Shown in pieces: positions 1-64,000 of a stretch of DNA of 64,000 nt. Within the stretch, counting starts at the first letter, position 1. Each line of letters begins with the position of its first letter. Below the pieces are notes generated by a model. The model worked only from the letters and a program-made list of their open reading frames with translations, did not search any database and had not been told where the DNA came from. The translations under genes and the position numbers were made by a program. This DNA comes from Phragmites australis. Lineage: Eukaryota > Streptophyta > Magnoliopsida > Poales > Poaceae. Location of the stretch: positions 12,593,501 to 12,657,500 of the forward strand of contig NC_084942.1 in NCBI RefSeq assembly GCF_958298935.1. The letters are read 5' to 3'.

Positions 1-1580
1 TGAGCCAATATCAATACAAGCATATGTGCCATATCATTTTCTCTTAAATTTTTTCTACTGGATTTTCAAGAAGTTCTTCAATGGCATATTACAATTACAT
101 CTCTCCTCATATTTTTTCTCATAGAGGTTTTAGAGGAGTTATTCATTGATCAATATACATATATTGATTCGATCAAGGGGAGTGTTGCAGTTAATCTCAT
201 CGCAACAATGGCGGTGAAAACCAGATGCCTGTTGGTGAAGAGTTGCCTTCTCAACTTAACAGGCGCCCCTTGTATTTGTATAAATATATATATATATATA
301 CATGAATCAATGAATGCAAAGGTACTCTATTCTATCTACTATTCATTCGAGTTCTAAGAGCATGGGACGGGGCAGCGACGCCGTATGCATCTGATGCACC
401 TTGGCAACAGGCGGACAGTGAAGGCTGGTCGAGAGAGAGAGAGAGAGTATTTTTCTTGTTTGAGGTGAGAGAGAACCGTCTGAGAAGAGAAACGAGTGCA
501 CCGTGCAAACTGCAAACAGGGAAAGCATAGCAAATAACGATGATGGCGTGGGCCGGGTGCCTGTTGCAAACTTGTCGCGGATACCCGTGAAGTAGCGTTT
601 TCACTAGATTATTCCTCCCCAACACGAATTGGTCATGTTTTCGCTCCTGTAAACCAGTTTAAGACATTCCGGCTGCTCCGATTTCACATTTGTATCCAGC
701 TTTAGCATTTTCCATTATGATTCCGAGAAAAATTATGAGTTAGGATATGATTTTGACAATATCCGACAGATTCTAACCTGATTTCACCCTATGCGAGTGT
801 GTGTTTAGTGTGTCTACCTTGCACTCGAAGAAAGTGCCACCAGGGAGTAGGTATTAAATTAGAGTATCCAAATTATAACAATTTTTTAATTGATTAAATT
901 ATCAGTTCGAATTTTATAAATTACTGAATAACCAAAAGCTCTCACAAAAGAATCTGCCAAAAAAATTTAATTATCCTTTGATTTTTGTTTTTTTAGAAAG
1001 AGTACATTTTAAAACCACACCACACTTATACCACCATATGTACAAACATTTGCGTAAATGCAAACTAATCCAAGGCCCCACGTAACGTGAGAATATGTTT
1101 TTACACTTAACGCACATTCTCATGTGTACTCTAATTTCTTTTTCTGGTTATAGGATAACACAAGCACGCGCACCATCAAACACTTACACCACACTCAAAC
1201 AACCGTAAATACACTTTCTGTCACGTGTCTACAAATAGAAGCGCTGAAAACATTTTTGTTGCAGCGAAGGGAGCAGAGCGAAAGAACAGCCACTGCCATT
1301 CTACCAAACATCACGGACCAGATCAAGAAGACAACGCACTACCAAAGCATCAAGGCCGAACTTCTAACGAATCACCTAATTCCAAAATCCAGACAAAAAA
1401 TGATGATTAAAAAAATAACTGGTGGCTCAGGACCAGTACAAGGCGCTGCTCCGAAATCATCGGGGACGAAGGGGTGCATGCAATGCAAGAAAGAATCGGT
1501 CATCCGTTCAAACACTCACTGCCAATATTTCAGCTCTGCTCCTGCATGCTGCTGCCTGATCGCATCCTCTGCTGTCCCTA
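1..1580. other. Upstream intergenic region of the beta-glucosidase gene
   Basis: I see no supported gene here. The stretch holds a TA dinucleotide run near 281-300 and a GA run near 431-449. A G-box core CACGTG lies at 1222-1227. The short ORFs on both strands have no recognisable domain and biased low-complexity composition, so they are left out. The last few hundred bases before 1580 probably contain the promoter of the downstream gene. Confidence 0.6.
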
Positions 1581-1585
1581 CTCCA

Positions 1586-1591
1586 TATATA
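1586..1591 (+). promoter_or_regulatory. Candidate TATA box for the GH1 beta-glucosidase gene
   Basis: TATATA in the context CCATATATAGCC lies 68 bases before the ATG at 1654. That would place transcription start near 1615-1620 with a short leader. A second CACGTG core sits between this box and the ATG at 1630-1635. The assignment rests on position and motif only. Confidence 0.5.
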
Positions 1592-1653
1592 GCCAAGCGG
1601 AACAGACGCCCGCACACCTCCGAGTCTCTCACGTGTTGCCCCTTCCTTCCTTC

Positions 1654-4396
<2,743 letters not shown>

Positions 4397-4529
4397 AGTG
4401 ACTGTATCGTAGCTAGCTTGTGCTTAATTGTTTGCATTTTTGTTGACGTTAGATTTAGTTTTTATGAATAAGATGACTAGTAGTTCAGATCTTCTTCAAA
4501 TACGGACAGTTTTTTCATTTTGGTTTGAA

Positions 4530-4840
4530 TAAATTTCACAAACCTATAATTATTTGTATTTTTTAACACAAAGCTACAACTTCTGAGACCTATTTTACAA
4601 AACTACAATTACTTGTGCTCTCAGTAACGCAAAACTACATCTTTTTGGCCTGGTCCCACCTGTCAACCACACATTAATCGTTTTCCCTATTATGTTGAAA
4701 ATATGTGACTGACAAGTGAGACCAGATCAAAAAATTTATGTCACTGAGGGCATGAGTAGTTGTAGTTTTGTGAAATATATCTTATAAGTTATAGTTTTAC
4801 GTTACAAAGGTATAAATAGTTGTAAGTTTTGTGAAATTTA
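4530..4840. repeat. MITE-like long imperfect inverted repeat
   Basis: The stretch folds on itself. The left arm starts TAAATTTCACAAAC and the right arm ends GTTTTGTGAAATTTA. Matching blocks continue inward (ACAACT near both ends, then CTGGTCCCACCTGTCA on the left against the complement of TGACAAGTGAGACCAG on the right), leaving a loop near 4675-4690. A near full-length hairpin of about 310 bp just downstream of a gene is typical of a MITE. I did not find a convincing target duplication, so the superfamily is open. Confidence 0.7.
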
Positions 4841-5619
4841 CTTTTTTGTTTTAGAGCTATGTGTTTGACTTTGCATGTGAGGATGATTTTTGGATGAATT
4901 GTAACGGTGATATGTAACATATTCATACATCTAAAGATGCCACCGATGAGAGGCAGATTCACGATCTAGTTCTTTTATTTTTTACATGACATTCACGGCC
5001 CCCGTGTTGATTTATTTAACTACAGTTTTTACAAATAGAACTACAGGAAATAATTCTAATGCTGAAATATCAGATATCACATTATGAAATATATTTTGTA
5101 AGATCATTGAAACAACCACTCGATGCCATTGCAACGATCCCAGTTGGAGTCTTGGAGATACCAGCCCTACGCCTCTTGATTGTGGCCCTATGCCCAACTT
5201 ATCAATCTCGTATTGGATAATATTTATTTTCCAACAGCAGGTCTTTTTAATGGCACTAAACAGATTTTTCTATTAAATAACTTTCCATACCTTTTTTTGC
5301 TCTAACAGTCTGGTAGTAATTTGCCAATAGCAAATTTGAACTCTAGTATTTGTCAAGATACCTATGGACAATCAACTCATATTTGTTGAATTCAGATAAG
5401 GGGGAAAAAGGTTGTCCCCATCAGTTGATCAGAATGCAGGCAACTGGACACAGGAGAGAATGAGAGGAGAGGATCCAACAAGGATAGGGCTGGCGCCCCC
5501 CTCCACACAAGCCAAAACCACCCCCTACACCGCATTTTCCCCTCCTTTGTGCTTTTATATTAGTGCAGGAACAGGGAGCGGAAAGAGAGGAAAGGCAGAA
5601 CAGAGGAAGAAACGGAGAG
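4841..5619. other. Intergenic region and probable CSP41B promoter
   Basis: No gene is seen. A TATA-like TTTATAT lies at 5554-5560, about 60 bases before the CSP41B ATG. The 100 bases before it are C-rich, as is common for leaders of plant plastid-protein genes. ORFs overlapping 5412-5699 on both strands are shadows around exon 1. Confidence 0.5.
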
Positions 5620-7741
5620 ATGGCAGCCACGGCGTCCCTGAAGAGCAGCCTCCTCCTGCCTTGCCCTATCTCTGACTTCAGTGGTGCAGCCCTTTCCATC
5701 TCAACCCAGGTGATCGTCGGAATGGAAGAAAACCTTGGTTTCTTGATTCCACATGATGGATTCAGTCATGGAAGAAACCTTAAATGTTTGACAATTGTGA
5801 ACTTTTTTGGCAGAAGAGGAGGAGGTCATGGCAGCCAAGGGGGACAAGGATTCAGGTGTCAGCTGCTGCAGACTCCAAGAACATTCTTGTCATGGGGGGA
5901 ACAAGGTTCATTGGTGTCTTCCTGTCCAGGCTCCTTGTCAAGGAGGGCCACCAGGTCAGTGTATTTTCACTGAAAACCGAAAGTTCAAGTTTTGTTTTGG
6001 CTAGATTAAATAGAAGATGTGTTTTTTGTCAGGTCACATTGTTCACTAGAGGAAAGGCGCCCATCACCCAGCAGCTGCCAGGAGAGTCTGATGCCGAGTA
6101 CGCTGAGTTCTCTTCCAAGGTGTGCTGTTTACTCCTCTGTTCTCGTATATACATACCGTGTCAGTACTCACTACTCTTCAGATGTAAACTGTTTCGAAAG
6201 AACTCTTCAGATGTTATGTGTGATACATAAAAATGTGTTAGGGTGCTAAAGTACAGCGGGTATCATAATTTTAGGACAGTGTAGAATGGGCCACTGAATT
6301 ACTAGAAGTTATGAGGTTATTACGGCACTAGTGATGGAATTTGGGATGGTTTATGTACAGGTTCTGCACTTGAAAGGTGACAGGCAAGACTTCGAATTCG
6401 TCAAGACAAGCCTTGCTGCTAAGGGCTTTGATGTTGTTTACGACATCAACGGTAATATTTCGAAGACATCAAGTTGGCACATCCCATAATGAAACAATAT
6501 ATTGTCTGATATCTGAGTTCAGAGGTAGCATCATGCTGTTAACGCATTCCACCTCATGGTGTTTCAGGACGCGAGGCTGTCGAGGTTGAGCCTATAATAG
6601 GCGCCTTGCCCAACCTGGAACAGTAAGTAGGCCGCTTCATCTGACACTTGCAACAAGCTATATATGGTATCCTGTCCGTATCTCATTGTCCTCAATTTTA
6701 CCATATATTTTCAGGTACATCTATTGCTCATCAGCAGGAGTGTACCTGAAATCAGACCTGCTCCCACACTTTGAGGTATGACCAAATTCTCTTTCATGAC
6801 TTTGTCACTCGCACCATGGCATCTCACTCATGGCTGCCATGTGTGGTCGGCACTAGCAGAACGACACCGTAGACCCGAAGAGCCGGCACAAGGGGAAGCT
6901 GGAGACGGAGAGCATGCTGACCTCGCGGGGCGTGAACTGGACGTCAATCAGGCCGGTGTACATCTACGGCCCGCTCAACTACAACCCGGTCGAGGAGTGG
7001 TTCTTCCACCGGCTCAAGGCCGGCCGCCCCATCCCCATCCCCGGCGCCGGCAACCAGATCACCCAGCTCGGCCATGTCAAGGTCAGATTTGGCGAATTGG
7101 CAATGTACTAGATGTTTCAGAGGCTGTGATCATCTGAAGCTCCAAGTTTGTGCTTGTTTTTCCTGTCCAGGATTTGGCAACGGCCTTCGTCCTGGCTCTC
7201 GGCAACCCGAACGCGAGCCGGCAGATCTTCAACATCTCCGGGGCCAAGTACGTCACCTTCGACGGGCTCGCACGGGCATGCGCGAAGGTGACGAATTTTT
7301 CACCCAGAAATTGTGCTGGTCTCCGGTTGAACTGCTGCCGCTCTATTCAACAATGGTTGTGACTGCTTGGTGCAGGCTGGAGGGTTCCCTGAACCGGAGC
7401 TCGTTCACTACAACCCCAAGGACTTCGATTTCGGGAAAAAGAAGGCCTTCCCGTTCAGGGACCAGGTACACCAACAGCATCACCTCGTCTGAATGTCTGA
7501 CCGTTGCTTCTTCAGTGGCTTTTGTTACTGACGCTGAGTAACGCAATTTTCCCTGCAATGGCAGCATTTCTTCGCGTCGATCGAGAAGGCGACAAGGGAG
7601 CTAGGGTGGACGCCGGAGTTCGACCTCGTGGAGGGGCTCACCGACTCGTACAACCTCGACTTCGGTCGCGGCACGTACCGGAAGGAGGCCGACTTCACCA
7701 CGGACGACATGATCCTCGGCAAGAAGCTCGCGACCGTGTGA
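5620..7741 (+). CDS. CSP41B: CSP41B (CRB) chloroplast stem-loop RNA-binding protein, 10 exons
   Basis: Exons: 5620-5709, 5814-5954, 6033-6119, 6361-6451, 6568-6622, 6715-6775, 6860-7081, 7171-7287, 7376-7465, 7565-7741. All use GT-AG and join to 376 codons; as I recall Arabidopsis CSP41b is close to 378. Residues 1 to about 47 are Ser/Ala/Arg-rich and look like a plastid transit peptide. The mature part starts a Rossmann fold with MGGTRFIG at 57-64 and continues as an atypical short-chain dehydrogenase/epimerase, including YIYCSSAGVY at 156-165. Diagnostic CSP41b strings are SRHKGKLETES, NYNPVEEWFFHRLKAGRP and LTDSYNLDFGRGT. Known role: with CSP41a it binds plastid mRNAs and rRNA, stabilising them and supporting plastid transcription and translation. 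The gene is intact with no frame breaks. It lies tail-to-head 1.2 kb after the GH1 gene. Confidence 0.96.
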
Positions 7742-8272
7742 TCCCGTCCTCGGCTGTCGGATGGCTAGTTGGCTGTGTGTGGTGCAACCTCCAAGCTGCT
7801 GGGATACAATTTGCTCGCTGTGGATGTGCAGAAAACATGAAAATGATCTCAATTTTGGTGTCAATCCTGGTTCGTACATCAAAACACATACAGAAAACCT
7901 CATGAGCTCCTTGGCCATAATTGACGGTCCAAGCCTGAAGAACCACTAGTAAAAACATTAGCACTGTTGGCTTGTGAAAACCGATTGTATTACCCATACT
8001 TCACGGCGCGTTGGATCTATCACTGAATCTGTACGACTATGGAGTATGATGCAAGGGGCCCCGTTACTGGAAGACGCAGACGGAGAGATACACCTAGAAA
8101 TTGACATGCGATGGCCAGTGCACAACGTCTTCAGCTTATCATGCGCAGTTCCTACGCTAGGTGGACGTGAATTTTCAAAATTTTATGTGAAAATCATGGG
8201 CACTGTCGAAGTGCAAATTATTTGCCTTGTTGGCCATTCAAAACAGGTCATGGACGTCCGATAGATTTACAC
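7742..8272. other. 3' flank of CSP41B
   Basis: The 3' untranslated region probably occupies the first few hundred bases, although no strong AATAAA signal is seen. No other gene or repeat is supported. Confidence 0.5.
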
Positions 8273-9335
8273 CACTACAGAACAGGTTATCAATAGCGGT
8301 TCCAAACTAGATTATCATTATCGGCTCTAGAACCGGCAATGATATTAAGTATCATTACCGGTTCAAATTTTAAACCGACAATAAGAACCCAACTATTATT
8401 GTTTGTTCTAGGCTTGAACCGACAGTGATAACTCAAATATCTAACTTTAAACCGGCAGTTATAATCTATCCATATATACAAAAATACTCTGCTAGGACGT
8501 CTTCAGCATGAGGATCTGTCTTAAGATAAAGACCTTATGCAAAACATTCGTTGTAGAGTGTTTTATATCTAAATGTTTGGCAAAATGTTCACGGTAGGGT
8601 CCTTCAAATCTTAATTTGCAGTAGAAACTCAAAAAGCATTATGATTAATGTGCCCTAAGGTGCAAAATTGCTCAGAGCTCCTAGCTCTTGGTAGAGCGAT
8701 TTTGCACCATAAGGCACACTGATCCCCATACTAAAGTTTGATCCTAATTTGAAAACACAATCATCTTGAAATAATAGCGATAGTAGTAACTCTAAATGAA
8801 TGGTGAAAGTACAATCATCTTAAGAAGAATATGTTTTCTGCCACTCATTTAGATTATATTATTGGCACAATCTTGAATGATCAACTTACCACTCATTTAG
8901 ATAGGGAGACAGAGACAGGGAGATGGGGAGACAGGGCGATGGGCTCATGAGACGGGGAGATAGCTCAGGTGAAGGAGAGACGGGGTAGCCCAGCCATGTG
9001 GTCGGCAACATGCTCGGGGGATGAGGAAGATAGCTCGTATGAAGGGGAGACAAGGTGGTGCGACCACACCGAGCGCGCCCATGAGGTCGGTGATGGTCTC
9101 TTGAGAAGGGGAGATGAGGTGGTGCGGCCGCGCTGAGAGTGGTCATGAGGTCAGCGATGGGCTCAGGAGACACGAAAGATGGGCTTGAGGGGTAGAAACG
9201 ATGAAAGTGGTGATGATCACTGTCATTTCATATTGGCTCAGTTATTGATCTGTCGGAGAGCTTATGAACCAGTAGTGATAACTCTTATTACTACCAGTTT
9301 GTATTTCAAACTAACAGTGATACTTTACTACCGGT
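8273..9335. mobile_element. CACTA-like transposon remnant with subterminal CGGTT motifs
   Basis: A CACTACAGAACAGG tip at 8273 has the form of a CACTA terminal repeat. Behind it are clustered short motifs built on CGGTTC and GAACCG in both orientations (8300-8460), and the same motif type returns near 9240-9335. The middle (8890-9180) is a purine-rich, repeat-like tract with recurring GGGGAGA and GAGGTCGGCGATGG units. No transposase is present. The right terminal repeat was not found, so this is a fragment or non-autonomous element cut by the LTR that begins at 9336. Confidence 0.5.
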
Positions 9336-9818
9336 TGTGAAGAACCGTCTAAATACTATTCCAATTAATTATTAAGATGATCATTTACTTAATCACAACC
9401 ATGATGATTAATCATAATACCATCTCGGTAGGCCCGACATGTGTTTTGTGCCCAAGATCGGAACACTACCTTTCCCACACATAACATAACAACAAGACTT
9501 AAGAAAGACTGAGCAATTAACATTATATTACAAGTCTTTAGAAGATTATCATTTACAATAGTTTACGGAGATACTACGTAACCAAAATGTAACATCTATG
9601 AACAACAACTAGATGAAGTCATATGCCCTTAGACTCCACTCAAAAGCATGCCACACGGGTAGACATCACTACTCTAGCCCGACGCCAGCGTCGGTGGACA
9701 TGAAGTAGCTGGTAACCTGAAAGATCAGTATGAGTACGAAGGTACTCGCAATACTTAATCCATAATAGGTACATATAATAACCTGACTCCAAGGATTATG
9801 CAATTGAGCCATTAGCAA
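9336..9818 (-). mobile_element. Gypsy LTR fragment, 3' part, split by a younger insertion
   Basis: Read on the minus strand, this ends ACGGTTCTTCACA. It matches the plus-strand stretch ending at 56702, including CGAGTACCTTCGTACTCA and a GTTCGG/ATCTTGGGCACAAAACACATG-like block. The LTR continues at 17630-18008 after the Tat-like element that split it. The right part joins gypsy integrase sequence on the same strand, so it may be the 3' LTR of that broken gypsy element. Confidence 0.6.
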
Positions 9819-10581
9819 TGTTGGGGGTAAATCCCTGACAATGATTTCGGGGTATGCTAGATAGTGGGTGTGTGATCGGTGTTCCGAGTGTGCCTATGGA
9901 ATGTGTGTGTTCACTGTTCAAGAACACCAGAGTTATCCAGGTTCAGGCCCCTCATGAGGTAATAGCTCTATATCCTGTGTATTCTTCTTCTTCCTCCTTT
10001 TTCACAGAAGATATCCCCCTTTATATTCCAGATGGAGAAGTCTTACAAGTGGGCCCAACCAGTAGACCATACTTGTCCTAAGAAATGATATAACCATTCA
10101 TTACAAGCCAACATACGCTGTGCCTAACCTGGGTCCCTGCGGCGCCCGTCCCATCCATCTGTCGCACCCCCATTTGTCGCGCCCGAAGCGTTCAGCCTGC
10201 CCTGTCCTGTCGTAGGCTTCCCACGCGTGCTTGCTGTGCCCCCTGTCATGTCTGCGCGCCCGTCCCACAACAATTAATGTCTGCAGGATGGGATAAGGTA
10301 ACTCTATGCTGACCCTGCTTCCTCAGCCGAAGTGGACTGCTTGGGGAAGGAAAACGGTGTGAGTAGCAGCACTAAATGAGATTTGACTGACCTAGATGAG
10401 TATCTGCCCCGCAACCAGTAAGGACTGGTCACGAGGAACCCTGCAAAGGCCCTGGTCATGGTCGTGCTAGTGCCGACTAGTCGCGCGGGGGTCATGGGTC
10501 AAAGGTCGAAAGTGGGTACTACCCATAGCTAACCGTTGCGGGCCATCCCAGTGGGGGACCCCTATATTCTTTACATCGATA
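9819..10581 (-). repeat. 3' LTR of the Tat-like element
   Basis: It pairs with 16932-17629: shared blocks include GGTAAATCCCTGACA, TTCAAGAACACCAGAGTTAT and GGGACCCCTATATTC. The terminal CA has become TA at 10580-10581. Many scattered differences between the two copies suggest the insertion is not very recent. Confidence 0.85.
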
Positions 10582-10956
10582 GTAGCCCCCAAGGTCCCTC
10601 GCGGATGTGATGATCTGAGCTATTTTTTGTCATGTTGAGGTCGGGCCTAGTCGTACTACTCGGGCCCTGGGTGGACAAGAGCTTTGCCTAGGGAGTGGTC
10701 GGAGACAACATGGCCCATCACCGTGTCTTGCTTGGGAAACCACATCCTAAGGGGAGGTTAACCGTCAGAGAAAGAGAGATCATGGGGGGGAGAAAACTTT
10801 GACGACCATCGGTTTTCGAGGCGGCGGGACCGAGCCGATCTTATAAATCGAAAGGTAGAAACCCCGGAAACCCCTTCGCACACCAAGCTTTTGCGCCAAA
10901 GCCCATCGCCGCTAACCACACCCCGTCTTTCCTGCAAAAACCATCGTTGAGCTCCC

Positions 10957-13310
10957 ATGGCGCCACGCACTAGAAAGGAGCCTGACTTCCCTAAGTCGAA
11001 GTGCACTACCGTGTAGCTGAAGCAGATGTATGAGAATCGCTTGCTTTTGCGCCGCCTGTTTTTGGGATATCGCCTTGGGGGGATGTCCCTGCTACCTGCC
11101 AGGGGGAGATTGTGATCTTCGCCTCGTTGTTCCTAGTGGGTCTCGTCCCCTCCTTCTCTGAGTTCTTCCTCACTGTTATCTCCTTCTACGACATCTCCCA
11201 CCTCCACCTCAACCCCAACTCTATCATCATGTTGAGCATCTTTGCTCACATGTGTGAAAACTTCATAGGGATCGAGCCATTTCTTGATCTCTTCCGATTT
11301 TTCTGCACGGTTTGGGCACAGCTCGAGTCGGCCACTAGGAGCTGCGGCTTTTGTCTTCGTGACGGTGTCGCAATCTCTTATCTGGAGAAGAACCTCAAAT
11401 CCTCATGGTCAGGATGGAGGGACGAATGGTTCTACCTCATGACCAATGACTCCCTAGACAACCTCCACATGCCAGAGGTGTTGGCACGTCTTGTGGAGAG
11501 TTGGGGAAGCTCCCCAAAGCCGACCGCTGAACTGCTGCTCCTTGCCGGTCGGGTCAATACGCTTGTGGAAGCTGGCCTGTCATGGTCAGACGTCTTCCGT
11601 GACTTCATCAAGCGCTGGCTGTGTCCCCTACGACAGAGGGCACACCCTTCATATCTGTACATCGGGAGTGATGATGACACCTAGGAGAGCTCCGCAGGTA
11701 ACATCATAGCCATCCCCCTGTTGCTATGTATTGTCCGAGCGGAGTCTTATTCCCTTTCGATCAGATCTTCCCAATGAGGTCATCGACTTGCGGGTCAGAT
11801 CGTCGATGGCGGCGGCCGCTAGGAATGGTTGCCCTCTGTGTGTCCCCCTGTGTGAGCTCCCCCTACCGGAGAAGGCTCGGATGAGACTAGTATGTTTAAC
11901 ATTTTTTTTTCAAAATTTCTTGCTTGAGCCTTATCCTACGTCATGGTCTCATGGCTCAAATTATTTCCAGCATCTCCTCGAGGTAGATGTCTTGCGGCCG
12001 ATAGTCAACGAGGTCGAGGAGGCCCTCTGGGAGATTGAACGTGAAGGCCGGCAGCCCTCATCATCGCCTATCGCTGCCTCGGACGCCCACCAATCTGGGC
12101 GTGACCCCAACCTGTTCGGTCAGGGAAGTGGCCCATCTACTCGAGGTCAAGTGGTAATTACGGGCAGCAGTACCGCGGGCGGTGCTGGTCAGCAGGGGGC
12201 CAACCCGCAGCGCCCTGACCCAACCCGCTAAGACTCGGCGCCCTGGGACAAGGCCCGAACAGTCCAGGCCTACCCCGACCTAGCTGGTTTTGATCAGAGA
12301 ACTCGCGACCAGACTGTTGTGGACCAATGGTCTGCGCAGAAAAGGCTGGCAGAGAAGTCGTCCACCGCGGAGGTGTCCAAAAGTGCTGACGGAACCCTGA
12401 GCACTGGCGAACCCCCAGCGGGTTCCCCGGCCGGTCAGTCTGGTGGTTTTGTGAGGACCAAAGTTGTGCTTAGCTCCCCGCCGCCATGGTATGTTTCTTT
12501 TGGGTAAGTATAGATGCTTTGGATTTCCGTTCCTTCTTAATCCAGTAACTTTGTTGTTTGTCATAGGCCCGTGGTAGCCCCTACGGCTCCCGTCATGACC
12601 ACTTCGACGGTGCCCCCGCCGGACATCCCAGCACCTCTGCCAGCCCTGGCTTTGCCCTATGGGGCTTCAGTGGCAGTTTTGATTCCCTTGGCACCGGTCG
12701 AGGAGTTTGTGGCGGCCCTGGTCAGCCGCCTCCTTGCTTCTATTCACAGCCTGGTTGAAGAGAAGGAACCGGTGGCTAGAAGGTGTACTGAGATGGAAAA
12801 TCAGCTGGCCCAAGAAAGGGAGGCCCGGCGCCCGCTGTAGCATAGGTGTGGCGAGGTCAAGTGGGAGAAGGCTGCACTTTCTTCCAAACACTCCGTGCTT
12901 TCCGTTGAGCACACCCAACTTAAGGAGGATGAATGCACCGCCCTCTGCATTCTTCAGGACACCTTCAAGGCACTAGCGAATCCCCTGGGGAGCCTCGGGC
13001 TGGGAGCCACCGAGCCGAAGGACAACTGCACCACTCAGGCCTGGGTCTACGCCATCAGGGTCCTAGCAGAAATTTTTCCTGAGCCATCCTAACGATGAGG
13101 GGTGCCGAGGACATGGCACAGGCGGTGAGATCGACTATGGGGTACATTTTTCGGTGCTACCACAGTCGCGACCCCCATTTTAACCTAGACCTTATCCGGG
13201 AGGGAGCCATAGTCACTAGGCCCGAAGCTAAGGAGATGCTGCAACGGGAGTGTCATGGAGCTGTGGACCACGTCACTTTTGTCTTCCAGGTGGAGACCAT
13301 AGAGGAGTAA
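10957..13310 (+). pseudogene. Antisense additional ORF (aORF) of the Tat-like element, plant gypsy-type PF04195-like, broken
   Basis: The frame starts MAPRTRKEPDFPKS at 10957, is interrupted early, and its best open piece is 11112-11684 (190 codons). That piece holds the hydrophobic and Trp-rich core (FFLTVISFYDISHLHLNPN, WGSSPKPTAELLL-type text) that I recognise from grass proteins annotated as putative gypsy-type transposon (PF04195). Low-complexity and coiled-coil parts follow at 11731-12231, 12571-12840 and 12895-13092. A C-terminal segment at 13095-13310 (YIFRCYHSRDPHFNLDL) ends in TAA. Introns may separate these parts. The gene runs opposite to the retrotransposon. Its function is unknown, and stops make this copy inactive. 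Confidence 0.6.
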
Positions 13311-13373
13311 AAACTTGATTGTAACTTTTGTCTTGTAATATATTCAAATGAAGCCTCCCATTTTTGTTCCCTG

Positions 13374-14125
13374 ATGAGTTTGTGTTGTTGTGGTCGTAGA
13401 GTTCCTGGAGTGTCTGAACCATCCATCTGTACTGAGTCCCCACCTATGCTGACTAACCCCCGAGCTCTTGCCGAGCCCCTGATCCATCATCCCAATGATC
13501 CCATCAACCGGTGTATTTTGGAGGCGGTGGTTGAACATGAGCTGGGTTTTATGGTCGACCGGGTGAGTACGTCGAGTGACCATCAAGCTGTATTATTTCA
13601 GCCACTTGACCCATGTGTTGGTCCCAGTTTACCCATGGAAGGCTCGACCAGCCGACTCCTATGTGGCTTATGACCTGTTTGTTGACCAGGCTGCCGAGAA
13701 GAGCTACTTGTGGTATGGAGGGAACTAGATCGGGTGACCAGGGAATGCGTCCTGCAAAGAGAGGACTTCAACGACTGCCTTCGCCGTTGTCGGGAGGATC
13801 TGTCGGCGGTGCAGCAAGACCTTGAGTAGGTGAGCAAGGAGAGCGACGAGCGGCGAGTGAGATTCTACAACCATCTTAGCCGGGCCTTTACCCCCTTTGA
13901 CTCCCTGCTCTAGTCTACCAGTATTCAGGTTCGCCTGACACCTGGGAACATCATGATCGGTCATATTGAGTGATTTCTGGTGGCCTTCGAGGAGGCATGA
14001 GGCCTCGATCAATGGATTCACGAGGCCGTTGGCGACCACCATTTTGAGGTCGGGGTCTCCGGCGCCTGCATTGCCCTCATCTATTTCTACGCCCGCTTTC
14101 CCGACTGGACCTCTTGCTAGTAGTC
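13374..14125 (+). pseudogene. Second decayed aORF-like coding segment in the Tat-like element
   Basis: Read on the plus strand, open pieces at 13374-13673 and onward show a charged, helix-rich text around 13690-13830 (REDFNDCLRRCREDLSAVQQ). This is followed by a segment around 13860-13905 and a block reading GACIALIYFYARFPDWTSC ending near 14118. Several in-frame stops break it. It resembles the coiled-coil C-terminal parts of Tat antisense ORFs, but I cannot tie it firmly to the frame ending at 13310. Confidence 0.35.
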
Positions 14126-14985
14126 GGTGCTAGTTTGAAGGCACTCGGATGACCTTGGAGGAGCTCGGCGCCTATGCTGATTCATTTTTGTATGTTGCTC
14201 GCTCCTACCTTTGGACTGTATGATTTGACCCACTTAGGGATATTTTTGGGTCCTAGGACTATAACTAGAGGTCATCTAGGGTGTGTAATGGGTCTCGTTC
14301 GAGTGGTCGCTTTGTAACAAAGGATACTTGTGTTTATATGGATTTTTTCTATGCTTGAACAGCGAGTAGCCTCGGAGTGCTTGTAATGCCTATGGAGGAT
14401 CACGTTGACCCGCTTGCAAGCTAGGTCCCGGCACTAAGGATGACCTTTAGCCTGGCAAGCCTTTCAGTGGTGACTAGCGCTCGACCCGAGTTAGGGCTTG
14501 TGGCATTGTGGTTGTTAATCCTTGGGCGCCATCCCCCTAGCAGCGTGTGAGCGGTCAATGTTAGATCTTGTCCCATCAATCATGAGTGAGTGGGCTAAAC
14601 AAACCTAGCTGCAAGAAAACAAAACACATATCCTAATAGTTCTAGCCCCCGATTGTCTGGTCAGTGGAAGAAGCTACCGACCAGGTGGTTAAGTTCTTGA
14701 AATAGAAATTCTTACAATTTGGTGGAGGTCGCATTTGTCCGTGAAGTCCTGCAACAAAGAAAGATTGGTTTCTTGGATTTGAAAACACTTACAAGTCATG
14801 TCCATGCTCGTTCAAATGTCCTGCAAAATAGAAAAACTAGCTCATCGTCAAGCAGCCTTATATATAGGACTGGCATTTTGCAGGTTGTGTAATTTTGCGA
14901 CCGACCACCTTGGCAAACCTAACCCCGTCAGGCCGGGGAACTATAGGTCACTTTGGAGCACCCCTTCTTCCCTGGGAGGAGCCTA

Positions 14986-15411
14986 TTATGACCTGCCCAG
15001 CCTTGGACTGACCTGAGGTTGAGGTCGCCCATGACCAATGCTCTTCTCGTGCCTAGTGGTCGTGGTGGTGCTTAAGGCCTTGTTGGGACCAGGCTGCTCG
15101 AGCCTTAGAGCACGTTCGTGGAACTCTTCGCCCGAGTTTTTATCTTCATCCCCACACAGCCACTTGGTCAGGCCCGGATGGCTGACTGTTCGAGGAAGCC
15201 AATGTGCGATTCCTAACTGGCGAATTGAGTTCTGTTGTCTGATTTTATGTGATTTGGACTGCCAAGTTGCACTATCAGCGCTCGTATGGACCTTAATCGC
15301 TGCTGTGGTGGTGATCTCCTTAACAGGCTCGGGTTCGATCCACTTTGTGGACTTGTTGACTACCACGTGTAGGAAATTAAAACCGCATGGGGCTTTAGGG
15401 GATGGTCCCAC
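14986..15411 (-). pseudogene. Integrase remnant of the Tat-like element
   Basis: The minus-strand frame begins with a stretch containing GFNFLHVVVNKSTKWIEPEP, a degraded form of the gypsy integrase core (usual text GYTHLLVAVDKFTKWIEAKP). In it the first catalytic Asp position (VD) reads VN. The homology fades after about 35 residues. It shows that the element descends from an autonomous one with pol in the minus direction and lost most of pol. Confidence 0.6.
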
Positions 15412-16911
15412 GGTGTTGAACCCATAGACAGCGAAAGGTCAAGAGAGTGGTATGGTTTGCAGTGCCTAGGCTGGTAGGTTGGTATTTCAGCCGTGGTACT
15501 GGTATGACCCACACCGTTTCACCTGCTCGCAAGCATCCTATAGGGTAGTATGAGGTTTGGCCTCCATGTGTGCCTCCGAGGATGTTAGGGAAAGTTTTGC
15601 TAGCCCCATCATGAGCGATGCATTTAAGTAAAGAGTCATTGCTCCCTTGGTGGCATAGGCGTCCCTCTACCCAAGAAGATTCTCGTGGTCTGCCTGCGTG
15701 ACCCTTTCTGCTGACACATCATCGTCTTGATTCTGAAGGTAGTCCAAGATCTGATCCATCTAGGTTGTACCTGAACCGAGTAGGGTGACCACATGGTGGC
15801 CACCCGTGTTCGACGGCACTGAGGGAGGCTTCAAAGGTGTTGCCTCTGGTGTTCTGTTTCCCAGTGGAGCATCCCTTCCACATTGGCCCGAGACCGCGGT
15901 GGGTGGTCGTTTGAATCTTTTTCCCAAAGACTCCGATCGTGGTGTGTTCACAAGAAGAGTCTAGACAAACCAACCCATTGGACAAGGAAGTAGTCCTGGT
16001 GAGGGACATGTGTGACTTCCTGGTCGATGGCACATCGAGCTTTCTTACTTCGGAATGGTATGTCGCCATCGTCTGGTCCGAGCACTGGAAAACACTTTGG
16101 CGTTGGGGTCACACCCAATAGCGAGTCCCTCATCGCTAGTAGGTGTTACACCCTCCACGCAGGTGCTGCTCGCATTCCATGTAAGAGGCCCTCATACTTC
16201 GCAATATTATATTAATTAGAACAACATAATTGAAACATGTACTTGACAACGCAGGGTCTTGTACTCATTCGTGGTCGGTGGAAACATGTCTCACTTTAGG
16301 GACCAGTACTGCTTCTGTGGTGCCTTGAAATCCTGCAAGGTAGGACAAAGATTCCCCCTTCCTATCGATGGGTGGGCAGCACCGGCGGAGGAGAGAATTA
16401 CCTTTCTGAGGTCCTGCTCCCCAATGGGGAGTGGTTGTTACCCATTTCAGAAGTGCAAAGTCTGGACCCCTTGTTTGTCCTCGAGTTGAACCTGCTCAAA
16501 GAAACAACACCCCCTATTAATTTCTAGGTACTCTTTAACCTGATCTGATCATACCTGGCTAATGGTATCGGTTTGCACCACAAGCTGGGTGTTGGCCGTC
16601 CCAAAGCGGTGAGTGCTCCTCTGGGTGGAGCGACTGTTGATGAGGCTGGTTCCTCTGGGACTAGCAGTTCGTGAGCCCCCATCAGCGCCTTGAATTTGGA
16701 AGCCTATGCTGCTTTTTGTTGAACCCCGAGGCCTTCAGATCCCTGTCAAATGTGCTAACTTTGGAACATATTGGGTTTTTCTCGGTTGTATCCCATGAAG
16801 AACAACTCGCAGTGACTTGGATGCTCCGAGCGAGACCCATCGGTCGTTGGGTATTTGAGCATGGATAGCCCATAAGAAATTAACAGCACTTACCAAAACT
16901 CAAAAATGCGC

Positions 16912-16929
16912 CCACTACTTGGTGCGCCA
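16912..16929 (-). other. Primer-binding site of the Tat-like element
   Basis: On the minus strand, TGGCGCACCAAGTAGTGG directly follows the right-hand LTR after two bases. It has the TGGCGC form common in Tat/Athila-lineage priming sites. It fixes the element's orientation. Confidence 0.6.
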
Positions 16930-16931
16930 AA

Positions 16932-17629
16932 TGCCAAGGGTAAATCCCTAACAGTGATGGTAGGGTATGCTGGACAGTGGGTGCGTGATCGGCATTGACT
17001 ATGCCTATGGAATGTGTGTGTGTTCATTGTTCAAGAACACCAGAGTTATCTAGGTTCATGCCCCTTGTGAGGTAACAGCCCTACATCCTGTATATTCTTC
17101 TTTATCCTCCTTTTTCACTGAAGATATCCCCCTTTACATTCCATGGGGGAGAAGTCTACAACTGGGTCCAACCAGCAGACCCATACTTGTCCTAAGAGAC
17201 TATATAAGTAATCATCACAAGCCTACATTCGTTGTGCCTGCCCTGGGTCCCTGCCCCATCCTGTCGCAGGCTTCCCATGCGTGCCTGCTGCGCCCTTGTC
17301 ATGTTTGCGTGCCCGTCCCGCAATAATTAATGTCTGCGGGACGGGATAAGGTAACTCTGCATCGACCCTACTGTCTCAGCTGGAGTGGGCAGGGAAGAAA
17401 AATAGTGTGAGTAGCGGCATTAAATGGGATTTGACTGGCTTAGATGAGTACCTGCCCCGCAATTAGTAAGGACTGGTCGTTGGGAACCCTGCAGAGGCCC
17501 TGGTCGTGGTCGCGCTGGCGTCGACTAGTCGCGCAGGGGTCATGGGTCAAATATCGAAAGTGGGTACTACCCATAGCTGACCATTGCAGGCCATCCTGGT
17601 GGGGGACCCCTATATTCTTTACATCGACA
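16932..17629 (-). repeat. 5' LTR of the Tat-like element
   Basis: It is the partner of 9819-10581. It is about 65 bp shorter, mainly through small deletions. It ends in CA at 17629, directly followed by AGCAA. Confidence 0.85.
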
Positions 17630-18008
17630 AGCAAGGAGTAGGCTACAAGGTTAAGTAAATTCCTATGCATAAGCAACCTTAACACCTATGTGTGAGCACC
17701 TATACTTAACCATATGTATCTTTCTACCCTGTAACCAACAACCTGAACATAAATGTAACTGGAACCATAATAGTCAGATCTGTGAACATGACCATCTCAA
17801 CCTCAACCCATCATACCATACATTCCCAAAGTCAGAACTCTACGACTGCTGCAAATGGACAGAAAGCATGCTCATGACTGAGAGAGCAACAATTCAAATT
17901 ATTTTTACACCCTTCAGGGGGTACTCCTGGACCCACACGACACGAGATCACCGCATATGCACACAACCCATCAGTTGGGAGTGATGATTCATGTACCAAC
18001 TGTTCACT
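17630..18008 (-). mobile_element. Gypsy LTR fragment, 5' part of the split LTR
   Basis: On the minus strand this matches 55800-56150 (shared text around GGGTGTAAAAATAATT versus GGGTGTATAAATAGTT, then CTCTCAGTCATGAGCATGCT versus CTCTCGGTCATAAGCATGCT). It begins abruptly at about 18008 against integrase sequence, so the LTR start and the end of pol were both deleted. Confidence 0.6.
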
Positions 18009-20159
18009 ATACATGGTTGATAATGTAGGGCTGACAATCTCTATTTGACCATCGATTTAGGGATGACACGTAGTAGAAAACAACAGCTTCATCCCCAATT
18101 TATTCCAAAGTGATCTCCAAAAGTGACTCAAAAACTTTATGTCATGATCCGAGACGATAATATTAGGCACTCCATATAGTCGAACGATTTCCCTGAAAAA
18201 CAAATCAGCTATGTTTTTAGCAGCATCGCTCTTGTGACATGGTATAAAATGTGCCATTTTAGAAAATCTATCCACAACTACAAATATGCTATCCCTTCCC
18301 CTCATTATCCTAGGCAGTCCTAAAACAAAATCCATAGAAATATCCTCCCATGGTGCAGTAGGAACAGGAAGAGGCGTGTAAAGACCATGTGGATTCAAGT
18401 GAGACTTAGGTTTATTGCAAGTGGTGCATCAGGACATGTAGCGTTCGATATCTCATCCCATATTTAGCCAAAAGAAGTGGGCGGCCAGCACATCTTCAGT
18501 CTTCTTTGCTCCAAAATGTGCCATCAGTCCTCCTCCATGCACCTCCTGCAACAACAAAAGACGAACGCAGCTAGATGGAATGCATAGCTTGTTAGCACGA
18601 TAGAGCAATCCTTCATTCAGTACATATTTATCCCATGTCTTCCCTTGTTTACAATGTTCAAACATTTCTTTGAAGTCCAAATCAGCAGCATATAAGTCCT
18701 TAATGGTCTCTAAACTAAAAATCTTATGATTAAGTTGAGATAACATGGTATAACGCCTAGAAAGCGCATCAGCAATCACATTGTCTTTTCCTTTCTTATA
18801 TTTTATGACATATGAAAAAGACTTAATAAATTCTACCCATTTAGAATGTCGTTTATTCAGTTTAGCTTGACTCCTAATATGTTTCAGCAATTCATAATCA
18901 AAATGTATAACAAATTCTTTGGGCCATAAATAATGTTACCAAGTTTCAAGCATATGAACTAAAGCATATAATTTTTTATCATAGGTAAAATAATTCAGAC
19001 TTAGCCCACTTAATTTCTCGCTAAAATAAGGAACATGTTTACCTTCTTTAATTAACACACCTCCAATTCTAATCCCGCTAGCATCACACTCTGGCTCAAA
19101 TGTCTTACCAAAATCAGGGAGTTGGAGTAAAGGAGCATGGGTAAGTTTCTCTTTCAACAACTTGAATGCTTTTTCTTGTGTAGGTCCTCATTTGAAAACC
19201 AGTCATTTCTTTATCAATTCATTCAATGGGGGCAGCAATGGTGCTGAAATCCCACACAAATCGCCGATAAAAACCTGCAAGACCATGAAAGCTTCTCACT
19301 TGAGTAACAATCTCAGGGGTTGGTCAGCTCTTTATGGCTTCAATTTTTGCTTCATCCACCTCTATTCCTTGTGGAGTAACAACATCGCCAAGAAAAAAAC
19401 TTGATCTATAATACACTTTTTGAGGTTACCAAACAAACATGCATCTTTCAAAGTGTTAAAAACAGCATGTAAGTGATCAAAGTGTAGTTCATATGACTGG
19501 CTATAAATCAAGATATCATCAAAGTATACCACCACAAATCTTCCAATGAAAGCACGTAAAACTTTGTTCATCAATCACATGAAAGTACTAGATGCATTAC
19601 TTAACCCAAAAGGCATTACTAACCACTCATTCAAGCCAAACCTAGTTTTCAACATAGTTTTCCATTCATCTCCAAGTTACATCCTAATTTCGTGGTATCC
19701 ACTTCGCAAGTCAATTTTAGTGAAAATTATAGAACCACTCAACTCATCAAGCATATCATCTAACCTAGGGATAGGGTGATGATATCTTATAGTAATATAA
19801 TTAATGGCTCTACAATCAACACGCATACACCAACTACCACCTTTCTTAGGAACCAAAAGAACATGAACAGCATAAGGACTAAGACTTTCTCGTACGTACC
19901 CGCAATCCAAAAGGTCTTGGACTTGTCACTGAATTTTCTTAGTCTCTTTTGGGTTGGTCTTATATGCAATATGGTTTGGTAAAGTTGCTCCTGGAATTAA
20001 ATCAATTTGATGTTCTATCCCTCGATTTGGTGGGAATCCCTGGGGAACTTCAACTGGAAATAAATACATCCAAAAACTCCTGCAAAAGGTTAGCAACAGC
20101 AAGAAGCAAAGAGCTAGATATATTCTCAAGTGAAACTAAAGCCTCTTTGCATATCAAAG
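18009..20159 (-). pseudogene. Ty3/gypsy pol fragment (RT, RNase H, integrase), truncated and frameshifted
   Basis: Reading right to left: a linker typical of the start of gypsy RT (DVFPVEVPQGFPPNRGIEHQ, near 20060), RT with [20 protein letters not shown] and [13 protein letters not shown] (19910-19680), and the polymerase motif YFDDILIYSQ (about 19520). RNase H follows at 19160-18940 (ECDAS), then a connection and integrase zinc region at 18890-18453, and the integrase core at 18398-18010 ([24 protein letters not shown]). It belongs to the same family as the intact frame at 48981-51218. The 5' part (gag, protease) is cut off by the LTR starting at 20160 and the 3' end is lost at about 18008. 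Multiple frameshifts make it inactive. Confidence 0.85.
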
Positions 20160-23100
20160 TGTAACAACTTGATTTTCAGAATTTACAATTTTTTAAAATT
20201 TTCCAAGATTATTGAATAGCTTCACCAGTAGTATAGGTTTAAAACCTATTTTCTTAATCAATCAATCAATATAGGTTATTGTTTTGTGTGCAATGCATGC
20301 TGAGTTTTGTTAGGAGCCAGGTAAATGTATTAGAGTTCTTTTTCTTTTTTTTTTCTTTGGGGTTTTGAGTGAAATTTTTTTTGAAAAGGTTTTTATAAAA
20401 CTCAGTAGTGAATAAATTAAGAATCATAATGGTTGGAATTCAAAATCTTTGAACTCACCATCTATGCAATCCTTGATCATAATTGATCCTTCTCTATTTC
20501 AATTAAAATCTTATCCAAATCCTTGTTTAAAACCAATCTCTACTCTTTCTCAAATTCTACCCAAATCTAAATTCAAATTCCTTATCTACTCCTATTCTTG
20601 TATAACGTCATTTTTCGTTTCTCTTAAATTCACTCCAAACTCAATTCAAATTCAAATCCTATTCAGATTTCTTTGCAAAAGTATCTGTTCTAAACCCTAA
20701 ATATACCTAAAGTGTCTTTGAGCTCAATCTTTCTCAAGTCCAAACGCTTAGCTAAGTCTTCTAGATAGCTCGAAAAAAGATCCACAAAATCTGCAAATTT
20801 TCGCGGAGTCCTGGACAGCCTCATCTTCTCATGACGTTTCGGAGTTCACAACTGCCTCAAATGCACATCTTGACAATACCAAAGTTGTAGGTCTTGTCGA
20901 GAGCTTCAATTTAAACCTATGGAAGTCCCCTTTTGGATAATGGAACTAGGAGTTATGGCCCCCGAAAACAATACTGCACAGATAAGTCCGAGTTCAAACA
21001 GTTTATCTTGTGGCGCATTTTTGGAAATCAAGATGGCGTTTCCAGAGGTTTCAATGAATACCAAAGTTGTAGACCTTTTCGAGTACTACAATCTAAAGTC
21101 TAGAAATGTCCAATTTGGAGTCCGGACGATGGAGATATCACCCTTGGAATAGAGAGCTGCGAAAAAGGAAACTGTAACCGACTCGAACTCGAATCCGATT
21201 CGTGTTCGGTTTGGACTCCACCTCAACCAGCGGTCCCTAGCCCTATAAATATGATTTGCACGCCCCTTTCTACCCCTATTCCACACCACCAAACCCTAGA
21301 AGTCACTGCTGCTCTGTCCGTGCGCCGCCGTTCGCTAGAGCCGCTGTCACTGTCGCCCGTGATGTGCTACCTCGTCGTCTTCTCCGCGAATCCTCCTTCC
21401 TCGACCATCAAAGCAAGGTGAGGATCCCTTCTTCTCCTCCCTGACTACTGCTTTAGCATCATACTAAGTCCCTAGCCAAGCCCTTGCCTTGGCCAAAGCC
21501 CGATCTACACCGCAACGGTCGTCGCCGTCGTGGACAGCCGTGTTGTAGCCGATTGGCATCGACGTTCCCGACCGATCAAATCAAATCACCAAGCCTTTCA
21601 CTGGTGCATGTCTCATGATGTTCCCCATGCCCTCACCAACCAGGTCGGCCAGTAGAGCAGCTAAACCACCGTAATCAAGGTCGACATACCCGCTGTTCAG
21701 TTTCTGGACTCGTTCTACGCATGCATCGGATTTGGATTCGCGTTCTCTGTCAATCCGAAAGCCATATCGATGCACCGGACACGTCACGGCGTGTCCCATC
21801 GAGTCTTCCACGTGTCCCTAGGATCTCATCCCCGTCTGTGCAGTGACATGACCAGGACTCTATTGACTACCACAGCACATCGCAACCATCACCCGTCTCA
21901 TCTCTACTGATCGTTCTTCCTCTCAGTGGATGATCTACCCAAAACTATGCTGTAGCATTGTGTTCCCAGGATATATGAACATCTTTGTTCAAACGTTTTC
22001 TCAAATTTCATAGCCAATCTCTGGGAACGCGAGCGTCTTCGTTCCTGCATCTGTTCGCGGTGACCACCAAACCTAGAAGCAGTCATTGCTATTTTGCCGC
22101 TACCTTGGATAACCCCTTCCAAAACCGACCATACTACTAAGTTAGTCTTTCCGCATTCTACGCCATGCTTCCCTCATTTAACTGAAACACCACTGAATCC
22201 TAACATCAATGTCTGTGGCCACGCGGCCGATCACCATCTCCGATGAAACCCGAACCACCACCGCTATATAGAGTCACCAGTAGTATCCTTAACCTAGAAG
22301 CGCAACCTTCAGCCTTTTGATCTATAATAGGTGGTTGATAGTAGACCTCAGCATATCTCTTCTTTAATCCAAGATGGTACTTGCATAGCATCCCAAGTCA
22401 GCACCACATCATTCTCCTTAGCCTAGTCAGCGAAGTATGGTCTGCCTACACTTCTTGAATCTTGCGCAATGATGTTGTCAAGCCTGACACAGTGATTGTG
22501 CAATAAAGTCTTTCCCATAGGAAGATAGTTCCGGTAAATCATTATTTCCTTTTCAGTCTAATCCATCTCTCGAAAGCTGTTCTGTTTTCATCTTAACTCC
22601 GATTTAGGCGATTCTTACGTCGAAATGTTTCTAAAATTATACCTATCCAACCATAGTGTTTTTAAAGTGTTTTAATGATGTTTGGTATGTTGTTCTTAGT
22701 GTTTGCTTTGTGTTGTTTATCGGTAGTTCTCGCGATTAGTCGATAATGTTCTTGAGCAGTTCAAGGGACTTCAAGACCAAGATTTCGACAACACTGAGCA
22801 GCATTAGGTAAAAGGCAAGTGTTCTTGATCATCTTGAACCTATGTTTTTAATGTTTTGTTTTACAAAATTGCATGCAGTGTCTGTTAATTTGATGGGTAG
22901 TCACCTATGTTAGGGTTTACCTAGTTCTTCCTTTACATTCCTTGAAGCCTAAGTGGTAGTTGATATGAGTCTGTTGGGTAGAATTGCTTAGCCATGCTTT
23001 TGGGATTTTGGGAAGTATCATATACATGTTAATGGAGTTATGCAATGGTAATGATGAATTTGATATAGTAACATGGAACCCTAGGACTTGGACAAAGAAT

Positions 23101-24286
23101 GAGTTTGGTGATGATGAATCAGGTGGTGGGCTTGTGGATACGTTCCAAGAAATTTGTTGGTTATTATCCTTGTTGGTTTGATAATGGTGGTGGGCTTGTG
23201 GATACGTTCCGAGCAGAGATGTTAGGTTTTGTTGGTTATTTCCCTGTTGGGTAGTTGGAAAGTCTTTGCCCAAGTGTCACATATAAGGACCGGTTTGTGG
23301 AGCAACAACCCAAGAAATACCGTACCAACCACGAGGCCGATATGGGTAAGGCTTAGCATATTGATTAGACACCTGGCTGGTATTCGTTGGAGTACCAGGA
23401 CCTAATCAATGGACAATGCTTCATAGTGATCTCATTGTGGCACACCACTGGCGTGTGTGCTAACACGGCAACATGGAAATCACGACTCGTGGGGAAAGCT
23501 GGACAACCTCTGCAGAGTGTAAAACTGTTATAACAGCCGTGCTCATGGATATGAGAGACTTTGATCCTCACATGATTAGTGGGTTGTGATTATGGGTTGT
23601 GGTTATGAGATGGTTGTGGTTAATGTTTTGGTACAGGGAGTACTAGATGGTTGTTGTTATGGTTCTGGTACAGGGAGTATTAGGTGCTTGTGGTTATGGT
23701 TCTAGTACATGGAGTACTAGATGGTTGTGGTTTTGGTTGTAGTACAGGGAGTACTAGATGATTATGGTATGCAAGGTGAGGAACCTTGTATACTGGGTGT
23801 TGGATTGTGTGGGTTACATTCACTTAATAATTGCTTAATGTTTTTGGGTCCAAATATGTTTTCATTACTCGCATTTACGCAAATGTACTATGTGTTATCC
23901 TATTCTTGATATAAGCCTGCATATCATTATCTTTTTCACACTTGCTGAGCGCGTCGTGTGCTCACACTTGCTATTTTTCCTATGCCATGCGACATGTATG
24001 CTGCTGCTCAGTGAGTGAAGATGTTGAAGACTATCAAGATGAGGTTGTAATGTTCTAGGCACGTGTCTCCCGGTCGGTTGCCTGCGGTGTTGTTGGGCAC
24101 CAGTGCTTCTGTTCCACTGCAGATATCTTCATAGAAGACAATATATGTCAATTGCTGTAAGAGTTTAACGTTTATTTAATAAAAGTATTGCTTCTGTTAC
24201 TTCACCTGTGTTGTCCTTATGTGTGTTGAACATCCTGGGCACACATAAGCCGCATCTAATTTTGGCTGTTAAAACTGGGTGTGACA
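20160..24286 (+). repeat. 4.1-kb LTR of the long-LTR family (copy A), probably solo
   Basis: It starts TGTAACAACTTGATTTTCAG and ends GGGTGTGACA. The same sequence occurs inverted at 39797-42904, 44919-48051 and 57060-61089. No primer-binding site follows its right end and no polypurine tract precedes its left end, so it is not obviously attached to an interior. It landed in minus-strand gypsy pol. Left flank CAAAG and right flank ACCCC do not match, but CAAAG recurs at 26319-26323 just beyond the next LTR, so the two LTRs together may be one compound insertion (weak inference). Confidence 0.8.
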
Positions 24287-26314
24287 ACCCCACACAGGAA
24301 CAACCACCAACTGTGCACTAACGGCACACGTGCATTCCCGCACCATCATCACACAACCATTCTATTGGGACCCCTATACAATGTTGTCACAAAATTACCC
24401 TTCTCGTTTCTTGTTGCATAATCATTAGTTAATATTATCATTTTTCTGAACCACGACTGCACTAGTATATTCTACCCATTTTATATCATGATTTAAGAGC
24501 GGTGATAAGGAAAAGACATTCAAAAACTAGTAAATCCTAATATTGGATTTCAATTAGACAAGCATTCATTTGAAGGATAAACATCTATGCATGGATCCTA
24601 AAATAGGGGCAAAATGCTCATGGACACTTGCCTTCGGTGTAAGGTTGCTCAAAATCCTCGAAAGCTTGATCTTGGACATTACCGAACTGCTCTCCTCCTA
24701 AGCGTAACACCGAAAAAAGCACACAAGGGAAAACTCTAATAAAAGTACACCAAACAATACTAAAACTAGGTAAAAACCCTATAAAAAGATTCTAGACGCC
24801 GCTATGAACATTTGGGCATGAAAATCGCCCAAATCGGAGCTACAAGCAAAAAGTATTGAGCTTTTGAAGTTTCAGGGGCCTAACTGCAAATTTTACTTGA
24901 TTTTCAGAGAATAAACCGAATTAATTTTATACCAAAAATTCCATTTATGACATCATAAATCAAAACCTATTTACTTTCCTATAGAAAAAGCATATGGAAG
25001 AGGTTGACGACCCTGTGGACAACAGCCTAAAGGCCGGTCCACGGGTCCACAGTGGACCGAACACGAAAAGCAAAGGGGTATCTAATCTCGGCCATTGGTT
25101 AGAGATCGGGCAGCTGAGATTTAAAAGGGGCGGTGGGTGGCTCGACCGAGCGGTGCTAGTATGGGCAGACGATGGCCGACGATGGTTGTTGTAGGACTTA
25201 CATCGGAATGGCACAAACAGGCTTGGATCGCGATGGGGAATGGCGCAAAAGAGAGAGGGGAGCACGGGGATTCTCACAGTGGGCTTCACGCTAGCAGAGG
25301 AGGTCGGAGGGCAGTTGATGATGGTGAATGGTGGGCGGTAGTGCTCGGTCATGGTGGGGACAGTGTTCCGGTGGCTCAACGATGACGGCGAGCTCCGGAT
25401 CAACTCCTTGGGGTCCTACGAGGTCAGTGAGCATGTAAGAATGGCTGGTGTTGGCTTAGAATAGAAAGGAGAGGGCGGCGGTGCGTTTCACCAATGGCGA
25501 AGGGGACAACATTGCCAATGTCGATTCCGCGCGGGAAAAAGAGGGGAAAAAGGTGAAAAGGGTGAGGAACGTCGCAAGGGAGTCAATGACCGACAAAAAT
25601 ACCCAAGGCAAGGGGAGAAACAGGCAGATTTGAAGTGATTCGGCCGGAGCCTTAATTCCATAGAAGATTCGGTTTCCAAAAGAAGACAGGGCGATAGAAG
25701 GCCGGGAAAGGGGAAAAGAAGGGAGGGGATCATGGTGGTTGGTTTAATTAGCGAGTAAAGGCTCAGGGAGGCAGGATTTTTAAGAAGGCACGTGATTTGG
25801 GGGCGAACGGCTGGGCAGCACTAGGAGGAAGGGGAAGGTGAGTCGCAGCTCAGGCACGGGTGGCTCAGCTCGAGCCGGCTTGGGCAGGACCCACCTGGCG
25901 GTGAAAGGAGGTGGAAGGGGGCGGCTCGACGGGCGCAACAGGACGGCTCGGGGTGCGACCCACTGCGGGAAAGAAGAGGCGGCTCACGCGGGAAAGAAGA
26001 GAGGGGGAGGGAAAAGTGGGCCGGGGAAGGATTCGGCCCGGGGAGATTTTCTGATTTTCGAATTGCTTTTCTTTTTAGATTTTGCTTCAAATTCAAATGG
26101 GGTTTTAAACGAGCGACTTCTAGCGATTTTTTGCAAACTTTTTCCACACATAAAAACCTATTGCAACTACGATGGCATGATTGCAACAACCTTATATAAC
26201 CTATGTCAATTTAAATTTAGAAATTAATTTCTTCAAAAGAACAAAATTGCGACACCTATTAAATTTCGAACAAAATTTAAAATTATTGCAAAAATTAAAT
26301 TTTAGGGTGTTACA
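24287..26314 (-). repeat. About 2-kb LTR-like block of a second family
   Basis: On the minus strand it starts TGTAACACCCTAAAATTTAA, a form typical of grass chromovirus LTRs. It is GC-rich in the middle (25100-26050) and has no coding domain. The far end lies against copy A at 24286/24287 and its exact limit there is unclear. The plus-strand ORFs at 24994-25385 and 25838-26227 are Gly/Arg-rich and judged non-coding. Confidence 0.5.
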
Positions 26315-26823
26315 CTCACAAAGCCAGAACAACTGGAGGCAAAGGGCAAACAAGAATTAGGCACAAGTAAAAAGGTCGCTTAGGGTAATCCCTCTCCTTA
26401 TAAAGATAAGGGAGAGATTACTCCCCTAGAAAAGTGGGCGCATGCTGTGTACATTCGCCTGCCAAGCCATGATCATGGGGGAGTGGAACCGCACCATGCA
26501 ACCCCCAACCACAAGAAGCCAAGTGTCCCACGTTCGCCTGACAACACGTAATCGTGCCTTTCTTCACAGGACGCGTTCAATGCCCCTTATCACCAACATC
26601 ATCAAATGAACAATCCAGATCAAGTGGATCGAATCCTCCAAGACAAGCCAAGTGATACTAGGGACCATGAACCATCAACAGCAAAGCCAGAGACCGCTGG
26701 AGGCCCTGCTCTGAAAGAACTGTAGGCCCGACCGCTCTACTGGCTGCCCTCGCAAGGGGTTACTATTGGGGGTCATTGTTAAGGACCCCCGACGGCCCCA
26801 TGGCTCAGCTAGCCCATGCCCAT

Positions 26824-26950
26824 GGAGCCATGCCTCCTGAAGCCTCGATCTCTTGGAGCCATGCCTCTCAAAGCCTCCATCTTTCGGAGCCATGCCTCCC
26901 GAAGCCTCCATCTCCTGGAGCCATGCCTCCCCCAAAGCCACCATCTTCGG
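26824..26950 (+). repeat. 31-bp tandem repeat, four units, inside an LTR
   Basis: Units of the form GGAGCCATGCCTCC-GAAGCCTCCATCT-- start at 26824, 26855, 26886 and 26917, exactly 31 bases apart. They lie in the U3 side of the LTR upstream of its TATA box. Tandem units at that position often act as transcription enhancers, but this is inference. Confidence 0.85.
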
Positions 26951-27317
26951 GACTCGGATAGGCTTCCCAAAGGCTACAGGGTGAGTCATCATGCCTCAAG
27001 AAAGACAACTAGAAGGGGAATACCGGTCATCCTTTGCCTGCAATGAAATGACCGACGTTAAATACCTAGGCTAGTGGATGCCGTCCTGACACCCCAGTAC
27101 AATGGAGGTTATCCTGACATCCCTGACAGCGCGGTGCCAGGCCGCAATTGGCGACTGGCTCACCCGTCAGGGTGCAGGCACCACAATAGTTAATATGGTA
27201 GGTATTTATCTTCTATGTAAGGTAAAAAGTAGTTATCTGGGATAAGGCCTAGGAATTCAGTCAGGTCTTAGATATTTGTACATCGTGATAACTTGTATAC
27301 TAAGCTACGTAGCACCC

Positions 27318-27325
27318 TATAAATA
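27318..27325 (+). promoter_or_regulatory. LTR TATA box
   Basis: TATAAATA in the context CCCTATAAATAGCGGG lies about 540 bases into the LTR, as expected for the U3/R boundary of a gypsy LTR. Confidence 0.6.
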
Positions 27326-27565
27326 GCGGGTCGTGGTCATCTAGGGAGAAAGGAGGTCACAAGGAGAATGCTCAAGGCAAGACACAGGACACAGAGGTGC
27401 CCAAACACAAAATCACGATGTGATACTCCCCCCTCCCACCAGACTGATCCATTTTTCCTACTATCAATACATTTGTGGTGTTCCTTCCTCTCAAACTTCA
27501 TCTCCAAGCTTGAGTCTCCTCCTTAGAAGAAACTCTCGTCATACCTGCTAGGGCAAGATGATCTC

Positions 27566-30137
27566 TTGCTCCAATAGAAGCGTTTGAGCATTGCGTACCT
27601 CTGGAGACATGTTAATTGTTCCATGAAACTACAAAAGATATCACTAGCAACACATGTTAGTCTCAAAATTACAACCTATAGGATATAGTCCCCCTAAATA
27701 TGTGTATACAAGTGTTGAATACTTGTGAGATATATGCACTTGTTATTGATAACAATGGGGATTTATCCTATACATTGGATCATGATACATAAAAGATATC
27801 AATTTTTAAACAAGTGTCATAAAAGAAACCTACCACTAATATACCATGTAGGTTGCTCATGGATAAGAGAGAAATACAAGCAACCTACCATATGAGACTT
27901 ACACTACGCATTGCAATAAATTGAAATGAGAACATGTAATCCTAGATGAGATAAAAAGAGCTATGACAAATGAACGGATTTTGCATCTAGCTTCATTACC
28001 TCTTTTACCTTTGGATGACGATTTGAGTATATGATGATCATGAACTTCATCAATGTGCCAATCTTGTATACTTGGCTTCTTTGCTTGAATCTTCACTTTA
28101 TTTTGTAAGCCAAGTCTCCAAATCCTCATAGCTGCTTCAGGGCTTCAAGTCTTCTTTGGGATCCAAACCGATTGGGGCCCCTTCATTTTGATTATGACTT
28201 CCTTGGGCACCCAAATGGGTTGATTCCACCTCCGATTCTTCTACCCAATCCTGTGTGCAACCACCTTGTTATTTTCGTTCTTCTTGAGGTTGTAGTGGTT
28301 GTTCTTTATCTTGTTCTTGTAGTTGGGCTTGGTGTAGAGGTTGGAGGTCTTGTTGGAGAAGTTCACCATCTTCCTTTTCTCCTTGGTCTCCTTCTTCACT
28401 TGCTTGCATTGGAAGGACTTGTAGGCTTCTTGATGGCATTTGAAGCATGTCACGGTTGACACCTCCACAAACTTCTTCACCATAAAAGCACGGTTATCTT
28501 GAGAAGTTTGGACATGTCCTTTGCCCTTCAATCTCACCAAGTCCTCCTTGAGATTCTCCACTTCTTACTTGAGCTCATCATTCTCTTATGCAATGAGTTC
28601 ATTAGATTGTTCTACAACAAAATTCTCAACACAAATCTCATTGCACAGGGGTAAGCTAGATAAAGCATATAAATTATCACAAGAAGTGGAAGCATCTACC
28701 TTAGGATTGTAATTAAAAAGAGAGGTAGATTGCTTCAGTGGAACCTTAGTTTGATATTCGATACACTCAAATTTTGCCTTAAACTCTTCATGCTCCTTGT
28801 TTAGTAAACTGAATTTGCACAATAATTCTTCATAATTAGAAACAAAGGTAGCATGAATGTCATTAAGTGCATTAAATTACTTAAGCTCTTTAGATTGTTT
28901 TTCAAGGTCCCTTTTTGCTCATTGATCAAATGAAGAAGTTCATCATAGGGAGGAGAATCCTGATCGGATTCACTATCACTTATATTGCTATCCATATGTT
29001 TGGTTATAAGGCACTTGTGAGATGGCTTGCGAGACGACTTGTGTGATGACGACCTTGAGGAAGAGTTTTTCTTGGATAGGAGGATGGTGAAGCTTTGATC
29101 ACTTGAGATTGATTCTTCATCGTCTCTCACCCATCTTTCTATGCTTGCAAATACCTTGGGTCTTCCCCATGTCTCCCTCTTATTCTTGATTATTTTCTTC
29201 TCCTTCTTGATATGGTCAATTATTTTGACCAAGTCCTTCATGGAGATTGGGTAATCAATCTTGGCATTGATCTTCTTAACGTTCTTCTCCACTTGCGAGA
29301 TGAGCTTAGTGACTTTAGGATCCATCTCTTCATCGCTTTAGGTGCTTTGCTCATCTTCTTTATAGCTCTTTTCATCATCTTCACTTCAAGCTTGACTCTT
29401 GCTCTTGTCTCCTCATCGTTGCCTTCATGTATTGACATTGAGCTTGCTTGCTTTTGAGAGTAAGGTTCTTGGTGTTGGATGAGGAAGAAGCTTCCACTCC
29501 CATGTTCATTACCATCTCATGGGCGGTGATCTTACAGAGCACTTGACTTGGAGTCATCTTCTTGATGTCATTGTTGTCGTAGATGATAGAGACGGTCAAC
29601 TTGTACTTTAGAAGAAGAGCTTGAAGTATTCTTCTCACCATTTTATCATCTTTTATTAGCGTCAAACCTAACCCATTGACCTCATTGACAAGAATATTCA
29701 AACATGAGTACATGTCATTAGCACTTTTATGGGGTAGTTGCTTTGATGACATTAAGCTCAGTAACAAGCACATGGTATTTCTCATTGTGCACATCCTTTA
29801 TGACTTCATGTATTTCAATAAGACTATTCCAAATATCATGTGCATTGGTGAGAGAATAAACACAATTAAATGCATCAATACATATAGATGATAAAATGAT
29901 ACTCTTTGCAAATGCATCTAATTGCCTCTCCTTATTGGTGATGCGTTGCCTCATCCTTTCCTCGGTGACTCTCCAAACATCTAAGCCTCTAGCTTGCAAA
30001 TAACAAGATATTAGAATTTTTCAATGCGGGAAATTTGTGCCATCAAAAAGTGGAGCACTATGGGAATCCATCCCAACCCTGAACGTCACAACTCTAGGAT
30101 GTTAATCCTATCAAGAGCACAAGGCTCTGATACTACT
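27566..30137 (-). pseudogene. SIRE-type copia gag region, degenerate
   Basis: Read right to left from the priming site: an N-terminal gag part (29999-29727, WRVTEERMRQRITNKERQLD and DIWNSLIEIHE), a central part (29794-29381, NGLGLTLIKDDKMVRRILQALL), and a Ser/Lys/Asp-rich tail (29325-28801). A CCHC-like knuckle (CFKCHQEAYKSFQC; the spacing fits but the His position has drifted) lies in the frame 28561-28241. Further left, WVPKEVIIKMKGP-type text precedes 28129. Protease, integrase and RT are absent, and the left boundary near 27565-27640 lacks an LTR. The element is a truncated fragment with several frameshifts. Confidence 0.7.
30123..30135 (-). other. Primer-binding site of the minus-strand copia element
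   Basis: The minus strand reads TAGTATCAGAGCC directly after the LTR end. This is a one-base variant of the initiator-Met tRNA complement TGGTATCAGAGCC used by most plant copia elements. It shows that the LTR to its right is the 5' LTR. Confidence 0.8.
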
Positions 30138-31802
30138 TGTAGGGATCTGTGACATCCTAAGAAGGGGTGAATTAGGACACTTAGAACTATTTGGTTCCAA
30201 AAATAACAAAAGATAAATCTATATCAATTTCTATCTATGTGCTATAAGTTTATCTAGTCTATCTACTCTACCAATCAAAGCGCTTGCAACCTATCTAAGA
30301 AGGTAAATTGTAAGTAAATGTGGAAACGTAAATAAGGTAGAGAGAGCAAACTTGGCACAAGGATTTTTTTTCCCGATCGATGGCATGAATGCCACCCCTA
30401 GTCCATGTTGGAACTCCACAAAGGATATGGTCCCGGTCGGCACTCGGTCACAGCTCTTGAGCCATCGAGTCACAAAGACAAGGCCTCCACCTGAATGAGC
30501 CACCAAGGCAGTGTATCACCACTAGCCTCTCTTCCGGTTTCTTGCCGCTATGATCACTTCGAAGCTTGATCAACCAAGGCAAGGGTCTCCGCATTCCCGT
30601 ACACACTTCTCGTCACCGCTCCACACCAAGTCAGAGGGTCAACAAGCTTGAGCAACTCCAGCTCAAGTTGCCGATGAGTCACCAAGACTCCAAGGCGCCG
30701 GCGTACCAAGAGGTGCAAGCTTCGATCACACCTTCATACACTCTTTAGGTAGCAATCACCTAGCAACACACTCTCTAGGCCGCGCTAATCACTTTCTAAC
30801 CTTGTGCTTACTTTGCCTTGGATGATCACTTTAAGCACTTTGGCGGCTTGGATGTCTTCTCAGGTGAATATGAACTTCTCTAGACTACAGTTGCTTCAAA
30901 TGACTGAGTGGAGGGGTATTTATAGCCTCAAACTCGCGCATTAGCTGCTAACCCAATAGCTCAGAAAAAGTTATTAACACCGGATGATCCGGTGAGAATA
31001 ATAGTACTAACACCGAATCATCCAGTGAGTACACTCACAAACTAGCCGTTGAAACCCCCCTCAAGCCTCTGTGAACACCGGATAAATGCACTAGATTATC
31101 CTATGTGCGTATGTTAATTTTGGAGCTCTCTGGAAATAATATTCTGGTGTGTTTATTTTATGAACATCGGATTATCCGGTGAGTATAGTAGAAGAAACTA
31201 GCTGTTGGAACCCATTCAGACTCATCTGTGAACACCGGATTATCCTCTGATAACTTACTGAACACCGGACACATGCACCGGATTATCCTATGTGCATATG
31301 TTCATTTTGGAGCTCTTTGGAAATAATAGTCTGGTGTGTTCATTTTGTGAACACCGAATCATCCGGAGAGGAAACAGACTCCGCTTCAAACTTTTTGTGA
31401 ACACCAGACTATTTTCATTTTTCTCACCAGATTATCTGATATAGCACCGAACTAAATTTGATGTGAGCATCGGATTATCCGGTCAGGGAAATTTTAGCAG
31501 AACAGAGTTATGTATTTTGGGTACAACTTTTCGCTTTGAACTCCGATTTTGATGATCTTGGGCTCTATGGAAAGCATGTGAAGAGCGCTACAAGATTATA
31601 TAGCAATTCATCCTAATTGATCACATCAAAATTCATGGAACAAGTCTAATTCATTACTCTCTTTGTTCTGGCTTCGGTGACTTCTCTTTTTTTGCATCCA
31701 TGAGACATACTAAAGCATATACTTGATAAATATGTTAGTCCTATTGACTATGTTGTCATTAATCACCGAAATCACAATCATAGACTAATAGGGCCATTTT
31801 CA
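30138..31802 (-). repeat. 5' LTR of the SIRE-type copia element
   Basis: On the minus strand it starts TGAAAATGGCCCTATTAGTC and ends GATCCCTACA. It contains a dozen or so short palindromic motifs around CACCGGATTATCCGGTG between 30970 and 31490. It is inserted in the gag of the plus-strand gypsy element that continues at 31803. Confidence 0.8.
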
Positions 31803-34721
31803 CTACAATCGATGATTGGCTTCACACGATTGAGCAGAATCTTGCTCTCATACGGTGTGATGATCATGACAAGGTCCGGTATGCCACCCATCAACTTCAA
31901 GGTATAGCCGTGGCATGGTGGCTGAGCTACCTCATTCATGCAAGCCCCTGGACACCTCATCACCTAGGCAGAATTCCACATAGTTTTTCGTGCTTGCTAC
32001 ATCCCTAAGGGTGTGAGGGATATCAAGAGGTAGGAGTTCCTCAACATAAATCAAGGGGACAAGTCTGTGATGTATTATGTGCAGGAGTTCAACATTTTGG
32101 CTCAGTATGCACCCGAGTTCGTCTCCACTGACAAGCCAAAGAAAGAGTACTTCATGGATGGGCTTTCCACGAAGATGCAAGAGCTCCGCGCATGATTTTG
32201 ATGATTTAAACATGATGGTGAGCAAGTCTATTATGGTGGAGTACAAAATTAAGAAGCATCAAGATGAGAAGAAGTACAAGAGGGAGGAACAGTTTTTTGA
32301 TGGAGACAGTGAGCAACACTTGTGCACAGAACCGCCACTTTCATCTCATCAAATGACTATGATGCCTCCAAAATCATGTTCTTGGCCCATTCTTTTCCTT
32401 CCCAAGGGGCTACAAAGAATCAAAGGAGCAGCGCAGGTCATGGAAAGGGGCATCCATGCTTCAATTATGGTTAGTTTAGGCACCTTGCTAAGCGTTGTCG
32501 CTACCCCAAGAGAGATGGGGTGGTAAATACCCTAATTATGTCACCACCTCATGGGTCACAAAAGCTCCCAGCTCTGAAGTAGGGGAACATTAATACCATC
32601 ACCATTAAGGATGCCCAAAAGGAGAGTGGTGTGCTCTTCAACACGATCCTCGTCAACTCTCACCCGGTGACAGTGCTCTTTGATTCTGGGGCTTCTCACT
32701 CATTCGTCAAGCGAAATTATGCTATCACCCATGCTTTTGCTATACAAGCCATGCACACCCCATTTCTCGTAACATCGCCAAGTGGGAAGATTTTCTCGAA
32801 GGATATTGTTCGGGTGCACAAATTCTCATCAGTGGAGTTACTTATTCTACCAATTTAATTGTGATTGACTCGATGGGCTGGAGGTGATTCTGGGAATGAA
32901 TTGGTTGATCAAGTATGATGCAATCATCAAATGTTCACCAAGGTCTGTTTCTCTTGCAAGTCCTTCCGATGATCGAGTCACCATAGGCCTTGACGCGAGT
33001 GATCCACATCTTTATGCAATGGAGGGTGCTGTCTCTATGGACCTTGCTCATATTCCCGTGGTGTGTGATTACCCGGATGTTTTTCTGGGTGAGTTACCCA
33101 AAATGCCACCCGACTGAGAAGTTGAGTTCACCATTGAGCTCCAATATTCAAGGATTCCTATTAGATGCTACCAAATGAGTTAGCAGAGCTAAAGAAGTAA
33201 ATTTAGAAATTGCTAGCAAAAGGTTTTATTCATCCAAACTCCTCACCTTCGGGATGTCCGACACTCTTTGTTAGGAAGAAGGATCAGACATTGCGGATAT
33301 GTGTCGACTACTGTCCGTTGAATGCGGTCACTATGAAGAACAAATACCCACTTTCTCGGATTAATATCCTGTTTGACCAGCTGACCGGTGCCTGGGTGTT
33401 CTCCAAGATTGATTTAAGGTTAGGCTTTCATCAGATAAAGATTCAGAAAGAGGACATTCCAAAGACAACTTTCTCTTCTCGCTATCGACTGAATGAGTAC
33501 ACGGTTATGTCCTTCGGCCTAACCAATTAACCGGTATATTTTATGTATTTGATGTACACAATTTTCATGGAGGAGCTTGACTAGTTTGTCATGGTTCTCA
33601 TTGATGACATTCTCTTTTACTTCAAGACTGAGGAGGAACATGCCAATCATCTTCGTGTTGTTCTTGAGTGGATTTGGGAACATTGCTTTATGCCAAGCTT
33701 AGCAAGTGTTAATACTGGCTGAAGGAAGTCTCATTCCTTGGACATGTCCTTTCTGAGAAGGGTGTTGCAGTTGACCTGAGCAAGGTGCAAGATGGGCTCA
33801 ATTGGGTGGAACCCCGGAGTTTCACCGACATTAGGAGTTTTCACAGACTAGCGGGTTATTACCGCTAGTTCATCAAGACCTTCTCCTAGATCGCCAAGAC
33901 AATGGCTGAGTTATTGAAGAAAAATGTCAAATTCGAGTGGTCCAATGAGTGTGAAGAACCTTTCCGGACTTTGAAGTATTGTCTCACTACGGCGCTGGTT
34001 CTTGCACAACCGGACATTGACAAGGGTTTTAATGTCTATTCTGATCCCTCTCGCATCGGTCTCGATTGTGTTCTTATGCAAGAGAGTCGAGTTATTGCTT
34101 AAGCTTCACACCAGTTGAAGCAACATGTAGAGAATTATCTGACCCATGATCTAGAACTCGTAGTGGTAGTGTACGCCCTAAAGATTTTGCGCCACTATCT
34201 CCTCGGGAACGTTAGTAATGTCTAGACCGACCACAACAACCTCAAATATATCTTCATCCAAGCCAATCTCAACATGAGGCATAGGAGACAACTTGAATTG
34301 ATCAAGGACTATGAGTTGGAGGTCCATTACCATCCAGGCAAGGCGAACATGGTTGCTGATGCCTTGAGCTTAAAGGCTCAGTGCAGTTGTATTTTGGTTT
34401 CACCCAAGAGTTCCACCCTATGTGATGATTCTCAGAGGTTGGGACTGAAGATAGTTCTGGAGGGCTATCTTTCTAACATGGAGATAAGATTCTCCCTCCT
34501 CGACCAAATCAAATAAGCTCAAAAGAAAGACAGAGGTATGGAAAGGATCCGTGACAAGCTCAAGGAGGGGCAAGCTAGATGCTTTACTCTGTATGACAAG
34601 GGTGTCTTATGGTTTGAGAAGAGACTGGTGGTTCCTAAAGTTCTAGAATTGAGAAAGAAGATTCTAGATGAACCTCATGATTCATTGCTATCCATCCATC
34701 CCAGGAGCATGAAGATGTATA
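31803..34721 (+). pseudogene. Ty3/gypsy chromovirus-type gag-protease-RT-RNase H, degenerate
   Basis: In order: gag (31803-32527), with WLHTIEQNLALIRC and a decayed zinc knuckle near 32453-32495. Protease follows (32631-32858), with the catalytic text LFDSGASHSFV. RT follows (33070-33700), with [27 protein letters not shown] and the active-site IDDILFY near 33600. RNase H comes next (33900-34360), ending HPGKANMVADALS. The integrase N-terminus (34538-34721) has HPRSMKMY as its last recognisable residues. Several stop codons (TGA near 33116, TAA near 33530 and others) and frameshifts inactivate it. The 5' side is cut by the copia LTR, and the 3' side by another copia fragment at about 34722, beyond which integrase resumes at 37104. 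Confidence 0.85.
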
Positions 34722-35568
34722 TAGACAAGATAAATGTGAGGTTGAGAAAGTTTGAGAACACACAAAAGGCCATTTATGCTAATTTGAGGATTGAGCCTCC
34801 TTTCTCTCCAGTTGCCTCAGAAGAAGTTTGAGTAACCAAGAAGTTTTTGAAAATCCTTAGGCTTGGTATGATGAAGCTCAAGCTACTGCTGGGGGCACCG
34901 GAATGTCGCATGCTCAAGAAATGGAAGAAGAATCCGAAGAAGAGGAAGAAGACTATGGTGGTGCCGAGGAAAGTCCTCAAGATGATGATGATGAGGGATG
35001 GAGACGAAGATGAGGAGTATGAGGGCAGTGACTAGTTATCTATCTTTTCTAATCTTTCTTTTCAGTGCTTCATGCCAAAGGGGGAGAGATGTCTATGTTC
35101 GCTCTCAGTTTTGTAGGCAAAAGTTTGTCCCTTCTCAGTTTATTTCTTTTTTTTTTGTTTCCATGAACATGTAAGCCTATTGTAATAATCTATGATGACT
35201 ATGTGTGGTGTGCTTGATGTCATACTTTTAATTTGTAATGACTTAAGTCGTTAGTGTGAGATTATGCTATATGATGTGATGCTTGATGTAATGTTTGTTT
35301 TTCTCTATCTTTGTTATGTGATAAACCATATCATATGCATTACGTTTATCATGTTCACTCACACTTGTTGCATCCTACGAATGCTAAGATATAGGGGGAG
35401 CTCTTGCAAAATTCCTTCAAATATGTGCATTTGATGTCAAAATTCAAATTTATCTAATGCACACATTTCGGGGGAGGTCATAATATATCTTAGGATTCAA
35501 AATCTTATTTTAAAATATCTTTTGTGAGCTTTAATCGTGTTGTCATCAATCATCAAAAAGGGGGAGAT
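34722..35568 (+). mobile_element. 3' interior of a second SIRE-type copia-like element
   Basis: It begins inside gypsy integrase. It contains the tail of a coding region (QKAIYANLRIEPPFSPVASE) with a Lys/Asp/Glu-rich end near 34900-35030, then an untranslated part with repeated GGGGGAG tracts. The polypurine tract AAAAAGGGGGAGAT at 35555-35568 directly precedes the LTR. The pol domains are absent in the window. Confidence 0.6.
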
Positions 35569-37103
35569 TGAAAGTGCATCTAGGCCCCTTATCTTGGTTT
35601 TGGATAATTGATGACAAACGATTAAGAGACTAATGAGTTTAATGAGGTTTTGGATAGGTATTAGTCCCATTCAAGAAGTAAAATGTCATTGGCATCCCTC
35701 AAAAAGAAAAGAGAAGCGGCATATAGTTACTCAATAGATTTAAATTTATTTTATTTTTGAATTTGAGTATAGGCGCATTGTACTATCAAGAGGGATGCGT
35801 TTAGATTGACTTGAAGTTGTCTCAATGCTCAAATAACTCTTTTAGACCAAAGATGACGAACACATATCACCCTACGAACACCGGATTATTTAAAAGTTAT
35901 GTCAGGACCCGGATATTTTGGGTTGACACAGATACTTCGGGTGACCGGAGTCTCCAGACAGTGCTCTGGCAAGGGGTTCTCGGTTTGTGGTTGGAGTTCA
36001 ACCCAGAGTCTTCGTGTTGGCCCAGATACTCCGGGTGACCGGAGTCTCTAGAGAGTGCTCCGGCGGGGAGGTTCTCGGTTTGTGGTTGTAGTTCAACACG
36101 GAGTCTCTGGACAGTGCTCCAACAGAGAGTCTCAGATAGAGCCTAAAAGTTTCACCTGAAGTCTCCGGGTTCTGTGTTCATCCAGACCCTCTGGGTTGGG
36201 TTACGGACAGGCTCGTAGCTGTGCGATAAGTGCCAACTCGGAGTCTCTGGGTCGATTTGGATACTCCGGGTCAGTACAATATGTACTGTAACGGCTAGTT
36301 TTTGGGAGCTGGGTTTAAATACACCCTCACCCCCTCTTTCATTGGCTGCTGAACCAACTCGAGACAAAAGCCTTCAAAGCTTCTTTAGAGCCCTCCCACT
36401 CCTCTAGTGCATTAAATCTTTCAAGGATTTGAGAGTTAGGATTGGAAAAGTGTGATTGAGTGCTAGTGAGCAAAATTCCATTGTTTGAATACTTGAGGTC
36501 TTCATCAAGCCATCTACTCGCGTTCTTTACTCTTGGAGCTTGAAGCTTCTAGATGGCTAGACGTCACCCGGTGAGCACCCAAGCTTGTGGAGTGCCCTAG
36601 AAGTTTGTGAAGATCATCCTCACCTCCGCAAGGAAAGGGGAAAGTTGAGTAAGCCCGTAGCTCGATCTTTGTGGTTGCTTGGTAAGGATAAGGGTTGAGA
36701 GAGACCCAACTCTTTGTGAGCACCTCAACGGAGACGTAGGATTGTTTGATCCAAACTTCGGAAACAAATTCGTGTCTCATTTGATTTCTTTGTTGTTCTA
36801 GTTGTTTTGGGCGGTTTGCCCCAATCTACGTGATTATGTGTTTCAAGCTACAGGTGATCCTTTCAAAAGCTTACATACATCCTTAGGGACCTGTGGTAAC
36901 ACGTGATATCAAGTAGATTTACTTAAAATTTCATATCCTTTGATTTCCTGTTTCATCCGGACTATCCAGGCATAACCCAGAACCTCCAGACCCGGAGTAT
37001 CCGGGTTGACCTGGATTATCCGGACAGTTTAATCCGATGCAAAGTTTTAAATTTTAGGAAAATCCTATTCACCCCCTCCCCTAGGAAACATCTCGTACAT
37101 TCA
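35569..37103 (+). repeat. 3' LTR of the second SIRE-type element
   Basis: It starts TGAAAGTGCATCTAGGCCCC right after the polypurine tract and ends CTCGTACATTCA. It contains recurring GGAGTCTC and ACTCCGGGT motifs (35900-36300 and 36960-37030). Gypsy integrase resumes at its right edge. Confidence 0.75.
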
Positions 37104-38095
37104 AGACCGAACACCTCAAGCCGGCTGGTACACTTCAGCCCCTACATGTACCCTCCTGGAAGTGGGAGGAGATCAATATGGATTTCATCACTGGATTACC
37201 AAAGACTTCTCAAGGCTATGACTCGATTTGGGTCATTGTGGACTGATTGACAAAGTTTGCTCATTTCTTTACCGTCAAGACTACGTACTTGGTCAAACAG
37301 TATGTGGAGCTATACCTCAGACGAGTTGTTTGTCTTCATGGCATTCTGCATCTTTGTTTCCCATTTCTGGAAGAGCCTTCATGAAGCCATGGGGACCGAG
37401 CTGTTTCACAGTATCGCCTCCACCCTCAGACTGATGGTCAAACTGAAAAGGTGAATCAAATTCTAGCAGATGTGCTCTGAGTTTGTGCGCCCACGTATGG
37501 ATAGAAGTGGAAGATTTGCTTGCTGTTTGCAGAATTCTCCTACAACAGTAGCTATCAATCAAGTGTTGAAATGTCTCTATTTGAATCTCTCTCTGGTTGA
37601 AGATGTCGGACGCCATTAAATTGGTCTGAATCCAATGAAAGAGCTTTTCTAGGTCTGGATTTGGGCATGTTGCATGTTTCGACTATTCAAAAGTGTCTTC
37701 TCACGGCTCAATCATGATAGAAGAGCTATGTGGATCACCACCGCCGAGATCTTGTATTTTCCATTAGAGATTGTGTTTATCTTAAAGTCTCCCCACTCAA
37801 AGGAGTTCAACACCTTTCAAGTCAGAGGGAAGCTAGCACCTCAATATGTGCGACATTTCCAAATTATTGCTCGACGTGGAGAGGTGGCCTATCAATTGTA
37901 CTTGCCTTCATCCCTCTCCGTTGTGCATAATGTGTTCCTCATCTCGCAATTAAAGAAATGCCTTTGAGTCCCTATCAAAGTGATTGAAGTTGCAACCCAA
38001 GGGTTGCAGCCGGATCTTTCTTATTGTGAGCGGCCAATACGGATTTTGGATGAAACCGAGCACAAGACTCGATGACATTCTATCATGATGAGCCA
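37104..38095 (+). pseudogene. Ty3/gypsy integrase C-terminal part with chromodomain start
   Basis: It continues the element broken at 34721: KTEHLKPAG, then WEEINMDFITGLPKTSQGYD with the first catalytic Asp, then a frameshifted core and the GKLAPQYVRHF and VVHNVFLISQLKKC text near 37820-37965. A short chromodomain-like start (LSYCERPIRILDETE) follows near 38020-38060. Relative to intact relatives, the integrase zinc segment between HPRSMKMY and KTEHLKPAG is missing. It is inactive. Confidence 0.8.
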
Positions 38096-38960
38096 TGGCT
38101 CCTTTGGATACGATCAAAACCACCAATAATCCTCAAATCATACAAGGTCCAATTACAAGAGCACGTGCACGACAATTAGACCACCAGGTGAACTCGTTTC
38201 CTTGGATGGATTACTACTAAATTCTTGTGATATTTTATTACTTAGGAACATGGGAGAAGCACTACAACCTTACCCAGATGTCACCCCTTGAAGGCCAAGT
38301 CTACTCAGACTAGATACTGAGCTCTGGTCGAAGTTGTGGTCATGGTCAAGTCTCAAGACAACACGTCAGTAAAACGGGAATAACTCTCTCATACAAAGTC
38401 CGTTTTATGTGTTCTTGGACTTGCTGGAAAGCTTATGTCAAGCCCTTTCCAATGGATCTATGATCAACCAAATATTCCTTATAGTTTAGTCACAGTCAAA
38501 GGAATAAGGTACTACATCACTGTTCTGGACCCTGTCGGGTTTTGTAATCGTGTCGAGGTCGGAGTCCAGATTGTGCATAACTCTTTCCACTGCTACACAA
38601 CCCTAGGAAGACCCCCTCATGTCCCCCTATAAATATATGATAGCCATCATAGTTTAGGCTCGGGTTTAGCTTAGATTATTCTGTTTTAGATAATTTCGCC
38701 GTTTATCGGCTTGTTGAACCCCAAACTCGAGTACTTCTTGCTTGTGTTCTTGATTTGCTTGTAGGAAAAGCCTTCTTGGCGAGGTCAATCGCGTCTTGGA
38801 ATGGTTGATAACCACGGAGTAGTGGTGTAGTGGTTGCGAGGGTTCTCGATCTATTCTGTTCGGGGCCTTTGGATCATCAACGTCGATGCTCCACCAATTG
38901 GCTTATCGTATTACCTTTCAAAAGATCAGGAAAAAGTGCATCAAGTGGTATAAGAGCCTC
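38096..38960 (+). mobile_element. Gypsy pol C-terminus, LTR and following primer-binding site
   Basis: It starts with the C-terminus of the same family as 48981-51218 (shared text [11 protein letters not shown] at about 38152). An LTR follows (about 38280 to 38940), with TATAAATA near 38630 and text matching 51470-51821 (TTAGATTATTCTGT, GAAAAGCCTTCTTGGCGAGG versus TTTTAGCCTTCTTGGCGAGG). Immediately after it comes GTGGTATAAGAGCC (38945-38958), a primer-binding-site form. An LTR with pol upstream and a priming site downstream is the signature of a tandem (LTR shared by two interiors). Confidence 0.65.
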
Positions 38961-39261
38961 GGTTGCCCATTAGGTAATCTCAGTTATCCCCTTTGTTTAG
39001 TTTTATTCCATTACCTAGAGTCCAGAAAAATTGCCCGATAAAAATATTTAGATCATAGTTTTTCCACTCTCCAATCCACTTTGAGCTTTTTGTAATTTTG
39101 TTTTCATTTTACGCATTGTTGAGTTTGAGACCATCATCGGTGTCTTTGTTGCTGGTCGAGTCATCGTGTTCTAGTTTCTAGTACTGAGTCTTTGATGTCT
39201 TAGTCGTCGTGTATCTCGATTTGTCCTTGTCTGCTTTAGTCGAGATTGTGTCATAGGCCGT

Positions 39262-39653
39262 GTCGACCACTAGTCAAGTTCGACCATCAACTCAGGTTCA
39301 ACTACTAGTCATGTTTGACCACCTACTCTGCTTCGAGCACTAGTCGGGTTCAACCATCAACTCAGGTTCGACCACTAGTTGTGTTCGATCACCAACTCGA
39401 ATTTGACAATCTACTCAGGTTCGACCACTAGTCGAGTCGACCATCTACTCGCGTTCGACCACTAGTAACTCTGACCACCCACTTGGGGTTCCAACCAGTC
39501 ACTCCGACCACCCACTCGGGGTCTGACCAGGTACTCTGACCACCCACTCGGGTTCGACCACCTAGTCGCCATGACCACCTAGTCGGATTCGCCCACTTTC
39601 TCGGATCCGACCACTTAGTCAGAGTCGACCACCTTCTCAGATCCGACCACCAT
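39262..39653. repeat. Degenerate minisatellite of CGACCACTAGTC / CGACCATCAACTC units
   Basis: Alternating 15-18-base units of the form GTTCGACCACTAGTC and GTTCGACCATCAACTCAG are repeated about twenty times with drift, turning into GACCACCCACTCGGG-type units after 39470. It encodes no consistent peptide. Confidence 0.75.
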
Positions 39654-39680
39654 AGCCAAAATAGAGGCAACCAAAGTTCA

Positions 39681-39715
39681 AAGAGAGAGAGAGGGAGAGA
39701 GAGAGAGAGAGAGAG
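39681..39715. repeat. GA microsatellite
   Basis: AGAGAG run interrupted once by GGG. It is a simple dinucleotide repeat. Confidence 0.9.
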
Positions 39716-39796
39716 TCAGTAGAAGAGTTTGTTACCCCTGCTCTCCGGAAAAAGTTTGTAACTCCAGGAAGTTTTCTACTGACTTTTTTTTGCGCC

Positions 39797-42700
39797 TTTG
39801 CCGTCCCCACACATCCACTCTTCCGTTTGGCATGCACAAAAACTGGAATCCACTAATTAATAGGCTAGGCCTGTCCCATACCAGGTCTCGTGGTTGGTAC
39901 GATATTTTTTGGGTTGTCGCTCCACGAACCGGTCCTTAGTTAGGTCACTTGAGCAAACAATAACCAACATCATAACCATGACAACCACCAAAACCACTTT
40001 GCTCAAGGCCTAAGGTTCCATGTTGCTAGACCATAAACATATTAACCATCAATGTTGTATATATTCATTAGTCAAGATTATGACACTTCTTAACATCCCA
40101 AAAGCATGGCTAAGCAGTCTACCCATAAAAGACACCTAACCATAAACCATCTAGGTTCCAAGGGATGATAAGGGAAATCTAGGGAAAACCCTAACATAGG
40201 TGACTACCCATCATATTGACACTGCATGCAATTTTGTAAAACAAAACATTTAAAAACATCGGTTCAATATGATCAAGGACACTTGCCTTTTCTCCAATGC
40301 TGCTCAGTGTTGTCGAAATCTTGGTCTTGGAGTCCCTCGAACTACTCCGGAATGTTATCAACTAATCGCAAGACCTACCGACAAAAAACACAAAGGAAAC
40401 ACTAAGAACAGCATACCAAACATCATTAAAACACTTTAAAACTACTATGGTTGGATAGGGATAATTTTAGAAACATTTATATGCAAGAATCACCTAAATC
40501 GGAGTTAAGATGAAAAGAGAACAGCTTTCGAGAGATGGATTACACTGAAAAGAAAGACTAGTTTACTGGAGTTATCTTCATATGGGAAAAGTGTTTATTG
40601 TACAATCACTGTGTCAGACTTGACAACATTATTGCACAAGATTCAAGAAGTGCAGGGCAGACTAGACTTCACTGACTAGGCTAAGGATAATGATGTGGTG
40701 CTGACTTGGCATGCTATGCAAGTACCATCTTGGATTAAAGAAGGGATACGCAGAGATCTAGTACCAACCACCTATGATGGATCAAAAAGGCCGAAGGTTA
40801 TACTTCTAGGTTAAAGATACTACTAGTGACTCTATATAGTGGTGGTGGTTCGGGTTTCGTCGGAGATGGTGATCGAGCTTATGGCCATAGCCATCGATGT
40901 CAGCTTCAGTGGTGTTTCAGCAAAATGAGGGAAGCATAGCGTAGAACGCGGAAAGACTAACTCAGCGGTATGGTTGGTTTTGGAAGGGGTCATCCGAGGT
41001 AGCGGCAAAACAGCGATGACTGCTTCTAGGTTTGGTGGTGACCGCGAACAAATGCAGGAACGAAGACGCTCGCGTTCCCAGATATTGGCTATGAATTTTG
41101 AGGAATCGTTTGAACAAGTATGTTCATATAACCCGGGAACACAATGCTATGGCATGGGTTTGGTAGATCATCCACTGAGAGGAAGAACATTCAGCATAGA
41201 TGAAACGGGTGATGACTGCGACATGCTGTGGTTGGCAATGGCGTCTTGGTCATGTCGCTGCACAAATGGGGATGGGCTCCTAGGGTAACGTAGAAGACTC
41301 CATGGGACACGCCGTGACACGTTTGCTGCATCCACACGCGTCCAGAAACCGGACAGCAGGTATGTCAACATTGATTGCGGTAGTTTGGCTGCTCTAATGG
41401 CCGAACCGGTTGGTGAGGGCGTGGGGAACATCATGCGACATGTGCTGCTAAAAGGGCATGGCAAACAGTGCACTAGTTGGCTGGGAACATCGATGCCAAT
41501 TAGCTACAGCACTGCTGTCTCGAGGCTGTCCGCGACGGCAACGACCGTGGCGGCGTAGATCGGGCTTTGGCCGGGGCTAGGGCCTGGCTAGTTACTTAGT
41601 ATGATGCTAAAACAGTAGTGAGAGAGGAGAATAAGGGGTCCTCATATTGCTTTGATGGTCGTGGAAGGAGAAATCGCGGAGAAGACGATGTAGCGCATCA
41701 CGGGCGGCGGCTCCGGCGAACGGCGGTGCTCCGGCGACATACGGACAGGGCAGCAGGGACTTCTAGGGTTTTGTGGTGTGAAATAGGGGTAGGAGAGGGC
41801 GTGCAACTCATATTTATAGGGCTAGGGCCGGCTAGTTGAGGTGGAGTCCAAACGGAACACGAATCGGATTCTAGTTCGAGGCGGTTACGATTTCCTTTTT
41901 CTCAGCTCTCTATTCCGATGATGATATCTCCATCGTCCAGACTCCAAATTGGATGTTTGTTGAATCTAAATTGTAGTACTCAAAAAGATCTACAACTTTG
42001 GTAGTCATTAGAACTTCTGGAAACGTCATCTTGATTTCCAAAAATGCACCACAAGATAAACTGTTTGAACTCAGACTTTTCTGCGCAGTACTGATTTCGG
42101 GGGCCATAACTCCCAGCTTCATTATCCAAAAGTGGACTTCCATAGGTTCAAATCGAAGATCTCGACGAGACCTACAACTTTGATGTTGTCAAGATTTGCA
42201 TTCAAGGCCGTTTTGAACTCCAAAACTTTATGAGAAGATGAGGCTGTCCAGGACTCTGCGAACATTTCCAGATTTTGTGGATCCTTTGTTGGGCCATCTA
42301 GAAAACTTGGCTAAGGGTTTGAACTTGAGCAAGATTGAGCCCAAAGACACTTTAGGTATATCTAAGGTTTAGAAAAAAACTTTTGCAGAGAAATTTGAAT
42401 GGGATTTGAATTTAAATTGAGCTTGAAGTGAATTTGAGAGAAACCAAAAGATAAGGTTGAACAAGAATATGAGTAGATGAGGAATTTGAATTTGGATTTG
42501 GGTAGAATTTGAGAAAGAGGAGAGATTAAATTTAAACAAGGATTTGGATAAGATTTGATTTGACCTGGAGAAGGATCAGGTATGATCAAGGATTAAATAG
42601 ATGATGAATTCAAGGATTTTGAATCCAACCATTAAGATCCTTAACTTATTCACTACTGAGTTTTGTAAAAACCTTTTCAAAATCTTTTTCACTCAAAACA

Positions 42701-42904
42701 CCAAAGAGAAAGAAAAAGATAAAAAAGAACTCTAATGCATTTACCTGGCTCCTAGCAAAACTCAGCATGCAATGCACACAAAATAATAACCTATATTGAT
42801 TGATTGATTAAGAAAATAGGTTTTAAGCCTATTCTACTGGTGAAGCTACTCAATAATCTTGGAAAATTTTAAAAAGTTGTAAATCTAAAAATCAGGGTGT
42901 TACA
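39797..42904 (-). repeat. 3' LTR, copy B of the long-LTR family, truncated
   Basis: It aligns to copy C through CTTTGCCGTCCCCACACATC (copy B near 39797, copy C near 45963). The about 1.04 kb of LTR terminal sequence that copy C has at 44919-45962 is absent here. It keeps a segment (40699-41715) that copy C has lost. It ends GGGTGTTACA on the plus strand. Confidence 0.85.
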
Positions 42905-42918
42905 AATCTACCCCCATT
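42905..42918 (-). other. Polypurine tract of the long-LTR element
   Basis: The minus strand reads AATGGGGGTAGATT immediately before TGTAACACCC. It marks second-strand priming and sets the 3' LTR. Confidence 0.75.
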
Positions 42919-43695
42919 AAAGGAATCTCGCTCTTGAGATTCAGGCAGATCAGATAAGAGATAAGAGAACTTGGTCTTCAAAAAAAAAATTCTCGCTTTC
43001 CAAATTGCTTTTTCTTCTCAGTGTTAACCTCATTGCCCTAACAAACTTTGCTCACTTTGCTTTTGATGACTTTTGCAACTGTCCTGACAAATCTTGATTG
43101 ATTACCTTGAGTATGTTGGATTTTCTCAGATATTCTATTCCTGGTATCTTCAACGGTTGTAGTTGTCTATGATGTATTATTCTAACTTTTTGATATGTGT
43201 CACATAGGACCATATACTTTGCTACACCACTTTTGTTTCCATACTATCGATAACAATCCTTGAGGTCATGATACATCTTAGTGCTTTCTAATTCCTGAGA
43301 ATTCCGTAGCTTTAGCAATCCTGATAAATTTCCTTTATTGTTTTTTTAATGATCTTCTCATCTTTTGATTGACCTTGGCAGACCTTTTTATCCTTGAAGA
43401 TTTAGTAAGTCATATCCTAATTCCGAGGAAAGAGTAGTTGTTCTTAGCAGTCACTTCTGTGGTCGGAGTGCATCTTCTGGGTACTGTCCTTCCTTTAGCA
43501 CATTTTATTACCTCATTACCTTTGCTAACTAACCGTTTCCAATATCTGTCTTTAGGTTCCAGAACCAAGAGAATGGCTAGGAAGACTACACCCCTTAAAA
43601 AGGAGCGGACTTCTCTAACTTACATTTCCAGTTCTTGAGAAGTAGATAGGCATGTAGCCTTTGACATGGAATATATCACTCTTTTTTTTGTGTGC

Positions 43696-44028
43696 CTACT
43701 GAGCTTCTGGGAGCTTGATGGGATCTCGTCGATCTTGGCTATCTTGAGTTACAACTTGAAAGTCGTGATGGTCTGAATGTTGAACTGAAATCTTAGTGTG
43801 GGATTTGGGGTTGATCCAGTTCCGTGCGGGGTACTTCATGGGATATCTTTTGATCCAACGCGTAGGTTCTCCACAGCGGACACACACCTTCTTATCGTTT
43901 GGTACAAGGATCCTTAGGGGACATCCATTGGCATAGTGTCTTTCTTCTTCACAGCAAAAACACCTTCCTTGTAGGGGTACTCTACAAATTTTCTCTCGAC
44001 CTATGAAACTTGCTAGTTGACAGAACAA
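43696..44028 (-). CDS. Gag-like zinc-knuckle fragment of the long-LTR element
   Basis: This 110-codon frame holds a complete CX2CX4HX4C knuckle (CFCCEEERHYANGC, residues about 23-36) and a second degraded one (CVRCGEPTRWIKRY) in which the His and last Cys are replaced. Basic residues surround them, as in the nucleocapsid part of gypsy Gag. The frame lies in the interior in the sense direction. The upstream part of gag seems decayed (stops just before the Met), so this is probably not translated as drawn. The family is clear from the knuckle only. Confidence 0.55.
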   Translation of the reverse strand: MFCQLASFIGREKICRVPLQGRCFCCEEERHYANGCPLRILVPNDKKVCVRCGEPTRWIKRYPMKYPARNWINPKSHTKISVQHSDHHDFQVVTQDSQDRRDPIKLPEAQ

Positions 44029-44901
44029 AGTGCTTGTTTAGGAGTCGAATGTAACCAAGAACTATTGTTTGCTTGATGGTCTTCAAAGGCTTTCTTCCTC
44101 TTCTTGTTGTTGCCTTGCTTTCCATGCTCGTCTTCTGTACCTAGAGCTTCAACGATCTTTAGCAGACTTTCCACATTCTGAGCCATGCCTTAAAGGATTT
44201 GAGTTTGTGTCTCCAAAAATTGTTCCTTGTGGCATCTACTGGATGTCGTTCTTATTGTTGTTGGTACCTTTACCAAGCTGATCTTTCTTTGTGTTCACCA
44301 TCTGATCGGGATTGATGCAGAAGGTTTGGCAAGAAAGAAGGGACTAGAAGGAGAAAACCCAGCTATACTATTAACTATAAAGATATATAAGGTCGTTGTT
44401 ACCAGATGCTAAAGCATCCCATAATGCACTCTAGCACTCAAACAGAAAATCCAAATCACTCAAGGCACACTACACAAGCACACACTACTAACCTCGCTCT
44501 AACGTTTACGAAGATTGGGGAAAATCCTCATATAACTCGAAGAACTAAAATTGGGAGCAGCGTGAAGGTAGATCTTCATGTCTTCAGTGTTGTGGTAGAT
44601 GATTCTTCCTTGTCGTGATGGATCTTCATCTTTATCATATAAATCTTCACTCAAGGTAGGAGTGTCAAGAGAGAACTTCAAGTGCACCCTCCTCGAAATG
44701 AGTTACTGGGATGGTTCAACAACTAAAATTTTGAAAGGAGGAGTGTTGGAAATTTATTTTTCTCAAAAGGGTGAAATAGGTAAGTAGAGCGAGAAACTGA
44801 GAGGTCAGAAAAGCACAGAGATGGGTTTTTCAAAATAGGCTTTTAAAATATAACCTTATGGCACGACCATTCTATCTAGGCTTGCGTCCTACGGTCAGTA
44901 T

Positions 44902-44914
44902 GGCTCTAATACCA
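44902..44914 (-). other. Primer-binding site of the long-LTR element
   Basis: The minus strand reads TGGTATTAGAGCC four bases after the LTR end TGTGACA, one base from the initiator-Met tRNA complement. It defines 44919-48051 as the 5' LTR. Confidence 0.8.
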
Positions 44915-44918
44915 CCTC

Positions 44919-47900
44919 TGTCACACCCAGTTTTAACAGCCAAAACCAGATACGGTTTATGTGTGCCTAGGATGTTCAACACACATAAGGACGTCACAGG
45001 TGAAGTAACAAAAGCAATACTTTTATTAAATAAACGTTAAACTCTTACATCAATTGACATATATTGTCTTCTATGAAGATATCTACAGCGGAACAGAAGC
45101 ACTGGTGCCCAATAATACCGCAGGCAACCGACCGGGAGACACATGCCTAGAACGTCACAACCTCGTCTTGATAGTCTTCAACATCTTCACTCACTGAGCA
45201 GCAGCATACATGTCGCATGGCATAGGGAAAATAGCAAGTGTGAGCACACGACGCGCTCAGCAAGTGTGGAAAAGATAATGATATGCAGGCTTATATCAAG
45301 AATAGGATAACACATGGTACATTTGCGTAAATGCGAGTAATAAAAACATATTTGGACCCAAAAACATTAAGCAATTATTAAGTGAATGTAACCCACACAA
45401 TCCAACACCCAATATACAAGGTTCCTCACCTTGCATACCATAATCATCTAGTACTCCCTGTACTACAACCAAAACCACAACCATCTAGTACTCCATGTAC
45501 TAGAACCATAACCACAAGCACCTAATACTCCCTGTACCAGAACCATAACAACAACCATCTAGTACTCCCTGTACCAAAACATTAACCACAACCATCTCAT
45601 AACCACAACCCATAATCACAACCCACTAATCATGGGAGGATCCAAGTCTCTCATATCCGTGAGCACGGCTGTTATAACAGTTTTACACTCTGCAGAGGTT
45701 GTCTAGCTTTCCCCACGAGTCGTGATTTCCATGTTGCCGTGTTAGCTAGACACTTAACACACGCCAGTGGTGTATCGCCCGGAAAGTCACTTCAAAGCCG
45801 TTACAAAGTTTCATCCAGTATATGCATGCCCGCTAGGTTTCACCGCCGTCAAAGTGGCATCACACCACCCAGAAGCCCCCTTTTGCACCTTGTAGCTCCA
45901 GAAAGTTTTCACCCTTCCCTTCCACTACACATCTCATACCACTAACCAAATGGTTCTGGGCTTTGCCGTCCCCACACATCCACTCTTCCGTTTGGCACGC
46001 ACAAAAACTAGAATCCACTAATTAATAGGCTAGGCTTGTCCCATACCAGGTCTCGTGGTTGGTACGATATTTCTTGGGTTGTCGCTCCACGAACCGGTCC
46101 TTAGTTAGGTCACTTGAGCAAACACTAACCAACAACATAACCATGACAACCACCAAAACCACTTTGCTCAAGGCCTAAGGTTCCATGTTGCTAGACCATT
46201 AACATATTAACCATCAATGTTGTATATATTCATTAGTCAAGATTATGACACTTCTTAACATCCCAAAAGCATGGCTAAGCAATCTACCCATAAAAGACAC
46301 CTAACCATAAACCATCTAGGTTCCAAGGGATGATAAGGGAAATCTAGGGAAAACCCTAACATAGGTGACTATCCATAATATTGACATTGCATGCAATTTT
46401 GTAAAACAAAACATTTAAAAACATAGGTTCAATATGATCAAGGACACTTGCCTTTTTCCCAATGCTGCTCAGTGTTGTCGAAATCTTGGTCTTGGAGTCC
46501 CTCGAACTACTCCGGAATGTTATCAACTAATCGCGAGAACTACCGACAAAAAACACAAAGGAAACACTAAGAACAACATACCAAACATCATTAAAAAACT
46601 TTAAAACTACTATGGTTGGATAGGGATAATTTTAGAAACATTTATATGCAAGAATCGCCTAAATCGGAGTAAAGATGAAAAGAGAACAGCTTTCGAGAGA
46701 TGGATTAGACTGAAAAGAAAGACTAGTTTACTGGAGTTTTCTTCATATGGGAAAAGTGTTTATTGTACAATCACTGTGTCAGACTTGACAACATTATTGC
46801 ACAAGATTCAAGAAGTGCAAGGCAGACTAGACTTCACTGACTAGGCTAAGGATAATGATGTGGCGAACGGTGGCGCTCCGGCGACATACTGACAGGGCAG
46901 CAGCGACTTCTAGAGTTTGGTGGTGTGAAATAGGGGTAGGAGAAGGCGTGCAACTCATATTTATAGGGCTAGGGCCGGCTGGTTGAGGTGGAGTCCAAAC
47001 GGAACACGAATCGGATTCGAGTTTGAGTCGGTTACGATTTCCTTTTTCGTAGCTCTCTATTCGGAGGATCATATCTCCATCGTCCGGACTCCAAATTGGA
47101 CGTTTGTTGATTCTAAATTGTAGTACTCAAAAAGATCTACAACTTTGGTAGCCATTGGAACTTCTGAAAATGTCATCTTGATTTCCAAAAGTGCACCACA
47201 AGATAAACTGTTTGAACTCAGACTTTTCTGCGCAGTACTGATTTCGGGGGCCATAACTCCCAGCTTCATTATCCAAAAGTGGACTTCCATAGGTTTAAAT
47301 CGAAGATCTCGACGAGACCTACAACTTTGGTATTGTCAAGATTTGCATTAGAGGCCGTTTTGAACTCCAAAACTTCATGAGAAATGAGGCTGTCCAAGAC
47401 TCAGCGAAAATTTCTAGATTTCATGGATCCTTTGTTGGGCTATCTAGAAGATTTGGCTAAGGGTTTGAACTTGAGCAAGATTGAGCCCAAAGACACTTTA
47501 GGTATATCTAGGGTTTAGAAAAGAAACTTTTGCAGAGAAATTTGAATGAGATTTGAATTTGAATTGAGCTTGAAGTAAATTTGAGAGAAACCAAAAGATA
47601 AGGTTGAACAAGAATATGAGTAGATGAGAAATTTGAATTTGGATTTGGGTAGAATTTAAGAAAGAGGAGAGATTGAATTTAAACAAGGATTTGGATAAGA
47701 TTTGATTTGACCTGGAGAAGGATCAGGTATGATCAAGGATTGAATAGATGATGAATTCAAGGGTTTTGAATTCAAACCATTAAGATCCTTAACTTATTCA
47801 CTACTGAGTTTTGTAAAACCTTTTCAAAATCTTTTTCACTCAAAACACGAAAGAGAAAGAAAAAGAAGAAAAAGAACTCTAATGCATTTACCTGGCTCCT

Positions 47901-48051
47901 AGCAAAACTCAGCATGCAATGCACACAAGATAATAACCTATATTGATTGATTGATTAAGAAAATAGGTTTTAAGCCTATTCTACTGGTGAAGCTACTCAA
48001 TAATCTTGAAAATTTTTAAAAAGTTGTAAATCTAAAAATCAGGGTGTTACA
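44919..48051 (-). repeat. 5' LTR, copy C of the long-LTR family, with internal deletion
   Basis: Plus-strand ends are TGTCACACCC and GGGTGTTACA. It is about 3.1 kb against about 4.0-4.1 kb for copies A and D. A deletion junction at about 46860 (TGATGTGG joined to CGAACGG) removes roughly 1 kb present in copy B at 40699-41715. Short matching bases at the two breakpoints suggest a microhomology-type deletion. Confidence 0.85.
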
Positions 48052-49013
48052 GGGGTCCTAAGGACTGGTTCTTGAACATGTAACCAAGTTATTTCCGCAC
48101 AACCATGAGGCCTATATGTGTATGGCCTGGACAACTAATTAGTCACCCCTCTGACTCTGTGAGCACCATTGGATGGTTAAGTGGCACAAGAGGGGGCTTC
48201 TGCAGTGATGGAATCGTTTATTAGTGGTGAAGCCTCAGTGGGTGCCTGCAGGTTAATGTTAGCTTTGTAAAGGCCTTGTAGTGAGACCCCGACTCCACAC
48301 CCCGGTAGTGTGAAGCAACATAGGAATGACGACTCGTGGGGAAAGTTGTGCAAACTCTGTAAAGTATCAAACTGGTCGATCAGCCATGCTCATGGACAAC
48401 AGCAAACTTGGACTTCTTCAGGATTAGATGGGATTAAGGATGGTATGGTTGGTCAGGTAGCCGGGTAATGGAATTACCTAGCGAGTCTTGGTAGTCGGAT
48501 AGAATCCGATGAGTCAATCCTTTTGTCATAGTTGTGTCTTCACCTAGTAAATAGGATGCCTGATGTTGAGGTCATAGGTCATAGTTGCTTAGTGCAGTTT
48601 ACTTATGCCTATCCTTTCCTTGACTTGAGCCCCATAGCATTTTTCCCTACACTTGCGGAGTACATTTTTGTACTCACACCCATTGCCCCCTTCTTTTTCC
48701 CCTTTTACTGATAAGAAGCCATCAATGAAGTTGCTACCTTTGAAGAGGACGACTTCGATCCGGAGTTGCTTTTCTAGGCTGGAGTGCCACCGGTTGATGC
48801 CTGTGGAAGAATGGAAGTCCCGCTGGCGCTGAAGATCTCTTTAGTTTTCTGATGTGTATCCTTTTAGACCCTTGGGTCCTTTTATAATAAGTTTAGTAAT
48901 GTTATTGTAATAATGACACTGTAATGATACACTAAAGATGTAAGCGCATGTATGAAACTTTGTAAGCGCATGTATGAAATTTGATCCTGGCATACATGTG
49001 TTGTGCTCGGTAT
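48052..49013 (+). mobile_element. LTR-like remnant between two elements
   Basis: No gene is seen. The text has grass gypsy LTR character (a block around GGAGTACATTTTTGTACTCA near 48657-48680, then a GAAGATCTCTTTAG part and long T/A tracts). It stops abruptly at about 49013 where gypsy pol begins in mid-RT. A short direct repeat GTAAGCGCATGTATGAAA lies at 48941 and 48963. Confidence 0.45.
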
Positions 49014-51218
49014 GATGAGATGAAAATTGAAGCCATAAAGAGTTGGCCGGTGCCCCAAACCATCAAACAGGTGAGAAGTTTTCTTGGACTTGCAGGTTTT
49101 TATCGTCGTTTCGTGAAGGATTTCAGCGCCATTGCTGCCCCCTTACACGAGTTGACAAAGAAAGGTGTGGTGTTCCATTGGGGTAAGGCACAAGAGGAGT
49201 CCTTTGACACTTTGAAGGACAAGCTTACGCACGCGCCATTGCTGCAACTTCCAAATTTTGGTAAGACCTTTGAGTTAGAATGTGATGCTAGTGGAGTTGG
49301 CATTGGAGGCGTTTTGATGCAAGAAGGTAAGCCCGTTGCATACTTTAGCGAAAAATTGCATGACCCTGTTCTTAATTACTCTACGTATGATAAGGAATTG
49401 TATGCACTTGTACGTTCTTTAGAGACGTGGCGTCATTATTTGTGGCCTAAAGAATTTGTTATACATTCAGATCATGAATCGCTTAAGTATCTTCGTTCTC
49501 AAAATAATATGAATCGTAGACATGCTAAGTGGGTTGAATTTATTGAATCTTTTCCTTATGTTATCAAACACAAGAAAGGGAAGGATAATATAATTGCTGA
49601 TGCTTTGTCTAGACGATATGCTTTGTTGTCCCAACTTGATTATAGAATTTTTGGACTTGACTCAATAAAAGAACAATATGTGCTTGATCCTGATTTTAAA
49701 GATGTATTGCTGAACTGTAAAGAGGGACGTACATGGAACAAGTTTGTGATCAATGATGGATTTGTGTTTAGAGCTAACCGTCTATGCATTCCAATTAGTT
49801 CCGTTCGTCTTTTGTTGTTGCAGGAAGCACATAGAGGAGGATTGATGGGACATTTTGGTGCTAAGAAGACGGAGGATATGTTGGCCACACATTTCTTTTG
49901 GCCAAAGATGAGGAGAGATGTTGAGCGGTTCGTGGCACGCTGTACCACATGTCAAAAGGCTAAGTCTCGCTTGAATCCACATGGTTTGTATATGCCTCTT
50001 CCTGTTCCTTCTATTCCTTGGGCAGATATTTCGATGGACTTTGTTTTGGGATTGCCTAGGACTAAGAGGGGGAGGGATAGCATTTTTGTTGTTGTGGATC
50101 GTTTTTCTAAGATGGCACATTTTATACCTTGTCATAAAAGTGATGATGCCGTTTATATTGCTGACCTCTTTTTCAAAGAGATTGTTCGCTTGCATGGTAT
50201 GCCTTCTACTATTGTTTCAGATCGCGACGCTAAATTTTTGAGTCACTTTTGGCGCACTCTATGGAATAAGTTGGGTACAAAACTACTGTTTTCTACTACT
50301 TGCCACCCACAAACTGATGGCCAAACGGAGGTAGTGAACCGCACTTTGGGTACCATGTTGAGAGCTATTTTGAAGAAAAATTTGAAGATGTGGGAAGAAT
50401 GTTTGCCCCACGTGGAGTTTGCTTATAATCGGGCAACACATTCTACCACCAAGGTAAGTACTTTTCAGGTAGTGTATGGTTTTACCCCTCGCGCTCCTAT
50501 TGATCTTTTGCCTTTACCTACCACTGAAAGAACACATAGTGATGCTAGTGCACGTGCTGATTTTATTCATAAGTTGCATGAAACAACTAAAATAAATATC
50601 GAAAAGATGAATGAAAAGTATAGAATTGCTGGTAGTGAAGGTAGGAAAGAAGTCAAACTTGAACCGGGTGATTTAGTGTGGTTACATTTAAGAAAAGATA
50701 GGTTTCCAGAGCTGCGTAAGTCTAAATTAATGCCAAGAGCTGCTGGTCCTTATAATATAATTGAGAAAATAAATGATAATGCATATAAACTTGAGTTGCC
50801 ACCAGAGTTCGGGGTTAGTCCTTCTTTTAACATTGCAGATTTGAAACCTTACTTGGGAGCCGATGATGAGCTTGAGTCGAGGACGACTCCAATTAAAGAG
50901 GGGGAGGATGATGAGGACATCACTCCCTCGGATACATACAATGATCCTCCATTGAACTTTCAAGGTCCAATCACAAGGGCTCGCGCACGACAATTAAATT
51001 TAGAGGTGAGCTCGTTCCTAAGCAACTCTTTATATAATTTTGAGAATAGATTACTACCTAATGATTATGTGTTGCTTAGAAATTATGGAGAGGACAAGGA
51101 GACACATAGAGGAAGGCTTGGAGGCGTGGAGGAGCAGCTAGGACGTCCAACAACAGCAGGAGGTCCAGTCCAACTCGAGTCCGAATCAGCCTCGACCTCC
51201 AGGACCAGCGAGCAGTAA
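48981..51218 (+). CDS. Ty3/gypsy pol fragment: RNase H and integrase, open frame of 745 codons
   Basis: The homology begins at about residue 12 ([12 protein letters not shown], the end of the RT thumb), so gag, protease and most of RT are missing and the Met at 48981 is fortuitous. RNase H carries D102, E139, D164 and D207. The integrase zinc region has H284, H291, C321 and C324. The core has D353, D414 and E450, the D,D35E spacing. After it come the GPY/F-like part (about residues 575-640) and the C-terminal [11 protein letters not shown] tail, without a chromodomain. No stop or frameshift is present over 2.2 kb, unlike the other pol copies here. This suggests a young insertion or ancestry that was recently functional. 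It is not autonomous as it stands. Confidence 0.85.
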
Positions 51219-51821
51219 AACGGACGCCCAGGATGCATCCGGACTCCGTTTTCGACGATTCACATATGGTTGGAAAGATAATTTCATAAGGAAACCAATG
51301 GCGTTGGTTTGAGGTCCAAATTCCTTCTGAGTCAACGGGAAACATCGAAATAAGTTAGCATCCAGAATCTGTCCCGGTGCTGCGTCACCGTTTTTGGTCC
51401 GTTGGGCCATGTATCGTGTTGGAGTCCATTAGGGACGCGTCCAGGGGTCCTTGGCCGACCCTAATCCTTTATATACAGTAGCCGCCACCCTAATTAGGGT
51501 TGGGTTTTGCTTAGATTATTCTGTCAAGAACAGTTTCGCCGTTTCGTCGGTTTGTGAGACCCCAACTCGTGAGATTAATCATTCATCTGCAATTTGGTTG
51601 CATTCTTCCTTGTTCTTGCTTGTATTCTTCGATTCGCAGGCAAGGATTTTAGCCTTCTTGGCGAGGTCAACCGTGCAACGCCGGTTGATAACCAGAGGAG
51701 ACGTGGTGCTACGATTGCGGGGTTTCGGATCGTGTTGTTCGGAAGCCGGATCGACTTGTGTCTCGTTTCCACCAAATCGAGAGTTACCAGAACCTTTCGG
51801 AAGATCGGGAACCCTTGTTCA
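51219..51821 (+). repeat. 3' untranslated part and LTR of the gypsy element
   Basis: It follows the pol stop. A TATA-like TTTATATACA lies at about 51468-51477. Text from TTAGATTATTCTGTCAAG onward matches the LTR at 38280-38940. The end is judged to be near 51821 (TTGTTCA) because the match with 38940 stops there. The start of the LTR was not fixed. Confidence 0.55.
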
Positions 51822-52176
51822 TATTACTCTCTCCCGAGCACTTTCACACTGACCCTCGAGGAACCGTGCGTTCGGGGACTGCTGCTTGCAGTCCCCGAGC
51901 ACCCTCTCCCGGAACTTAGCTATTCTGATCGTCGGGGGACTAGGGTGCTCAGGGGTGACCGGGCACCTCCCCGGGCACTTTATTCCCGGTACTTAGACTC
52001 TGCGGATCATCGGGGAACTGGGGTGCTCGAGGACTAGGGACTGTGGCCCCGAGCACCTTCCCCCAGAACTTGGACTTTCCTCACGCCGCAGGAGGGACCT
52101 CGCGGGATGGTGACACATGGCGGACGGCTGGCCTGGCTTCGGGACTCAGGGACCCCTAGTTCCTGATACACCGACA
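51822..52176 (-). repeat. Truncated LTR of a second Tat-like element
   Basis: On the minus strand it starts TGTCGGTGTATCAGGAACTA, the common start of grass Tat LTRs and a variant of the LTR at 9819-17629. It is rich in CGGGGACT / CCCCGAGCAC repeats (51830-52070) in alternating orientation. The outer end is missing. Confidence 0.6.
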
Positions 52177-52319
52177 AATATGATTTTGGGTTTGCTGGTT
52201 TGGACGTCGAGGACTTTACGAGCCCTTCTATGAGAGGTTTTGAGGAACTTGGTGAGGCATTGTTCGTTAGCTATATCCTATTTTGGTAGTGCACCTGGAT
52301 CTTGATTTGTGTTTCTTGG

Positions 52320-54445
52320 TATTTTGCAGTGACCATCAAGGTGGATGTGTCTTCCACTCCTCCCCATAGGCTTTAGAGCCCTAGAAGGGGTCGGAGACTC
52401 CTCTGGAGGTGCCCCTGAAGGCAGCCGGTGCTAGGGGCACTGTGCCCTCCACTGGGGCTCCCTTCGCAGTAGCCGAGGGGGGCCCTAGCCTCAAGGTCTT
52501 GACTTTGGACAACTTTGCGCTGCACCCAGAGGTATCAAGAGCAATTGTTGCGGCCTCGTCCCTTTTGTGGAGTGGAGAGGTCGAGCGATCGTTGGCCCAG
52601 TGTCCTTTGGAGGAAGTGGAGACACGTTTGGTAGCGGCAGCCCTGTAGGTTAGTAGTTTTAGTCATGATTTGCCAGGTCCGGTGTCAGGTTCTGAGTAGC
52701 TCATATGGTCCTTTTTCTTCTTCTGCTGTGCCTCAAAGCAAGTTATTGTGATGAGGGCACTGGGGGATGGGGGCGCTAGGCCTTTGTCGTGGCTGATGAT
52801 GAGGTTGAAGGCCTTCATCAGGCCTTGGAGGAGGCCCAAAAGCAGGTGGAGTCTTCAGAGGGTCGCCTTCAAGGGGAGACGACGCTCCACGAGTGTGAGG
52901 AGGGTCTCCGGCGGGAGGACGTTTTGAAGCAGGAGCGCACGGGGGCTGAGGCGTGGGAGGCTGCTGAAGATCTCCGAGAGGCGAGGGAGTTCATCGATGC
53001 GGCCGATGCAGCCTGTGTGTCGGCCGAAGGTGATGTTGAGACCCTTCGGGCTATGGTGGGTGAGGAGCGGCGAGAGCTGAAGGAGGCTCAGGCATTGGAG
53101 GTGGTACTGCACTCGGAGTGCTAGCAGTTAGCTACTCTTGCATTGGACGTTGCCTGAATCACCTCCGATGCTATGAGCAAGCTTGGGGATAGGTCTCTAT
53201 CACTACCCTCTGACTCGAATGCGTCGGTTATGCTACTCTTGTGGCTTCGGTCTGCTGTGAAGGTCATAGTTAGAGCCACGGAGACCTACGTGAGGTCTAG
53301 CACACATGTGGCTGTGGTGCTCCAGTTGACCTTGCTGCACCGAGCGGGGGTTGGTCCCTTCGAGGTACTAGAGTAGCAGGTGCTGGACTTCGTGATCAGG
53401 GGTTTTTGGCCAGAGACACCTTCGGTGGAGATTCGCGCGGCTCTGGAGAACCTCTGCCATAACTTATTGGCGAGGCATGGCCGGAGCATGACTCTAGGCA
53501 GGTCAGGTGACTCTAGGCGCCCGGGGGGTCTTCACCCGGGTTCTTCGTCGGGAGGTCCAACCCTTCATCTGGAGCCTGCAGGTACACCATGGCCCTCTGA
53601 AGGCTTTTTGCTTCGCGCTATTGTTCTGCGGGACCAGTCTCTGCGTGTGGATGCCTCGAGGATGTTTGTTTTTTGCTTTCTGTTCTTTTCAAAGAGGGTC
53701 AAAGTCTTAGTATGTTGACTACCCCCTTCTGCTTCATGTACTTGGGCTTTTCCTTATCTACTAGAGCCATGTCTGTCTTCTTGTGGTTCACATGTGTTGT
53801 TCTAGAATGTTCGTTCCTTTGAGGCTAACTAGAGTCCGATCTATGCATATAGGTGTGGCATTCCGAAGCCGGATGGGGCCTTGCTCGTATATGGGATGGT
53901 GCCTCTGGGGCTACTCTGTCCATCCGACGGCGGAGTCATTTCGTTATGCCCCGCAATTCCATGGGGCGCGTGGATCCAAAGGTGGCCGCCGATGTCCAGG
54001 TTATGATTTAAGACGGAGGGCCCCCTTGCGTTTTCTCCAGATGTCTATTTTGTTGTAAAGGGCGACTGGTGTGTAGCTTGAACAGCCTGGGAGGTTGCCA
54101 GCTCACGCTTCTTTCAACGCCTTGTCCTCCCCCAGGATTCTGACGGAAGGGTGCCTTTGGAAATCCTTGAGCCTATTCTAGCCGAGGTGAAGGTGGAGGA
54201 GGTAGAGGCTGCGGAGTCCCTGCTAGAGGAGCAGGGGGAAGAGCTGGATTTATCGGCCTTCAACTCATATCCCTTCCCAGCAGATCCTTTGTCTTCCCAA
54301 GGTCGAGGGAGCTTCGTTTTAGGCAGTATCTCCCTCCGTGCAGGGTATTCGCGTCGACCCCCTATGCGGAGTTACCGAGGTCAATTCTCCAGGTCCCACG
54401 GTATTTCTAGGAGATGGCGGTCAAGTGACCTCGTCCTCCTGTAGT
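52320..54445 (+). pseudogene. Antisense ORF (aORF) of the second Tat-like element, fragment
   Basis: Open pieces: 52409-52648, then a coiled-coil block at 52789-53124 (heptad-rich, Glu/Ala/Arg, QALEEAQKQVESSEGRLQGE), decayed parts at 53170-53720, and an acidic C-terminal part at 54151-54300 (EVKVEEVEAAESLLEEQGEE). The piece order matches the C-terminal half of the PF04195-type ORF in the first Tat-like element. It is again opposite to the LTR direction. The Trp-rich N-terminal domain is absent. A plant-like polyadenylation signal AATAAA lies at about 54539, consistent with aORFs being independent transcription units. Confidence 0.5.
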
Positions 54446-55080
54446 ACTTCAGGGAGATGTAATAGGCTAGCAAGTTTGCTAGGCATAGATTCGATGTACA
54501 GTGGTTAGCTGAATGCAAACTCTTTCTATGTAATGTATGAATAAACTTTTGTTTGTGTTAGCTTTGTTTTCTGGCTTTGTAATTTATCGTATCAATGCTT
54601 TGTTATCATATCAATGCTTTGCCTGTGCCCACTATCCCAGCCCATTCACATTATGCGGCTATTAGCGGCTGCGGGGTGCGAGATCCGAGGGGTACTGTGT
54701 TGAGTTAGGCATGAGTAGGGAAGAACATATCGTTTACTAATGTTTCGATGTGTGTCACCTTGTAGTACGGAGGCTAGGCTTTCAAGAGTTCTTGATGTTT
54801 TGGTAGCAACAGTCTAGTTTTGGTCAATTTAGGCATATGTGTGTGATCCTATGCGGTAGAGGAGGTCAAGGTGATGCTCTAGGTCCAAATCCCCACCCCA
54901 AAGGTCGCCAGAATCATCGCCGGCGAGCTCGCCAAGTTTCCCCAGCTGTATACAATGGTCTGACCGCCAACTTAGGCCGGTCAGACCACCAGGGGCTAAA
55001 ACTCTCTGTACGCGGGCGCTCTGACCACGACTCTTGGCAGTCTGACTGCACATATGCCTGCTGTCTGACCGCTGTTAGCT
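54446..55080. other. Transposon-derived non-coding stretch
   Basis: A GC-rich block with recurring TCTGACCGC / GGTCAGAC motifs in both orientations (54950-55080) resembles the inverted-motif part of a SIRE-type LTR. A short direct repeat TATCAATGCTTTG occurs at about 54591 and 54606. No gene is seen. Confidence 0.4.
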
Positions 55081-56702
55081 GTTTTAGCAGAGTTTTCTGT
55101 TGGCTGTAACTCTAAAAATTATGAAACCAATTCATTGGTTTCTTAATAAACTACTCTATCTATTAAAAATATCCAGAGCCATTAAATGTTGAATTAAATT
55201 TCTAAGATTAATTAATTATGTTAAATCTTCATTAATTCACGGATAATTCTTCACAAGTCCAAAGTGGGTGAATCCAATTTTGCTAGTTTTCTTATGACTT
55301 CTTCTAGCTAGGAAAAATATTTTCATGCATTGTAAAGCATTTTTTATGGCATTTCATCTTGTGCATGTTGTGGCATGCATGTTTGCAGTTCATTCGTACT
55401 CATTGCATTGCACGCGTTGATCCTTTTTAGAGAACGCCGATCCGTCGATTCCGGAGGCCAAAGGTGATCCCGTCGCACCGTACCATCCAGGGGCAGGTCA
55501 GGAGAGGAAACCCGAACACCATAGACCACTTGCATCGTTTAAGGCCGATCATTGGGGTTGTTGGCTTTAGCACTTACCTTACTCACCACATGCCGATCTA
55601 ATGGTAAGGCGAGCTGAATACCTTCATAGCTGTGGCTTTGTGGGTGTGAACATCAATGGTGTGAACAGGCGGGCGGGCTTGTAAGTGGTATTAGTTTGCT
55701 CTGGGTGAATTTCTAGTATCGCCGCGCCGAGTGATGCATGCCCCACACGGTTGGGGCTGGTTGGGAAATGTTGTCACGACTACCCCCTTGTGTGCACTTT
55801 GGCCGGTGGCACAAGTCGAATGGTCCTCGTGTGGTGCGGGTTCAAGATTATCCCCCTACAGGGTGTATAAATAGTTCAAACTGCCGCGCTCTCGGTCATA
55901 AGCATGCTATTGTTTCATCTGCACCCGGTCGTAGAGTTCTCATTGTGGTTTGTGGATGATGGCATGAGGTTGATGGTTGGGCATGTGATTATGTTCTGGG
56001 TATGGTGGTTGGTTGTTCAAGTTGGCACTTGTTCACATTGATATACTTGTTGTTACATTTACATAGGCTCAGTTGTTGGTTATGGCAGGGTAGTTTCATA
56101 TAAGTTGGCTAAGTTAGTTGCTCACACCTATGTCTAGGATTCTTACCGCTTAATTAACTTAACCATGTTTAAGTCTTATTACCAGCTTAAATGCATGATC
56201 CTTGGAGTCAGGAATATGTATACCCATATTGTGTAAGACTTGCGAGTACCTTCGTACTCAGGGTGCTGCCCTTAAGTTGATGCAGGTTCGCAGGTTAGCG
56301 AGGAAGAGGCGGTGTTCGGCTACTTTGTAACTGCCGAACAGGGTGGCGGGCAGGAATAGCACACTCTACTCCAAACTTAGTGTTTTGGTATGGAGCCTAA
56401 AGGCATGTGGCTCCATATCCTTTTGTTGCATAGTGTTCTTTCGCTGTGTAGTTGTTGTTTCCTTTTTGTTGTAAATTGTGGAAACAACTACGTGTTTAAA
56501 GACTTGTAATATAATGTTAATTACTAGCTCTTTCTTAAGCTTTGTTCTGATGTATATGTTGGAAAGGCATGTGTTCCGATCTTGGGCACAAAACACATGC
56601 CAGGACTACCGGGACGGCATTCTGATTAATCGTCGAGGTTGTGATTATGAAAAATGATCCGCCTGATGATTAATTTGAATACCGTTTGGACGGTTCCTCA
56701 CA
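55081..56702 (+). repeat. Gypsy LTR (second copy of the family at 9336-18008)
   Basis: Its right end ACGGTTCCTCACA and the upstream CTTGCGAGTACCTTCGTACTCA, AGCGAGGAAGAGGCGGTGTTCGGC and GATCTTGGGCACAAAACACATG parts match the minus-strand copy. A TATA-like TATAAATAG lies near 55863. The left limit is uncertain. No interior is attached on the right, so it may be solo. It abuts the unknown host-type sequence at 56703. Confidence 0.55.
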
Positions 56703-56971
56703 ATCAAGGTAGTGGCGGTGGCTATTGCCGTCGCCGTGGCAGACTTGGATGGATCCCAACAACTCCTCCATTGGCTCACACACCAAGTGTACACTACCCT
56801 CCAGACATTCCCCCACCGACGTTCCCCCACCGGCCACGATCAAGACTGATCATAGTAACCTATTTTCTTTGTCTCCCTCATTGTTAGGCTCATAGTAACA
56901 CTAATTAGGACACAATAATTTAATTGAGTTTACAGTATGTTAGGCTCAATTCATATCATCCTATCATGTAG
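56703..56971 (+). other. Possible upstream exon and intron of the disrupted gene
   Basis: The plus strand has a Gly/Arg- then Pro-rich frame (RRRGRLGWIPTTPPLAHTPS, about 56715-56850) followed by AT-rich intron-like sequence that ends TCATGTAG at 56971. If real, it is an exon of the gene continuing at 56972, itself cut on the left by the LTR ending at 56702. The evidence is composition and position only. Confidence 0.3.
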
Positions 56972-59900
56972 GTGCTGAAACCGATCGTATGGCTCAAAGA
57001 GGTAATCCCTGCTATAGGTGGTATTGTACCTTTGGTGCAATCCACTCTAGATGGAAGGATGTCACACCCGATTTTAACGGCCAAAATCAAATGCGGCTTA
57101 TGTGTGCCCAGGGTGTTCAACACACATAAGGACGTCAAAGGTGAAGTAACAAAAGCAATACTTTTATAGAATAAATGTTAAACTCTTACAACAATTGACA
57201 TATATTGTCTTCTATGAAGATATCTGTAGCAGAACAGAAGCACTGGTGCTCAACAAGATCGTAGGCAACCGACCGGGAGGCACGCACCTAGAACGTCACA
57301 ACCTCTTCTTGATAGTCTTCAACATCTTCACTCATTGAGCAGCAGCACACATGTATAGGGAAAATAGAAAGTCTGAGCACATGATGTGCTCAGCAAGTGT
57401 GGGAAAGAATGATATGCAGACTTATATCAAGAATAAGCTAACACATGGTATATTTGCGTAAATGCGAGTAATGAAAACATATTTGGACTCAAAAAAGCAT
57501 TAAACAATTATTAAGTGAATGTAACTTATACAATCCAACACCCAGCATACCAGGCTCCCCACCTTGCACACCATAACCGTCTAGTACTCCCTGTACTACA
57601 ACCAAAACCACAACCATCTAGTACTCACTATACCAGAACCGTAACCACAACCATCTTGTACTCCCTGTACCAGAACCATAACCACAACTAAATCCATAAC
57701 CACAATCCCATAATCACAACCCACTAATCATGTGAGGATCCAAGTCTCTCATAACCGTGAGCATGGCTATTATAACAGTTTTTACACTCTGCAGAGGTTG
57801 TCCAGCTTTCCCCACGAGTCAGTGAATTCCATGTTGCCATGTTTGCAAGACACTTAACACACGCCAGTGGTGTGTCACCAGGAGATCACTACGAAGCATT
57901 GTCCATTGATTAGGTCATGGTACTCCAACGAATACCAGCCAGGTGTCTAACCAATATGCTAAGCCTTACCCATATCAGCCTCGTGGTTGGTACGGTAATT
58001 CTTGGGTTGTCGCTCCACAAACTGGTCCTTATATGTGACACTTGGGCAAAGACTATCCAACTATCCAACAGGGAAATAACCAACAAAACCTAACATCTCT
58101 GCTCAGAATGTATCCACAAGCCCACCACAAGAACCAACATCCCCTAACCCATTCTTTGCCCAAGTCCTAGGGTTTCATGTTGCTAAAACAAGTTCATCAT
58201 CACCATTGCATATGTCCACTAAACATGTATATGATACTTCCCAACATCCCAAAAGTATGTCTAAGCAATTCTACCCAAGAAACTCATATCAACTACCACT
58301 TAGGCTTGAAGGAATGTAAAAAAAGAATTAGGTAAACCCTAACATAGGTGACTACCCATCATATTAACAGACACTGCATGCAATTTTGTAAAACAAAACA
58401 TTTAAAATATAGGTTCAAGATGATCAAGGACACTTGCCTTTTACCCAATGCTGCTCAATGTTGTTAAAATCTTGGTCTTGAAGTCCCTTGATCTGCTCCG
58501 GAATGTTATCGACTAATCACGAGAACTATCGACAAACAACACAAAGCAAACACTAAGAACAACATACCAAATATTATCAAAACACTTTTAAAAATACTAT
58601 GGTTGGATAGGTAAGATTTTAGAAACATTTAGATGCAAGAATCGCCTAAATCGGAGTTAAGATGAAAACAGAACAGCTTTCAAGAGATGGATTAGACTGA
58701 AAAGGAAATACTAATTTTCCAGAACTATCTTCCTATGGGAAAGGTTTTATTGCACAATCACTGTATCAGACTTGACAATATTATCGCGCAAGATTCAAGA
58801 AGTGTAGGGTAGACCAGACTTCGCTGACTAGACTAAGAAGAATGATGTGGTGCTGACTTGGTATGCTATGCAAGTACCATCTTGGATTAAAGAAGGGATA
58901 CGCTGAGATCTAGTATCGACCACATATGATAAATCAAAAAGGTCAAAGGTTGTGCTTCTAGGTTAAGGATACTACTGGTGACTCTATGTAGTGGTGGTGG
59001 TTCGGGTTTCATCGGAGATGGCGATCGTGCGTGTGGCCATAGATATCGATGTTGGGCTTTAGTGGTGTTTCAGTGAAACGAGGGAAGCATAGCGTAGAAC
59101 GTGGAAAGACTAACTCAGCGGTATGGTTGCTTTTGGAAGGGGTCATCTAAGGTAGCAGCAAAACAGCAATGACTGCTTCTAGGTTTGGTGGTGACCGCGA
59201 ACAGATGCAGGAACAAAGATGCTCGTGTTCTCATAGATTGGCTATGAAATTTGAGAAACTGTTTAAATAGATATGTTCATATATCCGGGGAACACTATGC
59301 TATGGCATTGTTTTGGGTAGATCATCCACTGAGAGGAAGAATGATCGACAGAGATGAAATGGGTGATGGTTGTGATGTGTTGTGGTTGGCAATGGTGTCT
59401 TGGTCGTGTCACTGCACAAACGGGGATGAGCTCCTAGGGTAACGTAGAAGACTCAATGGGACACGCCGTGACGTGGTTGGTGCATCCATACGGCTGTCGA
59501 ATTGATGGGGAACGCGAATGTAAATCCGGTGCACGCGCAGAACACGTCTAGAAACCGGATAGCGGGTATGTCAACCTTGATTAGGTGGTTTGGCTACTCT
59601 ACTGGTTGACATGGTTGGTGAGGGCGTGGGGAACATCATGGGACATGCACCGGTGAAAGGGCTTGGTGATTTGAACTCTGGTTGGTCGGGAACATCGATG
59701 CCAATCGGCTATAGCGCAGCTGTCCGCGATGGCGATGACTGTGGCGGTGTAGATCAGGCTTTAGCCGAGGCTAGAGCTTTGCTAGGGACTTAGTATGATG
59801 CTAAAACAGTAGTAAGGGAGGATAAGAAGAGGTCCTCACTTTGCTTTGATGGTCGAGGAAGGAGGATTCACAGAGAAGATGACGAGGTAGCGCATCACAG

Positions 59901-61778
59901 GTGGCGGCGACGGCAGCTTCGGCGAACGACGAGGCACGGACAGGACATCAACGACTTCTAGGGTTTGGTGGCATAGAATAGGGGTAGGAGAGGGCGTGCA
60001 ACTCATATTTATAGGGCTACGGCGGGTGGTTGAGGTGGAGTCCAAGTCGAACACAAATCGGATTCGAGTTCGAGTCGGTTACTGTTTCCTTTTTCGCAGC
60101 TCTCTATTCCAAGGATGATATCTCCATTGTCCGGACTCTAAATTGGACGTTTCCTGACTATAAATTATAGTACACGAAAAGATATACAACTTTATTAATC
60201 ATTGGAACTTCTGAAAACGTCATCTTAATTTGCAAAAATACACCACAAGATAAACTATTTGAACTCGGACTTATCTGCACAATACTGATTTCGGGGGCCA
60301 TAACTCCTAGCTATATTATCCAAAAGGGGACTTCCATAGGTTCAAATCAAAGCTCTCGACGAGACCTGCAATTTTGGTATTGTCAAGATTTGAATTTGAG
60401 GCCATTTTGAACTCCGAAAATTCATGAGAATATGAGGTTGTCCAGGACTCCACGAAAATTTGCAGATTTCGTAGATCCTTTATGTTGGGCCTTCTAGATG
60501 ACTTGGCTAAGGGTTTTTACTTGAGAAAGATGGAGCCCAAATACACTTTAGGTATATCTAGAGTTTAGAAAAGAAATTTTTGCAGAGAAATTTGAATAAG
60601 ATTTGAATTTGAATTGAGTTTAGAGTGAATTTAAAAGAAACAAAAAATGAGGTTAAACTAGGAGTAGATAAGATATTTGAATTTGGATTTGGGTAGAATT
60701 TGAGAAAGAGGAGAGATTGACTTTAAATAAGAATTTGGATAATATTTGAATTGACCTATAGAAGGATCAGGTATGATTAATGATTGAATAGATGATGAAT
60801 TAAAAGACTTTGAATTCCAACCATTAAGATCCTTAACTTATTCACTACTGAGTTTTGTAAAAACCTTTTTCAAAATCTTTTTCACTCAAAACACCAAAGA
60901 GAAAGAAAAAGAACTCTAATGCATTTACTTGGCTCCTAGCAAAACTCAGCATACAATACACACAAAATAATAACATATATTGATTGATTGATTCAGAAAA
61001 TAGGTTTTAAACCTATTCTACTGGTGAAACTATTCAATAATCTTGGAAAATTTTATAATTTTTAGAAACCTGAAAATCAGGGTGTTACAAAGGAATTTTG
61101 TGAAGCTATCTATCTCTTTTGACATACGTTCAAGGGGAGAAAGTAGTAGGGATATACTATTAGGGCCTATGGCAATGTATCACTGATTTCGTTGCATTCT
61201 AAAAAAAACTGTCGTTAAAGGGTGCCTGAAAGTGCTTGAGGAGCATAGGTTCTTTTTGCCTGACTACAACTATTTTCGAATAAAAGCGCTTGAGGAGGGT
61301 GAAGAGGATTTGGCTTTGATCAGTGAGAGGCTTGCTCAGTTCAATGAACATGATATGGTATAGTAATATGTAATCCGATTGTTTTGATATACATGATTGT
61401 TAGCGTATATTATTTTCATAATTTTATTTTCTTTGCTTGTAGGATATTTTTGGTAACTCCTTTGCGGCAATTAGCTTTCATGCTATCTTAGATCAAGCTA
61501 TGCAGCATCTTGGGTTAAGCTTTTATGGAACCGGAGTGGACTTCACTGTTGAAGGTAACTACCAGGCTGATATAAGGTTTCATTTAAGTGGAAATGAATC
61601 AGCTAATAAGACATTGTTTACTGTCTATGGTAAAGCATGGGGTCGTCCATGTGAAGCGAAACAGAGTGCACTAATTCATACGCTAATGTATGTCGATGAA
61701 GTACTAGGATACAATATTCTAGATTTCAACTATGTTAAATATCACAGGTTACATGCTCCGGCAAATGCTCAAGTGTAA
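56972..61778 (+). pseudogene. Host-type gene of unknown function, disrupted in an exon by a solo LTR
   Basis: Segments: 56972-57059 and 61090-61357 form one exon split by the solo LTR, and 61443-61778 is the last exon, ending TAA. Removing the LTR and one AAGGA copy joins codons GGA-AGG-AAT in a single frame (LDGR then NFVKLSISFDIRS). That frame runs through VKGCLKVLEEHRFFLPDYNY to a GT donor at 61358, an AG acceptor at 61442, and on to VYGKAWGRPCEAKQSALIHT. One in-frame TGA occurs near 61188, where a single C-to-T change from CGA would explain it. I do not recognise the family; the text resembles unnamed grass proteins. The 5' part is not identified. The joined coding part visible is about 230 codons. 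Confidence 0.65.
57060..61089 (-). repeat. Solo LTR, copy D of the long-LTR family, with AAGGA target duplication
   Basis: The ends are TGTCACACCC and GGGTGTTACA on the plus strand. The 5-bp duplication AAGGA is present at 57055-57059 and 61090-61094. It is full length (about 4.03 kb) with no interior, so it formed by recombination between the two LTRs of an inserted element. It includes the about 1-kb segment lost from copy C and the terminal segment missing from copy B. Confidence 0.93.
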
Positions 61779-61978
61779 TGATGTATGGATATTTGGATAA
61801 GTACGTAATATATGTGTAATTATATTGTATAACTGACTTGAGTTAAATTCAAGTTTCTGGATGTATATCTGTGTTCTTGAAGTATTCCCTGTTCTGTTCT
61901 GTTGAATGGGAACTATTGAAGTACTCTCTGTTTGCATACATGCCTCTGATCCGAAATTCAATCTCTTCTTGTAAAAAT
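61779..61978. other. 3' flank of the disrupted gene
   Basis: AT-rich sequence with no gene. It probably includes the old 3' untranslated region. Confidence 0.4.
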
Positions 61979-62192
61979 CATTAGTGACGGGTCTTAGTTT
62001 TCACCCGTCACTAATGTATCATTAGTGATGGGTGTTCTTATCACCCGTCATTAATGTTAAATCATTAGTGACGGATGTCTGTAGCCATGGAGGTTCACTG
62101 CCGAGGTCACTCATTACTGATGGATTGTGATGAGACCAGTCACTAATGGCGCACTCATTAGTGACGTGTGATAAGGACACCCGTCACTAATG
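61979..62192. repeat. Cluster of CATTAGTGACGGGTG motifs in both orientations
   Basis: At least seven variants of ATTAGTGACGGGTG or its complement CACCCGTCACTAAT occur within 215 bp, several forming hairpins with short loops. Such arrays are typical of the subterminal regions of CACTA transposons and of MITEs derived from them. A CACTA tip is not seen. Confidence 0.65.
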
Positions 62193-62515
62193 AGTGATGT
62201 TTACTATTATTTTCTTTACTGAGCTGCATGACCAGACAGTGTCTATCCACCATGGTTGCTCAGTAAAGGAGCGATTTTTTTGGCGATTCTATTGAGTCCA
62301 AATCAAATCTCGGTGATTTGAAGCTTATATATGCATGGTGGATTATAGGGTTTGAGTCAGAATCAATAATTTTTCTCCTTCTCCTAGATCTTAATATATG
62401 TGGATTGTCCCCCTTAGTGTATATGCATGCATAACCTACGTCTCCCGTTCGGGAGTGTTTGATTATAAATATGACTTGGTAACTCGTCATATTTATAAGA
62501 AGATGCTCTGGACTT
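62193..62515. other. Non-coding stretch with a small perfect hairpin
   Basis: No gene is seen. A perfect 11-bp stem (ATAAATATGAC / GTCATATTTAT) with a 10-base loop lies at about 62465-62496. Confidence 0.5.
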
Positions 62516-62757
62516 GTCCACGTAATTTGGATAGTTCGAGGATATATTACCTAAATAGTAGGTTTTTGTACTCTTGTATTTCTCTAGAGAGAATTTTGGT
62601 GGCGTCTCCCTGTTGTTCTCCGAATACACACTCTCTCGGTTCGTTATTGAGACATGTATTTGGAGAACAGCGGGGATGTGCTGCCGAAATTTTCTCTAAA
62701 ACCGTATAAGAGCATGGAAACCTACTCGGACCATATATCATCGAATGGGATTAGGAC
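62516..62757. repeat. MITE-like hairpin of about 240 bp
   Basis: Two arms of about 110 bp pair around a loop near 62627-62648: TTCTCCGAATACA pairs with TGTATTTGGAGAA, AGAGAATTTTGG with CCGAAATTTTCTCT, and TTCGAGGATATATTACC with the complement of CATATATCATCGAA. The pairing is why similar peptides (RCSPNT / CCSPNT) appear in both strand directions. No coding function is likely. Confidence 0.8.
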
Positions 62758-63272
62758 CTATTTTTGCCTATTAAAAATTAGCTAGAATCTTTCGCCATAG
62801 AAATTTTATAAAAAATGTAACTATAGAAAGATGGGGCTTCTGTCTCCTGTGGCTGTTGGATTCAAATCCATTGGCCCAGGTTCTTTCTTCTACGTCCAGC
62901 TAGTTGCTCCTCTTGTCTCTCTCCTGTAACACAGCTGTGTCCACGAGCGGCCCTGCTCAGCCCTCCTCCCCGTTTTGTGGTACTTTGGCCAAAAGTGGTT
63001 TTAGGAAAATAGGCCATTTGGCTTCTTCTGTCAAAGATGCAATGGTGTTGACAATCAACAGAAAAATTATTGATACATGGAATGCTAATTTGATATTCGA
63101 ATGCCTCCACGCTGATTTTTTTAGAGCCCATTCATCTAGTATTTAGAAACAAATGAGGGTGATCAATTCTCTGTGTAATCTGAGCCATAATGTGTGATAT
63201 CTGTAAATACTTTGAGCATAGATATTATGGTACGAAAGTTATGAATAAGTTGTTACAGCTATGTTTGAAAAT
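62758..63272. other. Intergenic or intron sequence upstream of the phosphatase exons
   Basis: A plus-strand frame at 62904-63146 (80 codons) and its minus-strand shadow show no domain I recognise. I cannot say whether this is the 5' part of the phosphatase gene or its first intron; the N-terminal phosphatase motifs are not visible here. Confidence 0.35.
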
Positions 63273-63415
63273 AGTTTCCTTATAAAGGATAAGTTCTTAC
63301 TTACAGGTACAGATGAATACAGTTTCCTTATAAAGGATAAGTTATTACAGGTACAGATGAATACAGTTTCCTTATAAAGGATAAGGTATTTCAGGGACAG
63401 ATGAATATAGTTTCA
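63273..63415. repeat. Tandem repeat of 44-48 bp, three units
   Basis: Units starting AGTTTCCTTATAAAGGATAA begin at 63273, 63321 and 63365, and a fourth starts at about 63409 and breaks off. Each unit contains the perfect palindrome TCCTTATAAAGGA, and each ends ACAGATGAATA. Confidence 0.9.
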
Positions 63416-63635
63416 ACCTTAGATACTGTCTTAATGAATGCAGACATGCATTTTCTTCTGAATTCATAGTCAGTGCCTTTGATTTGTTGCTGCTTGTTAC
63501 ACCTTTCCAATTTGTGACCTGGAACCTCTGTAGTGTTAACTTTCGTTGATTTCATTTGGAATAACTATTGTCGGCTGTTGATTCTTGAATTTCTATATAG
63601 GAAGTTCAGCATCTTTTAAATTTTTGCATCTGCAG

Positions 63636-64000
63636 GATCGATACAATTCCATACCTGTGGATGCCATCATGGGGGCTCTTAGGGTCTTGCTTGGTACTGA
63701 ATTAGGATCCATCTTTCCAATTTAACTTTGCTGTAACCGAATACTGTTCAATGATCATCATGGAATTATTTTGATCTATTAGTAATATTGTTCCTTTTTT
63801 ATGGTCCTCAGATGTAAGGAATCACCCAGTTTTAATCCATTGCAAAAGAGGAAAGGTACCGATGAATGTAGGTTCTGTTCTAAATAAAATCATTCTTGTT
63901 CACACCACGTGGTCTTGATTTCTCTGTTCTGACTTCAGCACCGCACTGGATGTCTCGTGGGCTGCTTCAGAAAGCTGCAGAAGGGGTGCCTTTCATCAGT
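63636..64000 (+). CDS. Plant/fungal atypical dual-specificity phosphatase (PFA-DSP), partial, runs off the window
   Basis: Exons 63636-63693, 63812-63855 and 63939-64000 (cut by the window edge) join in frame with GT-AG introns. They read IPVDAIMGALRVLL, then DVRNHPVLIHCKRGK, then HRTGCLVGCFRKLQKG. HCKRGKHR is the HCX5R active-site loop: the Cys is the nucleophile and the Arg binds phosphate. The wording around it is that of the PFA-DSP (SIW14-like) family, known in plants as inositol pyrophosphate phosphatases. An intron splits the loop between Lys and His. The N-terminal half (the NFAVV...YRSG part of the family) is not found upstream within the window: it may lie further 5' beyond the repeats, or the start of this copy may be damaged. 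No defect is seen in the visible part. Confidence 0.85.

What the first reader, a model, noticed from the sequence alone, without database searches (positions are those of the whole stretch)
56972..61778. Solo LTR inserted in a coding exon; removal restores one reading frame
The 4.03-kb LTR is flanked by AAGGA on both sides. Taking out the LTR and one duplication copy joins the left exon part and the right part in one frame, which continues 34 codons to a TGA and then through two further segments to a natural stop. This dates the loss of the gene to after the insertion and gives an unambiguous empty-site prediction. It also reveals a gene of unknown function that an automatic annotation would miss or call as fragments.
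Basis: partly seen in the sequence, partly recalled or inferred. Interest (0 to 1): 0.8.

Follow-up and report, generated by a model that had tools for sequence, protein, structure and literature searches.

The report
Solo LTR nested in a CACTA transposon
The long insert is a solo retrotransposon end sitting inside a decayed copy of a high-copy DNA transposon, so the interrupted 'gene' is a transposon's own gene and the arrangement is ordinary plant nested-transposon anatomy.

Summary
A 4,030-bp LTR (57060-61089) lies between two AAGGA copies, and the flanks join in one frame. All 20 long paralogous copies fetched from the same genome have the uninterrupted site with one AAGGA. Relatives of the LTR flank an internal region with a tRNA-Met-type primer site and a purine tract, so it is an LTR, reading on the minus strand.

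The interpretation does not hold. The 'gene of unknown function' belongs to a CACTA (En/Spm) DNA transposon family; one exon alone has 150 scored matches in the genome, the window included. A CACTA-like end precedes it in 18 of 20 long copies, and transposase-type sequence follows in 12 of 20. The TGA after the junction comes from a one-base deletion seen in the window copy only. Its order relative to the LTR insertion cannot be told, so the dating fails. Copies decay almost neutrally (dN/dS 0.67-0.86).

Verdict: an ordinary nested transposon. What the unclassified CACTA-encoded protein does stays open.

The parts
56497..56702 (.). End of another repeat, probably an LTR ending ...TTCCTCACA, which cuts off the left part of the CACTA copy
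   Evidence: Related stretch at 9335-9540 (minus strand, 83%) ends at the same ...CACA with different sequence beyond; CACTA homology starts at 56702-56706. That it is an LTR is inferred from its ending
56703..57059 (+). CACTA copy, left remnant: probable part of exon 1, intron 1 and the start of exon 2 (from 56972)
   Evidence: 87-92% identical to 20 of 20 long copies; 40 scored matches, window included, of 286 candidates
57055..57059 (+). AAGGA, left copy of the target-site duplication
   Evidence: single copy in 20 of 20 long paralogues
57060..61089 (-). Solo LTR, 4,030 bp, transcriptional sense on the minus strand
   Evidence: 86-89% identical to the LTRs at 20160-24286, 39796-42904, 44919-48051 and L065:416-4453; primer site and purine tract of family members
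61090..61094 (+). AAGGA, right copy of the target-site duplication
61095..61357 (+). CACTA gene, rest of exon 2; TGA at 61184-61186 in a stretch put out of phase by a private one-base deletion
61358..61442 (+). Intron 2 (GT...AG)
   Evidence: Acceptor AG in 20 of 21 aligned rows (AA in one); donor GT in 20 of 21 rows, the other row with GTACATT in that place
61443..61778 (+). CACTA gene, exon 3 with its TAA stop (111 codons)
   Evidence: 150 scored matches, window included, of 561 candidates in the genome; no Pfam match at E up to 1
61979..62192 (.). Cluster of nine CATTAGTGACGG-type repeats, like those behind the CACTA end of other copies
   Evidence: up to two mismatches; matches to L023 and L027 left ends
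62193..62801 (+). CACTA copy, further internal sequence; homology ends here and the transposase part is missing
39796..48051 (-). Related element with two incomplete LTRs (39796-42904, 44919-48051) around 2.0 kb of internal sequence; used as proof of the LTR nature
   Evidence: LTRs 95% identical over 2,089 aligned bases; primer site TGGTATTAGAGCC

Best explanation
A copy of a high-copy CACTA (En/Spm) DNA transposon landed here. An LTR retrotransposon with long (about 4 kb) LTRs then inserted in exon 2 of its first gene, in antisense direction, duplicating AAGGA. Unequal recombination between its two LTRs removed the inside and one LTR, leaving a solo LTR. The CACTA copy also lost both its ends (cut at 56703 by another repeat, homology broken at 62801) and gained a frame-shifting deletion; the order of these events is unknown. 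The interrupted gene is the transposon's own accessory gene, which lies upstream of a TNP2-type transposase. Shown: nesting, LTR identity, target duplication, empty sites, a CACTA-like end and transposase domains in family members, near-neutral decay of copies. Inferred: solo formation by LTR-LTR recombination. Guess: that the accessory protein acts in transposition, for example by binding the subterminal repeats.
For: Empty site with one AAGGA in 20 of 20 long paralogues. 40 scored matches for each flank, window included, and 150 for exon 3. CACTA-like end within 4 edits in 18 of 20 long copies, exact CACTA in 16, with unlike sequence before it in the 17 copies printed. Transposase-associated domain PF13963 (5.5e-18) and DUF4218 PF13960 (7.9e-15, 1.4e-13) downstream on the same strand in the two copies scanned, C6 (L023 with L041) and L037; sequence homologous to that region in 12 of 20 long copies, L023 included. 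LTR family with primer site TGGTATCAGAGCC (L065) or TGGTATTAGAGCC (window) and a purine-rich tract.
Against: The right end of a CACTA copy and its 3-bp target duplication were not reached. The core transposase model (Transposase_21) gave no match in the pieces scanned. The window copy has neither CACTA end nor transposase. 8 of 20 long copies lack the transposase-homologous stretch in the DNA held. The surroundings of the exon-3 matches outside the 20 long copies were not examined. Genome-wide counts for the LTR did not complete. No orthologous chromosome without the insertion was available.
Confidence: 0.95

Rival explanations
1. A host gene (single-copy or small family) of unknown function was interrupted by the LTR.
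For: Three-segment structure with splice sites kept in 20 of 21 aligned rows, and an open exon 3.
Against: 150 scored matches of exon 3 spread over the contigs; CACTA-like ends and neighbouring transposase sequence in the long copies; dN/dS 0.67-0.86 among copies.
Confidence: 0.02
2. The CACTA family picked up a host gene fragment long ago and multiplied it; the unit is a captured gene rather than an original CACTA gene.
For: The gene lies upstream of the transposase and has no convincing Pfam match. No relative was found in the large protein set, which is uninformative if plants are few there.
Against: No evidence directly against it. I saw no host parent gene, but I examined the surroundings of the 20 long copies only; the remaining exon-3 matches, and other species, were not examined for one.
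Confidence: 0.2
3. The 4-kb insert is not an LTR but a DNA transposon with 10-bp inverted ends (TGTCACACCC / TGTAACACCC).
For: The ends are near-inverted repeats.
Against: The same unit occurs twice in the same orientation around an internal region with primer site and purine tract, and next to the same internal sequence in L065.
Confidence: 0.02

Closest known systems
CACTA (En/Spm) DNA transposons of plants, e.g. Rim2/Hipa of rice, Tgmt* of soybean
   Same: CACTA end, subterminal repeats, transposase-associated domain, high copy number; a second gene of unknown function is described as a standard part (PMC8978399; also PMC2613891 and PMC1079816; passages read)
   Different: Its first gene has no convincing Pfam match. 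Identity with Rim2/Hipa or any other named grass family was not tested by sequence
Solo LTRs of grass LTR retrotransposons with long LTRs (class named from general knowledge)
   Same: Single LTR, 5-bp target duplication, tRNA-Met-type primer site in family members
   Different: No difference noticed; clade (Gypsy or Copia) not determined here
Nested transposons of grass genomes (general knowledge)
   Same: LTR inserted into a DNA transposon that is also cut by another repeat
   Different: No difference noticed

Membership tests
Solo LTR | TG...CA ends and a 5-bp target-site duplication | tested here: met
Solo LTR | The same unit flanks an internal region with primer site and purine tract in other copies | tested here: met
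   window 39796-48051 (both LTRs incomplete) and, for one LTR and its internal neighbour, L065
Solo LTR | No internal region and no second LTR between the duplications | tested here: met
   the 4,030 bp aligns from end to end with the LTR copy at 20160-24286 (4,005 aligned bases) and with L065:416-4453 (3,899)
CACTA (En/Spm) | Left end begins CACTA | tested here: met
   exact in 16 of 20 long copies, CACTA-like within 4 edits in 18 of 20, not found in L025 and L034; the window copy itself lacks the end
CACTA (En/Spm) | Subterminal repeats in direct and inverted order | tested here: met
   13 and 14 motif hits behind the left end of L027 and L023, the two copies looked at
CACTA (En/Spm) | TNP2-type transposase | tested here: met
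   PF13963 in L023, PF13960 in L037 and L041; homologous sequence in 12 of 20 long copies. The core Transposase_21 model gave no match in the pieces scanned, so this rests on the two accompanying domains
CACTA (En/Spm) | Matching right end and 3-bp target duplication | tested here: inconclusive
   right end not found in the DNA held
Single-copy host gene | Low copy number and purifying selection | tested here: not met
   150 scored matches of exon 3; dN/dS 0.67-0.86

The most novel reading that the evidence does not exclude
The first gene of this CACTA family encodes an as yet unclassified protein that replaces the known subterminal-repeat-binding proteins (TnpA/TNP1), and its placement between two clusters of subterminal-type repeats is part of how the element controls its own transposition.
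Probability: 0.2. Interest if true: 0.4.

Novelty: new member of a known kind. Interest (0 to 1): 0.12.

Why it matters
It is mainly a caution. A frame that closes perfectly when an insert is taken out looks like a lost gene, but the flanks were a multi-copy transposon. The copies gave the empty site at once, without another species. The one thing worth keeping is the CACTA-encoded protein, which has no convincing Pfam match and which gene-finding programs may call a host gene.

Tried and rejected
Host-gene reading: rejected on copy number and transposon context.

Inverted-repeat DNA transposon for the 4-kb insert: rejected by the two-LTR element.

Relatives of the protein: none at E <= 0.001 among 136 candidates in the protein set; no control was run to see how many plant proteins that set holds. 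Pfam: no match at E up to 1 for the window's exon 3 or for the two exon-2 pieces beside the insert; one sub-threshold match (D-lyxose isomerase, E 0.18) for the rest of exon 2; among 14 exon-3 family members two families matched one member each (best E 0.0096 and 0.26). Those 14 are the window and 13 of the 20 short loci; I left out six with stops and one that I had cut short. PDB profile search: three matches, E 1.3-1.4. A structure prediction of exon 3 alone was too poor to use (mean pLDDT 43). Its helix-strands-helix order reminded me of a double-stranded-RNA-binding fold (recalled), but neither the Pfam scan nor the confidence supports it, so I ran no fold search.

Right CACTA end: looked for in L021-L041 and in L062, not found.

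Selection: dN/dS is 0.67 for exon 3 and 0.82 for the first part of exon 2 among the window and the 20 long copies, with a simplified count for codons that differ at more than one place. Over 190 pairs of a wider set (19 short loci plus the window) the median for exon 3 is 0.86, range 0.27-2.07; 0.93 for the 155 pairs with dS up to 0.2, and 0.35 for the single pair above 0.3. These numbers mostly reflect decay after insertion and do not show whether the gene was selected in active elements.

Other chromosome: the one other match to the neighbouring host gene (C23, 86%) has no CACTA copy in the 8 kb fetched and an LTR of the same family some 3 kb upstream of it, so it gives no orthologous empty site.

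Papers: listings; passages only were read of PMC1079816, PMC8978399 and PMC2613891. The grass mutation rate, the look of a tRNA-Met primer site and the link of PF13963 and PF13960 to TNP2 transposases are recalled.

Full report
What was checked. The insert is 57060-61089, 4,030 bp, with AAGGA on both sides. Without it and one AAGGA, the frame from 56972 continues to a TGA at 61184-61186, and two further open segments lead to a TAA ending at 61778.

The empty site. The flanks are repetitive. The left flank gave 40 scored matches of 286 candidates, at 88-91% apart from the window itself. The right flank gave 40 of 297, at 90-93% apart from the window itself. I fetched 20 copies that match both flanks, 9 kb each. 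In 20 of 20 the left homology ends after AAGGA, the right begins with AAGGA, and the two overlap by those five bases in the copy, so each copy has one AAGGA and no insert. The copies were chosen for matching both flanks, so the count says nothing about how often the site is occupied elsewhere.

What the gene is. Compared with one another, the copies share a left border, and the sequences before it look unrelated in the 17 copies printed. At that border 18 of 20 carry a CACTA-like end, exact CACTA in 16; none was found in L025 and L034. A cluster of CATTAGTGACGG-type repeats follows in the two copies looked at. Behind the gene, on the same strand, lie the transposase-associated domain (PF13963, 5.5e-18, in L023) and DUF4218 (PF13960, 7.9e-15 in L037 and 1.4e-13 in L041, the continuation of the L023 copy). 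Both go with TNP2-type transposases (recalled). Sequence homologous to that region is present in 12 of 20 long copies, L023 included. The model for the transposase core itself gave no match in the pieces scanned, so that part rests on these two domains. Together these place the family in the CACTA superfamily. A second gene of unknown function is a normal part of CACTA elements according to a passage of PMC8978399; PMC2613891 says that the known DNA-binding CACTA proteins share little similarity.

Copy number and decay. Exon 3 alone has 150 scored matches of 561 candidates, the window included; the others lie at 68-88% protein identity. I did not examine whether each of these lies in a CACTA element. 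Among the window and 20 long copies dN/dS of exon 3 is 0.67 and of the first part of exon 2 is 0.82. Over 190 pairs of a wider set the median for exon 3 is 0.86. Only 1 of 20 long copies has exons 2 and 3 both open. This is what dead transposon copies look like. The window copy lacks one base present in the 20 others aligned, which puts the following codons out of phase and produces the TGA.

What the insert is. Three more copies of the unit lie in the window. Two of them (39796-42904 and 44919-48051, both incomplete, 95% identical over 2,089 aligned bases) surround 2.0 kb of internal sequence. Beside the LTR, on the minus strand, stands TGGTATTAGAGCC, and in L065 TGGTATCAGAGCC, the usual tRNA-Met primer site of plants (recalled); a purine-rich tract lies at the other end. 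So the unit is an LTR, and the solo copy reads on the minus strand, antisense to the CACTA gene. It is 86-89% identical to the other four copies compared, so no close source was seen. The window CACTA copy differs from the nearest of the 20 by 7.6%. At a commonly used grass rate of 1.3e-8 per site and year (recalled), that separation is about 3 million years, a rough upper limit for the insertion, since the LTR must be younger than the copy that it sits in.

State of the CACTA copy. Its left part is cut at 56703, where another repeat ends in ...CACA. Its right homology stops at 62801, so it has no transposase region. From about 63636 on lies a host gene of the tyrosine phosphatase family (PF03162, 1.5e-17). 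The one other match to it in the genome, on C23, has no CACTA copy in the 8 kb fetched.

Judgement. LTRs nested in older DNA transposons are ordinary in plant genomes (general knowledge). The unclassified CACTA protein is the only part with some open interest.

Noticed in passing
63636-64000: Exons of a plant atypical dual-specificity (tyrosine) phosphatase gene, PF03162 at 1.5e-17, with one further DNA match in the genome, on C23.
   Followed up: partly
20160-24286 and 48052-48056: The minus-strand LTR at 20160-24286 has no matching target duplication (GGGGT / CTTTG), while the two-LTR element at 39796-48051 is also followed by GGGGT, and the minus copy is 97% like one part and 88% like another part of that element: a possible recombination or inversion between the two.
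   Followed up: no
48978-51218: Long open frame of a retrotransposon of Gypsy type (type named from recall) with RNase H and integrase domains.
   Followed up: no
62439-62801; L022, L027, L028, L032: A roughly 360-bp stretch of the CACTA family lies 1-2.4 kb further right in four of 20 long copies, which also share a downstream sequence of their own, so the family has at least two subfamilies.
   Followed up: partly
L023, L027 and window 61979-62192: Subterminal-type repeat clusters occur on both sides of the accessory gene, not only at the element's end.
   Followed up: no
L041:1054-1455: Reverse transcriptase fragment (PF00078, 1.7e-13) and, further on, an LTR of the same family as the solo LTR, downstream of the CACTA transposase of the C6 copy.
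   Followed up: no
1411-1878: Start of a glycosyl hydrolase family 1 gene (PF00232, 3.9e-11).
   Followed up: no
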